A DNA stretch of 58,036 nt from Pseudomonadota bacterium (GTDB taxonomy: Bacteria > Pseudomonadota > Gammaproteobacteria > Burkholderiales > Burkholderiaceae_C): NCBI GenBank assembly GCA_021816585.1, contig JAKAXL010000016.1, forward strand, positions 1 to 58,036, written 5' to 3'. Each line of letters opens with the position of its first letter. Position 1 is the stretch's first letter. The notes beneath the pieces were generated by a model. It worked only from the letters and a program-made list of their open reading frames with translations. It was not told the DNA's origin and did not search any database. The position numbers were made by a program, and so were the translations under genes. Positions 1 through 58,036 of the stretch are shown in pieces.

Positions 1-581
1 CCCGAGCGCCCCAGCGGCGGGCGCAGCGGCAGGTCGGGGTCGGTGTTCTTGGCGACCAGGTAGAACTCCAGCTCCGGCGCCACGACCGGCTGCCAGCCCT
101 GCAGTTCGTACAGGCGCAGCACCTGCTTGAGCACGCTGCGCGGCGCGTAGTCGACCTCGCTGCCGTCGCGGAAGTGGCAGTCGTGCAGCACCTGCGCCGT
201 GGGGTCGGCGGCCCAGGGCACCGGGCGCACCGTCGATGGATCGGGCACCAGGTGCATGTCGCGGTCGGCCTCGCTGATCAGTTCGCCCAGGCCCGGCTCG
301 TCGGGCCAGTTGCCGGTCACGGTGACCCCGAGGACGGCCTCGGGGAGGCGCATCCCCCGGTCCTGCGTGAACTTGCTGCGGGGCAGGATCTTGCCGCGCG
401 CGACCCCGGTCAGGTCGGGAACCAGGCACTCGACCTCGGTGACCTGGCGGCGGTTCAGCCAGTCCTCGAGTTCGTGGAACTGGCGCAGGCGCGCTGCGGG
501 GGAACCGGCGGCCGGCGGCGCCGCGGCGGGGGCCTGGGGCTGATGCCGGGAGGAGGGTGGAGGCTGCTGGGCTGGATGCAT
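1..581 (-). CDS. puuA: Glutamine synthetase family protein, gamma-glutamylputrescine synthetase-like (5' part; runs off the left edge)
   Basis: About 193 N-terminal residues are present; the rest lies beyond position 1. After a Pro/Ala-rich leader of about 30 residues the protein reads as a glutamine-synthetase N-terminal domain (LVPDLTGVARGKILP, then MHLVPDPSTVRPVPW) and enters the catalytic domain at APELEFYLV. This is the PuuA/GlnA3-like branch, which ligates glutamate to an amine; in PuuA the amine is putrescine. I chose the ATG at 581 because translation from there runs straight into the domain. It lies 91 bp downstream of a gene for gamma-glutamyl-GABA hydrolase on the same strand, which supports polyamine catabolism rather than nitrogen assimilation. 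The metal and ATP-site residues are outside the window, so substrate is inferred from context. Confidence 0.75.
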   Translation of the reverse strand, partial: MHPAQQPPPSSRHQPQAPAAAPPAAGSPAARLRQFHELEDWLNRRQVTEVECLVPDLTGVARGKILPRSKFTQDRGMRLPEAVLGVTVTGNWPDEPGLGELISEADRDMHLVPDPSTVRPVPWAADPTAQVLHDCHFRDGSEVDYAPRSVLKQVLRLYELQGWQPVVAPELEFYLVAKNTDPDLPLRPPLGRS

Positions 582-672
582 GGACAGGTCCCGGTGGGTT
601 TCGAAATGCCACGGCCTGCGTGCCGCGGTGCTTCGACGCCCCGGGACCTGCCCGGAAAGCTTCAGCCGCGGC

Positions 673-1476
673 TCAGGCGGCCTCGGCGTGCACCGGCCTG
701 AGCAGCTGCGCCGGCGCGACGTGACGCTGCGCGGCGTGGCACCGGCAGGCGTCGCCGAAGGCCTGGAACAGCGCGCGCGAGACCGGGTTGTCCGCCGCCC
801 GCCATTCCGGATGCCATTGAACCGCAAGCAGCAAACCAGGCGAGCCCGAGTGGACATAGGCCTCGACCAGGCCGTCGGGCGCGAAGGCCTGCGGCTGCAG
901 CCCGGGGGCCAGGCGCTTGATGCCCTGGCCGTGCAGGCTGTTGACCTGCCACGACGAGCAGCCGAGCAGTCGCTCCAGCCAGCTTCCGGGCACGGCGCGC
1001 ACCTCGTGGGCCGGCGCGTACTGCTGTTCCAGCGGCAGGCTCTCGTCCTCGCGGTGGTCGGCATAGCCGTCGGTGCGGTGCACCTGCTGCAGCAGGCTGC
1101 CGCCGAGCGCGACGTTGATCTCCTGGAAGCCGCGGCAGATCCCGAACACCGGGATGCCGCGCGCGATCGCGGCGCGGATCAGCGGCAGCGTGGTGGCGTC
1201 GCGGTCGGGGTCGGCCGGGGAATCGGGGTTGTCGAGGGATTCGCCGTAGTGGTGCGGCTCGATGTTCGACGGCGAGCCGGAGAACAGCAGGCCGTGCACC
1301 GAGGCCAGCACGTCGTCCACCGGCGTGCGGGTGCCGAAGGCCGGCAGCAGCAGCGGCAGGCAGCCGGAGATCTCCAGCAGCGGGTCGACGTACTTGCGGG
1401 CCACCGCGTGCACCTGCTGGCCGCGGAGTTGCTTCAGATCGGTGGCTACGGCCACCACGGGAACTGCATGGGACAT
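673..1476 (-). CDS. puuD: Gamma-glutamyl-gamma-aminobutyrate hydrolase, peptidase C26 family
   Basis: 267 aa, a class-I glutamine-amidotransferase-type hydrolase. The nucleophile elbow is FGICRGFQEINVALGG with Cys114, and the His/Glu of the triad are in QWHPEW (His222, Glu224). The family releases GABA from gamma-glutamyl-GABA, the last hydrolysis in the gamma-glutamylated putrescine pathway in the cytoplasm. The ATG at 1476 gives MSHAVPVVAV, the expected beta-strand start; the open frame runs further upstream but without domain sequence. It is transcribed toward the glutamine-synthetase-like gene, probably as one operon. The tail after residue 245 is somewhat longer than I expect but looks unremarkable. 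Confidence 0.85.
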   Translation of the reverse strand: MSHAVPVVAVATDLKQLRGQQVHAVARKYVDPLLEISGCLPLLLPAFGTRTPVDDVLASVHGLLFSGSPSNIEPHHYGESLDNPDSPADPDRDATTLPLIRAAIARGIPVFGICRGFQEINVALGGSLLQQVHRTDGYADHREDESLPLEQQYAPAHEVRAVPGSWLERLLGCSSWQVNSLHGQGIKRLAPGLQPQAFAPDGLVEAYVHSGSPGLLLAVQWHPEWRAADNPVSRALFQAFGDACRCHAAQRHVAPAQLLRPVHAEAA

Positions 1477-1690
1477 GTCGCGAGCCTGGCTGCCCCGCCC
1501 TGTGGCAGCGATACGACAGCGGCCCGCACGATGCATCGGCCGCGTGCCGCGGACCGCTGCTGGCGCGCACCGCCGCCATCCGCTCGCCTGACGCGGCCCG
1601 GTTGCGTTGCATCTGCAAGGCACCTGCGGCAGGCGGTTACATGACGGGAGTGTGATACCCCGAGAGTTTCCGCCCCTTGCCCCGAAAGTG

Positions 1691-1726
1691 CAAGGGCAAA
1701 CCCTGATAGCGAAGGGTTTGCCCTTG
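1691..1726. terminator. Perfect 14-bp hairpin between livF and puuD
   Basis: CAAGGGCAAACCCT (1691-1704) is followed by an 8-nt loop and its exact reverse complement (1713-1726). It lies 22 bp beyond the livF stop and 214 bp before the puuD start, both genes being on the minus strand. No clear U-tract follows on the minus strand, so it may be a transcript-end stabiliser or an operator for the puu genes rather than a classical intrinsic terminator. A further partial copy of the arm (CCCTTGC...) lies just left of it. Confidence 0.5.
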
Positions 1727-1747
1727 ACTGCGGCCCCGCCGGCTGCC

Positions 1748-2461
1748 TCAGGCCGCGGCGTGCGCCACGCCGGCCAGCTGCTCCATGCGGCCGGTGTCGG
1801 CGCGCAGCTCGTCGGCGGTGCCGTCGTACAGCACGCGTCCCTCGCCGAGCACGTAGGCGCGGTCGGCCAGTTCCAGCGCGCCGAACACGTTCTGCTCGAC
1901 CAGCAGCACGGAAATGCCCTCGCTCTTCATGCGGGCGACGGTGCGCATGACTTCCTGCACGATGATCGGCGCCAGGCCCTGGGAGGGCTCGTCGAGGATC
2001 AGCAGCTTCGGGTTGAGCAGCAGCGCGCGGGCGATGGCCAGCATCTCCTGCTCGCCGCCGGACAGCCGGCCGCCCTTGCTGGTGCGCCGCTCGTGCAGGC
2101 GCGGGAACAGCTGGTAGACGCTGTCGATGTTCCAGGCCCCCTGGGTCTGGTGCGACACCAGCAGGTTCTCGTGCACCGACAGGTGGCCGAAGATGCGCCG
2201 GCCCTCGGGCACGTAGCCCACGCCGGCGGCGGCGACGCGGTGCGCCGGCGCGCCGGTGCTGTCCTTGCCGAACAGCTTGATCGAGCCCTGGCGCGGCGGC
2301 GTCAGGCCCATGATCGAGCGCAGGGTCGTGGTCTTGCCGGCGCCGTTGCGTCCAAGCAACGCCACCAGCTCGCCCTCGCCCACCTTCAACGAGACCCCAT
2401 CGAGGATGTGGCTCTTGCCGTAATACGTGTGGATGGAATCGACTTCCAGGACCATGCTCAT
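1748..2461 (-). CDS. livF: Branched-chain amino-acid-type ABC transporter, ATP-binding protein LivF
   Basis: 237 aa. Walker A is GRNGAGKTTT, the signature LSGGEQEMLAIARALL, Walker B LLILDEPSQGL, and the H-loop position carries the LivF-typical Gln/Asn (LLVEQNV). These ATPases pair with LivG to power import through LivH/LivM. The ATG at 2461 directly precedes the first beta strand. The gene follows livG by 17 bp and is last in livKHMGF. LivF-type ATPases are shared by leucine, urea and amide transporters, so the substrate is not fixed by this gene. Confidence 0.93.
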   Translation of the reverse strand: MSMVLEVDSIHTYYGKSHILDGVSLKVGEGELVALLGRNGAGKTTTLRSIMGLTPPRQGSIKLFGKDSTGAPAHRVAAAGVGYVPEGRRIFGHLSVHENLLVSHQTQGAWNIDSVYQLFPRLHERRTSKGGRLSGGEQEMLAIARALLLNPKLLILDEPSQGLAPIIVQEVMRTVARMKSEGISVLLVEQNVFGALELADRAYVLGEGRVLYDGTADELRADTGRMEQLAGVAHAAA

Positions 2462-2478
2462 CGCGTGGGTTCCCTCAT

Positions 2479-3228
2479 TCAGTTCTGCTGCCCGAGATAG
2501 GCCGCCTGCACCGCCGGATTGGCGGCGATCTCCTTCGCGTTGCCCTCGGCCAGGAAGCGCCCGTTGTCGAGCACGGTGATGCGGTCGGCGATGCCGAACA
2601 CGATCTCCATGTCGTGCTCGACGAACAGCGTGGTGATTCCCTGGTCCTTGTTCAGGCGCTTGATCAGCGCCGTCATCAGCTGGGTCTCCTCGTCGCCCAT
2701 GCCGGCGGTCGGCTCGTCGAGCAGCAGCAGCTTGGGCTGGCGCGACAGCGCGATGCCGATCTCGACCACGCGCTGGTCGCCGTGCGAGAGCTCGCCGGCG
2801 ATGCGGTCGTCCTTGCCGGTGAGCCCGACCAGCTGCATCAGCTCGTCGACCCGGTTCTCGATGGCCGCGCGTTGCGCCCGCGACACCCACGGGCGCGCGC
2901 TCTGGCCCATGGCCACCTCGGCGGCGATGCGCAGGTTCTCGCGGACGCTCAGCGACAGGAAGATCTCGGTGATCTGGAAGGTGCGGATGATGCCGCGACG
3001 CACCAGCGAGGCCGGGTTGACGCGCTGGATGGCCTCGCCGTCGAACACGATCTCGCCGTTGCTGGGCGGGAAGAAGCCGCTGATCAGGTTGAACAGCGTG
3101 GTCTTGCCGGCCCCGTTGGGGCCGATGACCGCGCGCAGCTCACCGGCCTCGACGTTGAGGGAGATGTCGCTCAGGGCCTGCAGCGCACCGAAGCGGCGCG
3201 ATACGGAGCGGAGTTGAAGAAGGCTCAT
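2479..3228 (-). CDS. livG: Branched-chain amino-acid-type ABC transporter, ATP-binding protein LivG
   Basis: 249 aa with Walker A GPNGAGKTTLFN, a family-typical long insert before the signature SHGDQRVVEIGIALS, Walker B LLLLDEPTAGM and switch His in FVEHDMEIV. It is the second ATPase of the Liv transporter, on the cytoplasmic face. Its ATG (3226-3228) overlaps the livM stop codon as ATGA, implying translational coupling. It ends 17 bp before livF. Confidence 0.93.
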   Translation of the reverse strand: MSLLQLRSVSRRFGALQALSDISLNVEAGELRAVIGPNGAGKTTLFNLISGFFPPSNGEIVFDGEAIQRVNPASLVRRGIIRTFQITEIFLSLSVRENLRIAAEVAMGQSARPWVSRAQRAAIENRVDELMQLVGLTGKDDRIAGELSHGDQRVVEIGIALSRQPKLLLLDEPTAGMGDEETQLMTALIKRLNKDQGITTLFVEHDMEIVFGIADRITVLDNGRFLAEGNAKEIAANPAVQAAYLGQQN

Positions 3229-4229
3229 GACCGCACCTTGCCCTTGCGTTGCAGAAAGCCCATGATCCCCATCGGGAAGAACATCACCGACAGCACGAAG
3301 ATCAGGCCGATGACGGTCATCCAGTTGTTGGTGACGTTGCTCGCGTAGTCGCGCACCAGCACGAAGATCGCGGCGCCGACGAAGGGACCCCAGAAGTTGC
3401 GCATGCCGCCGAGCACCGCGATGATCACCAGGTCGCCGGACAGGTTGTTGCTCAGGCTGTTGGGCGAGGTGAAGTTGTCCAGCAGCGCATTGAGCCCGCC
3501 CGCCAGCGCGACGATGAAGCCGGAGATGGCGAACGACGCGGCGGCGTAGTAGTGCACGTTGACGCCGAGGAAGCGCAGGCGCTTCTGGTTCTCGCGCACG
3601 GCGACGAAGCTGTGTCCGAGCGGCGAGTTCAGCACCGCGTAGATCAGCCAGGCGCCGAGCGCGAAGCACAGCAGCACGAGGTAGTAGAAGCCCGTCGACC
3701 CCAGGGTCCAGGTGACCCCCGGCAGCGCGTGGATGGCGTGCCGCGAGAAGCCGGTGAGCCCGTCGTAGCCGCCGGTGACGGAGGCCCAGCGGATGGCGAC
3801 GAAGTAGAACAGCTGCCCGATCGCGATGGTGATCATCGCGAAGTAGATGCCGCGCAGACGCACGCACAGCGGCGCCAGCACGGTGGCGATGATGCCCCCG
3901 GTCACCGTTCCCACGAGCAGCGCCAGCGGCACGCTGTGGGTGGCGTGCTTGAGCATCAGCCCGACGACGTAGGAGCCGATGCCGAAGTAGGCGGCATGGC
4001 CGAAGGACAGTCCGCCGGTGAAACCCAGCAGCAGGTTCAGGCCCATCGCCGCCAGCGCGTAGATCAGCACGCGCGAGACGATGTCGGTGTAGCCGCCGAC
4101 GTGGGTGATCCACAGCGGCAGGGAGATCAGCACCAGCGCCAGCACCAGCGTGCCGGGGTGCGGGCGGGTGGCCGGGCCGCCGGCGCCGCGCGCCGGCTGC
4201 AGCTTGGCCGCGGATTGGCTTGCACTCAT
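3225..4229 (-). CDS. livM: Branched-chain amino-acid-type ABC transporter permease LivM
   Basis: 334 aa, about 8-10 hydrophobic segments after a short polar N-terminus. The typical LivM stretch GLNLLLGFTGGLSFGHAAYF lies near residue 60, and the EAA-like loop contains SFVAVRENQKRLRFLGVN, which contacts the ATPases. It forms the inner-membrane pore with LivH. Start and stop both overlap neighbours as ATGA (with livH upstream and livG downstream), so livHMG are translationally coupled. Confidence 0.92.
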   Translation of the reverse strand: MSASQSAAKLQPARGAGGPATRPHPGTLVLALVLISLPLWITHVGGYTDIVSRVLIYALAAMGLNLLLGFTGGLSFGHAAYFGIGSYVVGLMLKHATHSVPLALLVGTVTGGIIATVLAPLCVRLRGIYFAMITIAIGQLFYFVAIRWASVTGGYDGLTGFSRHAIHALPGVTWTLGSTGFYYLVLLCFALGAWLIYAVLNSPLGHSFVAVRENQKRLRFLGVNVHYYAAASFAISGFIVALAGGLNALLDNFTSPNSLSNNLSGDLVIIAVLGGMRNFWGPFVGAAIFVLVRDYASNVTNNWMTVIGLIFVLSVMFFPMGIMGFLQRKGKVRS

Positions 4230-5095
4230 TCGAGAAGTCCCTCCTGACCGAGCAGACCGCGCGGACGCACGATCAGCATCAGGCCCATGAGCAGGTAGAT
4301 CACGGCCTCGCTGGCCGACGGATAGAAGGCGGTGGCCAGGCCCGAGGCCAGGCCGATCAGCAGGCCGCCGATCAGCGAGCCGAGCAGCGAACCGACGCCG
4401 CCGACCACGATGGCCACGAAGGCCGGCATCAGCAGGCCGTCGCCCATCGTCGGGTCGAGCCCGAGCTGGCCGGCGGCGAGGATCCCGGCGATTCCCGCGA
4501 AGATGATGCCGATGACGAAGTTGGCGGTGCGCAGCAGGTAGATGTTGACGCCCAGCGACGACACCGTCTCCAGGTCGGCGTTGCCGGCGCGGATGCGGAT
4601 TCCCAGGCGCGTGAAGCGCAGCAGCGCGAACAGCGCTCCGGTGCCGATCAGCGCCACCGCGACCACGAACAGGCGGTAGCCGGTGAGGAAGAAGTAGGTC
4701 TGGCTGAGCGGGTGCGCCAGCGCGTCCGGGATGCTCAGCGGCACGCCCACCGGGCCCCAGATGGTGCGGATCATGTCCTCCATGATCAGCGCCAGCCCGA
4801 AGGTCATCAGCAGCGAATACAGCGGGTCGCGCTTGTACAGGCGCCGCACCAGCAGGATCTCGACGACCAGGCCGAGCACGCCGGACAGCAGCGGCGCGAC
4901 GATCAGCGCTCCCCAGAAGCCCAGGTGCGGGGCCAGGGTGTACGCGAGGTACGCGGACAGGGCCATGAAGGTGCCCTGCGCGAAATTGATGGTGTTGTTC
5001 AGGCCCAGGATGAGGGCCAGGCCGAGCGCCAGCAGGGCGTAGAACGCTCCCGTGATCAGCCCGTTGAACAGGTTGAAGACGATGACGATGCTCAC
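4226..5095 (-). CDS. livH: Branched-chain amino-acid-type ABC transporter permease LivH
   Basis: 289 aa integral-membrane protein starting with GTG (5095-5093; SIVIVFNLFNGLITGAFYAL). It contains the LivH hallmark ALGLALILGLNNTINFAQG and the cytoplasmic loop RLGIRIRAGNADLETVSSLG. It partners LivM in the translocation pore. It is separated from livK by 75 bp holding a strong hairpin, which may lower permease expression relative to the binding protein. Its stop overlaps the livM start. Confidence 0.92.
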   Translation of the reverse strand: MSIVIVFNLFNGLITGAFYALLALGLALILGLNNTINFAQGTFMALSAYLAYTLAPHLGFWGALIVAPLLSGVLGLVVEILLVRRLYKRDPLYSLLMTFGLALIMEDMIRTIWGPVGVPLSIPDALAHPLSQTYFFLTGYRLFVVAVALIGTGALFALLRFTRLGIRIRAGNADLETVSSLGVNIYLLRTANFVIGIIFAGIAGILAAGQLGLDPTMGDGLLMPAFVAIVVGGVGSLLGSLIGGLLIGLASGLATAFYPSASEAVIYLLMGLMLIVRPRGLLGQEGLLE

Positions 5096-5108
5096 GAAGA
5101 TGACTCCG

Positions 5109-5136
5109 CGGCGGCCGGTGCTGGCACCGGCCGCCG
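5109..5136. other. GC-rich hairpin between livK and livH
   Basis: CGGCGGCCGGTGC (5109-5121) and its exact reverse complement (5124-5136) give a stem of up to 13 bp with a very tight loop. There is no T-run on the minus-strand downstream side. In operons that need excess binding protein such hairpins protect the upstream mRNA or attenuate downstream genes; that role is inferred here from position only. Confidence 0.5.
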
Positions 5137-5170
5137 TTGGGTGTGAAAAACCCGATCCGTCGAAACGGGA

Positions 5171-6439
5171 TCAGAGGCTGGGCATCTTGCAGCCCATCTC
5201 CGCCGCCGACTTCGCGATCGACGCGCCGGCGACGATCGTCGACACGTCGAACAGGTCGGGGTACTTTCCGCCGCTGTTGACGTGGCCCGGGAACATGCTG
5301 ATCAACAGCTGGTGGTCCGCGGCACGGTACACCGGCAGGTGCGGTTGCAGCGCGACTTCGGGCGGCAGTTCCAGGCCCTCGAGCGCCTTGATCACCTTGA
5401 CCGTGTCGGTGGACTTGGCCTTTTCCACCGCGAGGCGGAAGGCGTGGGTCGTGGCGTAGCCGAACCACACGCGGGCGGTCGGGTACTCACCGTTGTGGGC
5501 GGCGGCGAAGCGCTTGACGAAGTCCGCGACGTGGGGCGTGCCCGGCTGCTTCCAGTACCACTCCATGGTCCACCAGCCGTAGCGGGCGGCCGGCGGCAGC
5601 GCCTGCGCCTGCTCGAGCTCGAACAGCGCGCCGCCGACGGCGATCTGCTTGTCGATGCCGAACTGCGCGATCTGCTTCATCGCGTTGACCTGGTCGTTGC
5701 CGGCCAGCAGCAGGCACAGCACCTGCGGCGACTTGGCCTTCACGTCGATCAAGTAGGACGAGAAGTCGGTGGTGCCCACCGGCGCCAGCGCGCGGCCGAC
5801 GACGGAGCCGCCGGCCTTCTTGATCTGCGCTTCGTAGTCGGTCTGCTCCGACTTGCCGAAGGCGTAGTCGGTGGTCAGGAAGTACCAGCGCTTGCCGAAC
5901 TTCTTGAACAGGGTCTCGAAGTCCCCGGAGGTCAGCATCCAGGTGGTCGAGCAGGTGCGGAAGGTGTAGGGGTTGCACGAGGTGCCGGTCAGCGAGTCCA
6001 CGTGACCGCCGGTGGCGATGAACACCTTCTTGTGGCGCTGCGCGAACTGCGAAACGGCCAGCGACGAGGCCGAGTTCACGGTACCCATCAGGAAGTCGAC
6101 CTTCTCCTGGCTGACCAGGCGGGCGCATTTGTCGACGGACGTGCCGGGGTTGCCGGCGCCGTCCTCGACGAACACCTGCAGGGGGCGGCCCATGACGCCG
6201 CCCGCCTTGTTGATCTCGGCTTCGGCGAACTTGGCGCCCTTGATCTCGCTCTGGCCCAGCGCGGCGAAGGTGCTGGTGATGGGGTCGACAAGGCCGATCT
6301 TGACCGGGTTCTCGCTGGCGGCCCAGCTGACGGCCGGAGTCGACAGCAGGGTGGCCACGCCGGTGGCGCCGGCGGTCTTCAGGAAGTCGCGACGATCGAA
6401 ATCGCCGCCGACAAGCCCATGCTTGCGCGGATGCTGCAT
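5171..6439 (-). CDS. livK: ABC transporter substrate-binding protein, LivK family, Tat-exported
   Basis: 422 aa periplasmic type-I binding protein. A twin-arginine signal (DRRDFLKTAG, residues 16-25) and a hydrophobic stretch end near VSWAAS. Mature sequence begins with NPVKIGLVDPITSTFAALGQ, the normal entry of LivK/AmiC-fold proteins. It is the first gene of livKHMGF. Export by Tat rather than Sec suggests folding before export. Family members bind branched-chain amino acids, amides, urea or aromatic compounds; nothing here identifies the ligand. Confidence 0.9.
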   Translation of the reverse strand: MQHPRKHGLVGGDFDRRDFLKTAGATGVATLLSTPAVSWAASENPVKIGLVDPITSTFAALGQSEIKGAKFAEAEINKAGGVMGRPLQVFVEDGAGNPGTSVDKCARLVSQEKVDFLMGTVNSASSLAVSQFAQRHKKVFIATGGHVDSLTGTSCNPYTFRTCSTTWMLTSGDFETLFKKFGKRWYFLTTDYAFGKSEQTDYEAQIKKAGGSVVGRALAPVGTTDFSSYLIDVKAKSPQVLCLLLAGNDQVNAMKQIAQFGIDKQIAVGGALFELEQAQALPPAARYGWWTMEWYWKQPGTPHVADFVKRFAAAHNGEYPTARVWFGYATTHAFRLAVEKAKSTDTVKVIKALEGLELPPEVALQPHLPVYRAADHQLLISMFPGHVNSGGKYPDLFDVSTIVAGASIAKSAAEMGCKMPSL

Positions 6440-6706
6440 TGCGGTCTCCAGTGGAAGTCGTGGGCCTTGGGGAGCCTCTTCTAGGGATGTCTGATTGATG
6501 CAACGCGGATGCTAGGACCCCCGCGTGCATCTGGGCATGCGGGTTTGCCGGGGTTGCGCTGCGGGATTGCGTAACGATGATTGACAATGTCGCAATGCAG
6601 CTCCCGGGGCGTCAGAGACGCGCCCGGGGATCCATGTGCCCCGCGCGATGTATGCAACAGCGCGTTGCCGAAAGGGTTTCGGCGGGCTCGTGCGTATACG
6701 AAAGGG

Positions 6707-6727
6707 GGCCCGGCCTCGCGCCGGGCC
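6707..6727 (-). terminator. Probable intrinsic terminator after the DsrE-like gene
   Basis: GGCCCGG (6707-6713) pairs with CCGGGCC (6721-6727) across a 7-nt loop, 11 bp beyond the stop codon at 6738. On the minus strand the hairpin is followed by CCCCCTTTCG, a weak pyrimidine tract. The rest of the 298-bp gap (6440-6737) holds the presumed livK promoter, for which I see no convincing -35/-10 pair. Confidence 0.45.
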
Positions 6728-6737
6728 GCCGACGGCC

Positions 6738-7259
6738 TCAGGGCCGGATGTACGCGAAGCCGGCGTGCTGCAGTTGCATGATGCGCACGACGCCGGCCGG
6801 CACGACCACCGCCTGCTTGACCAGCACCGGCATGTGGCCGATCTTGCGCGCCATCGCCTCCATCGTGTTGTGGCAGGCGTCGAACTCGACGCCCTCGCTG
6901 TTCTGGGACTCGATGCGCGCGGCCACCGGGGAGTTCTTCAGCAGCATCGGCAGCCCGGGGCCGAAGGCCACGACCACGATGCGCACGTTCTCCTGGCCGA
7001 AGAAGTCCAGCAGGTTCTGCGCGTTGTTGAGCACCAGGTTCCAGTAGGCGGGCTTGTCGACGCTGACCTGGATCACCACTTCGCGGCGCGCGAAGGGCAA
7101 CTCGTGGACGAAGGTCGGGTGGTCGAACACGAACTTGCCCGAGGCGGCAGCGGCGGCGGCCGGCGTCTCGGCCGCATGGGCCTGCAACGCCGAGCCCAGG
7201 CCGAGGCCCGCGATGAGCAACGCGACACGGAGGCTTCGCAGCCAACGAATGGGGGTCAT
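6738..7259 (-). CDS. Exported DsrE-family protein
   Basis: 173 aa. Residues 1-30 form a Sec signal peptide (MTPIRWLRSLRVALLIAGLG, cleavage near AHA-AE). The mature part has the DsrE/DsrF fold: VVIQVSVDKPAYWNLVLNNA, then VRIVVVAFGPGLPMLL, and a single Cys in EFDACHNTMEAM. DsrE-like proteins carry or transfer sulfur, or bind small ligands; exported members have no settled function. It stands alone between the liv operon and rodA with an AT-rich upstream region. The one conserved-looking Cys would suit a sulfur-carrier role, and the window has a sulfur-reduction locus 27 kb away, but no link is shown. Confidence 0.75.
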   Translation of the reverse strand: MTPIRWLRSLRVALLIAGLGLGSALQAHAAETPAAAAAASGKFVFDHPTFVHELPFARREVVIQVSVDKPAYWNLVLNNAQNLLDFFGQENVRIVVVAFGPGLPMLLKNSPVAARIESQNSEGVEFDACHNTMEAMARKIGHMPVLVKQAVVVPAGVVRIMQLQHAGFAYIRP

Positions 7260-7384
7260 GACTCTCTTCTCCTGGTGGAACAAACACGGCTTGCGGGCCG
7301 CAGGGCCCGCGTCGCGGTTGCGACGCGGTGCGAAGCGGGGGCCGTCGTCACGACCTCCCGGGGGCGGGTCTCTGGGGGCCCGTT

Positions 7385-7540
7385 TTCGTGGAAGCGGTTT
7401 TAAATCGCTTCATAAACACATCCCCATATATACGGGGCACACGGATTCTGCGCATCGTTGCGCAAAAGTCCAATGGATTCTTCCAATGGGTCTTAGCGGG
7501 GTTTTTGCTGCAAATACCGTACTGAGTATTTAGTCGCGCT
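7385..7540. promoter_or_regulatory. AT-rich upstream region of the DsrE-like gene with nested repeats
   Basis: This is the most AT-rich non-coding patch in the window. It holds a 6-bp inverted repeat GAAGCG-N9-CGCTTC (7391-7396/7406-7411), a palindrome CCCCATATATACGGGG and a direct repeat TCCAATGG at 7469-7476 and 7482-7489 (13-bp period, roughly one helical turn plus). On the minus strand TATATA could be a -10 element for the DsrE-like gene, without a good -35. It also covers the 3' flank of rodA. The repeats look like regulator sites; the regulator is unknown. Confidence 0.4.
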
Positions 7541-7545
7541 ATCCC

Positions 7546-8661
7546 TCAGCTCTGCACCAGTCTGCGCGAGCGGGCGATGGAAAGCAGGATGCCCGTACCC
7601 AGCATCAGTGTCGCCAGCGCGGTGCCCCCGTAGCTGACGAAGGGCAGCGGCACTCCGACCACCGGCAAAATGCCCGAGACCATGCCCATGTTGACGAAGG
7701 CATAGGTGAAGAAGATCATCGTGATCGATGCCGCCAGCAGGCGCGAGAACAGCGACGGCGCCTGCGACGCGATGTACAGCCCGCGGCCGATGAAGAACAC
7801 ATAGGCCAGCACCAGCGTGACGTTGCCGACCAGCCCCCATTCCTCGGCCAGCACGGAGAACACGAAGTCGGTGTGGGATTCGGGCACGAAGTTCAGGTGC
7901 GCCTGCGTGCCGTGCAGGTAGCCCTGGCCCCAGACACCGCCGGAGCCGATCGCGATCATCGACTGGATGATGTTGAAGCCGGTTCCCAGCGGGTCGGACT
8001 GCGGGTCGAGCAGCATCAAGATGCGCTGCTTCTGGTAGTCGTGCATGAAATGCCACAGCACCGGCGCCGCCGCGGCGGCGGCGATGGCCCCGGCGAGCAG
8101 CACCCGCCATGACAGCCCGGCGAAGAAGATCACGAAAAAGCCGGTCGACAGCACCAGCATCGCGGTGCCGAGGTCGGGCTGCTTCATGATCAGCCCCACC
8201 GGGATCGCCAGCAGCACCCCGGCGATGGCGTAGTCGCGCAGCCGGATGAGCCCTTCGCGCTTCTGGAAGTACCACGCCAGCATCAGCGGCATGGCGATCT
8301 TCATGATCTCCGAGGGCTGGATCACCACCCCGACGTCGAGCCAGCGGCGCGCGCCCTTGCGCACCAGCCCGAAGGCGGCCGTCGCCACCAGCAGCGCCAC
8401 CCCCAGCGCGTACAGCGGAACAGCCACCTGCATCAGGCGCTGCGGAGGGACCTGCGCCACCGCGAACAGCACGACGAAGCCGAACAGCAGGTTGCGCACC
8501 TGGTCGCCGAAATGGATGGACTGCCCCTGCAGTGCCGAGTACAGCACGACGCAGCCGATGCTCACCAGCAGCAGCAGCGCCACCAGCAGCGGCGTGTCGA
8601 AGCCGGTGACGTAGGGACGCAGCCGCTGGCGCAGCGTGGGGCGGTTGATGACGGTGTTCAC
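7546..8661 (-). CDS. rodA: Rod-shape peptidoglycan glycosyltransferase RodA (SEDS family)
   Basis: 371 aa, about ten membrane segments. The SEDS landmarks LDVGVVIQPSEIMKIAMP and, near the C-terminus, VGVPLPFVSYGGTA are present, as is FVPESHTDFVFSVLAEEWG. RodA polymerises lipid II during lateral wall growth with PBP2. The start is GTG at 8661, overlapping the mrdA stop as GTGA. It is the last gene of mreBCD-mrdA-rodA. Confidence 0.95.
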   Translation of the reverse strand: MNTVINRPTLRQRLRPYVTGFDTPLLVALLLLVSIGCVVLYSALQGQSIHFGDQVRNLLFGFVVLFAVAQVPPQRLMQVAVPLYALGVALLVATAAFGLVRKGARRWLDVGVVIQPSEIMKIAMPLMLAWYFQKREGLIRLRDYAIAGVLLAIPVGLIMKQPDLGTAMLVLSTGFFVIFFAGLSWRVLLAGAIAAAAAAPVLWHFMHDYQKQRILMLLDPQSDPLGTGFNIIQSMIAIGSGGVWGQGYLHGTQAHLNFVPESHTDFVFSVLAEEWGLVGNVTLVLAYVFFIGRGLYIASQAPSLFSRLLAASITMIFFTYAFVNMGMVSGILPVVGVPLPFVSYGGTALATLMLGTGILLSIARSRRLVQS

Positions 8662-10862
8662 AGGCGCTCGCCGTCCTGCGGATCCACGTGGTCGGGACGC
8701 GCGCCGAAGCGCGTGAACAACGGCCCCGGCGCGCAGCTCGGCGGCGCGTAGCGTCCATCCCGGGCCGCCGTCGCGCCCGCGGCGGCCGCGGTGGTCGCGC
8801 CCGCGGCGGGCGCCGCCGGCGCCTGCGGCCACGGCTGGATCGGCGCCACCGGGGCGCTCGACGCCTCGGCCGCCGACGCGGTGGGCGGAGCCGGCGCGAC
8901 ATGCGCGCCGGGCACCGGCGGCAGCCCGTCGCGCGCCCCGGCATAGCGGAAGGGCAGCGGCTCGGGCTTGCGCCCGGAGATCTTCTCGATCTCGGCGTCG
9001 CTGGGAAGCGTGCCGAGCAGGTGATAGTCCACCAGCTTGCGCGCCAGCGGCGCCGCCGCGCTCGCCCCCCAGCCGCCGTGCTCGACGATCAGCGCCACGC
9101 AGATGCGCGGATCGTCGGCAGGCGCCCAGACCGTGTAGAGCGCGTTGTCGAGCAGGTGGTGGGCGAGGTCGGCGGCGTCGTATTGCTGGTGCTGGCCCAC
9201 CGTGAACACCTGCGCCGTGCCGGTCTTGCCGGCGCTGGTGTAGGGCGCGTCGTGGAACACCGCGTAGCCGGTCCCCTCCTTCGAGTGGTTGACGGCCACC
9301 ATGCCGTCGTGCACGACCTGCCAGTCCGCCTTGTCCAGGTTCAGGCGGTGGGCGATCTGCGCCGGCGTGGGCACGAAGCGGCGGGTCGCCATGTCCTCGA
9401 CCATGCGCACCACGCGGGGCTTGTAGCGCGTGCCCCCGTTGGCCAGCGTGGCCAGCGCATTGCCGAGCTGCAGCGGCGTGAAGCTGTTGTAGCCCTGCCC
9501 GATCCCCAGGCTGATGGTGTCGCCCGGGTACCAGATCTGCTGCGACAGGGACTTGAAGGCGCGACGCTTCCAGGCCTTCGACGGCAGCACGCCGCGCACC
9601 TCGCCCGGGATGTCGATCCCGGTGTGTTCACCGAAGCCGAAGCGCTGTGCCCAGTCGTGCATGCGGTCGACCCCCCAGTCGTGCGCGACGCCGTAGAAGT
9701 AGGTGTCGCACGACACCTCGATGGCCTTGTGCATGTCGACCAGGCCGTGGCCCCCGGGGACGTCGTCGCGGAACTTGTGGCGCCCCAGCATGTAGTAGCC
9801 CGGGTCGTGCAGGATCCAGCTGGCGGTGCGGATGCCCTCGGTCAGCGCCCCGGTGGCCAGGTAGGGCTTGTAGGTCGATCCCGGGGGGAAGGTGCCGCGC
9901 AGCGCGCGGTCGAGCAGCGGGCGCTGCGGATCGGTGTTGAGCTGGTTCCAGTTCTCCGGGTCGATGCCCTCGACGAACAGGTTCGGGTCGTAGGTCGGCA
10001 TGGACACCAGCGCCAGCAACTCGCCGTTGCGCGGGTCCATCACGATGCAGGCGCCGCTGCGATGGCCGTACAGGTCCTCGGCGAGCTTCTGCAGGCGCGC
10101 GTCCAGCGACAGCACCAGCGTGCTGCCGGGCACCGCCGGCTTGCTGCGCAGCTTGCGCACCGGCTTGCCGGCGACGTTGACCTCCACCTCGTCGTAGCCG
10201 ATGGTGCCGTGCAGCTGCTTTTCCCAGCCCAGTTCGACGCCGGTCTTGCCGATGTGGTCGGCGCCCTGGTAGTTGGCCGCCTGCCCGGTGTCCTGCAGGT
10301 ACTGCAGGTCGCGGTCGTTGATGCGCCCGACCATGCCGATCGCGTGGCACCCGAGCGAGCCCAGGGGATACGAGCGGTACAGGCGCGCGTGCACCTCGAC
10401 TCCGGGGAAGCGAAAGCGCTGTGCGACGAATCGCGCGACCTCGGTATCGCTGAGCCGGCTGCGGATCGGGATGGACTCGAAACTGCGGCTTTGCGCCAGC
10501 AGGGCGTGAAAGCGCCGCTCGTCGTGCGCCGAGATCGGCAGCACGGCGCGCAGCGCGGCGATGGTCGCCTGCAACCCGACCGTCTTGCTCGGCGTGATCT
10601 CCAGCGTGTAGGCGGCGAAGTTGTCGGCCAGCACGATGCCGTTGCGGTCGACGATCAGGCCGCGCGTGGGCTGCACCGGGACGATCGCGATGCGGTTGTC
10701 GCGCGCCTGCAGCGAGAACTTGCGGTGCCGCAGCACCTGCAGCCAGACCCAGCGCCCGACCAGCAGCATGAAGGCCAGCAGCACGCCGGCGGCGGCCAGC
10801 AGCAGGCGGCGGCGGAAGCGATGCAGCTCGCGCCCGACGTTTCGCAGTTCGGGCTGGTTCAC
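8658..10862 (-). CDS. mrdA: Penicillin-binding protein 2 (peptidoglycan transpeptidase)
   Basis: 734 aa: a short cytoplasmic N-terminus, one membrane anchor (about 20-45), dimerisation domain (RGLIVDRNGIVLADN), then the transpeptidase domain with SxxK at 329-332 (PPGSTYKPY), SCD near residue 390 and KTGTAQ. It crosslinks glycan strands made by RodA. The C-terminal 90 residues are Pro/Ala-rich and look disordered, longer than in E. coli PBP2 (633 aa). The GTG start at 10862 overlaps the mreD stop as GTGA. Confidence 0.95.
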   Translation of the reverse strand: MNQPELRNVGRELHRFRRRLLLAAAGVLLAFMLLVGRWVWLQVLRHRKFSLQARDNRIAIVPVQPTRGLIVDRNGIVLADNFAAYTLEITPSKTVGLQATIAALRAVLPISAHDERRFHALLAQSRSFESIPIRSRLSDTEVARFVAQRFRFPGVEVHARLYRSYPLGSLGCHAIGMVGRINDRDLQYLQDTGQAANYQGADHIGKTGVELGWEKQLHGTIGYDEVEVNVAGKPVRKLRSKPAVPGSTLVLSLDARLQKLAEDLYGHRSGACIVMDPRNGELLALVSMPTYDPNLFVEGIDPENWNQLNTDPQRPLLDRALRGTFPPGSTYKPYLATGALTEGIRTASWILHDPGYYMLGRHKFRDDVPGGHGLVDMHKAIEVSCDTYFYGVAHDWGVDRMHDWAQRFGFGEHTGIDIPGEVRGVLPSKAWKRRAFKSLSQQIWYPGDTISLGIGQGYNSFTPLQLGNALATLANGGTRYKPRVVRMVEDMATRRFVPTPAQIAHRLNLDKADWQVVHDGMVAVNHSKEGTGYAVFHDAPYTSAGKTGTAQVFTVGQHQQYDAADLAHHLLDNALYTVWAPADDPRICVALIVEHGGWGASAAAPLARKLVDYHLLGTLPSDAEIEKISGRKPEPLPFRYAGARDGLPPVPGAHVAPAPPTASAAEASSAPVAPIQPWPQAPAAPAAGATTAAAAGATAARDGRYAPPSCAPGPLFTRFGARPDHVDPQDGERL

Positions 10863-11422
10863 AGCGGCCGGTCCTGGTCCGGAGCGGGGGGGCGGCGCTG
10901 CGGCGCCAGCAACAGCCAGCTCAGCAGCGGCCACAGCGCCGCCTGCAGCAGCGGCGCGGCAAGGTACGAAAGTCCGGGCGCCGAGCCGCCGGCCATCATT
11001 GCCACGAGGAACTCGAGCAGGCGCGCGGCGACGAACAGCGGCAGGATCTGCAAGGCCTGCTGCGGCAGCGAGAACCACAGCAGGCGCCGGTGCAGCATGA
11101 CGGCGAAAAAGGTCAGCAGGCTGTAGGCCAGCGCGTGCTCGCCGAGCAGCGCGGCGTGCTGGGCGTCGATCAGCAGCCCGAACACGAAGCCGGCGCCGAT
11201 CCCCACGCGTCGCGGCTGGTGCACGGCCCAGAACACCAGCGTGACCGCCATCAGGTCGGGGAACCAGCCATGGCGCCCCACCGGCATCAGATCCAGCAGC
11301 AGCGCGGCCAGCAAGGTCGCCCAGATGAACCAGGGGCGCGCCGCCAGCAGCAGCACCTCGCCGCGCGGCGAGCCGTCGATGGCCTGGCCCGCACGTACGC
11401 CGCGCGCCATCCTCGGCCTCAT
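10859..11422 (-). CDS. mreD: Rod-shape determining protein MreD
   Basis: 187 aa with about five hydrophobic segments and the MreD-like stretch DLMPVGRHGWFPDLMAVTLVFW, then GFVFGLLIDAQHAALLGEHAL. MreD bridges MreC with the membrane part of the elongasome. The ATG at 11422 overlaps the mreC stop as ATGA; a second in-frame ATG at 11410 is an alternative. Its stop overlaps the mrdA GTG. Confidence 0.9.
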   Translation of the reverse strand: MRPRMARGVRAGQAIDGSPRGEVLLLAARPWFIWATLLAALLLDLMPVGRHGWFPDLMAVTLVFWAVHQPRRVGIGAGFVFGLLIDAQHAALLGEHALAYSLLTFFAVMLHRRLLWFSLPQQALQILPLFVAARLLEFLVAMMAGGSAPGLSYLAAPLLQAALWPLLSWLLLAPQRRPPAPDQDRPL

Positions 11423-12309
11423 CGTCGTGCCGGCGCGACCGGCGCCGGGGACAGCGGTTGGCGGGGAGTCAGCGCGAGCACGAAGCGGCCCGAGTCGACG
11501 CGCGCCAGCGGCGCGCACAGCACGCGCGCGAAGGCCGAATCGGGCTCGCGCGTGATGCGCGTGATGCGTGCCGCGGCCAGGCCCGCCGGGTACACCCCGT
11601 CGAGCCCGCTGGTCACCAGCACGTCGCCGACGCGCAGGTCGCCGTCGTTGGCCTGCCACAGCAGCTGCAGTCCGCCCGGCGTGCTGCCGGCGTCGCCGAC
11701 CAGCACGCCGCGCGCGTGGTTGCGCGCGTCCTCCACCGGCACCGAGGAGTCGCGGTCGGTGATCAGCGTGACCTGCGCGCCCAGCGGCCACAGCATGGTG
11801 ACCTGGCCGAGCAGGCCTTCGCCGTCGATCACCGGCGCGCCGGCCTGGATGCCGCCGGCGCTGCCCTTGTCGAGGATCAGCTTGCGCGAGAAGGGGTCAC
11901 GCGCCTGCGCGACGATCTGCGCGGCGCTGGAGCGCACCGGGATGCTGTCGCGCAGCTGGAGCAGCGCGCGCAGCGTCGTGTTCTCGCGCTGCAGATCGGC
12001 GCTGTGCTGCGCCTGCAGCGCCAGGTGCACGTCGAGCCGGCGCAGGCGCGCCAGCTCGGACTGGGTCTGCTCGGTGGATTGCAGACGCTGCGCCACCGCC
12101 GCCAGCGCGCTCAGCGGGGCGCGCGCCACGCTGACCGCGGGGCTCAGCGCGAGGTCGATTCCCGCGCGCAGCGGAGTGACCAGGTGCCAGCGCGCGTCCA
12201 GCGCCATCGCCAGCAGCGACAGCGACGCGTAGAACACCAGGCGCGCGGCTGCCGAGGGGCCCTGCCGGAAGAACGGCGGGGGCGAGCGCTCCAGGGTTGC
12301 AAAGGCCAT
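11419..12309 (-). CDS. mreC: Rod-shape determining protein MreC
   Basis: 296 aa: cytoplasmic N-terminus, one membrane helix (about 22-40), a coiled-coil segment (about 70-115, ERENTTLRALLQLRDSIP region) and a double beta-barrel domain (VIDGEGLLGQV, VTLITDRDSSVPV). MreC is the periplasmic scaffold that activates PBP2. It starts 49 bp after mreB in the same operon. Confidence 0.93.
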   Translation of the reverse strand: MAFATLERSPPPFFRQGPSAAARLVFYASLSLLAMALDARWHLVTPLRAGIDLALSPAVSVARAPLSALAAVAQRLQSTEQTQSELARLRRLDVHLALQAQHSADLQRENTTLRALLQLRDSIPVRSSAAQIVAQARDPFSRKLILDKGSAGGIQAGAPVIDGEGLLGQVTMLWPLGAQVTLITDRDSSVPVEDARNHARGVLVGDAGSTPGGLQLLWQANDGDLRVGDVLVTSGLDGVYPAGLAAARITRITREPDSAFARVLCAPLARVDSGRFVLALTPRQPLSPAPVAPARR

Positions 12310-12358
12310 CGCGTGCTACGCGCATGCCGCGGCACCCGGCGGGGCGTCGCGGCCTGTG

Positions 12359-13486
<1,128 letters not shown>

Positions 13487-13504
13487 TTAGCGGATGGCGG
13501 GCCG

Positions 13505-13510
13505 TACAAT
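13505..13510 (+). promoter_or_regulatory. Possible -10 element for gatCAB
   Basis: TACAAT stands alone as a good -10 match about 105 bp upstream of the gatC start. The hexamer 17 bp upstream (CCATCT) is a poor -35, so this is tentative. The rest of the mreB-gatC interval shows nothing else clear; a possible mreB promoter on the minus strand (TTGCGG-N17-TGCATT) is weak. Confidence 0.3.
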
Positions 13511-13615
13511 GGCTTCTTTTTGCCATCACGGCGCGGCGCGCCGCCGGGGCCGCCGCGCAGCGTCGCCGGCCCCGCGCCGGCGCCTGCCGTCAGCGCGCTC
13601 GCGCGCCTCATGCCC

Positions 13616-13918
13616 ATGACCCTGCAAGCCAGCGACATCGAACGCATCGCCAGCCTCGCCCGGTTGCGCCTGGACGCGCCCGAACAGGCCGCCATGCTCG
13701 ACCAGATCAACGCCTTTTTCACGGAAGTGGTGGAGCCGATGCGCGCCGTCGACACCCGCGGGGTCGAGCCGCTGGCGCACCCGCTGGCGGTGCTGCGGGA
13801 GATGCCGCTGCGCCTGCGCGACGACGTCGCGCACCAGCCGCATCTGCGCGAGGACGCGCTGGCCAACGCGCCGGCGGCGCAGCAGGGCATGTTCATCGTG
13901 CCGAGGGTGGTGGAATGA
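13616..13918 (+). CDS. gatC: Asp-tRNA(Asn)/Glu-tRNA(Gln) amidotransferase subunit C
   Basis: 100 aa, standard length. [13 protein letters not shown] at the start and [20 protein letters not shown] at the end are typical GatC. It clamps GatA and GatB together in the amidotransferase that makes Gln-tRNA(Gln) and/or Asn-tRNA(Asn). ATGs occur at 13610 and 13616; I favour 13616, which gives [11 protein letters not shown]. The stop overlaps gatA as ATGA. Confidence 0.93.
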
Positions 13919-15402
13919 GCATGGCCGCCGAGGACCTGCGCGAGCAGGCGCGGGCGCTGCGCGAGCGGCGCATCTCCAGCGAGGAACTGGTGGGCGAGCA
14001 CCTGCGGCGCATCGCGCGCCACGAGGCGCTCGGCGCCTTCGTGCACGTGGCCGCCGACGCCGCGCTGCAGGCGGCGCGCGCCGCCGATGCCGCGCGCGCC
14101 GGCGGGGATTCGCGCGCGCTGCTGGGCCTGCCGATCGCGCACAAGGACGTGTTCGTCACGCACGACATGCCGTCCACCGCCGGCTCGCGCATGCTCGCCG
14201 GATACCGCAGCCCCTTCGATGCCACCGTGGTGGCGCGGCTGCGCGAGGCCGGCGCGGTGTGCGTGGGCAAGACCAACATGGACGAGTTCGCGATGGGCTC
14301 GTCGAACGAGAACTCGGCGTGGGGGCCGGTGCGCAACCCGTGGGACCGGCGCGCCATCCCGGGCGGCTCGTCGGGCGGCTCGGCGGCCGCGGTGGCGGCG
14401 CGCCTGGTGCCGGCGGCCACCGGCAGCGACACCGGCGGATCGATCCGCCAGCCCGCCGCGATGTGCGGCATCACCGGCATCAAGCCCACCTACGGGCTGT
14501 GCTCGCGCCACGGCATGATCGCCTACGCCTCCAGCCTCGACCAGGCCGGCGTGATGGCGCGCAGCGCCTGGGACTGCGCGCTGCTGCTGGGGGAGATGGC
14601 CGGCTTCGATGCGCGCGACTCGACCAGCGCGCAGCAGCCGGACACCGACTACACGCGCCTGCTGGAGCAGCCGCGCGAAGGCGCCGACGCGCAGCGTCCG
14701 CTGGCCGGGCTGCGCATCGGGCTGCCGCGCGAGTGGTTCGGCCACGGCCTCGCCGACGAGGTCGCGCAGCCCGTGCGCGAGGCGCTGCGCCAGCTCGAGC
14801 AGCTGGGCGCGCAGCTGCTGGACATCGACCTGCCGCGCAGCCGGCTGTCGGTCGCGGCCTACTACATCATCGCGCCGGCCGAGGCCTCGAGCAACCTGTC
14901 GCGCTTCGACGGCGTGCGCTACGGGCACCGCGCCGAGCAGTACCGCGACCTCGCCGAGATGTACGCGAGCAGCCGCGCCGAGGGCTTCGGCGCCGAGGTC
15001 AAGCGGCGCATCCTGGTCGGCACCTACGTGCTGTCCCACGGCTACTACGACGCCTACTACCTGCAGGCGCAGAAGATCCGGCGCCTGATCGCCGAGGACT
15101 TCCTCGCCGCCTTCCGCGGCTGCGACCTGATCGCCGGTCCGGTGTCGCCGACCGTGGCGTGGGACCTCGGCGAGAAGGCCGATCCGGTGTCGGTCTACCT
15201 GGCCGACATGCATACGCTGCCGGCCAGCCTGGCCGGGCTGCCGGCGATGAGCGTGCCGGCCGGCTTCGGGCTCGGCGAGCACGCGCGCCGCCCGGTGGGC
15301 CTGCAGCTGGTGGCGCCGCATTTCGGCGAGGCGCGGCTGCTGCACGCCGCGCACCAGCTGCAGCGCGCCAGCGACTGGCACCTGCGCGCGCCCCACGACT
15401 GA
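13915..15402 (+). CDS. gatA: Asp-tRNA(Asn)/Glu-tRNA(Gln) amidotransferase subunit A
   Basis: 495 aa amidase-signature protein. The Ser-cisSer-Lys triad is visible: Lys in PIAHKDVFV, cis-Ser in [14 protein letters not shown] and nucleophile Ser in [13 protein letters not shown]. It hydrolyses glutamine and passes ammonia to GatB. Coupled to gatC by ATGA; gatB follows 70 bp later. Confidence 0.96.
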
Positions 15403-15472
15403 CCAGGCCTGCGCCGGCTGCTCCAGCGCCGGCGCCTTCCCCGACCCCCACAGCGAGTCCCGAGCGAACACC

Positions 15473-16930
15473 ATGTCCAACTCCGCGTTCGACGGCTGGG
15501 AAGTCGTCATCGGGCTGGAGACCCACGTCCAGCTGTCCACCGCGTCCAAGATGTTCTCGGACGCGCCGAACCAGTTCGGGCACGAGCCCAACATGCTGGC
15601 CAGCGCGGTCGACCTGGCGCTGCCGGGCACGCTGCCGGTGGCCAATCGCGGGGCCGTCGAGCGGGCCATCCGCTTCGGGCTGGCGGTCGGCGCCACGGTG
15701 GCGCCGATGTCGGTGTTCGCGCGCAAGAACTACTTCTATCCGGACCTGCCGAAGGGCTACCAGATCAGCCAGTTCGAGATCCCGGTGGTGCAGGGCGGGT
15801 ACGTGCCCTACGTGCACGCCGGAGAGGCTCGCAGCGCGCAGCTGACCCGCGCGCACCTCGAGGAAGACGCCGGCAAGTCGGTGCACGGGGTCGACTGGCA
15901 GGGCCACGACGCGACCGGCATCGACCTCAACCGCGCCGGCACGCCGCTGCTGGAGATCGTCAGCGAGCCGGTGCTGCGCAGCCCGGCCGAGGCGGCGGAC
16001 TACGCGCGCGCGCTGCACGCGCTGGTGATGTGGCTCGACATCTGCGACGGCAACCTGCAGGAAGGGTCCTTCCGCTGCGACGCCAACGTGTCGGTGCGGC
16101 GTCCCGGCGCGGCGCTGGGCACGCGCTGCGAGATCAAGAACCTCAACAGCTTCCGCTTCCTGGAACGCGCCATCGACTTCGAGGCGCGGCGCCAGATCGA
16201 GCTGATCGAGGACGGCGGCACGGTGCGCCAGGAGACCCGGCTGTTCGACCCCGATCGCGGCGAGACGCGCACGATGCGCACCAAGGAAGACTCGCACGAC
16301 TACCGCTACTTCCCCGACCCGGACCTGCCGCCGCTGCTCATCGAGCCGCAATGGGTGCAGCGGGTGCGCGACGAGCTGCCGGAACTGCCGGCGCAGATGG
16401 CGCAGCGCTTCGAGCGCGAGCATGCGCTGGGCGCGGCGGACGCCGCCTACCTGACGCAAAGCCGCGCGCACGCGGCGTACTTCGAGTCCTGCGTGGGCGC
16501 CGGCGCGCAGGCGAAGCCGGCCGCCAACTGGATCATGGGCGAGCTGGCGGCGGCGCTGAACCGCGCCGAGCTGGAGATCGCGCAATGCCCGCTGCCGCCG
16601 GCCGAGCTGGCGACCCTGATCGCGCGCCAGGCCGACGGCACGCTGTCGGGCAAGACGGCGCGCGAGGTGTTCGCGGCGCTGTGGGACGGCGAGCGCGACG
16701 TCGACCGCATCATCGAGCAGCGCGGGCTGCGGCAGATCCACGACGCGTCGGCGATCGCCGACGCGGTGGCCGCGGTGCTGGCGGCGAACCCGCGCAACGT
16801 CGAGGAATACCGCGCCGGCAAGGCCAAGGCGCTGAACGCGCTGGTCGGGCAGGTGATGAAGGCCACCGGCGGACGCGCCAACCCGCAGCAGGTCGGCGAC
16901 GCGCTGCGCGCGGCGATCGACGGCGCCTGA
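15473..16930 (+). CDS. gatB: Asp-tRNA(Asn)/Glu-tRNA(Gln) amidotransferase subunit B
   Basis: 485 aa, full length. The N-terminal catalytic core ([45 protein letters not shown]) and the C-terminal YqeY-like helical domain ([17 protein letters not shown]) are both present. It phosphorylates the misacylated tRNA and transfers ammonia. Last gene of gatCAB; a GC-rich hairpin follows. Confidence 0.97.
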
Positions 16931-16934
16931 GTCC

Positions 16935-16949
16935 GGCCCCGGCGGGGCC
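16935..16949. terminator. Possible terminator between gatB and the convergent exported-protein gene
   Basis: GGCCCC-GGC-GGGGCC lies 5 bp after the gatB stop, in the 36-bp space between convergent genes. The stem is short and no T-run follows; a second tiny palindrome (CTAGCAG-G-CTGCTAG, 16956-16970) abuts the stop of the opposite gene. Confidence 0.35.
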
Positions 16950-16966
16950 CCGCGGCTAGCAGGCTG

Positions 16967-17611
16967 CTAGTTGGCGGGCGTCGCGCCGACCGGCGTCGCC
17001 TGCTGGCGCGACCACAGCGGCTGCAGGCGTGCGCGCAGTTCGGCGTAGCGCTGGTCGATGCGCTGGATCTCGCGTTGCTGCGCGCCGATCATCGCCTGCT
17101 CCTGCTCGCGCTGCGAGGTGTTGAGCTGCATGCGCATGCGCAGGCTGTTCGGGTAGTTGCCCGACGGGTAGAACTGCGCGTCCTCGTCGATGCCGATGCG
17201 CTCGCGGTGCAGCACCTTCAGGCGCTGGCGCGCGGCGTCGATCAGCGCCTGCACGCTGTTCAGGTCGTCGCTGCGTGCCTTGCGCAGCGTGGCGTCGTCG
17301 GGGTAGCGGCTGAGCAGCGCGCGCTGCTGGCGTTGCTGGCGCAACTCCTGCTCCTGCAGGTCCTGCTGGCGCGTGCGCTGCTGCTGCTGCTCGCGCTGCT
17401 GCGCCGGGGTGAGGATGCGTCGGCGCACGCTGCCGTCGGCGTTGAGCTCCTTGCCGCCGTACTGCAGGCAGTTCGTGTCGAGGTGGTCGGTGGTGACGAT
17501 GCCGCCGTGGCCGTCGTTGCAGACGAACACGGCCGCCTGCGCGGGCAGCGCGGTGACGAGCGCGCCGCACAGCACCCACCACGCCGGGCGACGGATTGCA
17601 GGGCTAGGCAT
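16967..17611 (-). CDS. Exported Gln/Arg-rich protein of unknown function
   Basis: 214 aa; I do not recognise a family with confidence. A signal peptide covers residues 1-27 (WWVLCGALVTALPAQA). Just after it is a small Cys-containing segment (VFVCNDGHGGIVTTDHLDTNC), then a long charged helix rich in Gln and Arg (about 65-185), with runs of QQQQ and EQELRQQRQQ predicting coiled coil. The ATG at 17611 has a good ribosome-binding site (GGAGG about 8 nt upstream). It is convergent with gatB. The N-terminal segment resembles the small exported DUF4124-type domains only loosely. A periplasmic structural or wall-associated role is possible but unproven. Confidence 0.7.
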   Translation of the reverse strand: MPSPAIRRPAWWVLCGALVTALPAQAAVFVCNDGHGGIVTTDHLDTNCLQYGGKELNADGSVRRRILTPAQQREQQQQRTRQQDLQEQELRQQRQQRALLSRYPDDATLRKARSDDLNSVQALIDAARQRLKVLHRERIGIDEDAQFYPSGNYPNSLRMRMQLNTSQREQEQAMIGAQQREIQRIDQRYAELRARLQPLWSRQQATPVGATPAN

Positions 17612-17668
17612 CGGATGGACCTCCAGCGAGCTCAGGGGAAAGCACCGTGCCGCCACAGGTCTTGTCAT

Positions 17669-17684
17669 CCCCCTCGGGGGGCAG
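17669..17684. repeat. Copy of a short palindromic intergenic repeat (core only)
   Basis: CCCCCTCGGGGGGCAG, identical to the core of the fuller element at 50842-50857. It sits in the 272-bp divergent space between the exported-protein gene and xth; I see no strong promoter elsewhere in that space. Confidence 0.6.
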
Positions 17685-17883
17685 GTCGGGCTCGGCCCTG
17701 GAGCTCTCGCGGCTTGGCATCGGACTACGCATCGGTCGGACATGACGCACAATGTGCGCGGGGCGAGTCAGGCGCGCCCATGCGCAGCGAAACCCGGTTG
17801 CGTGGGAACACGCGCCCGAGCTGCCGGCGGCGTCTCGCCGGCATGCCCCCAAGTCTATTCCCAAGAGCCCGTCGAATTCCGCC

Positions 17884-18705
17884 ATGTCCCAGTCATCGCG
17901 CGCAGGCGCCCTGCGCATCACCAGCCTGAATGTCAACGGGCTGCGCAGCGCGGTGACCAAGGGCGTCGGCGCCTGGCTGGACCAGCACGCGCGCCCCGAC
18001 TGGCTGTGCCTGCAGGAGATCCGCGTCACCGCGGGCGACCTCGACGATCCGATGCGCGCGCTGGGCGGGCTGCGCGGCGCCTTCCACCACGCCGAACGCC
18101 CCGGCTACAGCGGGGTCGGCCTGTACTTCCGCCACGAGCCGGACGAGGTGCGCGTGGGCTACGGCAGTGCCGAGTTCGACGCCGAGGGGCGTTACGTCGA
18201 GGCGCGCTACCGGCTGCCGTCGGGCATGCGCCTGGCGGTGGTGTCGGTGTATTTCCCTTCCGGGTCGAGCGGCGAATTGCGCCAGCAGGCCAAGTTCCGC
18301 TTCCTGCGCGAATTCGAGCAGCACATGCTCGCGTTGCAGGCGGCCGGCGAGGTGATCCTGTGCGGCGACGTGAACATCGCGCACAAGGAGATCGACCTGA
18401 AGAACTGGAAGGGCAACCTGAAGAACAGCGGCTTCCTGCCCGAGGAGCGCGCGTGGATGAGCCATGTGCTCGACGATCTCGGGTGGGTGGACGTGTTTCG
18501 CGCGCTGAACCCGCTGCCGGACCAGTACACATGGTGGAGCAACCGCGGCCAGGCGCGTGCGCGCAACGTCGGGTGGCGCATCGACTACCAGCTGGCGACT
18601 GCCGGCGTGGCGGCGCTGGCGCGGCGCGGCAGCGAGAGCATCTACGTGGCCGAGCGCTTCTCCGACCACGCGCCGCTGTCGATCGACTACGAGCTGGGGC
18701 TGTGA
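17884..18705 (+). CDS. xth: Exodeoxyribonuclease III
   Basis: 273 aa, endonuclease/exonuclease/phosphatase fold. Catalytic motifs visible: ITSLNVNGLRS, LCLQEIR (metal-binding Glu), ILCGDVNIAH (Asp/Asn), WRIDYQL and the terminal FSDHAPLSIDY (catalytic His). It incises DNA at abasic sites in base-excision repair. It is read independently from a short divergent region; eamA follows 60 bp later on the same strand. Confidence 0.93.
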   Translation: MSQSSRAGALRITSLNVNGLRSAVTKGVGAWLDQHARPDWLCLQEIRVTAGDLDDPMRALGGLRGAFHHAERPGYSGVGLYFRHEPDEVRVGYGSAEFDAEGRYVEARYRLPSGMRLAVVSVYFPSGSSGELRQQAKFRFLREFEQHMLALQAAGEVILCGDVNIAHKEIDLKNWKGNLKNSGFLPEERAWMSHVLDDLGWVDVFRALNPLPDQYTWWSNRGQARARNVGWRIDYQLATAGVAALARRGSESIYVAERFSDHAPLSIDYELGL

Positions 18706-18765
18706 TGCCGGGCGACTGGGCGGCAGAGCGAGCGCCGTACGCGCGCACCGCGCCGGGAGGGATCG

Positions 18766-19650
18766 ATGCGCGTGCGTGACCTGCTGCTGACCCTGCTGGT
18801 GGTGATCGTCTGGGGCAGCAATTTCGTCGTCATGAAGCTGGGGGTGCGCGACATCCCGCCGCTGCTGTTCTGCACCCTGCGATTCGGCTTCGCGGCCTTC
18901 CCGGCGGTGCTGCTGCTGCGCCCGCCGCGCCTGCCGTGGCGCCGCGTGGCGGCCTGGGGCCTGGCACAGTTCGCGGTGCAGTTCGGGCTGCTGCTGACCA
19001 GCCTGAAGCTGGGCATGGCCGCGGGCCTGGCCTCGCTGGTGATGCAGCTGCAGGCCTTTTTCACCATCGGGCTGGCCTGGGCCGTGCTGCGCGAGCGCGC
19101 ACGCCCGGTGCAGTTGCTGGGCGGCGCCATCGCACTGGCGGGCATGGGCGTGGTGGCGCTGAACCTGCACCAGCGCACCTCGATCGTGGGCCTGCTGCTG
19201 ATGATCGCCGGCGCGTCGTCGTGGGCCGTGGCCAACGTGCTGGCCAGGCGCCTGGGGCCGGCCAATGCCGTCGCGCTGGCCGCATGGGGCAGCCTGTACG
19301 CGGTGCCGCCGCTGCTGCTGCTGTCGTTGCTCACCGAGGGGGTGGGTGCCGACCTGCATGCCCTGCAAGCGATGGACGCGGCGTCGTGGCTGGTGGTGGC
19401 GTTCCAGTCCTATCCGGCGACGCTGTTCGGATTCGGCGTGTGGGCGATGCTGATGCGCCGCTACCCGGCGGCGCAGATCGCGCCGTTCACGCTGCTGGTG
19501 CCGGTGACCGGCATGCTCACCGCGGCGCTGGTGCTGCACGAGCCGCTGCAGGACTGGAAGCTGCTGGCCGGCGCGCTGGTGCTCGGCGGGCTGGCGCTGA
19601 ACCAGCTGCCGGCGCTGCGCCAGCGCCTGCGCGCGGCGCGCGCGGCGTAG
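18766..19650 (+). CDS. EamA/DMT-superfamily transporter
   Basis: 294 aa with ten predicted membrane segments in two five-helix EamA repeats (WGSNFVVMKLGVRDIPPLLF at the start of the first, ASSWAVANVLARRLGP at the start of the second). Drug/metabolite-type exporters of this group move amino acids or other small metabolites; the E. coli relative EamA exports cysteine-pathway metabolites. Substrate cannot be read from sequence. ATG at 18766 has a GGGAGG ribosome-binding site. Confidence 0.88.
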   Translation: MRVRDLLLTLLVVIVWGSNFVVMKLGVRDIPPLLFCTLRFGFAAFPAVLLLRPPRLPWRRVAAWGLAQFAVQFGLLLTSLKLGMAAGLASLVMQLQAFFTIGLAWAVLRERARPVQLLGGAIALAGMGVVALNLHQRTSIVGLLLMIAGASSWAVANVLARRLGPANAVALAAWGSLYAVPPLLLLSLLTEGVGADLHALQAMDAASWLVVAFQSYPATLFGFGVWAMLMRRYPAAQIAPFTLLVPVTGMLTAALVLHEPLQDWKLLAGALVLGGLALNQLPALRQRLRAARAA

Positions 19651-19705
19651 CGCCGAAGGCGGTGTTCAGGACACTACACGACATTTCTCGAAAGCGGAGC
19701 TCGGC

Positions 19706-20509
19706 ATGGATCTGCAACTCAAGGGCAAGCGCGCGCTGATCACCGGAGGCAGCCGCGGCATCGGCAAGGCGGTGGCGCGGGTGCTGGCGCAGGAGGGTGC
19801 GCTGGTGGCGCTGCTGGCGCGCGGCGAGCCGGGACTGCTCGACGCGGCGGCCGAGCTGCGCGCGCAGGGCGCGGCGCGGGTGGTCACGGTCGCGGCCGAC
19901 ACCACCCGCGACGAGCAGGTGGCGCGCGCGGTGCGCCAGGCCGAGCAGCAGCTCGGCGGAGGCATCGACATCCTGGTCAACGCGGCGGCGGAACCCGCGG
20001 GCTTCGCGGCGCCGCCGCGGCTCGAGCAGATCGAGGCCGCCTACCTGCAGGGGCAGGTCGACACCAAGGTGATGGGCTACATCCGCTGCGCCCGCGAGGT
20101 GGTGCCGGGAATGAAGAGCCGCGGCTGGGGACGCATCGTCAACATCAGCGGGCTGGCGGCGCGGCAGACCGGCAACGCGGTGGGCAGCATCCGCAACGTC
20201 GCGGTGGCGGCGCTGACCAAGAACATGGCCGACGAGCTCGGGCCCTTCGGGATCCAGTGCACCGTGGTGCACCCGGGAACCACGCGCACCGAGCGCACGG
20301 CGCCGCTGGTGGCGGCGCGCGCCGAGGCCCGCGGCGTGGCGCCCGAGCGCATCGAGCAGGAGATGGCGCAGGCGAACTCGATCGGCCACCTGGTGGACGC
20401 TTCCGAGGTCGCCGACGTGGTCGCGTTCCTGTGCTCGCCGCGTTCGCGGGCGATCAACGGCGACGCCATCACCGCCGGCGGCGGAGCCCCGCACAGCATC
20501 CACTACTGA
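19706..20509 (+). CDS. SDR-fold protein lacking the catalytic Tyr-Lys pair
   Basis: 267 aa. The Rossmann start LITGGSRGIG (11-20), NAAA at 92-95, Ser148 in VNISG and the Pro-Gly of VVHPGTTRTE are those of classical short-chain dehydrogenases. Where the family has YxxxK, aligned on the following AALTKNMADELG, this protein has G160-S-I-R-N164; no Tyr occurs between 131 and 180. So it may bind NAD(P) but is unlikely to be an ordinary dehydrogenase. The gene follows eamA by 55 bp and is convergent with the indolepyruvate oxidoreductase gene. Confidence 0.8.
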   Translation: MDLQLKGKRALITGGSRGIGKAVARVLAQEGALVALLARGEPGLLDAAAELRAQGAARVVTVAADTTRDEQVARAVRQAEQQLGGGIDILVNAAAEPAGFAAPPRLEQIEAAYLQGQVDTKVMGYIRCAREVVPGMKSRGWGRIVNISGLAARQTGNAVGSIRNVAVAALTKNMADELGPFGIQCTVVHPGTTRTERTAPLVAARAEARGVAPERIEQEMAQANSIGHLVDASEVADVVAFLCSPRSRAINGDAITAGGGAPHSIHY

Positions 20510-20517
20510 AGCGGCGG

Positions 20518-20536
20518 GGCCCGCGCGGGGCGGGCC
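20518..20536. terminator. Possible bidirectional terminator between convergent genes
   Basis: GGCCCGC-N5-GCGGGCC lies in the 33-bp gap between the SDR-fold gene and the indolepyruvate oxidoreductase gene. The 7-bp GC stem would suit both directions, but no U-tract is present on either side. Confidence 0.45.
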
Positions 20537-20542
20537 TCGGGA

Positions 20543-23500
20543 TCAGCGCTGCGCGGTGATGGCGATTCCGCGCAGCTGGCCGGCGCGCGGCGCGGCCAGC
20601 GGGCGCGGATGGCGCCGCGGATCGAGGCGGTGCAGCAGTTCGGCCTGGCGCAGGCGCGCGGCCTCGACGGCGGCGAGCTTGACATGGCCGAAGCCGCGGA
20701 TCGACTGCGGCAGCGCGGCCAGCGCGATGCCCAGTTCCAGGTGCTCGCGGTCGAGTGCCGGAAGCATGTCGTCGAGCAGCGCCTCGAACTCGCCGATCAG
20801 CGCGCGTTCCAGGCGCCGCTCGGCGGAGCGGCCGAAGGGGTCGAGCCAGCCGCCGCGCAAGACTTTTCCGCGCGCCAGCAGCTTCAGCGCCGGCAGCACC
20901 CAGGCGCCGACGCGGATCTTGCGCGGCGCCGCGCCGTCGCGCGGGCGCGCCAGCCACGGCGGCGCCAGGTGCAGCTGCAGCCGTGGCTTGCCGTCGAACT
21001 GCTCGGCCAGCGCCCGCGCGAAGCGGCCGTCGGTGTACAGGCGCGCGACTTCGTATTCGTCCTTGTAGCTCATCAGGCGCAGCAGGCTGCGCGCGGCGGC
21101 CTCGGTCAGGCGGCCGTCGCCGCCGAGCTCCGACTCGCGTCTGCGCACGGCGTCGATGCGTCGCGCGTAGCGCTGCGCCCAGGCCTCGTCCTGCCAGTCG
21201 CGCAGATGCTGCATCGCGGTGTGCAGGAAGTCCGGGTCGGCGGGGCGCGGCGACTGCGGCTGCCGCAGCAGCTCGTGGCAGGCCTGCGGGTCGGCGGCCG
21301 TCAGCCGGCCCAGCGCGAAGGCGATGCGGTTGGTCTGCACGGCCACGCCGTTGAGTTCGATCGCGCGCTCCAGCGCCCGCGCGCTCACCGGCACCAGGCC
21401 GAGCTGCCAGGCGTGGCCCAGCGCCAGCACGTTGGCGGCGGTGGTGTCGCCGAGGAATTCCTCGGCCCAGGCCTGTGCGTCGAGCGTGCTCACGCCCTCG
21501 GCTCCCGCCGCGCCGCGCAGCTTGTCGAGCAGCGCCTGCGCCGGCCATGGCGCGTCGCCGTCGAGCACCGTGTGCGCGGTGGGCGACGCGTGCTCGTTGA
21601 CCACCATGCGGGTACGCCCGCGGCGCACCGTCTGCAGAGCCTCCTCGCTGGCCGCGGTGACCAGGTCGCAGGCCAGCACGGCGTCGGCCTGCTGCGCGTC
21701 GATGCGCACCTGGTGCAGGCGCTCGGCGCGGTCGGCCAGGCGCACGAAGGACAGCACGGCGCCGCCCTTCTGTGCGAAGCCCATGAAGTCCAGCACGCTG
21801 GCGTGATGGTCCTGCAGGTGCGCGGCCATCGCGATCAGCGCGCCGACGGTGACCACCCCGGTGCCGCCGACCCCGGTGACCAGCAGGTCGTAGGGCGCGC
21901 TCCAGCTGTGCGGCGCCGGCTGCGGCAAGGCCGCGGCGCGCTCCAGCAGGCGTTCGGCGGCCTGCGCCTGCAGCCCCAGGCGCCGCTTCAGCGGCGCGCC
22001 GTCGACGCTGACGAAACTCGGGCAGAAGCCCTTGGCGCAGGAGTAGTCCTTGTTGCAGGCGGTCTGGTCGATGCGCCGCTTGCGCCCGAGCGGGGTGTCC
22101 AGCGGCTGCACCGCCACGCAGTTGCTCTGCACCGAGCAGTCGCCGCAGCCCTCGCAGACCAGGTCGTTGATGTACAGGCGCCGCGTGCGTTCGGCGGCCA
22201 GGCCCTTCTTGCGCCGGCGGCGCAGCTCGGCGGCGCAGGTCTGTTCGTAGATCAGCACGGTGACGCCGTCCATGTCGCGCAGCGCGCGTTGCACGGCGTC
22301 GAGCTCGTCGCGGTGGTGAAAGCGCGTTCCCGGCGGGAAGCGTCCCTGCATCGCGCGCCAGGCGGCGACGTTCTCCGACACCACGGCGACGCAGCGCACG
22401 CCCTCGCTCTCCACCTGGCGCGCGATCGCGTCCACCGAGATCCTGCCGTCCACCGGCTGGCCGCCGGTCATCGCCACCGCGTCGTTGAACAGGATCTTGT
22501 AGGTCATGCGCGCGCCGGCTGCCACGGCCTGGCGGATCGCCAGGTAGCCCGAGTGGTAGTAGGTGCCGTCGCCGAGGTTCTGGAACACGTGCGGGGTGCG
22601 CGTGAACATCGAATGCGAGACCCAGTCGACGCCTTCGCCGCCCATCTGGATCAGACCCTGCGTGTCGCGCTGCATCCAGGTGGCCATGAAGTGGCAGCCG
22701 ATGCCGGCGCGCCCGGTGGAGCCCTCGGGAACCCGTGTCGACGTGTTGTGCGGGCAGCCGGCGCAGAAGTAGGGGATGCGGCGCAGCGCGTCGACCGGGC
22801 TGGGCGCCAGGCGCTCGGGCAGGAAGTCGCGCACGTGGCGGCGGTGGTCGTTGAAGGTGCGCTCGTCCGGAAAATGGCGCACCAGCCAGTCGGCCAGCAG
22901 TTCGATCAGGCGCGACGGGCGCAGTTCGCCGCCGGCCGCCACCAGCGGCCGGCCGTCGCGGTCGTGCTTGCCGACGATCGCCGGGCGCTCGCCCGACGGG
23001 TGGTTGTACAGCAGCTCGCGCAGCTGGGCCTCCACCACCGGCGCCTTCTCCTCCACCACCAGCAGCTCGTCGAGGCCCTGCGCGAACTGCAGCGCGCGCG
23101 TCGGCTCCAGCGGAAACGACAGTCCGACCTTGTACAGGCGGACCCCGGCGTCGGCCAGCATGCCGGGGCTGATCTCGAGGCGCCGCAGCGCTTCCATCAG
23201 GTCGTGGTGGGCCTTGCCGCAGGTGACGATGCCCACGCGCGCGTGCTCGCTGCGGATGAGCTCGCGGTCGATGCTGTTGACCCGCGCGAAGGCGCGCGCG
23301 GCGTCGAGCTTGTCGGCCAGTCGCGTCTCGATGCGCAGCGAAGGCAGGTCGGGCCAGCGATAGTGCAGCCCGTCGGCCGGCGCCTGGTGCCCGGTGGCGG
23401 CGGCCACCCCGGCGGCGTCCAGCCAGGCCACGCGCCGCGCCTGCAGCAGGTCGAGGTCGACGCTGGCGCGGCTTTCCACCACCTCGGACAGGGCCGTCAT

Positions 23501-24166
23501 GCCGACCCAGGCGCCGCAGTAGCGCGACAGCGCCCAGCCGTACAGGCCGAATTCGAGGTACTCGGCGACGCTGGACGGCGCCACCACCGGCATGCTCATC
23601 GACTGCAGCACGAGGTCGCTCTGGTGCGGGAACGACGAGGACACGCAGCCGTGGTCGTCGCCGGCGACCACCAGCACGCCGCCGTGGGGCGAGGCGCCGT
23701 AGGCGTTGCCGTGGCGCAGCGCGTCGCCGGCGCGGTCGACCCCGGGGCCCTTGCCGTACCACATCGCGAACACCGCGGCGGCGCTGCGCTCGGGGTCGGT
23801 CTCGACGCGCTGCGTGCCCAGCACCTGGGTCGCCGCGAGTTCCTCGTTGACCGCCGGCACGAAGCGCACGCCGGCGGCATCGAGCGCGGCCCCGGCTCGC
23901 CACAGTTCCTGGTCGACCATGCCCAGCGGCGAGCCGCGGTAGCCGCTGACGAAGCCGCGCGTGTCCAGCCCGCGCTCGGCGTCCGCGGCGCGCTGCATCA
24001 GCAGCAGGCGCACCAGGGCCTGCGTGCCGCTGAGCAGCACGCGGCCGCGGCTGGCCAGCAGCGCGTCGCGCAGCTGGTAGTCCTCGCGCAGCGGCGCGGC
24101 GTCATCGGCCGGGCGGGTGCGGGCGGCGGTTTCGGTCGGGGCGGCGGGGGGCAGGATCGTGGACAT
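20543..24166 (-). CDS. Indolepyruvate ferredoxin oxidoreductase, fused alpha-beta type
   Basis: 1207 aa. The TPP-binding part has the GDG...N motif in NLGDGTYYHSGYLAIR followed by KILFNDAVAMTGG. A 4Fe-4S segment contains CEGCGDCSVQSNC and CNKDYSCAKGFCPSF. The C-terminal part begins with VTGVGGTGVVTVGALIAMA, the gamma-domain nucleotide-like loop. The enzyme decarboxylates aryl- or branched 2-oxoacids to acyl-CoA, passing electrons to ferredoxin. The single-chain form is known in proteobacteria. The ATG at 24166 has a GAGGA ribosome-binding site. It is divergent from an Lrp-type regulator that probably controls it. Confidence 0.9.
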   Translation of the reverse strand: MSTILPPAAPTETAARTRPADDAAPLREDYQLRDALLASRGRVLLSGTQALVRLLLMQRAADAERGLDTRGFVSGYRGSPLGMVDQELWRAGAALDAAGVRFVPAVNEELAATQVLGTQRVETDPERSAAAVFAMWYGKGPGVDRAGDALRHGNAYGASPHGGVLVVAGDDHGCVSSSFPHQSDLVLQSMSMPVVAPSSVAEYLEFGLYGWALSRYCGAWVGMTALSEVVESRASVDLDLLQARRVAWLDAAGVAAATGHQAPADGLHYRWPDLPSLRIETRLADKLDAARAFARVNSIDRELIRSEHARVGIVTCGKAHHDLMEALRRLEISPGMLADAGVRLYKVGLSFPLEPTRALQFAQGLDELLVVEEKAPVVEAQLRELLYNHPSGERPAIVGKHDRDGRPLVAAGGELRPSRLIELLADWLVRHFPDERTFNDHRRHVRDFLPERLAPSPVDALRRIPYFCAGCPHNTSTRVPEGSTGRAGIGCHFMATWMQRDTQGLIQMGGEGVDWVSHSMFTRTPHVFQNLGDGTYYHSGYLAIRQAVAAGARMTYKILFNDAVAMTGGQPVDGRISVDAIARQVESEGVRCVAVVSENVAAWRAMQGRFPPGTRFHHRDELDAVQRALRDMDGVTVLIYEQTCAAELRRRRKKGLAAERTRRLYINDLVCEGCGDCSVQSNCVAVQPLDTPLGRKRRIDQTACNKDYSCAKGFCPSFVSVDGAPLKRRLGLQAQAAERLLERAAALPQPAPHSWSAPYDLLVTGVGGTGVVTVGALIAMAAHLQDHHASVLDFMGFAQKGGAVLSFVRLADRAERLHQVRIDAQQADAVLACDLVTAASEEALQTVRRGRTRMVVNEHASPTAHTVLDGDAPWPAQALLDKLRGAAGAEGVSTLDAQAWAEEFLGDTTAANVLALGHAWQLGLVPVSARALERAIELNGVAVQTNRIAFALGRLTAADPQACHELLRQPQSPRPADPDFLHTAMQHLRDWQDEAWAQRYARRIDAVRRRESELGGDGRLTEAAARSLLRLMSYKDEYEVARLYTDGRFARALAEQFDGKPRLQLHLAPPWLARPRDGAAPRKIRVGAWVLPALKLLARGKVLRGGWLDPFGRSAERRLERALIGEFEALLDDMLPALDREHLELGIALAALPQSIRGFGHVKLAAVEAARLRQAELLHRLDPRRHPRPLAAPRAGQLRGIAITAQR

Positions 24167-24209
24167 GGCGGAGTCCTCGGGGTCGGATGCAGAACCATAA
24201 TCCCGCATA

Positions 24210-24228
24210 TCCGGAAAAAATTTCCGGA
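24210..24228. promoter_or_regulatory. 19-bp palindrome, likely operator for the adjacent Lrp/AsnC regulator
   Basis: TCCGGAAA-AAA-TTTCCGGA is a perfect inverted repeat in the 112-bp divergent space between the indolepyruvate oxidoreductase gene and the Lrp-type gene. Its GC-edge/AT-centre design resembles Lrp-family sites. A degenerate further copy may follow (CCTGGAAAACCGG, then ATGGAAATGATTTTTCGG), which would fit cooperative binding. Confidence 0.6.
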
Positions 24229-24278
24229 GTCGTCCTGGAAAACCGGCAAAATGGAAATGATTTTTCGGGAGAATGGGT

Positions 24279-24755
24279 ATGAGCGAGGAAATCCTGCTTG
24301 ACGCCTACAGCCGGCGCATTCTCGAGGAGCTGCAGCGCGATGCGCGCCAGACCGTGCAGCAGCTGGCCGACAAGGTCGGGCTGTCGAGCACGCCGTGCTG
24401 GCGCCGGGTGAAGGAGCTGGAGGCCTCGGGGGTCGTGCGCGGCTACACGGCGCTGGTCGACCGTGCGCGCGTCGGGCTGCACCTGATGGTGGTGGCCGAG
24501 ATCAACCTGAGCCGCCACAGCGAGGGCATCGTCGAGGACTTCGAGCGCGCCGTCGCCGCGGTGCCGCAGATCGTGCGCTGCCTGTCGACCACCGGCCAGG
24601 CCGACTACCTGCTGACCATGATGCTGCCCGACATCGAGAGCTACGAGCGATTCCAGCACCAGGTGCTGTTCCGCCTGCCCGGGGTCACGCACGTGCGCTC
24701 GAGCATCGTGCTCAAGGAGGTGAAATCCGAGGTGCGACTACCGCTGGCGCGCTGA
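24279..24755 (+). CDS. Lrp/AsnC-family transcriptional regulator
   Basis: 158 aa. N-terminal winged helix-turn-helix (SRRILEELQRDARQTVQQLA, then SSTPCWRRVKELEASGVVRGY) and C-terminal RAM ligand-binding domain (VVAEINLSRH, CLSTTGQADYLLTM). These octamer-forming regulators respond to amino acids. I prefer the ATG at 24279 over 24273 because GGGAG is then about 8 nt upstream. Divergent position implies control of the indolepyruvate oxidoreductase, as is common for Lrp-type regulators next to amino-acid catabolic genes. Confidence 0.9.
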   Translation: MSEEILLDAYSRRILEELQRDARQTVQQLADKVGLSSTPCWRRVKELEASGVVRGYTALVDRARVGLHLMVVAEINLSRHSEGIVEDFERAVAAVPQIVRCLSTTGQADYLLTMMLPDIESYERFQHQVLFRLPGVTHVRSSIVLKEVKSEVRLPLAR

Positions 24756-24800
24756 CCGCGCCGGGCCGCCCTCGCGCGCCGCGCAGGCCCTCTTCTTCCA

Positions 24801-27734
24801 TTACCCTTGCAGCGCGGGCAGGCGCATGAACTCGGCTACGGCCACCGGACGCGCGAGCAGGTAGCCCTGGTAAAGATCGCAGCCGTGGCCGCGCAGGAAG
24901 TCCAGCTGGGCCTGCGTCTCCACGCCCTCGGCGACGACCTCCAGCCCGAGGCCCTTGGCCATCGCGATGATGGTCTGCGCCACCAGCGCGTCGTCGCGGC
25001 TGGCCGGCAGCTTGCGCACGAAGGCCTTGTCGATCTTCAGCTGGTCCAGCGGCAGTCGGGTGAGGTAGGACAGCGACGAACTGCCGGTTCCGAAGTCGTC
25101 GAGGGACACGCGGATGCCGTGCTCCTTCAGCCGGCTCAGCTTGGAGGCGGCGTCGTCGAGGTCGTCCATGACCATGCTCTCGGTCAGTTCGAGCTTGAGC
25201 AGTCCGGGGTCGACGGCCGCATCGGCCACCATGTCGAGCACCTCGTCGACGAAGTCCTCGCGCCGGAACTGCAGCGGGCTGACGTTGACCGACAGGCTCA
25301 GGCGGCGCGTCGCGGGGTCGGCGCTCCATGCGGCGATCTGCGCGCAGGCCATGCGCAGCACCTCGCGTCCGAGCCCGTCGATCAGGCCCGTCTGTTCGGC
25401 CACGCCGATGAAGCTGTCGGGCAGCAGCAGGCCGCGCAGCGGGTGCTGCCAGCGCACCAGGGCCTCGGCGGCGACGATTGCGCCCTGCGCGGTGAACAGC
25501 GCCTGCAGGTGCAGATGCAGCTGGCGCCGCGCGAGCGCGCCGCGCAGGTCCTCGATCAGCTGGTTGCGCGCGTCGAGCTCGGCCTGCATCGCCGGCTCGA
25601 ACACCCGCGTGGTGTTGCGCCCGGCGTCCTTGGCCCGGTACATGGCGGCCTCGGCCTGGCCGAGCAGCAGGTCGCAGTCGGCCACGCCGCTCGGGCCGCC
25701 CGGGCCGAACAGCGTCAGTCCGACGCTGGCGCCGGGGCCGGGGATCTGGCGGTCGCCGAGATCGAAGGCTTCCGCGGCGGCCTCGCGCATCTGCGCCGCG
25801 CTCAGGCTGGCGCGGTGCGCGGCGTGCAGCCAGTCGCCGCCGAGCCCGCGCATCAGCACGACGAACTTGTCGCCGGCGAAACGCCCCAGCGTGTCGTCGG
25901 CGCGCAGGGACTTGCGCAGTCGCTGCACCAGCGCCAGCAGCAGCATGTCCCCATGGTGCTGGCCGTGGGCGCTGTTGATCTGCGCGAAATGGTCGAGGTC
26001 GACCATCAGCAGCGCGCCGAGCTCGCCGTTGCGCGAGCACTGCGCCGCCGCGTCGTTGACCAGCTCGCGCAGATACTGGCGGTTCGGCAGGTCGGTCAGC
26101 GGGTCGTGGCGCGCCAGGCGCTCGGCCTTGCGCTTGGCCTCGCGCTCCTCGGTGATGTCGGTCATCGTGCCGACGTAGTGGATCACCGCGCCGGCATCGT
26201 CGCGCACCGACGAGATCGCCAGGCGCGCCAGGAACAGCCGGCCGTCCTTGCGCCGGCTCCACACCTCGCCGGTCCAGAAGCCATGGCGCGCCAGGCTGCG
26301 CAGCAATCCGACGAAAAAGCCCGGCTCGTGGCGGTCCGGGCGCAGCAGCGCCGGGTGCCTGCCGATGGCCTCGGCGGCGCTGTAGCCGGTGATGCGCATG
26401 AAGGCCGAGTTGACGCGCTGGATGGTCCCGTGGGCATCGCTCACCAGCATGCCTTCCTGGGACTCGAAGGCCGCCGCCGCGATGCGCACCTCGCGCTCGG
26501 CCTGCAGCCGCGCGCTGATGTCCTGCGAATACACGACGCGGTGGCGCACGCGGCCCTGTTCGTCGTGCACGATGGTGATGTCCAGGTTCACCGGGAAGCG
26601 CCGGCCCGAGCGCGTCAGGTGCTCGGACTCGAACACGCAGCGCCCGTCGCGCGCGGCGCGCGCCAGCATCACGCGCGCCTCGTCGAGGCGATCGACCGGG
26701 TACAGCTTCGCCAGCGGCATGCCGATCAGTTCCTCGGGGGTGTAGCCGCGCTGGCGCGCGTAGGCCAGGTTGGCGGCGATGATGCGGTCGGTGTCGACGT
26801 CGGAGATCGCCACGCCGAAGCCTGCATGCTCGACGGTATGGGCCCACAGCCTGCGTTCCTGCTCGCCGCGCCTGCGCTCGCTGATGTCCAGCGAATAGGC
26901 GATGCGGCGCTCGGCGCGGCCCTCGGCGTCGTGCAGCACGGTGACGTCGAGCAGCACGGGAAAGCGGCTGCCGTCCTTGCGCACGGCCGCGGACTCGTAC
27001 ACCGCATGCCTGGCGCGGTCGACGGCGTCGCGGTTGCCCAGGTAGCGCTCCAGCAGTTCGTCGGGGATCACGCTGGTCACCGGCTGCCCGATCAGCTCCT
27101 CGCGCGCGTAGCCGCGCTGGCGCGCGAAGGCCTCGTTGACGTCGACGAAGCGGTTGCTGTGCGCGTCGGAGATCGACAGTCCGAAGTCGGCGTTGCGAAA
27201 GGCCTCGCCCCACATCCGGATGGTGCTTTCCATGCGCCGGCGCTCGGAGATGTCGCGCGCCACCCCGAGCACCCCGACGAAGCCGCCACCGGGCGCCGGC
27301 AGCGGGGTCTTGATGACCTCGAGTTCGAAGGTCTCGCCGTCCAGGTTGGTCAGCGTGCTCTCGCGCCGCACCTCGCGCCCGCTCGCCAGGGCTTCACGGT
27401 CGCTGGCGACGGGCCGCGGCGCATAGTCGGCCGGAAAGATGTCGCGGTCGCGAAACCCGATCACCTCGTCGCGCGACCTGCCGAGGTAGCGCAGCGCCTG
27501 GCGGTTGCATTCGAGATAGACGCCGTCGAGATCCTTCAGCCACATGCCGTCGGCGCTGGACTCGATCAGCTGGCGTAGACGCGAGGCCTCCAGCTCGCTG
27601 GACTGCAGGCGGCGCTGCAGCTCGGCGCCGCGTGCGCGCACCGCCGCGCGCAACGCGAGCAGCCACGCCGCGACCAGCGCCGTCAGCAGCAGCAGCGCGA
27701 ACGGCACCAGCAGCAACAGGCGAACTCGGTCCAT
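24801..27734 (-). CDS. PAS-rich GGDEF/EAL protein, probable c-di-GMP phosphodiesterase
   Basis: 977 aa: one N-terminal membrane helix (5-30), four PAS domains (about 50-170, 171-290, 295-415, 416-535), a degenerate GGDEF domain (AGDKF at 620-624; the usual FKxIND is FAQINS) and an EAL domain. The EAL part looks competent: E757-A-L in AAEALVRW, Asn817 in SVNVSP, ELTES at 849-853 and DDFGTG at 879-884. So it likely degrades rather than makes c-di-GMP, with PAS domains sensing redox, O2 or small ligands. It starts 27 bp after the hydrogenase protease gene on the same strand, so it may be the last gene of the group-3b hydrogenase operon. Confidence 0.9.
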   Translation of the reverse strand: MDRVRLLLLVPFALLLLTALVAAWLLALRAAVRARGAELQRRLQSSELEASRLRQLIESSADGMWLKDLDGVYLECNRQALRYLGRSRDEVIGFRDRDIFPADYAPRPVASDREALASGREVRRESTLTNLDGETFELEVIKTPLPAPGGGFVGVLGVARDISERRRMESTIRMWGEAFRNADFGLSISDAHSNRFVDVNEAFARQRGYAREELIGQPVTSVIPDELLERYLGNRDAVDRARHAVYESAAVRKDGSRFPVLLDVTVLHDAEGRAERRIAYSLDISERRRGEQERRLWAHTVEHAGFGVAISDVDTDRIIAANLAYARQRGYTPEELIGMPLAKLYPVDRLDEARVMLARAARDGRCVFESEHLTRSGRRFPVNLDITIVHDEQGRVRHRVVYSQDISARLQAEREVRIAAAAFESQEGMLVSDAHGTIQRVNSAFMRITGYSAAEAIGRHPALLRPDRHEPGFFVGLLRSLARHGFWTGEVWSRRKDGRLFLARLAISSVRDDAGAVIHYVGTMTDITEEREAKRKAERLARHDPLTDLPNRQYLRELVNDAAAQCSRNGELGALLMVDLDHFAQINSAHGQHHGDMLLLALVQRLRKSLRADDTLGRFAGDKFVVLMRGLGGDWLHAAHRASLSAAQMREAAAEAFDLGDRQIPGPGASVGLTLFGPGGPSGVADCDLLLGQAEAAMYRAKDAGRNTTRVFEPAMQAELDARNQLIEDLRGALARRQLHLHLQALFTAQGAIVAAEALVRWQHPLRGLLLPDSFIGVAEQTGLIDGLGREVLRMACAQIAAWSADPATRRLSLSVNVSPLQFRREDFVDEVLDMVADAAVDPGLLKLELTESMVMDDLDDAASKLSRLKEHGIRVSLDDFGTGSSSLSYLTRLPLDQLKIDKAFVRKLPASRDDALVAQTIIAMAKGLGLEVVAEGVETQAQLDFLRGHGCDLYQGYLLARPVAVAEFMRLPALQG

Positions 27735-27761
27735 GGGCGTGCGCGTCCTGGGTCTTGCAGA

Positions 27762-28316
27762 TCACGGCCGCTCGACGCTTGTTTGTAGCACGGATCGCGG
27801 GCGCCGACGACGCGCGGATCCCCCGGCTTGCCGCAGCCGGGGCAACTCCTCGCGCACGCGGCGTTCGAGTTCGGGCAGCGCCGCGCGCGCCGCGGGGCTG
27901 AGCCCCCGGCCGAGTCCCAGTTCCGCGGCTTCCACCGTGTAGACCACCACGCGCGGCGGCAGCCGGTCCAGCGCCCTCGCGAGGCGCAGAAGCGCGCCCA
28001 GCCCGAGACCGTGGCTGGAGCCGGGGGGCGCGACCTCCGGTGCGATCGGCCAGGGCCGCGGCCCGCATGCGTCGAGGCGCAGGATGCGTCCCGGGCGCCC
28101 GGCTGGCGCCGCCGCGTCGACGCACAGCAGCGCGTCGGAGCGCGCCCAGTCGTCGAGCAATCCGGCGGGGTCGTCGTCGCTGCAGCGCAGCAGCGCCCCG
28201 GTGGGGGCGCCGCGCCGCAGGCGGCGGGCCAGCGCGGCGGCGACGCCGTCGTCGCCGCGCAACGGATTGCCGATGCAGCACAGCAAGAGGCGGCAGCGCG
28301 ACGCAGGCACGGGCAT
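27762..28316 (-). CDS. Hydrogenase maturation protease (HycI/HyaD family)
   Basis: 184 aa. The family signature GNPLRGDDGVAAALARRL (with the nickel-binding Asp/Glu-type residue), CVDAAAPAG and the His in GSSHGLGLGALL are present. These proteases cut the C-terminal tail of the large subunit after nickel insertion. It follows hydA by 17 bp, so its likely substrate is that subunit (9-residue tail). The last 20 residues are basic and unusual for the family. Confidence 0.85.
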   Translation of the reverse strand: MPVPASRCRLLLCCIGNPLRGDDGVAAALARRLRRGAPTGALLRCSDDDPAGLLDDWARSDALLCVDAAAPAGRPGRILRLDACGPRPWPIAPEVAPPGSSHGLGLGALLRLARALDRLPPRVVVYTVEAAELGLGRGLSPAARAALPELERRVREELPRLRQAGGSARRRRPRSVLQTSVERP

Positions 28317-28333
28317 GGCGGCGGCGGCTGGCC

Positions 28334-29620
28334 TCAGCGGCGCCGCAGATCGAGGCGCAGGAAATGGGTCGAGCAGGAAATGCAGGGGTCGTGGTTGCGC
28401 ACCGCCTGCTCGCAGCGCGCGCGGATGGTCTCGTCGGACTCGCGGGCGAGCGCGCCGGCCAGCGCCAGCAGGTCGGACTCGATCGAGGCCTGGTTCTGCG
28501 AGGTCGGCGGCACGATGCGCGCGTGCTCGATGCTGCCGTCGGCGGCGAAGCGGTAATGGTGCCAGCAGATGCCGCGCGGCGCCTCGGTGCAGCCGTAGCC
28601 GACCGCGGCGCGCGGCACCACCGGCTCGGCCGCCTGGGGCGGCGCCTGCCAGTCGCGCAGGATGCGCAGCGCCTCGTCGCAGGCAAGCAGGGTCTCCAGC
28701 GCGCGCACGACGATCGAGCGGAAGGGGTTGCGGCACACCGGCCCGAGTCCTGCGCGCAGCGCGTGGCGCTGCAGTTCGTCGGGCAGGCGCTCGAAGTTCA
28801 GCGCGTAGCGCGCCAGCGGTCCGACCAGGTAGGCGCCGCGGCGCCGCAGCATGGAGTGCAGCGCCGTCGAGTGCTCGACCTGGCGTTCCTCGAATTCCTG
28901 CTCGTAGTCGGCGATGTCGATGTCCAGCCCCGCGCTGGAGCACAGCCGGCCCTCGGTGATCGGGTATGCGTCGGGATGGCGCAGTGCGACGAACTCGTAG
29001 TCGCGCTCGAAGTCGGGGAACTCGAAGCCCGCCACCCAGTCCAGCAGCAGGCCGGCGTTGTCGCGCGCCGGCTCCAGCACGCCGCGCAGCTCGGCCAGCT
29101 CGGCGTCGCGCGGCAGGCGCCAGAAGCCTCCCGGGCGCAGCCCGACCGGGTGGATCTCGCGTCCGCCGAGCACACGCAGGATGCGGTTTCCGGCCGACTT
29201 GAGCTGCAGCGCCGCCTGCACCATCTCGCGATGCGACGCGGCGATCCCCACCACGTCGTCGCAGCCGAGGAAGTCCGGCGCATGCAGCATCGCCACGTGC
29301 AGCGCGTGGCTCGAGATCCATTCGCCGCAGTACATCAGGCGGCGCAACGCGCGCAGCGGCGCGGCCACCCGCACGCCGAAGGCCTGCTCCACCGCCTGCA
29401 CCGCGCTCATCTGGTAGGCCACCGGACAGATGCCGCAGATGCGCGCGACGATGTCGGGCAGCTCGGCATGGTCGCGCCCGCGCAGCAGCGCCTCGAAAAA
29501 GCGCGGCGGCTCGAAGATGCGCAGTTGCGCGCGCACCGCGCGCTCGCCCTGCAGTTCGAGTTCGAGCGCACCCTCGCCCTCGACGCGGCTGAGGTAGTCG
29601 ACCTGGATCTTCCTAGACAT
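28334..29620 (-). CDS. hydA: Group-3b-type [NiFe] hydrogenase large subunit (alpha)
   Basis: 428 aa, shorter than membrane-bound large subunits and typical of cytosolic group 3. The nickel ligands are visible: R60-I-CGIC-P (Cys62, Cys65) and DPCISCSTH near the end (Cys413, Cys416, His419). A 9-residue tail after His419 is the expected cleavage peptide. In group 3b enzymes (HydBGDA / HyhBGSL) this subunit holds the active site and couples H2 to NADP(H); some members also reduce sulfur or polysulfide. The ATG at 29620 overlaps the hydD stop by 8 nt. Confidence 0.9.
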
Positions 29621-30443
29621 CGCCGTTCCCCGCCTGCCGTGCCGGCGCGGCGTCTTCCAGGCGAGCCTGCGCGAGGCCTTCATCGAGGAAGGCGGCGGAG
29701 CCGACGTGGATGCCGTGCAGCGCCAGGCGCATGGCGCGCGGCGTCGCGCCCAGGCGCTGCCACTGCCGTGCCAGCGATGCGGTGTTCGGGCTTTGCATCG
29801 GCCCGAAGCAGCCGTAGCAGCCGCGACGCTGGCCCGGGCACAGCGCGCCGCAGCCGGCGTGGGTCACCGGGCCCAGGCAGGGCCGGCCCTGCACCATCAC
29901 GCAGTTGTGCCCCTCGCGCTTGCACTCGATGCACACGCTGTGCGAGGCGATCGCCGGGCGGCGCCCGGCGAGAAAGGCCGTGATCACCTCGAGCAGCTGC
30001 GATTTGTCGACCGGGCACCCGCGCAGTTCGAAGTCCACCGCGACATGCGCCGAGATCGGCGTCGAGGTGGCGAGGGTCGAGACATAGGCCGGAGTCGCGT
30101 AGACCGCTGCCACCCAGTCGTCGATGTCTGCCAGGTTGCGCAGCGCCTGGATCCCGCCCGCGCTGGCGCAGGCGCCGATGGTCACGAGGTGGCGCGACTG
30201 CTCGCGTACGCGGCGGATTCGCTGCAGGTCGTGTTCGGTGGTGATCGACCCTTCGACCAGCGACAGCTCGTAGGGGCCGTCGATCACCGCGCTGGAGGCC
30301 TCCGCGAACTGCGCGATGCGCAGCGCCCCGGCCAGCGCCAGCAGGTCCTGCTCGCAGTCCAGCAGCGACAGCTGGCAACCGTCGCAGGAGGCGAACTTCC
30401 ACACCGCCAGGCGGGGCCGGGAGTCGGGATCGCGCGTGGGCAT
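29613..30443 (-). CDS. hydD: Group-3b-type [NiFe] hydrogenase small subunit (delta)
   Basis: 276 aa without signal peptide, as expected for a cytosolic enzyme. Iron-sulfur motifs: [13 protein letters not shown] (proximal cluster), [18 protein letters not shown], then [14 protein letters not shown] and [19 protein letters not shown], which hold additional 4Fe-4S clusters. It passes electrons from the NiFe site to HydG/HydB. It begins 3 bp after hydG ends. Confidence 0.88.
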
Positions 30444-30446
30444 GGC

Positions 30447-31286
30447 TCAGACCTCGCGGCAGGCGAGCAGTGCGGCGATGCGGTCCAGGCGCATCACCGG
30501 ACCGTCGCGGCAGACGAAGGTGGGCCCGAACTGGCAATGCCCGCAGCGCCCGATCCCGCACTGCATGTTGCGCTCCATCGACAGGTGGATGCGCGACGCG
30601 TCGACGCCGGCGGCGCGCAGCGCGCCGGCCGTGAAGCGCATCATGGTCTCGGGGCCGCAGACCATCGCCGCGGCATTCGCCGGGTCGAACTCGGCGCGTG
30701 CCAGCAGTGCGGGAACCACGCCGACCTCGCCGTGCCAGGAGGCGTCCGCGTGGTCCACCGTCACGTGCACCTGCAGGTCGGCGCGCGCCGCCCAGTCCCG
30801 CAGCTGTTCGCGGTACAGGATCTGCGCCGGCTCGCGCGCGCCGAACAGCAGCGCCACGCGGCCGTAGTCGGCGCGTGCGCCCAGCACCGCGTCGAGCACC
30901 GGGCGCAGCGGCGCGAGACCCAGTCCGCCGGCGATGATCAACAGGTCGCGCCCGCGCGAGTCCTGCAGCGGCCAGCCGCGGCCGAAGGGGCCGCGCAGGC
31001 CGAGCAGACTTCCCGGCTGCAGCGCGGCGAGCGCGCGGCTGATCGCGCCGACCTCGCGGATGGTGTGCAGGTAGCCCCCGGGGGCGTCGCGGCTGATGGA
31101 GATCGCGGCTTCGCCGACCCCGAAGGCATACAGCATGTTGAACTGCCCCGGGCTGCCGCGCGGCGGCGCGCCGCCGTCGGCGGGGACGAGGTCCAGACTC
31201 ACGGTGTCGGGCAGTTCGCGCCACGCCCGGCGCACGCGGTACGGCCGCGGGCGCATCGCGTCCGGGGAGGGGTCAGCGCCGGCCAT
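30447..31286 (-). CDS. hydG: Group-3b-type hydrogenase FAD/NAD(P)-binding subunit (gamma)
   Basis: 279 aa ferredoxin-reductase-fold protein, similar in layout to anaerobic sulfite reductase AsrB. FAD-binding SPGQFNMLYAFGVGEAAIS, NAD(P)-binding IIAGGLGLAPLRPVL, and a C-terminal 2Fe-2S site CGIGRCGHCQFGPTFVC. It exchanges electrons with NAD(P)H. Its start overlaps the end of the upstream cyclic-nucleotide-binding-fold gene by 14 nt. Confidence 0.9.
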   Translation of the reverse strand: MAGADPSPDAMRPRPYRVRRAWRELPDTVSLDLVPADGGAPPRGSPGQFNMLYAFGVGEAAISISRDAPGGYLHTIREVGAISRALAALQPGSLLGLRGPFGRGWPLQDSRGRDLLIIAGGLGLAPLRPVLDAVLGARADYGRVALLFGAREPAQILYREQLRDWAARADLQVHVTVDHADASWHGEVGVVPALLARAEFDPANAAAMVCGPETMMRFTAGALRAAGVDASRIHLSMERNMQCGIGRCGHCQFGPTFVCRDGPVMRLDRIAALLACREV

Positions 31287-31731
31287 AGACGTCGAGCAGC
31301 TGCAGGCGTGTCGCCTGCAGGCGGGCGACGACCACCGGAACGAAGCGCTTCATCATGTCGTAGCCGAATCCCGCGTCGGCCTCGGCCTTCGCGCGCAGGC
31401 ACTCGGCATCGATCCCGATGGCGCGCACGGTCTGCAGCGCGCGCGCATCGAACTGCCAGCGATACGGCGGCACCAGCCAGGACGCGCCGACCAGTTCGCC
31501 GTCGCCCAGCGTGGCGATCAGGATCGGCGCGCGCGCCGGAGCGTGGATCTCCAGCGCGACACGGCCGTGGCGCAGCAGCAGGAATTCGCGCGCCGGCTCG
31601 CCTTCGCGGAACAGGTAGCTGCCGGCCTCGAAGCGCTGGTTGCGCGCGCAGCCGGCGAGCAGCTCGAGGTAGCGCGGCGCGAGCCCGGCGAACAGCGGGT
31701 GCGCCGCGATGATGGGCTCAAGCCCCTGCAT
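31273..31731 (-). CDS. Stand-alone cyclic-nucleotide-binding-fold protein in the hydrogenase operon
   Basis: 152 aa, a single CRP-type beta-barrel domain ([20 protein letters not shown], then [12 protein letters not shown] and [14 protein letters not shown]) plus one C-terminal helix; no DNA-binding domain. The phosphate-binding cassette is degenerate ([19 protein letters not shown] lacks the usual Glu...Arg pairing), so cAMP binding is doubtful. It overlaps hydB and hydG by 14 nt each, so it is translated in step with the enzyme. Such proteins are known next to group 3b hydrogenases but without a clear function; it may be a regulatory or structural subunit. Confidence 0.85.
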
Positions 31732-32878
31732 GGCCGTTCTCCGCCGCGCCGCGCATCGCGGCGACTTCCTCGGTGATGTCGATGCCGGCCGGGCACCAGG
31801 TGATGCAGCGCCCGCAGCCCACGCAGCCCGAGCTGCCGAATTCGTCGAACCAGTGCGCGAGCTTGTGGCTCATCCAGTGGCGGTAGCGCGACGAGGTGCC
31901 GGCGCGCACGCTGCCGCCGTGGAGCTCGCTGAACTCGAGCGTGAAACAGGAGTCCCATGCGCGCTCGCGCCAGGCCGTCGATCCCTGCAGGTCGCCGTGG
32001 TCCTGCACCGTGGTGCAGAAGCAGGTCGGGCACACCATCGTGCAGTTGCCGCAGGCCAGGCAGCGTTCGGCCACCTGCTGCCAGCGCGGGTGCTCGGGGT
32101 TGTCCTGCAGCAGCTGCTTGAGCCCGTCGCCGGGCAGGCTGCGATGCATCGCGCCGGCCGCGCGGCGCACGCGTTCGCGCGCCGCCTGCAGCCGGGCTTC
32201 GTCGGCCGCCTCGTGCGGCACGCGCTCCAGCATGCGCGCACCGGCTTCGCTGCCCACCTCGACGACGAAGCCATGGCCGTGGGCGTCGAGCAACTCGGTC
32301 AGCGCGAGGTCGAAGCCGCCGCCGGCGCGCGGGCCGTCGGCGTGCATCGACGTGCAGAAGCAGGTGTCCGCCGGGTCGGTGCAGTGCACCGCGACGATGA
32401 AGCAGCCGGCGCGGCGCGCGGCGTAGCGGGAATCGGGGCAGGGCCCGTCGAGCAGCGTGCGGTCCAGCAGCTGCAATGCGCGCAGCTCGCAGGGGCGCAC
32501 GCCGATGAAGGCGGTCGGCTGCGGGGCCTCGTCGTCGTCGAGCAGGCTCAGGCTGCCGTCTTCGGCCAGGCGCATGTGCCACAGCGTGTGCCGCGGCGGA
32601 TGCACGAAGCGCTTCCACGACTGCACGGCGGCGGCGTAGCCGAACAGTGCGGCGTCGTCGCGGCGTTGCAGCCGGTAGCGGCCGGGCTGCTGCAGCGCGG
32701 TCCAGCCGGCCGGCAGGTCGTCGATGCCGCGGATGTCGTCGTAGACGATGGCGTCGTCGAGCAGCGTCGGCCCGAGCACGCGGCGGCCGTCGGCCGCCAG
32801 CGCCTCGATCAGGCGCTGCAGGCCTTGCCGGCGCAGCAGCGCCGCGGGATGCTCGGCAGGGGCAAAGGGCTGGTTCAT
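31718..32878 (-). CDS. hydB: Group-3b-type hydrogenase iron-sulfur subunit (beta), AsrA-like
   Basis: 386 aa. The N-terminal two-thirds resembles the AsrA/HydB domain ([36 protein letters not shown]). The C-terminal part has two 4Fe-4S motifs, [16 protein letters not shown] and [16 protein letters not shown]. It relays electrons between the hydrogenase module and HydG. It is the first gene of hydB-cnb-hydG-hydD-hydA-protease, with an FNR-type site about 65 bp upstream. Confidence 0.9.
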
Positions 32879-32941
32879 CGCGGAATCGCGGTGCGCGCGG
32901 CGCCGTCCGCAACGACTGTAGAAGCAAGCCCGGTGGAGCGC

Positions 32942-32955
32942 TTGACCCACGTCAA
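32942..32955. promoter_or_regulatory. FNR-type site upstream of hydB, shared with the divergent rhodanese gene
   Basis: TTGAC-CCAC-GTCAA matches the FNR/Anr/CRP-family pattern TTGAT-N4-ATCAA with symmetric C/G changes. For hydB (minus strand) a -10-like TACAGT lies at 32920-32915, placing the site centre near -41.5 from the inferred start, the class-II activator position. The rhodanese gene starts 92 bp to the right. Confidence 0.7.
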
Positions 32956-33047
32956 CGCCAGGGGTGAATGCCCCGCCTAGGCTTGTCGGAATCGGCCTGC
33001 CGCGGCCCGTGCCGCGCCATGCCGTGCGTCGTCGCAGGAGGATCTCG

Positions 33048-34034
33048 ATGAATCGATGGGCAGCTTGGTCGGCGCTGGTGCTGGGCGCCGCGGCCTTGGC
33101 ATCCGGCGCCTGCGGCGCCACGCTGCCCGGGCCGATGGTGGATGCGCAGTGGCTGCACGCGCATCTCGCGCAGGTGACGGTGCTGACGGTCGCCGACGGC
33201 GACCAGACGGCGCTGTACACGAAGGCGCCGCGCCTCGGGCCCGGGCGTTCGGTGCAGCAGGTCGGCGGACATATCCCCGGCTCATTGCTGGTGGACTTCG
33301 AGTCCATCCGGCAAAGCCGGGTCGAGGACGGCCACACGCTGCAGGCGCTGATGCCGGACGCCGGCTTCTTCACCGACGCGATGGACAAGGCCGGGATGCC
33401 GGCCTCGGGCAAGCCGGTGGTCGTCGTCATGCTCGGCGACGGCGTGGCGGCCGCCGACATGGCGGCGAGGCTGTACTTCCAGCTGCGTTACTTCGGCGTG
33501 CCGCGCGGCGAGGTCGCGCTGCTCAACGGCGGCACCGCGGCCTGGCTGCATGCCGGCTACGCGGTCAGCACCAGCCCGGCGCCGACGGCGCGCGGCGACT
33601 GGAAGGCCGGCGCACCGGACGCGTCGCTGCTGGCCACGCTGGACCAGGTGCGCCGCGCGCTGACCCTGCATTCGGCGCAGTTCATCGACGCCCGCCCGAC
33701 CCCGCAGTACCTGGGGCTGCAGCAGGCGCCGATCGACACCGCGGCCGGGCACCTGCCGGGCGCGAAATCCTTTCCCACCGACGCCATCGTCGCCGAGCGC
33801 GACGGCGTGACCCTGTTCCTCGACCCGCGCGACTACCGCTGGATGTTCGCCAGCTACTCGATCAGCGCCACGGCGCCGACCATCACCTACTGCAACACCG
33901 GTCAGTTCGCCGCCGGCGCGTGGTTCGTCGCGCGCGAGATCCTGGGCAATCGGCAGGCCAGCATGTACGCCAATTCGATGAACGAATGGACCCACCTCGG
34001 CAATCCGACGGTGGGCCTGCCGTCGCGGCCCTGA
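33048..34034 (+). CDS. Exported rhodanese (thiosulfate sulfurtransferase-like)
   Basis: 328 aa. A Sec signal (MNRWAAWSALVLGAAALASG, cleavage near CGA-T) precedes two rhodanese repeats; the first is the inactive one and the second carries the active Cys282 in TYCNTGQFAAGAW. Family members transfer sulfane sulfur from thiosulfate or polysulfide to an acceptor; here in the periplasm. The ATG at 33048 has a strong GGAGG. It lies between the group-3b hydrogenase and the psrABC-like genes, both FNR-site-linked, and could deliver or make polysulfide for the reductase. Confidence 0.85.
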   Translation: MNRWAAWSALVLGAAALASGACGATLPGPMVDAQWLHAHLAQVTVLTVADGDQTALYTKAPRLGPGRSVQQVGGHIPGSLLVDFESIRQSRVEDGHTLQALMPDAGFFTDAMDKAGMPASGKPVVVVMLGDGVAAADMAARLYFQLRYFGVPRGEVALLNGGTAAWLHAGYAVSTSPAPTARGDWKAGAPDASLLATLDQVRRALTLHSAQFIDARPTPQYLGLQQAPIDTAAGHLPGAKSFPTDAIVAERDGVTLFLDPRDYRWMFASYSISATAPTITYCNTGQFAAGAWFVAREILGNRQASMYANSMNEWTHLGNPTVGLPSRP

Positions 34035-34091
34035 CGGTGCATCGAGGGGCGCTGCGCCGCCGCGGGCTTGCGGCGACGCAGGCGCATTGCG

Positions 34092-34105
34092 TTGATCCCC
34101 GTCAA
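34092..34105 (+). promoter_or_regulatory. FNR-type site and -10 upstream of psrA
   Basis: TTGAT-CCCC-GTCAA, 59 bp before the psrA start. TAGTAT at 34129-34134 is a good -10; the implied start near 34141 places the site centre at about -42, the class-II position. The sequence after the -10 (TGATCTTG) recurs downstream of the hydrogenase promoter at 41.1 kb. Confidence 0.75.
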
Positions 34106-34163
34106 AGGAGCCGGGGGGTCGGCGTTCTTAGTATGGTGATCTTGGAATGGTTGAGGAGCTGCG

Positions 34164-36365
34164 ATGCAGCGGCGGGACTTTCTCAGGATCGGTGCGACGG
34201 TGGGTTCCGGCGCGCTGCTTGGCGGCGGTGTCGCCGGTTGCACGGCTCCCGCCTATTGGCAGAAGCTGATGGCCGAGGGGCCGTCCAAGCGCAGTCCGAC
34301 GGTGTGCAACATGTGCTTCTGGAGCTGTGCCGGCGAGGTGCACACGCGCGACGGCAAGCTGTGGAAGATCACCGGGCATCCCGGCGACCCGCATAGCGAG
34401 GGCCGGCTGTGCACGCGCGGCACCGGCGGCGTCGGCGCCTATTACGACCCCAACCGGCTGGTCAAGCCGCTGATGCGCGTCGAGCGCGGCGGGCGCCAGA
34501 GCTTCGAGGTCGTCAGCTGGGATGCGGCGCTGGGCTTCATCGCCGACAAGCTGCACAAGCTGCGCGACAGCCACGGCGCGGACCGGCTGGCGGCGATGGT
34601 GCACGGACCCGGTGCCGGGCACTTCGAGCACCTGGTGCGCGCCTACGGCAGCGACAGCGTCGCCGAGCCGGCCTTCGCGCAATGCCGCGGGCCGCGCGAC
34701 ACGGGCTTCTTCCTCACCTTCGGCGAGGGCCTGGCGTCGCCCGAGCAGACCGACATGCCGAACGCGCGCTGCATCGTGCTGATCGGCTCGCATATCGGCG
34801 AGAACTTGCACAACACGCAGGTGCAGGACTTCACCGCCGCGCTGCGCAACGGCGCCACCGTGATCACCGTCGATCCGCGCTTCTCGGTGGCGGCGTCGAA
34901 ATCGCAGTACTGGCTGCCGATCCGGCCCGGCACCGACATCGCGCTGCTGCTGGCGTGGATCCACGTGATCATGGCCGAGCAGTTGTACGACGTGGAGATG
35001 ATCCGCTCCGAGACCACCGGACTGCAGCAGCTCAGCGACCACGTCGCCGCCTTCACGCCGCAATGGGCGGCCGCCGAGACCGGCCTGGAGCCGGAACTGA
35101 TCGAGCGCACGGCGCGGCTGATGGCGGCGAGCGCGCCGGCGACCATGCTGCACCCCGGGCGCCACAGCACCTGGTGGGGCGACGACACGCAACGCTCGCG
35201 CGCGATGGCGATCCTGGCGGCGTTGCTGGGCATCTGGGGACGCAAGGGCGGCTACTACCTGCCCGAGGCGGTGCGGCTTCCCGAATACCCGCTTCCCGAA
35301 TACCCGAAGCCGCGCTCGAGCTGGCGCGACGTCACCGACAAGCGCTTCCCGCTGGCCGCGCTGCCGGTGAGCAACGTGGTGCTGGAGAACTGCACCGGCA
35401 AGGATCCGCATTACCGCGCGCTGCTGATCTACGACACCAACCTGCCGATGTCGGTTCCCGGCGCGCGGCGCCTGCTGCAGCAGGCGAGCTCGCAGCTGGA
35501 GCTGATCGTCGCCATCGACGTGCAGCCCTCGGAGGTGACCGGTTTCGCCGACATCGTGCTGCCCGAGTGCTCGTACCTGGAGCGCCACGACCCTCTGCGC
35601 AACGAGCCCGAGCGCGAGCCCTGCCTGGCGCTGCGCGCACCGGCGCTGCCGGCGCTGGGCGAGTCCAAGCCGGGCTGGTGGATCGCGCGCGAACTGGGCA
35701 TGCGCCTGGGACTGCAGCGCCATTTCCCCTGGAAGCACTACAGCGAGGTCATCGACTGGCAACTGCGCCAGGTCGGCAGTTCGCTGGACGAGATGCAGCG
35801 TATCGGCATCAAGAAATTCCCGCGCACCACGCCGCTGTACCGCGGGCGCCGCGAGAGCCTGGCGTGGGGAACGCCGAGCGGCAGGATCGAGCTGCACTCG
35901 AGCATCCTGGCCGAGGCGGGCTACGACCCGCTGCCGCGCTACGTGGCGCCGCAGGCGCCGCCGCAGGGCTTCCTGCGCCTGAACTACGGGCGCGCGCCGC
36001 AGCACAGTTTCAGTCGCACACAGAACAATCCGGTGCTTTATCAGATGATGCCGGAGAACGTGGTGTGGATCCACCCCGACGCGGCGCGTCGCTTCGGCGT
36101 CGAGTCGGGGAACTACGTGGTGCTGGTCAACCAGGACGGGGTGCGCAGCAACCGCGTACGGGTGCGCGTGACCGAGCGCACGCGCCCCGATTCGGTGTGG
36201 CTGGTGCATGGCTTCGGCCACACCGCGCCGGGGCTGTTCCTGGCGCGCGGGCGCGGCGCCGACGACGCCGGGCTGATGACCCGCGTGCTGGTGGACCCGA
36301 TCAGCGGCGCCACCGGGATGCGCGGCAATTTCGTCACGCTGCAAGCCGAGGAGTCCAGGGCATGA
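34164..36365 (+). CDS. psrA: Molybdopterin oxidoreductase, polysulfide/thiosulfate reductase catalytic subunit-like
   Basis: 733 aa, close to PsrA/PhsA length. The Tat signal (RRDFLRIG, 3-10) runs into a possible lipobox VAGC (23-26), suggesting a Tat-exported lipoprotein. The 4Fe-4S motif is C48-x2-C51-x3-C55 with Cys83 in GRLCTRG. Cys174 in FAQCRGPRDTG is the expected molybdenum ligand for this branch. C-terminal MoCo-binding stretch GATGMRGNF. It would reduce polysulfide, thiosulfate or a related compound in the periplasm with quinol electrons from the NrfD-type subunit. Rhodaneses on both sides favour a sulfur substrate; arsenate or tetrathionate cannot be excluded by sequence alone. Confidence 0.85.
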   Translation: MQRRDFLRIGATVGSGALLGGGVAGCTAPAYWQKLMAEGPSKRSPTVCNMCFWSCAGEVHTRDGKLWKITGHPGDPHSEGRLCTRGTGGVGAYYDPNRLVKPLMRVERGGRQSFEVVSWDAALGFIADKLHKLRDSHGADRLAAMVHGPGAGHFEHLVRAYGSDSVAEPAFAQCRGPRDTGFFLTFGEGLASPEQTDMPNARCIVLIGSHIGENLHNTQVQDFTAALRNGATVITVDPRFSVAASKSQYWLPIRPGTDIALLLAWIHVIMAEQLYDVEMIRSETTGLQQLSDHVAAFTPQWAAAETGLEPELIERTARLMAASAPATMLHPGRHSTWWGDDTQRSRAMAILAALLGIWGRKGGYYLPEAVRLPEYPLPEYPKPRSSWRDVTDKRFPLAALPVSNVVLENCTGKDPHYRALLIYDTNLPMSVPGARRLLQQASSQLELIVAIDVQPSEVTGFADIVLPECSYLERHDPLRNEPEREPCLALRAPALPALGESKPGWWIARELGMRLGLQRHFPWKHYSEVIDWQLRQVGSSLDEMQRIGIKKFPRTTPLYRGRRESLAWGTPSGRIELHSSILAEAGYDPLPRYVAPQAPPQGFLRLNYGRAPQHSFSRTQNNPVLYQMMPENVVWIHPDAARRFGVESGNYVVLVNQDGVRSNRVRVRVTERTRPDSVWLVHGFGHTAPGLFLARGRGADDAGLMTRVLVDPISGATGMRGNFVTLQAEESRA

Positions 36366-36904
36366 CCCGCTTCGTGATGGTGATCGACACGCGCACCTGC
36401 ATCGGCTGCTCCGACTGCGTGGACGCCTGCCGCATGGAGAACTCGGTGCCCGAGGGCCTGTGCTACGACTGGGTGGTCGAGGTCACGCGCGGGCGCTACC
36501 CGGAGCTGCACACCGAGTTCCGCAGCGAGCGCTGCAACCACTGCAGCCACGCCACCTGCGTCGACGCCTGCCCGACCGGCGCCAGCCAGCAGTGGAACGG
36601 CAGCAACATCGTGGTCGTCGATCCGGCGCGCTGCACCGGCTGCAAGGCGTGCATCGCAGCCTGTCCCTACGACGCCCGCCTGGTGCTGCAGCCGCAGGGC
36701 TACATCGGCAAGTGCACCTTCTGCGTGCACCGGGTTCGCAACGGCGAGGACCCGGCCTGCGTGGCCACCTGCCCGGCGCACGCGATGCACTTCGGCGTCG
36801 CCGACGATCCGACCAGCGAGGTCAGCCGGCTGGTCGCCAGCCGCGACTGGTACGTGCTGCAGCCGGAAAGCGGCAACGAGCCGAACGTGTACTACCTGCG
36901 CTGA
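36362..36904 (+). CDS. psrB: Four-cluster 4Fe-4S electron-transfer subunit, PsrB/NrfC-like
   Basis: 180 aa with four ferredoxin-type Cys groups: TCIGCSDCVDACRMENS, CNHCSHATCVDACPTGAS, CTGCKACIAACPYDARL and CTFCVHRVRNGEDPACVATCP. It has no signal peptide, as usual for subunits that cross with a Tat-bearing partner. It carries electrons from the membrane subunit to PsrA. Start overlaps the psrA stop as ATGA. Confidence 0.92.
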   Translation: MTRFVMVIDTRTCIGCSDCVDACRMENSVPEGLCYDWVVEVTRGRYPELHTEFRSERCNHCSHATCVDACPTGASQQWNGSNIVVVDPARCTGCKACIAACPYDARLVLQPQGYIGKCTFCVHRVRNGEDPACVATCPAHAMHFGVADDPTSEVSRLVASRDWYVLQPESGNEPNVYYLR

Positions 36905-36920
36905 CAACGGAGCAAGGAAC

Positions 36921-37952
36921 ATGCGCGAGCAAGTCCTGGCCAGCGTGCTGGCGAATCCGCGGGTCGAACCCGTGATGCAGATCTGGGGCTGGCAGATCGC
37001 CACCTATCTGTTCCTCGGCGGGGTCACCGCGGGCCTGATGGTGTTCTCGGCGTGGGCGGTGCTGGGGCGCCGCAACGCGCCGTTCGCGGCGTACCGCGCG
37101 CCGCTGGTCGGGCTGGTCGTGCTGGCGCTGGGAATGACCACGCTGTTCGCCGACCTGGATCGCAAGATCAACGTGTGGCGCTTCTACACCACGCTGCATG
37201 TCACGTCGGTGATGTCCTGGGGCTCGTGGATCCTGCTGCTGGTTTTCCCGGCGCTGATCCTGTTCATGCTCGGCGGGCTGCAGCAGGGCTTCGCGCCGCT
37301 GGCGCGACTGGCGCGCGCCTTGCCGCTGGTGGGGGGGCTGCTGGGCTGGCTGATCGCGCAGTGCGAGCGCTGGCGCGCCTGGCTGGCCGCGGCCAACCTG
37401 GTGCTGGGCATCGGGCTGGGCATCTACACCGGGGTGCTGCTGTCGGGCTTCAACGCGCGGCCGTTCTGGCATTCGGCGCTGCTGGGCCCGCTGTTCCTGG
37501 TTTCCGGGCTGTCGACCGGGGCGGCGATGATGATCCTGGGCGCGCGCGAAGCCGAGGAACGGCACCTGTTCGGGCGCATCGACCTGCTGCTGATCGTCGT
37601 CGAGCTGGCGCTGCTCGGCCTGCTGCTGGCCGACATGCTCAACGGCAACGCGCTGCAGCGCGACGCCGTGCGCCACCTGCTGGGCGGCGCCCAGACGGGG
37701 GTGTTCTGGATCGGCTTCATCGCCGCCGGGCTGGTGCTGCCGCTGCTGCTGGAAGCCGCCGGCTGGCGCCGGCCGCTGCTGGGCGCCGGCATGCTGGCCG
37801 CGGTGCTGGTGCTGGGAGGCGGCTACCTGCTGCGCGACATCGTCGTGCAGACCGGGCAGCAGACCAGCTGGACCCATTTCGACAACCAGTTCGACCCGTC
37901 GCTGCTGGCGCGCCTGCGCCATGACGGCTTCGACCCTGCGGGACGCTTCTGA
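36921..37952 (+). CDS. psrC: NrfD/PsrC-family quinol-interacting membrane subunit
   Basis: 343 aa, eight or more membrane helices; WGWQIATYLFLGGVTAGLMV near the start is typical of NrfD/PsrC. It anchors the complex and oxidises quinol. The ribosome-binding site AAGGA lies 7 nt before the ATG. It follows psrB by 16 bp, giving the canonical PsrABC order. Confidence 0.9.
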   Translation: MREQVLASVLANPRVEPVMQIWGWQIATYLFLGGVTAGLMVFSAWAVLGRRNAPFAAYRAPLVGLVVLALGMTTLFADLDRKINVWRFYTTLHVTSVMSWGSWILLLVFPALILFMLGGLQQGFAPLARLARALPLVGGLLGWLIAQCERWRAWLAAANLVLGIGLGIYTGVLLSGFNARPFWHSALLGPLFLVSGLSTGAAMMILGAREAEERHLFGRIDLLLIVVELALLGLLLADMLNGNALQRDAVRHLLGGAQTGVFWIGFIAAGLVLPLLLEAAGWRRPLLGAGMLAAVLVLGGGYLLRDIVVQTGQQTSWTHFDNQFDPSLLARLRHDGFDPAGRF

Positions 37953-37980
37953 AGCCCGCGCATCCGGAGGACTCATCCCC

Positions 37981-38640
37981 ATGTCTGCACGCAAAGCTTC
38001 CCCGCGCGGCCTCGGCGCCGCGCTGGCCGCGCTGCCGCTGCTCGTTCCCGCGGTGTCGGCGCTGGTCCCGGCCGACGTGGTGTGGGCCGCCACGCCGCGC
38101 CAGCCCGACCTGCAGGTGCTGGCGCAGGCGGTGGCGCGCGGCGAGGACCGCATCACGCCGGCGCATCTGCGCGGCCTGCTCACCGCCAGGCGCGGCGACT
38201 TCACGCTGGTCGACATCCGCAGCCCGGCGGATTTCGCGCAGGGGCACATCCAGGGTGCGATCAACGTGCCGATGGCGCGGCTGTTCGATCCCGCCGAATT
38301 GGTGCGCCTGCGCAAGTCCCCGCAGGTGATCGTGGTGTCGCGCCAGATCGACCAGCAGGCGCAGGCCGCCGCGCTGCTGCGCGTGGCCGGGGTGCCGGCG
38401 CTGGAGCTGGCCGGAGGGCTGGCGGCGTGGGCGCATGCCGTCGACGCTTGGTCGGCGTCGCGCGAGGACTACGCCATCGTGCGCGCCCTCAATGAATGCC
38501 CGCAGGCCGAGACCTCGCCGATGCCGTCGCTGCAGATCCCGCCCACCGGCACCGGCGCCACGGCGCCCGCGCCGGCGCCGGCCGCGCCGCCGGTGCGGCA
38601 CGGTACGCCGCGCGTCAACCTGAAGGGGATGTGCAGTTGA
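37981..38640 (+). CDS. Exported rhodanese-fold protein without the active-site cysteine
   Basis: 219 aa. A signal-like hydrophobic N-terminus (about 11-37) leads to one rhodanese domain (FTLVDIRSPADFAQGHIQGA; ELAGGLAAWAHAVDAW). Where the active Cys is expected after VIVV the residue is Ser120 (VVSRQID). Only Cys173 and Cys218 occur, outside the catalytic loop. A Pro/Ala linker (180-205) precedes a basic tail. It is the fourth gene of the psr-like operon and its stop overlaps the next gene as TTGA. It may bind sulfur species or serve as an assembly factor rather than an enzyme. Confidence 0.82.
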   Translation: MSARKASPRGLGAALAALPLLVPAVSALVPADVVWAATPRQPDLQVLAQAVARGEDRITPAHLRGLLTARRGDFTLVDIRSPADFAQGHIQGAINVPMARLFDPAELVRLRKSPQVIVVSRQIDQQAQAAALLRVAGVPALELAGGLAAWAHAVDAWSASREDYAIVRALNECPQAETSPMPSLQIPPTGTGATAPAPAPAAPPVRHGTPRVNLKGMCS

Positions 38641-40196
38641 GCGCGCGTCTGGAGCTGCCGCTGGCGGCCGGCGCCCGGCTCGCCGGCAGCGCCGCGGCCG
38701 CGCCCGGGCGCAACGCCGTCGCGACCCTGCTCGGCGAGGCGCGGCGCATGGTGCTGGCCAGCGCGGTGGCCGGCAATCCGTCGGCCTCGGCGCTGGCCTG
38801 CGTCGGTGACGGCGACGCCTTGCTGTTCGCGTGCCCGCGCATGTCGCGCGCGGCGGCGCAGCTCGAACTCAACGCCGCCGCGCAGGCGCTGGTGCTCGAC
38901 GAGCGCGGCCAGGCGGTGCTCGAGCTCAGCGGCTACTGCCGCGAGCTGCGCGATGCGCTGGCGCGTCGCGACGCCTTGGCCCGCTTCGCCGGGCGCCTGC
39001 CCGCGCAGGTGCTGGACGACCTGGCCGGCGAGGCGCCGGGGCAGTACGCGTTGCTGCGCCTGGTCCCCGTGCGCGCGAGCGTGCCGGGTCCGTCCGGTGC
39101 GTCGCCGCAGGCCTGGCTGGACTTCCCGCAGAACGCGCCGCGCAGCTCGGCGCTGGCGCTGGGAGCCTTCGGGCGCAACCTGCGGCTGTGGGTGCGCGCG
39201 GTGCGCGCGCCCTTCTTCACCGCCGCGGTGGTGCCGATGCTGCTCGGCGCAGCCGTCGCGCGCCGCGCCATGCCGGCGGCCGACTGGAGCTGGTCGATGT
39301 TCGCGTGGACCCTGGTCGGCGCCGTGCTGGCCGCCGCCGGCACCAACCTGATCAACGACTACGGCGACTCGCGCAGCGGCGCCGACGAGTGCAACCCCGT
39401 CGGCGGCAACCCCTTCACCGGCGGCAGCCGCATGATCCAGCTGGGGCTGCTGGCGCCCTGGCAGATGCTGCTGGCCAGCGTGCTGTGCTTCGTCGCGACC
39501 ATGGGCATCGGGCTGCACATCAACGCGCTGCTCTCCGGCTCAGCGCTGGCCCTCACGCCGCTGCTGGGAATCGGCGTGCTGGGCTGCGTGCTCGGCGTGG
39601 CCTACACGGTGGGTCCGTTCGCGCTGAGCTACCGGGGATTCGGCGAGGTCGCGGTGGCGCTGGGATTCGGTCCGGTGATCGTGATGGGCAGCAGCTATGC
39701 GCTGGCCGGCGCCGCCGGCGTGGCGTGGCCGTGGCAGGCCTCGCTGCTGGCCTCGGTGCCGGTGGCGCTGTTCATCCTGCTGGTGCTGTGGATCAACCAG
39801 TTCCAGGACGCCCCCGCGGACTCCGCCAGCGGTAAGCGCAACTGGGTCGTGCGGGTTTCCGAGCGCCCCGACGGCAGCTTCGACTTCGGCGCCGCCTTCG
39901 TCGCCTACACCGCGCTCAACCTGGCCGGCTTCGCCGCCATCGCGCTGCTCGGGGTGCTGGGGTGGCTGCGCCCGCAACTGGCGACGCCGTGGGCGTGGAT
40001 CGCGCTGCTGGCGCTGCCGTTGTTCCTGCGCGCGCGCGCGGCCGCGCAGGCCTGGAACGCGCGCTGGCGCGACCCCGCGGCCGATCGCGCGGGCCTGCCC
40101 TTCCAGCTGCTGCCGGTGAACGCGATGACCATCGGCGTGCACCTGGTCGGCGGCCTGCTGCTGGCCGCGGCCTACGTGCTGGGCGCGATGCGCTGA
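38637..40196 (+). CDS. Fusion of a pyridoxamine-oxidase-like flavin-binding domain and a UbiA/MenA-type prenyltransferase
   Basis: 519 aa from a TTG start (38637) that overlaps the previous stop as TTGA and has AAGGGGA about 8 nt upstream. Residues 30-165 look like the split-barrel PPOX/HugZ-type domain (ARRMVLASAVAGNPSASALA, CPRMSRAAAQLELNAAAQAL). From about 185 on it is a UbiA-fold membrane protein with NDYGDSRSGAD (240-250) and a second motif DAPADSASGKRNWVV; the MenA-like layout suggests prenylation of a naphthoquinone precursor. It is the last gene of the psrABC-like operon, so a quinone for that reductase is the natural hypothesis. Fusion and context are both unusual. Confidence 0.8.
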   Translation: MSARLELPLAAGARLAGSAAAAPGRNAVATLLGEARRMVLASAVAGNPSASALACVGDGDALLFACPRMSRAAAQLELNAAAQALVLDERGQAVLELSGYCRELRDALARRDALARFAGRLPAQVLDDLAGEAPGQYALLRLVPVRASVPGPSGASPQAWLDFPQNAPRSSALALGAFGRNLRLWVRAVRAPFFTAAVVPMLLGAAVARRAMPAADWSWSMFAWTLVGAVLAAAGTNLINDYGDSRSGADECNPVGGNPFTGGSRMIQLGLLAPWQMLLASVLCFVATMGIGLHINALLSGSALALTPLLGIGVLGCVLGVAYTVGPFALSYRGFGEVAVALGFGPVIVMGSSYALAGAAGVAWPWQASLLASVPVALFILLVLWINQFQDAPADSASGKRNWVVRVSERPDGSFDFGAAFVAYTALNLAGFAAIALLGVLGWLRPQLATPWAWIALLALPLFLRARAAAQAWNARWRDPAADRAGLPFQLLPVNAMTIGVHLVGGLLLAAAYVLGAMR

Positions 40197-40609
40197 GCCG
40201 CGCGCCGTTCGAAGGCCAGCATCGTGCGCTGCAGCAGCTGCGGCAGCGCATGGCGCGCCAGTTCGTCGAGCAGCGGCTCGCCCAGCTCCGCGTGCAGCGT
40301 GCCGCGCACCCGCGTCACCGACGCCGACAGCGGCTCGAAGTCCCAGCGCAGCTCGAACGCGCGAAACGGCGCGCCGGCGCGAATGCCGACGCGCTTCGGC
40401 GCCTCGAACTCGGCACGCGAACGGAAGTGCCAATCGCGCCCCAGCAGGTGCACGCGCTGTTCGACCTCGGCGCTGCCGGCGTCGCGGCGCAGCACCCGTG
40501 CCGAACTCCAGCCGGGCATGAACTGGGGGTAGGCGTCGACGTCGGCGACCAGTTCGTACAGCGCCTGCGCCGGCCACGGCAGCACGCGCTCGACTTCCAG
40601 CGCGACCAT
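40172..40609 (-). CDS. START/SRPBCC-fold protein, COQ10/RatA-like
   Basis: 145 aa. EVERVLPWPAQALYELVADV, YPQFMPGWSSARV and the C-terminal amphipathic helix (LPQLLQRTMLAFERRAAQRI) match the small polyketide-cyclase-like family that includes coenzyme-Q-binding COQ10 and RatA. These bind hydrophobic ligands such as ubiquinone. Its 3' end overlaps the UbiA-fusion gene by 25 nt on the opposite strand, and its start overlaps the upstream gene stop by 1 nt. Confidence 0.82.
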   Translation of the reverse strand: MVALEVERVLPWPAQALYELVADVDAYPQFMPGWSSARVLRRDAGSAEVEQRVHLLGRDWHFRSRAEFEAPKRVGIRAGAPFRAFELRWDFEPLSASVTRVRGTLHAELGEPLLDELARHALPQLLQRTMLAFERRAAQRIAPST

Positions 40610-41007
40610 CAGCCCGGTGCGAACAGCGGGGTGAGGTCCGCGTAGATGCGGTAGTCGTCGATTCCGGCCTCGCCGCCGCGCCAGATGGTCGCGGCCGGCA
40701 GGGTGAACTGCGAGCCGTCGTGGCGTGTGTAGGTCGCGCCGAGCCGGCACACCAGCGCGCCGTCGCAGTACCAGCATTCGTGCAGCTCGTGGCGCAGCGC
40801 GCGGATGGCGGAAAAGAAGCGGCCGACCTCGCGGGCCACTTCCTGCGGCCCCACGCAGGGCGCGGCGTTGCCGAACACGAAGCTGCCGCGTGGCGAGAAC
40901 CAGGCGCCGAAGGCCTGAGCGTCCATGCGGTCGACGCTTTCGAACACCGCGCGCGCATAGGCGCCCGCCTGGTCCTTGCTTGCCGGAAATCGTGGAGGGT
41001 GGCTCAT
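40609..41007 (-). CDS. NTF2/SnoaL-fold protein
   Basis: 132 aa. [24 protein letters not shown] and [17 protein letters not shown] fit a one-domain SnoaL-like alpha+beta barrel. These are ligand-binding pockets or isomerases; function is not predictable. It is transcribed divergently from the membrane-bound hydrogenase operon and its stop overlaps the START-domain gene (TGATG). The FNR-type palindrome at 41027-41052 lies just upstream, so it may share that regulation. Confidence 0.75.
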
Positions 41008-41026
41008 GGTGTGTGCGAAGAATCGG

Positions 41027-41052
41027 GATCGCTTGACCTCCGTCAAGCGATC
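41027..41052. promoter_or_regulatory. Extended FNR-type palindrome upstream of the membrane-bound hydrogenase operon
   Basis: The FNR-type core TTGAC-CTCC-GTCAA (41033-41046) is embedded in a perfect 11-bp inverted repeat (half site GATCGCTTGAC). A GAGTAT/TATGTG -10-like element near 41089-41097 would place it near -61 relative to the hydrogenase start, the class-I activator position. The following TGATCTTG is shared with the psrA promoter. I found no sigma-54 -24/-12 element here. Confidence 0.7.
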
Positions 41053-41171
41053 CCCGGAGCGGGCGTGGACTCCCATCGATGGTTCTGGGAGTATGTGCCG
41101 TGATCTTGCCGGATGCGGCGGGCGCGGCGGGGCGCGGAACCCGCGAATCGTCAAGGCGGGGAGGCGAAAAA

Positions 41172-42299
41172 ATGGTATCCGAAAGCCCGACTTTCTACGA
41201 GCTGATGCGAGCGCAGGGAACCAGCCGGCGCTCGTTCCTGAAGTTCTGCACCCTCACCGCCGCGGCGCTCGGGCTCGACCCGTCGTACGCGGCGCAGATC
41301 GCCGAGGCGATGCAGACCAAGCCGCGCATCCCGGTGCTGTGGATGCACGGACTGGAGTGCACCTGCTGCTCGGAGTCCTTCATCCGTTCCGGCCATCCGC
41401 TGGCCAAGGACGTGATCCTGAAAATGATCTCGCTGGACTACGACGACACGCTGATGGCGGCCGCCGGCGAGCAGGCGGAGGCGATCCTCGACGAGATCCC
41501 GAAGAAGTACAAGGGCCGCTACATCCTCGCGGTGGAGGGCAACCCGCCGCTCAACGAGGACGGCATGTACTGCATCGTCGGCGGCAAGCCCTTCGTCGAC
41601 AAGCTCAAGGCGGTGGCGGCCGACGCGATGGCGGTGATCGCGTGGGGCGCCTGCGCGTCGTGGGGCTGCGTGCAGGCGGCCAAGCCGAACCCGACCCGCG
41701 CCACGCCGATCGACAAGGTGATCACCGACAAGCCGATCATCAAGATCCCCGGCTGTCCGCCGATCGCCGAGGTGATGACCGGGGTGATCGCCTACGTCAG
41801 CACCTTCGGGCGGCTTCCCGACCTGGACAACCGCGGGCGCCCGCTGATGTTCTACGGCCAGCGCATCCACGACAAGTGCTATCGCCGCGCGCACTTCGAC
41901 GCCGGCGAGTTCGTCGAGTCGTGGGACGACGCCGGCGCGCGCGCCGGCTACTGCCTGTACAAGATGGGCTGCCGCGGACCCACCACCTACAACGCCTGCT
42001 CGACCCTGCGCTGGAACGGCGGGGTGTCGTTCCCGATCCAGGCCGGGCACGGCTGCATCGGCTGCTCGGAGGAGAACTTCTGGGACAACGGGCCCTTCTA
42101 CCAGCGCCTGTCGGGCGTGGGCCTCGGGCTGGCGGTCGATGCCACGGCCGATGTCGTGGGCGGCACCGCGGCGGGGGTGGTCGGCGCGGCGGTGGTCGCG
42201 CACGCGGGCGCCAGCGTGGTCAAGCACCTGCGCCGCGACAAGCCGGCGCAGCAGCAGCCGGAAATCTCCAACAGGGATCGAGGAGAGGGGCAATCATGA
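41172..42299 (+). CDS. hyaA: Membrane-bound [NiFe] hydrogenase small subunit, oxygen-tolerant type
   Basis: 375 aa. Tat signal SRRSFLKFC (18-26). The proximal-cluster cysteines read CTCC at 63-66, Cys161 and Cys166 in WGACASWGC and Cys195 in PGCPP. The two supernumerary Cys (65, 166) are those that mark oxygen-tolerant group-1d enzymes such as C. necator HoxK; standard enzymes have Gly at both. Further His/Cys ligands ([33 protein letters not shown]) hold the medial and distal clusters. A C-terminal hydrophobic helix (about 320-350) anchors it. RBS GGGGAGG lies 9 nt before the ATG. Confidence 0.95.
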
Positions 42300-44092
42300 G
42301 CACGACCACGCCGAACGGTTTCAAGCTGGACGACAGCGGGCAGCGCATGGTGGTCGATCCGGTGACCCGGATCGAGGGCCACCTGCGTTGCGAGGTGAAC
42401 CTGGACAAGGACAACGTGATCCGCAACGCGGTGTCGTCGGGCACCATGTGGCGCGGGCTCGAGGTCATCCTGAAGGGACGCGATCCGCGGGACGCCTGGG
42501 CCTTCTGCGAGCGCATCTGCGGCGTGTGCACGGGGGTGCACGCGCTGGCCTCGGTGCGCTCGGTGGAGGACGCGCTGGGAATCCGCATCCCGGAGAACGC
42601 CAACACCATCCGCAACCTGATGCTGGCCACGCAGTGGGCGCAGGACCACCTGATCCACTTCTACCACCTGCATGCGCTGGACTGGGTGGACGTGGTGTCG
42701 TCGCTGAAGGCCGACCCGAAGCAGACCAGCGTGCTGGCGCAGAGCATCTCGCCGTGGCCGAACTCCTCGCCCGGCTATTTCCGCGACGTGCAGACGCGTC
42801 TGCAGAAGTTCGTCGACTCGGGGCAGCTGGGGCCGTTCATGAACGGCTACTGGGGCAACCGCGCCTACCTGCTGCCGCCCGAGGCCAACCTGCTGGCGGT
42901 GTCGCACTACCTGGAGGCGCTGGACTTCCAGCGCGAGATCGTGAAGATCCACACCGTGTTCGGGGGCAAGAACCCGCACCCGAACTGGCTGGTCGGCGGC
43001 ATGGCCTGCGCCATCAACCTCGACGGCGAGATGGCCGCGGGGGCGCCGGTGAACATGGCCCAGCTCGAACTCGTGTCGGACATCATCGACCGCACCATCG
43101 CCTTCATCGACCAGGTGTACCTGCCGGACCTGCAGGCCATCGCATCGTTCTACAAGGGCTGGGACTTCGGCCGCGGGCTGGCGGGGACCAACATCATGTC
43201 CTACGGCGAATTCCCGCTGGCGGCCAACGACTGGTCGGACTCCAACCTGGCGATCCCGCGCGGCGCGATCGTCGAGGGGCGGCTCGACCGCGTGCTCGAG
43301 GTGGACCTGCGCGACCCCAGGCAGGTGCAGGAATTCGTCGATCACTCCTGGTACAAGTACCCGGACGAGGCCGCCGGGCTGCACCCGTGGGAAGGCATCA
43401 CCGACCCGGACTTCCGGCTCGGTCCGAAGACCGTGGGAACGCGCACGGACATCCGGCAGCTCGACGAGTCGGCCAAGTACTCCTTCATCAAGGCGCCGCG
43501 CTGGCGCGGGCATGCGATGGAGGTGGGACCGCTGTCGCGCTTCACCATCGGCTACGCGCGCGGCATCCCCGAATTCAAGGAGCCCGTCGATCGCCTGCTG
43601 ACCGACCTGCAACTGCCGGTGGCCGCGCTGTTCACCACGCTGGGCCGCACCGCCGCGCGCGGCCTGGAGGCCAGCTGGGCCGCGCACAAGATGCGCATGT
43701 ACCACGACCGCCTGATGGCCAGCCTGCGCGCCGGCGACCTCGCCACCGCGAACACCGACAAGTGGGAGCCCTCGACCTGGCCCGCCGACACCAAGGGCGT
43801 CGGCTGGGTGGAGGCGCCGCGCGGCTCGCTGGGGCACTGGTCGCACATCCGCAACCAGCGCATCGAGTCCTACCAGGCGGTGGTGCCCACGACCTGGAAC
43901 GGGTCGCCCCGCGACCCCGCCGGCAACATCGGCGCCTTCGAGGCCGCGCTGCTCGGCACGCCGCTGGCCGAGGCCCGGCAGCCGCTGGAGATCCTGCGCA
44001 CGCTGCACAGCTTCGACCCCTGCCTGGCGTGCTCGACCCACGTCATCGCGCCCGACGGGGGCGAACTGGTTCGCGCACAGGTCTGCTCCTGA
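42296..44092 (+). CDS. hyaB: Membrane-bound [NiFe] hydrogenase large subunit
   Basis: 598 aa. Nickel ligands in ERICGVC (Cys75, Cys78) and DPCLACSTH (Cys576, Cys579, His582), followed by a 16-residue tail for removal by the HyaD-type protease. It oxidises H2 in the periplasm and is carried across by the small-subunit Tat signal. The start overlaps the hyaA stop as ATGA. A strong hairpin follows the gene. Confidence 0.96.
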
Positions 44093-44105
44093 ACCATGCG
44101 GACGC

Positions 44106-44151
44106 GCACGCTCCAGCCAGGCGCCGCCGGTGGCGGCGCCTGGCTGCGTGC
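44106..44151. other. Long hairpin between hyaB and hyaC
   Basis: A perfect 15-bp stem (44114-44128 with 44132-44146, 3-nt loop) is extended by GCACG/CGTGC (44106-44110/44147-44151) across a 3-nt bulge. No T-run follows. Its place after the structural genes and before the cytochrome and maturation genes suggests mRNA stabilisation or attenuation so that HyaA/HyaB are made in excess. Confidence 0.6.
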
Positions 44152-44174
44152 CGGATCCGCCGGAGGCAAACGCC

Positions 44175-44879
44175 ATGTCCAGTCTTGTTGAAAACGGCGA
44201 ACGCGTCACCGCGCCGATCTACGTCTACGAGCTCCCGGTGCGCCTGTGGCACTGGACGGTGGCGCTGGCCATCGCGGTGCTGGCGCTCAGCGGCTGGCTG
44301 ATCGGCAATCCGCCGTGGGCGGCGATCTTCGGCCAGCCCTACGACCTGCACCTGATGGACGACCTGCGGCTGGCGCACTACATCGCCGGCTACGTGCTGC
44401 TGGTCGGGCTGGTCGGGCGGGCCTACTGGGCGCTGGTGGGCAACCGCTACGCGCGCGCGATCTTCGTGCCGCGGGTGTGGAGCCTGCGCTGGTGGCGCGC
44501 ATTGCGCAAGACCATCCGCTGGTACCTGCTGATGGAGCGCGAGACCGACAAGGAAGTCGGCCACAACCCGCTGGCGCAGGTGGCCATGCTGGTGGTGTTC
44601 CTGTTCGGCTCGGTGTTCGAGGTGATCACCGGCTTCGCGCTGTACGGCGAGGGCGCGGGCCTGCATTCGTGGGCTTCGCGCGCGTTCACCTCGTGGGTGA
44701 TCCCGCTGTTCGGCAGCAGCCAGACCGTGCACACCTGGCATCACCTGGTGATGTGGTACGTGCTGATCTTCGTCATCGTGCACCTGTACATGGTGATCCG
44801 CGAGGACATCATGTCGCGCCAGACCATGATCAGCACGATGGTCGACGGCTGGCGCTACTTCAAGGACGGCAGGCCATGA
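44175..44879 (+). CDS. hyaC: Ni/Fe-hydrogenase b-type cytochrome subunit
   Basis: 234 aa, four membrane helices. Haem-ligand His candidates are in LPVRLWHWTVAL (His26), LAHYIAGYVLLVG and QTVHTWHHLVMWYVLIFVIVHL. It accepts electrons from the small subunit and reduces the quinone pool. Its stop overlaps the protease gene as ATGA. Confidence 0.95.
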   Translation: MSSLVENGERVTAPIYVYELPVRLWHWTVALAIAVLALSGWLIGNPPWAAIFGQPYDLHLMDDLRLAHYIAGYVLLVGLVGRAYWALVGNRYARAIFVPRVWSLRWWRALRKTIRWYLLMERETDKEVGHNPLAQVAMLVVFLFGSVFEVITGFALYGEGAGLHSWASRAFTSWVIPLFGSSQTVHTWHHLVMWYVLIFVIVHLYMVIREDIMSRQTMISTMVDGWRYFKDGRP

Positions 44880-45466
44880 ACCCCGATGCGCCGGGGCGCG
44901 TGCTGGTGCTGGGGATCGGCAACATCCTTTGGGCCGACGAGGGCTTCGGGGTGCGCGCCGCCGAGGCGCTGCACGAGGCCTGGGAACTGCCGCCGCAGGT
45001 CAGCGTGGTCGACGGCGGCACGCAGGGCCTGGGGCTGCTGCCGTGGGTCGAGGACGCCGACACCCTGCTGGTGCTCGACGCGGTCGACTACGGGCTGTCA
45101 CCGGGCACGCTGTGCACGGTCGACGACGACGAGGTGCCGCGCTATCTGAGCGCGAAGAAGATGAGCCTGCACCAGACCAGTTTCCAGGACGTGCTGGGGC
45201 TGGCCGCGCTGCACGGGCGCGTGCCGTCGCGCATGCGCCTGATCGGCGCGCAGCCGGCCGAACTCGACGACTACGGCGGCAGCCTGTCGCCGCTGCTGCA
45301 GGCCTGCGTGCAGCCGGCGGTGCGCGAGGCGCTGCGCTTCCTCGCCGGACTCGGACTGCCGGCGCGCGCGCGCAGCGGCGGCGGCGCGCCGGCGTTGGCG
45401 CCGCCGTCGGTGGCGCTGCGCGCCTACGAGAGCGGGCGTCCCGGCGACGCGGAGCCGGGACGATGA
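44876..45466 (+). CDS. hyaD: Hydrogenase maturation protease, HyaD/HoxM family
   Basis: 196 aa. VLVLGIGNILWADEGFGVRAAE contains the nickel-sensing Glu; Asp in VLDAVDYG and His in SLHQTSFQDVLGL complete the metal site. It removes the HyaB C-terminal tail. It is clearly distinct from the group-3b protease at 27.8 kb. Overlaps hyaC and hyaE by ATGA. Confidence 0.93.
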   Translation: MNPDAPGRVLVLGIGNILWADEGFGVRAAEALHEAWELPPQVSVVDGGTQGLGLLPWVEDADTLLVLDAVDYGLSPGTLCTVDDDEVPRYLSAKKMSLHQTSFQDVLGLAALHGRVPSRMRLIGAQPAELDDYGGSLSPLLQACVQPAVREALRFLAGLGLPARARSGGGAPALAPPSVALRAYESGRPGDAEPGR

Positions 45467-45849
45467 ACCCGAGCAGCCCGGCCTTGCAGCGCCTGCTCGC
45501 GCAACCCGGCGTGCAGGCGCTCAGCGGCGCGCGCATCGACGAGTTCGCCAGCCGCGGCACGCAGGCGCTGTTCTTCACCGGAGATCCCGGGCGGCATCCC
45601 GAGATCGACGACGTGGCGGTCATACTGCCCGAATTGATGCGGGCCTTCGACGGACGCTTCGGGGTCGGCGTGGTCGACCCCGACGCCGACCGCGAGGCGC
45701 TGATGCGCTGGGATGCCGGGGTGCGGCCCACGCTGGTGTTCGTGCGGGACGGCGTGCGCCTGGGGGCCATTGCGCGCATGCGCGACTGGGCGTATTACCT
45801 GTCCGAGATCGCCGCCATGCTGGGCGGCGCAGCCGCGAGTCCGACATGA
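45463..45849 (+). CDS. hyaE: Hydrogenase small-subunit maturation protein, HyaE/HoxO-like
   Basis: 128 aa, thioredoxin-like fold without a CxxC pair (LFFTGDPGRHPEIDDVAVILP; GVRPTLVFVRDGV). HyaE/HoxO proteins guard the Tat signal of the small subunit until its clusters are in place, especially in oxygen-tolerant enzymes. Placed as usual between the protease and HyaF/HoxQ genes, with overlapping starts and stops. Confidence 0.85.
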   Translation: MNPSSPALQRLLAQPGVQALSGARIDEFASRGTQALFFTGDPGRHPEIDDVAVILPELMRAFDGRFGVGVVDPDADREALMRWDAGVRPTLVFVRDGVRLGAIARMRDWAYYLSEIAAMLGGAAASPT

Positions 45850-46682
45850 AGACCCTTGAACAACCCATCCGGCTGCCCGGGCAGGCCGGAGATTCCGGCC
45901 CCGACTACCTGCGTCTGCCGTCGCAGATGCACACCTACGTGCAGCCAGACCTCGACTCCGGCCTGGACGGCCTCGGCCCGGCCTGGGTGCAGGCGCTGGC
46001 CGATCGCCTGGGCGCGCAGCGCGCAGGCGCCCCGTCGACCCGCGTTCCGCTCGACGCGCTGGGTCCCGAGGCCCTGCGCCAGCTCGAACAACTGCTGGGG
46101 CGCGGCGAGGTCGGCGCCAGCGTGCTCGGGCAGCCCGAGCTGCACATCCGCGAATCGGTGTTCACCGGCCTGTGGCGGGTGCAGGTGATGGATCCGCAGC
46201 GCGGCCGGCTCGGCGACGTGCTGGAGATCGGCGCGGTTCCCGACGTGCTGCGCGAGGCGGCGCGTGCCGCGGCCGGGCTGCTCGCCATGCCCGATCGCGA
46301 TCGCATCCCCGCCGACGTGAGCAACGCGCCGCACCTGCTGGCCGAGGTGCTGGAGCGCAGCCGGCGCTTCGAGCAGGGCGGCCCGGGCCATGTGTTCAAC
46401 CTGGACCTGCTTCCGCTGGGCCCGGCCGACCAGGCCTGGCTGGTGGAGATGCTGGGCAGCGGGCCGGTGGTGATCGTCTCCGAAGGCTATGGGGCGACAC
46501 GCATCCGCAGTACCCTGCAGGCCTCGACCTGGTGGGTGCAGTACTACAACTCCAGCGATGCCATGATTCTCAACACGCTGGAAGTGGCGGCGGTGCCCTC
46601 GGTGGCCTGCGCTGCCGACGACGATCTCGCCGAATCGGCGCAGCGCCTGCGCGCGCTGCTGGACATGGAGTCAACGAGGTGA
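45846..46682 (+). CDS. hyaF: Hydrogenase maturation protein, HyaF/HoxQ/HupH-like
   Basis: 278 aa. GEVGASVLGQPELHIRESVFTGLWRV-type sequence around residues 87-112 and the C-terminal ASTWWVQYYNSSDAMILNTL (226-245) are the two conserved parts of this family. It works with HyaE/HoxO on small-subunit assembly. Start overlaps hyaE as ATGA; its stop overlaps the next gene as GTGA. Confidence 0.88.
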   Translation: MKTLEQPIRLPGQAGDSGPDYLRLPSQMHTYVQPDLDSGLDGLGPAWVQALADRLGAQRAGAPSTRVPLDALGPEALRQLEQLLGRGEVGASVLGQPELHIRESVFTGLWRVQVMDPQRGRLGDVLEIGAVPDVLREAARAAAGLLAMPDRDRIPADVSNAPHLLAEVLERSRRFEQGGPGHVFNLDLLPLGPADQAWLVEMLGSGPVVIVSEGYGATRIRSTLQASTWWVQYYNSSDAMILNTLEVAAVPSVACAADDDLAESAQRLRALLDMESTR

Positions 46683-47332
46683 ATGCAACGCAGCCATCCC
46701 CGGCCGGGGCCGAGGCCGCACGACAGGCGCCGTGGCGCCAGCACGTGACGCAGCAGCACGCGCAGCAGCAGGACGCGGCACGCGAACTGGCCGGCCGGAT
46801 GCTCGACTGGGCGCAGCGCCGGGTCAGCGCGCCGACCCTGCTGCTGGGAGCGGCCAGGGGTTTCGTCGAGTGGGCGCATTACCCGCAGCCCGACGCGATC
46901 GACCCGGTGTCCGGCTGGAAGTTCTACTACCACGCGCATGCGGCCAGCCAGCGCCTGTACCACGAGCATGGGCACTTCCACGTGTTCCTGCCCGCCGGTC
47001 ACGATCTCTGGACCCACTGGATCGGGCTGACGCTGGATCGCCGCGGGCTGCCGCTGCGCCTGTTCACGACCAACCGCTGGGTCACCGACGAGGCCTGGCG
47101 CAGCTCGGGCGAACTGGCCGGCGAGCATCCGCGGCTGCGCGACGCCGCGCCGACCGAGGTCGGCGCCTGGCTGGAGAGCCTGCTGTGCGTGTATGCCGAC
47201 GACGTCGCGCAGTTGCAGCGCGAGCGCGACCTGCGGCTGGCCGGGCGCGGGCTCGACGACCATCGCCTGCGCATTCCCAGCCAGTGCCGGGTCAACCTGC
47301 TCGAGCGCCTGCAGGCGCTGGGCGTGCAGTGA
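46679..47332 (+). CDS. His-rich protein of unknown role in the hydrogenase operon (DUF6969-like)
   Basis: 217 aa from a GTG overlapping the hyaF stop. The core has an unusual cluster of aromatic and His residues: WAHYP, then KFYYHAHAASQRLYHEHGHF, followed by HVFLPAGHDLWTHWIGLTL. The spacing HAH...HEHGHFH looks like a metal-binding site. It does not resemble HupJ/HybE, HoxR or HoxV, whose slot it occupies. I think it belongs to the uncharacterised family now called DUF6969, but cannot confirm that. Position implies a role in maturation, metal handling or protection of the membrane-bound hydrogenase. Confidence 0.7.
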   Translation: MNATQPSPAGAEAARQAPWRQHVTQQHAQQQDAARELAGRMLDWAQRRVSAPTLLLGAARGFVEWAHYPQPDAIDPVSGWKFYYHAHAASQRLYHEHGHFHVFLPAGHDLWTHWIGLTLDRRGLPLRLFTTNRWVTDEAWRSSGELAGEHPRLRDAAPTEVGAWLESLLCVYADDVAQLQRERDLRLAGRGLDDHRLRIPSQCRVNLLERLQALGVQ

Positions 47333-47345
47333 CGGAGGCCGTGCC

Positions 47346-47645
47346 ATGTGCCTGGGAATCCCGATGCGGGTGGTGGAGGTCGACGGCCTGTGGGCGCGCT
47401 GCGAGGGCCGCGGCGTGCAGCGCCGCGTGAACCTGGGGCTGCTCGGCGAGGCGCCTTGCGGCAGCTGGCTGCTGGTGCTGGGCGACAGCGCGCGTGAGCG
47501 CCTGGAACCCGACGAAGCCTCGCGCATCGACCTGGCGCTCGACGCCGTGGAGGCGGCGCTGCGCGGCGAGACCGACCTGTCGCGCTACTTCCCCGATCTC
47601 GACGGACTCTCGGCGCGCGGCGCGCCGGCGGCCGGCACGGCGTAG
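47346..47645 (+). CDS. hoxL: HypC/HoxL-type hydrogenase chaperone
   Basis: 99 aa. Begins MCLGIPMRVVEVDG with the essential Cys2, and contains RRVNLGLLGEAPCGSWLLV. HypC/HoxL proteins carry the Fe(CN)2CO unit with HypD and deliver it to the large subunit. A second family member (hypC, 55.1 kb) is in the hyp operon, so this one, co-transcribed with hyaABC, is probably the dedicated HoxL/HupF. Its 3' end overlaps hypF on the other strand by 61 nt. Confidence 0.88.
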   Translation: MCLGIPMRVVEVDGLWARCEGRGVQRRVNLGLLGEAPCGSWLLVLGDSARERLEPDEASRIDLALDAVEAALRGETDLSRYFPDLDGLSARGAPAAGTA

Positions 47646-49969
47646 CGGGCCGCCGCCACCACGGCCTGGCCGAGCGCGACTCCGCCGTCGTTGCTCGGCA
47701 CCGCGCGGTGCGCCAGCACCTGCAGGCCCTCGGCGCGCAGGCGCCGCAGCATGGTCTCGAACAGCAGGCGGTTCTGGAACACGCCTCCGCTCAGCGCGAC
47801 GCGCGGGCATCGCAGGCGTCGCGCCTGCTCCAGCAGCAGCTCGCACCACGCCTGCGCCAGCCCCAGGTGGAAGCGCCGCGCGATGCGCGCGGCGTCGACT
47901 CCGCGTGCCCGATCGTGCAGCAGCGCCTGCCACATCGGCGCCGTGCGCAGCTCGTCGAGTTCGCCCGTGCGGGCGACGGCGAAGGGATAGGCCGCGGCAT
48001 CGTCGCTGCGCAGCGCGAGCTGCTCGAGCTCGGCGGCGGCCTGGCCCTCGTAGCTCTGCGCATCGAAGCACAGGTCGAGCGCCGCGGCGACGGCGTCGAA
48101 CAGACGCCCGCAGCTCGACGCCGGGGGCGAGTTCACGCCGCCTTCGATCATGCGCTGCACGACCCGCAGCGGCTTGTCGTGCAGGCGACGCAGTTCGCCG
48201 GCATGGCGCGCGCGCAGCGTGCCGTCGGGATCCGCCAGCAGCAGCTGCGCCGCCAGGTTGCGCCAGGGCTCGCGCGAGGCGGCGTCGCCGCCGGGCAGCG
48301 CCGCCGGCTGCAGGCGCGCCACGCGCGGTGCGTCGACGTAATCGGCGTGCAGCAGTTCGGCGCCCCAGGCGCTGGAGTCGTCGCCCCAGCCGAGTCCGTC
48401 GAGCACCAGCGCGAGCACGCGCCCGCCGTCCACGGCGTGGCCGCAGTCGGCCATGCAGGCGGCCGCGTGGGCGTGGTGGTGCTGCACCTCGACCAGCTCG
48501 ATGCCCAGGCGCGCCGCCCAGTCGCGGCCGTGACGGCTGCTCGCATAGTCCGGATGGCGGTCGACCACCAGCGCCTGCGGCGCGCCGCCGAACAGCTGCA
48601 GGTACAGCTCGAGGGTGCGCTGCCAGTCTGCGCGGGTGGCCGGATCGTCGAGGTCGCCGATGTGCTGCGACAGCACGGCGTGGTCGTCGCGCAGCAGGCA
48701 GAAGGTGTTCTTCAGGTCGGCGCCGAGCGCCAGCAGCCGGCGCGTCGCGTGCAGCGGAACGCGCAGCGGCTCGGGGGCGTAGCCGCGGGCCCGGCGCAGC
48801 GGGCGCGGCACGCCGTCGAAGCAGCGCAGCACCGAATCGTCGACACGGTTGACCACCTCGCGGTCGTGCCCGAGCAGCGCGTCGGCGATCCCCGCCAGGC
48901 GCGAGCGTGCCTCGTCGTCGCCGGTGCATTGCGGCTGTCCCGACGGATTGCCCGAGGTCAGCACCAGCGGGTGCCCGAAGCCGGCCAGCAGCAGGTGATG
49001 CAGCGGAGTCATCGGCAGCATGAATCCCAGCGCCGCGCTGCCCGGCGCCACCACCCGCGGCAGCTCGAGCTCGCCGGGATCCTCCAGCAGCACGATCGGC
49101 GCGGCCGAAGCGGCCAGCGCCTGCTCCTGCTCCGGAGTCGGCGTGCGCCAGCGCCGCACCACGTCGAGGTCGCGCGCGATCAGCGCCAGCGGTCGCGCCG
49201 GGCGCCGCTTGCGCCGGCGCAGCCGCGCCACCGCATCGGCGTTGGTGGCGTCGACCGCGAGCTGGTAGCCGCCCAGACCCTTGACGGCCACGATGCACCC
49301 TGCGCGCAACAGGCGCGCCGCCAGCGCGACGGGGTCGGCCGTGTGCTGGCGCCGGCCGTCGACTTCCAGCCACAGCGCCGGTCCGCAGCGCGGGCAGGCG
49401 TTGGGCTGCGCGTGGAAGCGGCGGTCGGCGGGGTCCTCGAATTCGCGCCGACAGTCCTCGCACATCGTGAACAGGCCCATGCTGGTGCCGGCACGGTCGT
49501 AGGGAATGCGGCGCTGGATCGACAGCCGCGGCCCGCAGTGGGTGCAGTTGGTGAAGGCGTAGCCGTGGCGACGGTCCCGCGGGTCGCCGATCTCGCGCAG
49601 GCAGTCCGGGCAGGTGGCGCTGTCGGCCTTGATGTAGGTGGCGGCGGCGCCGTCCACGCTGGGGGCGATGACGAACCCCGGGCCGGGATCCGGCTGTGCC
49701 GGCTCGCCGACCTCGACCTCGTCGACTCGCGCCAGCGGCGGCGCCCGGCTGCGCAGCGCCTCGATGAAGGCGAGCAGCTCCGGGGCGTCGCCCCAGGCGT
49801 GGATCCACACGCCGTCGGAGTCGTTGCGCACGCTGCCGTCGATGCCGTGCTCGTGTGCCAGGCGCCACACCGTCGGCCGGTAGCCGACGCCCTGCACGAC
49901 GCCGCGCACGCGGATGTCGCGACCCAGGCGCGCGGGCGCGGCGCAGGCAGGGTTCACGCGGCGCGCCAT
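47585..49969 (-). CDS. hypF: Carbamoyltransferase HypF
   Basis: 794 aa. Acylphosphatase domain ([17 protein letters not shown]), two zinc-finger pairs (CPDCLREIG...[13 protein letters not shown]...CPRC), YrdC-like domain ([17 protein letters not shown]) and Kae1-like carbamoyl-transfer domain ([39 protein letters not shown]). It makes the thiocarboxamide on HypE that becomes cyanide. ATG at 49969 overlaps hypB by 16 nt; a GTG at 49957 (GTGA overlap) is equally possible. The last part runs 61 nt into the convergent hoxL gene. Confidence 0.94.
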
Positions 49970-50802
49970 CCGAGCAGGCGCGAGCGCCGCGCCAGGCGCA
50001 CCCATTCGCACCAGGCGTCGAGGCCGTCGCCGCTGCGCGACGACAGCTGCAGTACCTGCACTCCCGGGTTGACACGGCGCGCGTGTTCGATGCAGCGGGC
50101 GACGTCGAAGTCGACGTAGGGCAGCAGGTCGGTCTTGTGGATCAGCACCAGTTGCGCCGCGCTGAACATGTCGGGGTACTTCAGCGGCTTGTCGTCGCCT
50201 TCGGTGACCGACAGGATCGCCACCTTCGCCGCCTCGCCGAGGTCGAAGGCGGCCGGGCACACCAGGTTGCCGACGTTCTCGATGAACAGCACCGAGGCGT
50301 CCGCCGGGCGCAGCCGCGGCAGCGCGTGCTCGATCATGTGCGCGTCCAGGTGGCAACCCTTGCCGGTGTTGATCTGCAGCGCCGGCACCCCGGTGGCGCG
50401 GATGCGCTCGGCATCCAGCGAGGTCTCCTGGTCGCCCTCCAGCACGGCCAGCGCGAACTCGGGCTTCAGTGCCTCGATGGTCCGCGCCAGCAGCGTGGTC
50501 TTGCCCGATCCCGGGCTGGACACCAGGTTCAGCGCCAGGATGCCGTGCTCGACGAACCAGGCCCGGTTGCGCGCGGCGAAGGCGTCGTTGCGCGACAGGA
50601 TGTCGCGCTCGACGCTGACCATGCGCGCCGGATCGATCCCCGGGGCATGCGAATGCTCCGGGGCATGGCCGTCATGGTGCGCGTGGGCGTGGTCGTGGGC
50701 GTGGTCGTGTTCATGTTCATGGTCGTGGTCGTGGTCGTGTTCCGCAAGCGCGGCACCCTCGATGCGTGCCTGACCGTTTTCGCATCCGCATGTCGTACAC
50801 AT
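49954..50802 (-). CDS. hypB: Hydrogenase nickel-incorporation GTPase HypB
   Basis: 282 aa. N-terminal CTTCGCE nickel site (residues 2-8), a His/Asp-rich nickel-storage stretch (about 22-54) and a GTPase domain with P-loop [11 protein letters not shown] and switch/G motifs ([24 protein letters not shown]). It inserts nickel into large subunits with HypA. The long His stretch suggests nickel buffering as in rhizobial HypB. It is separated from hypA by an intergenic palindromic repeat. Confidence 0.95.
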
Positions 50803-50804
50803 CT

Positions 50805-50880
50805 CAGGCCTCCCGTAGGGCCGCCCCAAGGGAGGCCTGCGCCCCCTCGGGGGGCAGCGAACGAAGTGAGCGTGGGGGTC
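50805..50880. repeat. Palindromic intergenic repeat between hypA and hypB
   Basis: Two nested hairpins: CAGGCCTCCC (50805-50814) pairing with 50830-50839, and CCCCCTCGGGGGG (from 50842), followed by AGCGAACGAAGTGAGCGTGGGGG. The core CCCCCTCGGGGGGCAG is repeated at 17669-17684, and a diverged version of the whole lies between cydD and cydC. It fills most of the 86-bp hypA-hypB gap. Confidence 0.7.
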
Positions 50881-50888
50881 GCTCCATC

Positions 50889-51230
50889 TCAATTTACCTC
50901 CAGTTCCTTGATGCGCATCGCGTCACCGGCGAGCACCTGCAATTGATGACTCCCGCAGCGCGGGCAGGGGTCGCCGCGCCGTGGCAGCGCGACGCGATTG
51001 CTGCACGCCATGCACCAGGCCGCCCCGGCGACCGGCTCGATGCGCAGGCGCGCGCCGTCGGCCAGGCTGCCGCGCATCACCACGTCGAAGCCGAAGCGCA
51101 GCGCCTCGGGCTCGACGGACGCGAGTTCGCCGATCTCCAGGCACACCTCGCGTACGCGCTGGAAGCCCTTCGCGCGCGCCTCGTCCTGCAGGATCTGCAG
51201 GATGCTCTCGCACAGCGACATCTCATGCAT
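50889..51230 (-). CDS. hypA: Hydrogenase maturation nickel metallochaperone HypA
   Basis: 113 aa, standard size. N-terminal [11 protein letters not shown] gives the nickel-binding Met1-His2-Glu3; the zinc site is CMACSNRV...CPRCGSHQL. It hands nickel to the large subunits with HypB. It overlaps the upstream hupK/hoxV gene by 8 nt. Confidence 0.95.
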
Positions 51231-52329
51231 CGGCGTCTCCGGCGGGGCGCAGCCTCAGCTCGAAGGCCACGCAGGGATCGACCGCGTGCACGACCAGCCG
51301 CGCCAGATGCTCGCGCTGCGCATCGGCCAGTTCGGACGGGATCGCGTCCAGCAGGCACGCGGCGGCGCCTCGCGGGTGGAAGTTCCATTCCGTCGGCGCG
51401 AGCACGCGCCAGCGCGCGATGCGCCCCTGCGCGTCGGCGAGCACGCGGTGCACGAGGGTGCCGCGCGAGGTCTCGACCCGCGCGATGCCGTCGCCGCGGC
51501 AGGGCGGCTCGGGTTCGGACAGCGCGTACAGCGCGAGCTCGCGCAGGCGCGCCGCCAGACGCGCCTGCAGCGGCTCGTCGGCCGCTCGCAGTTCGCGCAG
51601 CAGCGCGCTGTCGGCATGGCGCGCGTAGGGGCCGGTCTGCCGGCATGCGCCGTCCAGCTCGGGCCGCGCGACAAAGGCATCGCCGTCGGGGCCGTCGATG
51701 CGCTCGCGCAGCTGGTCGAGGTCGACCTCGGCGAGCCCGTCGGGCTCGTCCACCGGCAACAGCCTCGGGAGGCCCGCGACATGTTCCAGCAGCGCCGCGG
51801 CCGGGCTGCTCGCGGCGTGCCTGCGCGACCAGGCGCGCAGCGCGCCAGGGTCGTCGATGCGCAGGAATTCGTGCGGAGCGATCCCCAGCGTGTGGCGCTC
51901 GAGCAGCGCGCAGGCTTCGTCGGCGGACTCGCCGACGCGCTCGCAGGCGCGCAGCAGGCGCGGCATCAGCGAGACCCGCGGACGCAGCCCGAGCAGCGCC
52001 GGGCCGTCCAGGTGCACGCGCAGCAGGTGCTCGCGCAGCGTCTCGGCGCGCAGTGCCGCGCCGGCGCCGCCGGTGTGCAGGCCCAGCGCCGCGGCGGCTG
52101 CCGCGCGGTGCGCCTGCCCGCACACACCGAACAGACGCGGCAGCATGCGCAGCGCGGTGTCCGACGGCCAGCGCTCGAACACCCGCACCGCATGCACCGG
52201 GCGGTTGGACGCCAGGCGCGCGCGCGACCCGCTGCCGTCGCGCGCCAGCTCGATGCGAATTCCGCCCGGGCTGCTTTCGATCAAGCCCGGCGCATCGGGC
52301 GCCGTTTCGGCCGGTTCTAGGCGCCGCAT
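51223..52329 (-). CDS. hupK: HupK/HoxV-type hydrogenase maturation protein
   Basis: 368 aa. Resembles a worn-down hydrogenase large subunit: the end has DPCVAFELRLRPAG in place of the DPCxxCxxH nickel motif and there is no N-terminal CxxC. HupK/HoxV proteins are thought to act as scaffolds for the Fe(CN)2CO group before transfer to the large subunit of oxygen-tolerant enzymes. FGVCGQAHRAAAAAAL at about 66-81 mirrors the CGxC region with one Cys left. Adjacent to hypA and divergent from uspA (56 bp). Confidence 0.82.
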   Translation of the reverse strand: MRRLEPAETAPDAPGLIESSPGGIRIELARDGSGSRARLASNRPVHAVRVFERWPSDTALRMLPRLFGVCGQAHRAAAAAALGLHTGGAGAALRAETLREHLLRVHLDGPALLGLRPRVSLMPRLLRACERVGESADEACALLERHTLGIAPHEFLRIDDPGALRAWSRRHAASSPAAALLEHVAGLPRLLPVDEPDGLAEVDLDQLRERIDGPDGDAFVARPELDGACRQTGPYARHADSALLRELRAADEPLQARLAARLRELALYALSEPEPPCRGDGIARVETSRGTLVHRVLADAQGRIARWRVLAPTEWNFHPRGAAACLLDAIPSELADAQREHLARLVVHAVDPCVAFELRLRPAGDADA

Positions 52330-52385
52330 ACTTCAAGCAGCGCCGCGGCACGCGGCCGGCTGCCCTCGCTGCAAAGGAACCTGCG

Positions 52386-52829
52386 ATGTCGATCTACACC
52401 CATATCCTGTGCGCCGCCGATTTCTCCGACCTCGGCACCTCGGCGGCGCGCCGCGCGGTCGAACTCGCCCGCCTGTGCGGCGCCAGGCTGACCGTGCTGC
52501 ACGTGGTCGAGTACTTCCCGGGCGAGCGATCCAACCAGCGCATCGCGCCCGAAGACCAGGACCCCGCCGAATACGAGGCGCGGCGCGCCCGCGAGCGGCT
52601 TTCCGAACTGGTGCGCGAGCTCGATTTCACGACCGCGGTGGCCCGCGTCGAGTTCTGCGAGAACGCCGCCTGGCAGAAGATCTGCGAAGTGGCCGAGTCC
52701 GAGCATGCGGACCTGCTGGTGCTGGGCAGCCGCGGGCTGCACGCGGCCGCCGCGTGGCTGGGCGCCACCGCGAACGCGGTGCAGCAGCACGCGCGGCGCG
52801 ACGTGCTGACGGTGCATCGGGTCGGTTGA
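52386..52829 (+). CDS. Universal stress protein family (UspA-like)
   Basis: 147 aa. Starts YTHILCAADFSDLGTSAARR and ends with the ATP-loop-like GSRGLHAAAAWLGATANAVQQHARRDVL. The family signature G-x2-G-x9-G-S/T is only partly kept (LGATANAV), so ATP binding is uncertain. It reads against the hyp genes on both sides, splitting hypCDE from hupK-hypABF; it must have its own promoter in the 56-bp space to hupK, where I see no FNR-type site. Confidence 0.88.
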   Translation: MSIYTHILCAADFSDLGTSAARRAVELARLCGARLTVLHVVEYFPGERSNQRIAPEDQDPAEYEARRARERLSELVRELDFTTAVARVEFCENAAWQKICEVAESEHADLLVLGSRGLHAAAAWLGATANAVQQHARRDVLTVHRVG

Positions 52830-52861
52830 GGCGGCGCCGGCGCGGCGCCTTGCGCCGGGCT

Positions 52862-53914
52862 TCAGCATATGCGGGGAAGCTGGTCGCCGACCAGCATGTC
52901 GACCATGCGTTGCGCGCCCAGGCGCGTGTGCAGCACCACCGAACTCGCGGGGGCCTCGGTGACCTCGCCGATGATCGCGCTGTCGCGCCCCGCCGGGTGG
53001 GCGCGCATCGCCGCCAGCAGCGCGTCGGCATGCTCGCGCGGGACCAGCGCCACCAGCTTGCCCTCGTTGGCCAGGTACAGCGGGTCGAAACCCAGCAGCT
53101 CGCACACGCCGCGCACCTCGTCGCGCAGCGGGATCGCCGACTCGTGCAGGTGCAGGCAGCTGCCGCTGGCGCGGGCGAATTCGTTGAGCACCGTGGCCAC
53201 GCCGCCGCGCGTGGCGTCGCGCATGCAGTGGATGTCCGGGCAGGCCCCGAACATGGCCTCCACCAGCCCGTTCAGCGGCTGGCAGTCGGAGGCCACCGAG
53301 GTCTCCAGGGCCAGTTCGCCGCGCGCGTCGACGATCGCCGCGCCGTGGTCGCCGATGAAGCCGTTGACCACGATCACGTCGCCGGCGCCGGCGCGCGACG
53401 CCCGTACGTCGCGCCCGGCCGGGATCACGCCGACCCCGGCAGTGTTGATGAACAGGCCGTCGGCGCTGCCTCGCGGCACCACCTTGGTGTCGCCGGTGAC
53501 GATGCGGACCCCGGCGGACTCGGCGGTCGCGCGCATCGACTCGACGACGCGGCGCAGCACGGCCAGTTCCAGGCCCTCCTCGATGATCATGCCGCAGCTC
53601 AGGTACTGCGGTCGCGCGCCGCCGACCGCGAGGTCGTTGACGGTGCCCGACACGGCCAGGCGCCCGATGTCGCCGCCGGCGAAGAACAGCGGGCTGACGA
53701 CATAGGAGTCGGTGGTCAGCGCCAGGCGGTCGCCGGCGGGGTCGAAGTCGTGCAGCGGCAGGCGTGCCTGGTCCTCCAGCGCGGCCAGCAGCGGGTTGTC
53801 GAAGGCGGCGACGAACAGCTCGGAGATCAGCTCGTGCATCGCGCGCCCGCCGCTGCCGTGCGACAGCGTGATGCGTTGCGTCAGCTGCGCCGATGCGGGG
53901 GAGGGGGAGTTCAT
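52862..53914 (-). CDS. hypE: Hydrogenase maturation protein HypE
   Basis: 350 aa PurM/AIRS-fold protein: LSHGSGGRAMHELI at the start, TTDSYVVSPLFFAGGDIG, DATRGGVATVLNEFA, and the invariant C-terminal PRIC with the Cys that is carbamoylated by HypF and dehydrated to thiocyanate. Start overlaps hypD as ATGA. Convergent with uspA across 32 bp that include a weak GC hairpin. Confidence 0.96.
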   Translation of the reverse strand: MNSPSPASAQLTQRITLSHGSGGRAMHELISELFVAAFDNPLLAALEDQARLPLHDFDPAGDRLALTTDSYVVSPLFFAGGDIGRLAVSGTVNDLAVGGARPQYLSCGMIIEEGLELAVLRRVVESMRATAESAGVRIVTGDTKVVPRGSADGLFINTAGVGVIPAGRDVRASRAGAGDVIVVNGFIGDHGAAIVDARGELALETSVASDCQPLNGLVEAMFGACPDIHCMRDATRGGVATVLNEFARASGSCLHLHESAIPLRDEVRGVCELLGFDPLYLANEGKLVALVPREHADALLAAMRAHPAGRDSAIIGEVTEAPASSVVLHTRLGAQRMVDMLVGDQLPRIC

Positions 53915-55050
53915 CGCGCGGGCTCCGTCTGGCGGTGGCGGTAGTTGTAGTAGGCGGCGCAGGCGCCCTCGGACGACACCATCAGCGCACCCAGCGGGTT
54001 GGCCGGGTCGCAGCCCTTGCCGAACATGCGGCAGTTCTGCGGCTGCAGCATGCCGCGCAGCACTTCGCCGCACTGGCAGCCGGGGGGTTCCTCGCGGGTG
54101 GCGGCCGGCACCGGGAAGCGCGCCTCGGCGTCGTACGCGGCGAAGCGCCCGCGCAGGCGGAAGCCCGAACCGCCGATCGCGCCCAGGCCGCGCCAGTGCG
54201 CGTCCTCGCCGGCTTCGAACACCTGCGCCATGGCCTGCAGCGCGGCGCGGTTGCCGCTGGTGTCGACCACGCGCGAATACTGGTTCTCCACCTCGGCGCG
54301 CCCTTCGTCGATCTGCCGCAGCACCATCCACAGCGACTGCAGCACGTCGACCGGCTCGAAACCGGTGATGACGATGGGCTTGCGGTAGTCGCGGGCGACG
54401 AACTGGAAGGGCTCGGCTCCCGTGACCATGCTGACGTGCCCCGGCGCGAGGAAGCCGTCGAGCCCCAGCCCCGGCTCGTCGAGCACCGCGCGCAGCGTCG
54501 GCGCGGTGGCGATGTGGCAGCACAGCAGCGAGAAGTTGCGCAGGCCCTCGCGGTCGGCCTGCAGCACGGTCAACGCGGTGGCCGGCATCGTGGTCTCGAA
54601 TCCCAGCGCGAAGAACACGACCTCGCGCCCCGGGTTGGCGCGCGCCACCTGCAGCGCGTCGAGCGGCGAGTACACCATGCGCACGTCGGCGCCCGCGCCC
54701 TTGGCCTGCAGCAGGCTGCCCTGCGCGCCGGGAACCCGCATGGCGTCGCCGAAGGTGGTGAAGATCACCTGCGGGCGCAGCGCGACGGACAGCGCGTCGT
54801 CGATGCGACCCAGCGGCAGCACGCACACCGGGCAGCCGGGGCCGTGCACCAGTTCGACCTCGGGCGGCAGCATCTGCTCGATGCCGTAGCGGAAGATGGT
54901 GTGGGTGTGGCCGCCGCAGAACTCCATGATCTGCAGCGCGCGCCCGCGCGCCGCCGCGGCGCGCGCCGCCAGTTCGGCGATGCGCAGCGCGAGCCCGCGC
55001 GCGTGCACGGGGTCGCGGAATTCATCGATGTATTGCATGGGCATGGGCAT
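53911..55050 (-). CDS. hypD: Hydrogenase maturation protein HypD
   Basis: 379 aa. The CGGHTH motif (IMEFCGGHTHTIFRYG), HGPGCPVCVLP, GFETTMPATA and the C-terminal 4Fe-4S region (GCQCGEVLRG, CRMFGKGCDP, SEGACAAYY) are all present. With HypC it assembles Fe(CN)2CO. Three nearby ATGs (55050, 55044, 55038) are possible starts. Confidence 0.96.
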   Translation of the reverse strand: MPMPMQYIDEFRDPVHARGLALRIAELAARAAAARGRALQIMEFCGGHTHTIFRYGIEQMLPPEVELVHGPGCPVCVLPLGRIDDALSVALRPQVIFTTFGDAMRVPGAQGSLLQAKGAGADVRMVYSPLDALQVARANPGREVVFFALGFETTMPATALTVLQADREGLRNFSLLCCHIATAPTLRAVLDEPGLGLDGFLAPGHVSMVTGAEPFQFVARDYRKPIVITGFEPVDVLQSLWMVLRQIDEGRAEVENQYSRVVDTSGNRAALQAMAQVFEAGEDAHWRGLGAIGGSGFRLRGRFAAYDAEARFPVPAATREEPPGCQCGEVLRGMLQPQNCRMFGKGCDPANPLGALMVSSEGACAAYYNYRHRQTEPAR

Positions 55051-55078
55051 GGCTCGCTCCGGCTGGCGAAGGCTGCGC

Positions 55079-55348
55079 TCAGGCGCGCAGCATGCCGATC
55101 TCGTCGTCGGCGAGGTCGACCTGCGCCAGCAGCTCCAGGGTCTGCCGCGCCTCGTCGGGGTCGATGCGGCTCATCGCGAAGCCGACATGCACCAGCACCC
55201 AGTTGCCGGGCAGTTCCTGCACGGGGTGCGCGTCGTCGACCACGCAGGCCAGGTTCACGACGCGCCGCACGCCGGCGATCTCCACCTTGCCGAGCAGGGC
55301 CTCGGCGTCGACGATCTCGACCACGCGGGCCGGAATTCCCAGGCACAT
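55079..55348 (-). CDS. hypC: Hydrogenase assembly chaperone HypC
   Basis: 89 aa. MCLGIPARVVEIVD with Cys2, GVRRVVNLACV and VLVHVGFAMSRIDPDEA are standard. It sits between the rubredoxin gene and hypD, the usual HypC place, and differs clearly from the hoxL-type paralogue at 47.3 kb. Confidence 0.95.
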   Translation of the reverse strand: MCLGIPARVVEIVDAEALLGKVEIAGVRRVVNLACVVDDAHPVQELPGNWVLVHVGFAMSRIDPDEARQTLELLAQVDLADDEIGMLRA

Positions 55349-55371
55349 GGCAGGCTCCAGTGCGGTGCGTT

Positions 55372-55587
55372 TCAGTCGGCGACGACCATGAACTGCGCGC
55401 GCTCGCCTTCGCAGTTCGGGCAGCGCCAGTCGTCCGGCAGCCGCGTGAACGGCGTACCCGCGGGGATCTGCGCCCGCTCGTCACCCACCGCGGGGTCGTA
55501 GATCCACCAGCAGATCTTGCACTCCAGCCGGGCGTCGTCGGCGATGCGTGCGGCATCGCCCAGGTACGAACCCTCGAAAGTATTCAT
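55372..55587 (-). CDS. hoxR: Rubredoxin-like protein HupI/HoxR
   Basis: 71 aa. The iron-binding pairs are CKICWWIYDP and CPNCEGER; AQIPAGTPFTRLPDDW between them is the rubredoxin core. A short N-terminal extension is typical of HupI/HoxR. It helps assemble the proximal cluster of oxygen-tolerant hydrogenases. First gene of hoxR-hypC-hypD-hypE; the 152-bp divergent space to cydD contains no FNR-type site I can see. Confidence 0.9.
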   Translation of the reverse strand: MNTFEGSYLGDAARIADDARLECKICWWIYDPAVGDERAQIPAGTPFTRLPDDWRCPNCEGERAQFMVVAD

Positions 55588-55739
55588 GTTTTGATGATCC
55601 TCCCGGTGCGTGGGGCCAACCATGATCCAAAGCAAACCGCGTGGCGTCTGTCGCCGCGGTTTTCGCGCAAGGGCAGCGCGGGCGGGGCCGGCGCATGCTC
55701 GAATAGGTGCATCGCGGACCCGCCGCGCCCTTTCCTTCC

Positions 55740-57497
55740 ATGTCGCCGCCTCCCACTCCGTCCCGCGACCCCCGCGCCCAGGCCTGGCTGAAGAGCTTCG
55801 TCCCGCAGCTGCGCCGGCCGTTGCGCCAGGCGGTGGCGCTGGGCAGCCTGTCCGGGCTGCTGGTGGTGGCGCAGGCGGCGCTGCTGGCCCACGTGGGGGC
55901 GGCCGCGGTGGAGCACCGCGCGCCGCTGCGCCAGGCGCTGCCGTGGCTGCTGGCGCTGCTGCCGGTGTTCGCGCTGCGCTTCGCCCTCGTGCGCGGCGCG
56001 GAGCGCGTGGCCTTTCGCGCCGGGGCGTCGCTGCGCCAGCAGTTGCGCAGGCGCCTGCTCGACCACGTGCAGCGCCTGGGCCCGCTGTGGCTGCGCGCCC
56101 AGCAGCGCGGCGACCTGCTCAACAGCCTGGTCAACGGCATCGAGGCGCTGGAGGCCTATTTCGCGCGCTACCTGCCGACCGCGCGCGTGACCGCGCTGGT
56201 GCCGGCGGCGATCCTGCTGGTGGTGTTCCCGGTGGACTGGATCTCCGGGCTGGTGCTGCTGCTGACGGCGCCGCTGATCCCGCTGTTCATGTGGCTGATC
56301 GGGCGCGGCGCCGAGGACATGAACCAGCAGCAGTGGCAGCGCCTGGCGCGGCTTTCCGCGCGCTTTCTCGACACCCTGCAGGGGCTGGTCTCGCTGAAGC
56401 TGCTGGGCGCCGGCCGCCGCGAGGCGCAGGTGGTGGAGCAGGTGTCGGAGGAGTACCGCGCGGCCACCATGCGGGTGCTGCGCGTGGCCTTCCTGTCCTC
56501 GGTGGTGCTGGAGTTCCTGTCGACGGTGAGCATCGCGCTGGTGGCGGTGCTGATCGGCTTTCGGCTGATGTGGGGGCAGATGCATTTCGAGCAGGGTTTT
56601 TTCGTGCTGCTGCTGGCTCCCGAGTACTACGCGCCGCTGCGCGCGCTGGGCGGCGTGTACCACCTGCGCATGGACGCCATCGGCGCCGCGCAGCGCATCC
56701 AGCCGGTGCTGGACATCGCCGCCGCGCCGCCCGGCGCCGGTGGAGCGGTTCCGCCGGCGGGAGCCCCGCAACTGCGTTTCGAGGACCTGCACTTCGCCTA
56801 CGACGACGGGCGTGAATCCCTGCGCGGCTGCAGCTTCGAGGCCGCCGCCGGCAAGGTCACCGCGCTGGTGGGCGCCAGCGGGTCGGGCAAGTCCACGTTG
56901 CTCGGGCTGCTGCTCGGGCTGGGCCGGCCGCAGCGCGGGCGCATCGTGGTGTCAGGCGTGGCACTGGGCGAGCTCGACGAGCAGGCCTGGCTGCAGCGCA
57001 TCGCCGTGGTGCCGCAGCGCCCGCACCTGTTCGCCGCCAGCGTCGCCGACAACCTGCGGCTGGCGCGCCCCGACGCCGATGTCGCGGCGCTGCGCCGCGC
57101 CGCGCGCGCGGCGGCCGCCGAGGAGTTCATCGACGCGCTGCCGCAGGGCTTCGACACCCTGCTCGGCGAGCGGGGCGCCGGTCTGTCGGGCGGCCAGGCG
57201 CAGCGCCTGGCGCTGGCGCGCGCGCTGCTGCGCGACAGCCCGCTGCTGCTGCTCGACGAGGCCACCGCGAGCCTGGACGCGCGATCCCAGCAGCAGGTGA
57301 TGGATTCGCTGCGCCAGGAGCTGCGCGGCCGCACCGTGCTGATGGCCGCGCACCGCCTGCGCACGCTGGAGCTGGCCGACCACGTGGTGGTGCTCGACGG
57401 CGGTCGCGTGGTCGAGCAGGGCAGCCCGCAACAGCTGGCCGCCGCCGGAGGCGCCTTCGCGCGGCTGCTGCGCGAGCAGCAGGGGACTGTTCCATGA
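55740..57497 (+). CDS. cydD: Cysteine/glutathione ABC exporter subunit CydD
   Basis: 585 aa from ATG at 55740 (a GTG at 55707 would add 11 residues). Six-helix membrane domain, then ATPase with Walker A VGASGSGKSTLLG, signature LSGGQAQRLALARALL and Walker B LLLLDEATASLDAR. CydDC exports cysteine/glutathione and is needed for cytochrome bd assembly, fitting the low-oxygen theme. Its stop overlaps a small ORF start as ATGA. Confidence 0.93.
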   Translation: MSPPPTPSRDPRAQAWLKSFVPQLRRPLRQAVALGSLSGLLVVAQAALLAHVGAAAVEHRAPLRQALPWLLALLPVFALRFALVRGAERVAFRAGASLRQQLRRRLLDHVQRLGPLWLRAQQRGDLLNSLVNGIEALEAYFARYLPTARVTALVPAAILLVVFPVDWISGLVLLLTAPLIPLFMWLIGRGAEDMNQQQWQRLARLSARFLDTLQGLVSLKLLGAGRREAQVVEQVSEEYRAATMRVLRVAFLSSVVLEFLSTVSIALVAVLIGFRLMWGQMHFEQGFFVLLLAPEYYAPLRALGGVYHLRMDAIGAAQRIQPVLDIAAAPPGAGGAVPPAGAPQLRFEDLHFAYDDGRESLRGCSFEAAAGKVTALVGASGSGKSTLLGLLLGLGRPQRGRIVVSGVALGELDEQAWLQRIAVVPQRPHLFAASVADNLRLARPDADVAALRRAARAAAAEEFIDALPQGFDTLLGERGAGLSGGQAQRLALARALLRDSPLLLLDEATASLDARSQQQVMDSLRQELRGRTVLMAAHRLRTLELADHVVVLDGGRVVEQGSPQQLAAAGGAFARLLREQQGTVP

Positions 57498-57571
57498 GCG
57501 CCGCGCACGGCCGCTCCGAAGCGGCGCTCCACTCCCTCGGGGAGTCGAGCGCAGCGAGGAGGGTCGTCTGA
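57494..57571 (+). CDS. Possible 25-residue coupling ORF between cydD and cydC
   Basis: ATG at 57494 overlaps the cydD stop (ATGA) and the stop at 57569-57571 overlaps the cydC ATG (TGATG). The sequence is made almost wholly of the inserted palindromic repeat, so the peptide is probably not functional, but the frame would carry ribosomes from cydD to cydC. Confidence 0.3.
   Translation: MSAAHGRSEAALHSLGESSAARRVV
57510..57566. repeat. Palindromic intergenic repeat between cydD and cydC
   Basis: GCCGCT-N4-AGCGGC (57510-57525), then ACTCCC-TCG-GGGAGT (57531-57545) and GCGCAGCGAGGAGGGT. Layout and tail resemble the hypA-hypB element (hairpin, CTCGGGG loop, GCAGCGA tail), although the bases have drifted. 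Confidence 0.55.
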
Positions 57572-58036
57572 TGACCCAGGCGCGCGCCGATCTGCTGCGC
57601 CTGTGGCGCCTGCTGGCCGCGCAGCGGCGCTGGATGCTCGGCGGGGCGGCGGTGGCGCTGCTGGCGCTGCTGGCCAACGTCGGCCTGCTGGCGGTGTCCG
57701 GCGCCTTCATCGCCAGCATGGCGCTGGCCGGCGCGGCGCACGTCGCGATCGACTACTTCACGCCGGCGGCGATGATCCGCGGGCTGGCCATCGCGCGCAC
57801 CGGCGGGCGCTACGTCGAGCGCCTGCTGACCCACGAGGCGACCTTTCGCGTGCTGGCGCGCCTGCGCGTGTGGCTGTACCAGGCCATCGAACCGCTGGCG
57901 CCGGCGCGTCTGGACCTGCTGCGCAGCGCCGACCTGCTGTCTCGGCTGCAGGCCGACATCGACACCCTGAACCAGGTCTACCTGCGCCTGCTGCTGCCGG
58001 CCGGCGTGGCCGGGGTGGCGCTGCTGGGCATGCTGG
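57571..58036 (+). CDS. cydC: ABC exporter subunit CydC (5' part; runs off the right edge)
   Basis: About 155 residues of the membrane domain (LLANVGLLAVSGAFIASMAL, IARTGGRYVERLLTHEATFR). The YVERLLTHEATFRVL segment is typical of CydC, partner of CydD. The ATG has GAGGAGGG about 8 nt upstream, partly supplied by the repeat. The ATPase domain lies outside the window. Confidence 0.88.
   Translation, partial: MTQARADLLRLWRLLAAQRRWMLGGAAVALLALLANVGLLAVSGAFIASMALAGAAHVAIDYFTPAAMIRGLAIARTGGRYVERLLTHEATFRVLARLRVWLYQAIEPLAPARLDLLRSADLLSRLQADIDTLNQVYLRLLLPAGVAGVALLGML

Follow-up and report, generated by a model that had tools for sequence, protein, structure and literature searches.

A PPOX-type split-barrel domain fused to a MenA-type UbiA prenyltransferase beside psrABC genes: a candidate for quinone synthesis

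Which quinone, if any, would a membrane prenyltransferase make when it carries a flavin-type domain and closes a row of polysulfide reductase-like genes? The question is raised by a gene on a contig of 58,036 nucleotides from a Pseudomonadota bacterium (JAKAXL010000016.1, hereafter the window). An initial annotation, made from the letters alone, had proposed that the protein joins a PPOX-like flavin domain to a UbiA/MenA-type enzyme and could provide a specialised quinone for polysulfide reduction.

The fusion gene, its locus and its relatives

The window gene (38637..40196, + strand) encodes a real fusion of 519 aa between a PNPOx/PPOX split-barrel domain and a MenA-type UbiA prenyltransferase, seen in Pfam, NCBIfam, an AlphaFold model (mean pLDDT 84.3) and PDB fold matches. 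The PPOX domain covers residues about 25-165 (38709..39131, +), with a Pfam PNPOx_N match at residues 27-146 (30.9 bits, gathering score 28.1) and model strands between 37 and 148. The membrane domain, assigned by Pfam, NCBIfam, alignment and tree, covers residues about 185-519 (39189..40193, +), carries a PFTGGSR motif and matches UbiA (PF01040) at residues 197-477 with 68.2 bits against a gathering score of 34.2. Both of its Asp motifs (NDYGDSRSGAD and DAPADSASGK) are intact, and D241, D244, D250, D391 and D395 are unchanged across all 20 rows of the fusion alignment (A1). In the PDB, the model resembles split-barrel proteins of the flavin or F420 kind as well as UBIAD1/UbiA proteins; the two domain calls of the initial annotation were thus confirmed by Pfam and by fold. 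A local chimera or assembly error was ruled out by 42 near-full-length relatives, and by the copy at locus L004, which is 93% identical.

The fusion closes a rhodanese-psrABC-rhodanese row, all on the + strand. This row consists of a first rhodanese-domain protein (33048..34034; PF00581, start placed inside a longer ORF), a psrA/phsA-like molybdopterin catalytic subunit (34164..36365), a psrB-like 4Fe-4S subunit (36362..36904; PF13247, 80.5 bits), a psrC-like NrfD membrane subunit (36921..37952; PF03916, 137.8 bits) and a second rhodanese-domain protein (37921..38640; PF00581). The three subunits stand in PsrABC order. PsrA matches Thermus thermophilus 2vpw_A across residues 1-730 with 655 bits and the PhsA model NF012032 with 423.8 bits, under its cut-off of 694, and PsrC, which we take from family knowledge to be the quinone-reactive subunit, gave no PDB match at E 0.01. 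The TTG start of the fusion overlaps the TGA stop of the second rhodanese gene (TTGA), as the initial annotation had described in proposing translational coupling; the start codon is inferred, with the reading frame open back to 38496. Convergent with the fusion lies a START/Polyketide_cyc protein of COQ10/RatA type (40172..40777, − strand; PF03364, 66.4 bits), which scored 47.6 bits against the RatA model NF007999, under its cut-off, and had 1t17 as its best PDB match. Small and large subunits of a [NiFe] hydrogenase (41079..44092, +; TIGR00391, PRK10170, TIGR02125) come after it, and then a b-type cytochrome to 44879.

In one genome scan, 42 of 48 loci covered nearly the whole fusion. These relatives are spread over Proteobacteria, Chlorobiota, Bacteroidetes and Caldisericaceae, and 33 are of the Actinomarina type. 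Six psr-linked members form one subclade with psrABC, two rhodaneses and the START/COQ10-like gene in common, so that the psrABC linkage noted earlier is kept in six genomes. The second rhodanese gene is present at all six psr loci, and the first is inverted in L005, L006, L007 and L009. The START/COQ10-like gene adjoins the fusion at each of the six, and also at L102, where no psr gene was seen. The same hydrogenase genes lie downstream in L005, L009 and, as far as the contig reaches, L004; L007 has none next to its psr row, and L006 is too short to tell. No psr gene was found at 37 of the 42 scan loci, nor was there a psr match at three further class-mate loci (L100, L101 and L102), some flanks being short. 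Because 37 of the 42 loci show no psr gene, the fusion family is not a polysulfide-only device; the specificity for polysulfide reduction first suggested was not borne out for the family, and the psr-specific reading is weakened.

The prenyltransferase and the quinone genes of its hosts

At E≤0.1 the window protein was matched by ten NCBIfam models. Nine of them, scoring up to 114 bits, are named for prenylation of 1,4-dihydroxy-2-naphthoate (DHNA) or a naphthoquinone, and the tenth is called simply 'prenyltransferase'. None of the ten was a model for UbiA (TIGR01474), TIGR01475, CtaB, MqnP or chlorophyll synthase (the tree contained no chlorophyll synthase), and none was over its own cut-off (MenA TIGR00751, 73.9 vs 102.15 bits). 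The first Asp motif fits DXXDXXXXXD, given as the MenA pattern in an excerpt of PMC9235831. The best fold match of the membrane half was UBIAD1 (8djk_B, TM 0.81 by target length, 18% identity). In a tree with 11 canonical MenA rows, 23 fusions formed one clade (support 100/100) and the canonical rows formed another without fusions (100/98); with a UbiA/CtaB outgroup, canonical MenA fell among rows with the GGSR motif, through forks of moderate support. Grouping with haem O or ubiquinone enzymes, which would have spoken against the first proposal, was not seen in the tree. The window genome also has a distinct gene for a 4-hydroxybenzoate UbiA and one for a CtaB, each above its cut-off. Haem O, 4-hydroxybenzoate and MqnP enzyme identities were rejected on the NCBIfam models, these separate genes and the tree, and a MenA type was upheld over UbiA, MqnP or CtaB by NCBIfam and tree.

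The initial annotation had also suggested a search for men and mqn genes. The window genome has no MenD over cut-off (best 59.6 vs 244.2 bits) and no MqnA/D. MenD was over cut-off in 0/34 fusion genomes, MqnA/D was found in 3/33 (each above the 26-bit cut-off), and MenB exceeded its cut-off in none of the 18 genomes searched, a set that includes 15 fusion genomes; the best MenB score, 297.4 vs 342.7 bits in G004, may belong to a BadI-like relative. In a Caldisericaceae genome (L011), the fusion lies 6 kb from mqnA, mqnC and mqnE. For that genome a role as the futalosine prenyltransferase was rejected, since a UbiA-type gene (C423:15297-16037) already belongs to the cluster; the fusion is therefore extra there.

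At 32 of the 33 Actinomarina-type loci, the fusion is followed within 400 nt by a UbiE homologue (one copy, at L012, was named by HMM). Other annotated neighbours are DsbB, a redoxin, rhodopsin, ABC transporters, SufB, a DNA methylase and a ROK kinase, and four neighbours had no Pfam match. Nine of the Actinomarina-type genomes hold just two UbiA-family genes, the fusion and a second one, which was named heme O synthase, above cut-off, in both copies tested. To judge by its heme O synthase and the neighbouring DsbB, Actinomarina probably needs a quinone. Among nine sampled Acidimicrobiia, class mates of Actinomarina, seven have an ordinary MenA, all seven with MenD, and the other two have the GGSR motif.

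The same gene counts fit a possible but less likely explanation than the one we prefer, namely that the fusion belongs to an unrecognised de novo pathway whose ring would be made in the cell by unrecognised enzymes, the prenyltransferase and UbiE being its only recognisable steps and its quinone perhaps new. The lack of MenD over cut-off and near-lack of MqnA/D, together with the nine genomes just described, agree with it, as do the excerpted parts of a 2026 survey (PMC13386864) that report many lineages without known quinone pathways and a Gloeobacter making menaquinone or phylloquinone without a known one. Against it, no ring-forming gene was recognised among the genes beside the fusion.

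Alternatively, the enzyme might make a non-respiratory prenylated aromatic (an antioxidant, lipid or signal), with PsrABC running on ubiquinone, perhaps to oxidise sulfide. Among class mates of the window genome, standalone MenA-like enzymes are found in genomes without MenD (23 of 24 sampled), the neighbourhoods of ten further loci, mostly such genes, were uninformative, and the many fusion loci without psr point the same way. We consider this quite improbable, however, given the psrABC linkage and START/COQ10-like neighbour in six genomes of one subclade, the hydrogenase genes adjoining in four of those six, the UbiE gene at Actinomarina-type loci and the fusion's place as the only candidate quinone prenyltransferase in the nine Actinomarina-type genomes scanned.

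Conservation and cofactor of the PPOX half

In fusions from outside the psr clade, conservation is higher in the PPOX half than in the UbiA half (mean 66.9% vs 52.0%, for four other fusions against ten Actinomarina-type rows). Within the psr clade, dN/dS was 0.36 for the PPOX half vs 0.15 for the UbiA half in the one pair compared, window and L004. Arg71 is kept in 20/20 rows of the alignment, and Lys72 in 14/14 non-psr rows but in 0/6 psr rows; this R-K pair may be a site at the flavin phosphate. Arg57 is also missing in the window protein and L004. The faster change of the PPOX half in the psr clade and the loss of Lys72 in all six members make a flavin reaction in the window protein doubtful as judged from sequence, and the flavin domain first proposed there has diverged.

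These observations bear on whether the PPOX half might instead be a sensor that binds haem or another ligand, or else a scaffold, and in this way control the prenyltransferase or hold it in position. One of the two PDB profile matches of this half was the haem-binding HutZ (3tgv, E 0.0035), and psr members lie near the Pfam cut-off of 28.1 (window 30.9 bits; L005 25.3, below it), in line with such a role, as are the missing Lys72 and Arg57. Yet the half is strongly conserved across phyla outside the psr clade, with PNPOx_N scores of 36.9-44.5 bits in the tested members (L011, L012, L100 and L101), many FMN or F420 split-barrel proteins are among the PDB fold matches of the fusion model, and genome G401 has a PNPOx_N gene of its own (28.4 bits) that overlaps the gene of a related prenyltransferase. 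We regard a sensor or scaffold as rather unlikely, and prefer a flavin-type ancestral domain.

As to its cofactor, CofD (F420 synthesis) was over cut-off in 0/13 non-Actinomarina fusion genomes, with two partial matches at contig ends in G114 and none in the window genome. F420 was accordingly rejected as the cofactor of the whole family, and FMN is favoured in those genomes. In the Actinomarina type, CofD was over cut-off in 13 of 15 genomes, so F420 is made there by gene content, and the L040 fusion weakly matches an F420-type PPOX model (28.5 vs a cut-off of 79.05 bits); for these two reasons FMN is no more than a candidate for the family as a whole.

A tentative function and known systems

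Our best reading is that the fusion produces a carrier of naphthoquinone type, whose ring is either salvaged or supplied by an unrecognised route. In its specific form, to which we give slightly less than an even chance, a MenA-type enzyme acts on a salvaged ring, the ancestral PPOX half reduces that ring with FMN, and the psr clade uses the product as a low-potential quinone between H2 and PsrABC. The predicted membrane prenyltransferase would add a polyprenyl chain to a bicyclic acid of the naphthoquinol type, and the putative product would be a demethylmenaquinone-like quinone that UbiE could methylate. The ring would come from neither the Men nor the futalosine route, with salvaged DHNA or a related naphthoquinone as its simplest source; L. 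plantarum, according to an excerpt of PMC10746273, uses DHNA supplied from outside and has no complete pathway. The ancestral PPOX half, most likely with FMN, would return an oxidised ring to the quinol form required by the prenyltransferase.

In the psr clade, the fusion plausibly serves H2-to-polysulfide respiration beside ubiquinone. The low-potential quinone would receive electrons from the [NiFe] hydrogenase encoded next door and pass them to PsrABC, in a host that otherwise has ubiquinone genes, and the START/COQ10-like protein may be a quinone handler. Several points count against this explanation: the UbiA domain falls outside the canonical MenA clade with no MenA model over cut-off, most fusion loci lack psr and L007 has no hydrogenase beside its psr row, and PsrABC could act as a sulfide oxidiser with ubiquinone. 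Of the initial interpretation, the domains, the MenA type and the psrABC linkage stand, and the suggested search found no MenD over cut-off and no MqnA/D in the genome; polysulfide specificity does not stand, and the flavin domain of the window protein has diverged.

More speculatively, and with a probability below that of the salvage mechanism, PPOX-fused prenyltransferases and UbiE might be the visible end of a third, unrecognised route to a respiratory quinone. Such a route would provide Ca. Actinomarina with its only quinone, and Proteobacteria that also have ubiquinone genes with a low-potential one dedicated to H2/polysulfide respiration. The fusion family is a concrete gene marker in genomes without MenD or MqnA/D, including a marine actinobacterial group (Actinomarina) that is common in the ocean. 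It offers an entry point to which ring is prenylated and which quinone the cells hold, and its psr-clade form may explain a low-potential sulfur chain in a bacterium with a ubiquinone pathway. That further quinones may await discovery is suggested in the excerpted part of PMC13386864.

Compared with MenA, the fusion shares the UbiA fold, the first motif and its best NCBIfam models, and differs in scoring under every listed MenA cut-off, in lying outside the canonical clade, in having a PFxGGSR motif where canonical rows have another sequence, in its N-terminal PPOX domain and in a genome with no MenD over cut-off. UBIAD1, the human menaquinone-4 synthase, is the solved structure whose fold best matches the membrane half, but has low identity and no fused PPOX domain. 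The N-terminal half has the fold of PNPOx-like split-barrel proteins (Lin2891 3db0, BH_0577 2hti, F420-binding Rv1155 4qvb and Rv2074 5jab); unlike them, it is fused to a membrane enzyme, and the psr clade lacks Lys72. Outside Actinomarina, it occurs in genomes with no CofD over cut-off. The window genes resemble T. thermophilus PsrABC in their catalytic subunit and in the order of the 4Fe-4S and NrfD subunits, and differ in a PsrC without a PDB match and in adjoining a prenyltransferase and a START gene. Among the matches listed in a literature search pairing UbiA with PNPOx-type terms, no paper combined both. The IspH-UbiA Rosetta-stone fusions, as described in an excerpt of PMC4746011, likewise join another enzyme domain to a UbiA-family prenyltransferase, but their partner is the isoprenoid enzyme IspH rather than a flavin-type domain.

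Architecture and distribution of the PPOX–UbiA fusion

The 519-residue product of the fusion gene (38637-40196, plus strand), whose TTG start shares bases with the stop codon of the rhodanese gene before it, matched Pfam PNPOx_N (residues 27-146; 30.9 bits against a cut-off of 28.1) and UbiA (residues 197-477; 68.2 bits against 34.2). Of the ten NCBIfam models listed for it, nine carry names for prenylation of dihydroxynaphthoate or naphthoquinone and one is called just 'prenyltransferase'; none (0/10) is over its cut-off. In the AlphaFold model (mean pLDDT 84.3), the nearest PDB fold to the membrane half was UBIAD1 (8djk_B, TM by target 0.81), and the N-terminal half matched split-barrel flavin or F420 proteins, e.g. 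3ec6, 2hti and 3db0. A PDB profile search with an alignment of 20 fusions had two matches at E<=0.01: the PNPOx-like 3db0 and HutZ (3tgv), which binds haem. Both domains proposed in the initial annotation, a flavin-type N-terminal part and a UbiA/MenA-type prenyltransferase, are borne out. The fusion is a real domain architecture, of which we found no description in the literature searched for UbiA together with PNPOx-type terms.

Its distribution is wide and patchy. A single scan of genome contigs gave 48 loci. In 42 of them (L004-L043, L050, L051) the fusion is near-whole; the other six (L044-L049), titled Chloroflexota and Hebobacteria, match the prenyltransferase half alone. By title, the 42 comprised five Proteobacteria with a psr neighbourhood like that of the window, one Gammaproteobacterium (L040), one Chlorobiota, one Bacteroidetes, one Caldisericaceae and 33 Actinomarina-type records, that is, those titled Actinomarina, OCS155, Acidimicrobiia or Actinomycetota. 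Among 369 genomes of the window's class there were 55 matches at 1e-20, with the full fusion in four including the window's own genome; the two same-family genomes and one same-order genome shown had no match. Of 148 genomes in the class to which an Actinomarina genome belongs, 75 matched at 1e-20, 30 of them with the fusion itself (one partial-length, two with an internal stop codon). A further UbiA-family protein of ~550 residues, with a different-looking N-terminal part, was seen in the Chlorobiota genome (L104, 448-2088) and the Bacteroidetes genome (L105, 1158-2807).

We placed 63 UbiA-family domains in a maximum-likelihood tree. The 23 fusions among them were drawn from the scan (19 of its 42 loci), from the window and from three class mates; eleven rows were canonical MenA, seven belonging to the Actinomarina class and four being annotated MenA carried on plasmids. 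The fusions formed one clade (support 100/100), the six psr-linked fusions a subclade (100/99) and the canonical MenA a separate clade (100/98). Support was moderate at the forks joining the fusions to standalone neighbours (81/71, 81/85), and long branches were seen for six rows of the tree. The motif [PA][FY]xGGSRxxQ, which defines what we call the GGSR type, occurred in 23/23 fusions, three Chloroflexota rows, two of three Hebobacteria, two Actinomarina-class genomes (G395, G401) and 15 of the 16 standalone MenA-like prenyltransferases checked from window-class mates (L084-L099). It occurred in 0/11 canonical MenA and 0/4 UbiA/CtaB rows, nor was it in L106. Since canonical MenA was placed among GGSR-motif rows, the GGSR type is a motif, not a clade.

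Quinone-ring pathways in fusion genomes

The fusion is tied to genomes in which no MenD and, for the most part, no MqnA/D was found. MenD was over cut-off in none of 34 fusion genomes (sets of 19 and 15), using a model whose cut-off was passed in 7/14 well-known control genomes, and MenB in none of 18 genomes, 15 of them fusion genomes (best 297.4 bits, G004). MqnA/MqnD (PF02621), of the futalosine route, appeared in three of 33 fusion genomes: G005 (65.8 bits), G007 (64.5 bits) and G008 (two strong matches). Many of these are MAGs or single-cell genomes of completeness not established, so any single gene absence is weak; unlike it, the pattern across fusion genomes is not. Completeness of the window's genome is 93.6%, and its two other UbiA-family genes, a heme O synthase and a 4-hydroxybenzoate UbiA, are both over cut-off. 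Nine Actinomarina-type genomes had two UbiA-family genes each, the second being named heme O synthase in both copies tested.

As a contrast, we drew nine genomes from the 45 others with a match in the Actinomarina class. Seven had an ordinary MenA, and MenD was present in all seven; G395 and G401 carried the GGSR motif without MenD. Among window-class mates with a standalone MenA-like match (51), MenD was found in one of the 24 genomes sampled (G143, ~2 kb from the match), leaving 23 without it.

Two further arrangements were observed. At L120 of G401 (5467-7379, minus strand), PNPOx_N (28.4 bits against a cut-off of 28.1) has a gene of its own, which overlaps the beginning of the GGSR-motif prenyltransferase gene; the N-terminal 120 residues of the prenyltransferase itself have by eye the look of a diverged barrel, without a Pfam match. 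At L103 of G008 (Caldisericaceae; 7223-8092), a UbiA-type gene within the futalosine cluster is broken by a TAG stop.

Constraint and candidate cofactors of the flavin half

Mean identity of four non-psr fusions (L008, L010, L011, L040) to ten Actinomarina-type rows was 66.9% in the PPOX half and 52.0% in the UbiA half, whereas inside the psr clade the order was reversed (PPOX 45.0%, UbiA 64.6%); psr rows against the same four gave 27.3% and 49.5%. Lys72, adjoining the invariant Arg71, was present in 14/14 non-psr rows and 0/6 psr rows, and dN/dS for one pair, the window and L004, was 0.36 for PPOX and 0.15 for UbiA. These observations suggest that the PPOX half outside the psr clade is under strong constraint, as would be expected of an active domain, and that it may be altered or decaying in the window protein. 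On one reading, anoxic H2/sulfur conditions would lessen the need for a reductase keeping the ring acceptor reduced.

CofD, a marker of F420 synthesis, was at cut-off in 0/13 non-Actinomarina fusion genomes (G114 had two partial matches at contig ends) versus 13/15 Actinomarina-type genomes, which points to FMN as the more general cofactor candidate, but Actinomarina may use F420. In 32/33 Actinomarina-type loci the fusion was followed within 400 nt by a UbiE homologue, with DsbB, redoxin and rhodopsin farther out in annotated ones.

The psr neighbourhood and the candidate quinone

Across all loci examined, psrA, psrB and psrC matches were confined to L004, L005, L006, L007, L009 and the window's own. 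The proposed link to polysulfide respiration stands for this one subclade only. BLAST recovered the same set of genes at all six loci: two rhodaneses, psrABC and the fusion, with a START/Polyketide_cyc gene lying convergent to the fusion. In L005, L006, L007 and L009 the first rhodanese has the opposite orientation. [NiFe] hydrogenase genes come next after the psr row in the window, L004, L005 and L009 and are absent in L007, the L006 locus being too short to show either. With L004 set aside, identity to the window was 66-71% for PsrA and 82-84% for hydrogenase subunits (L005, L009). The START protein had its best PDB match in 1t17 (E 4e-8), which we take to be Caulobacter CC1736, a COQ10-type protein. 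Among 141 loci examined, START matches lay solely beside the fusion: in the six psr loci and in G235 (L083/L102), where the START gene immediately precedes the fusion and shares its strand.

Divergent from the psr row, the window carries four genes that match sulfhydrogenase/NAD(P)-hydrogenase subunit models (28337-32830, minus strand; alpha, delta, gamma and beta-like, all below curated cut-offs) and a small ORF with, by eye, a cNMP-binding look; two different [NiFe] hydrogenases thus flank the row. After the hydrogenase genes come, at 47588-57494, hypF, hypD and CydD, over cut-off, and a hypA-looking ORF recognised by eye.

Where neither Men nor futalosine genes accompany it, a MenA-type enzyme must get its ring from elsewhere, which would be salvage or a pathway so far unrecognised. 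Low-potential quinones match polysulfide as acceptor on general redox grounds, and such a quinone would suit the psr clade; methyl-menaquinone reportedly has a role in Wolinella. We infer this whole mechanism, ring source and quinone alike, from gene content. Crystals of T. thermophilus PsrC with either menaquinone-7 or ubiquinone-1 have been described (PMC8076601), and the quinone is therefore not decided by the fold of PsrC alone. For the ring, two sources offer comparisons: L. plantarum is a precedent for salvage (PMC10746273), and a 2026 survey raises an unrecognised pathway as a possibility for lineages without known quinone pathways (PMC13386864).
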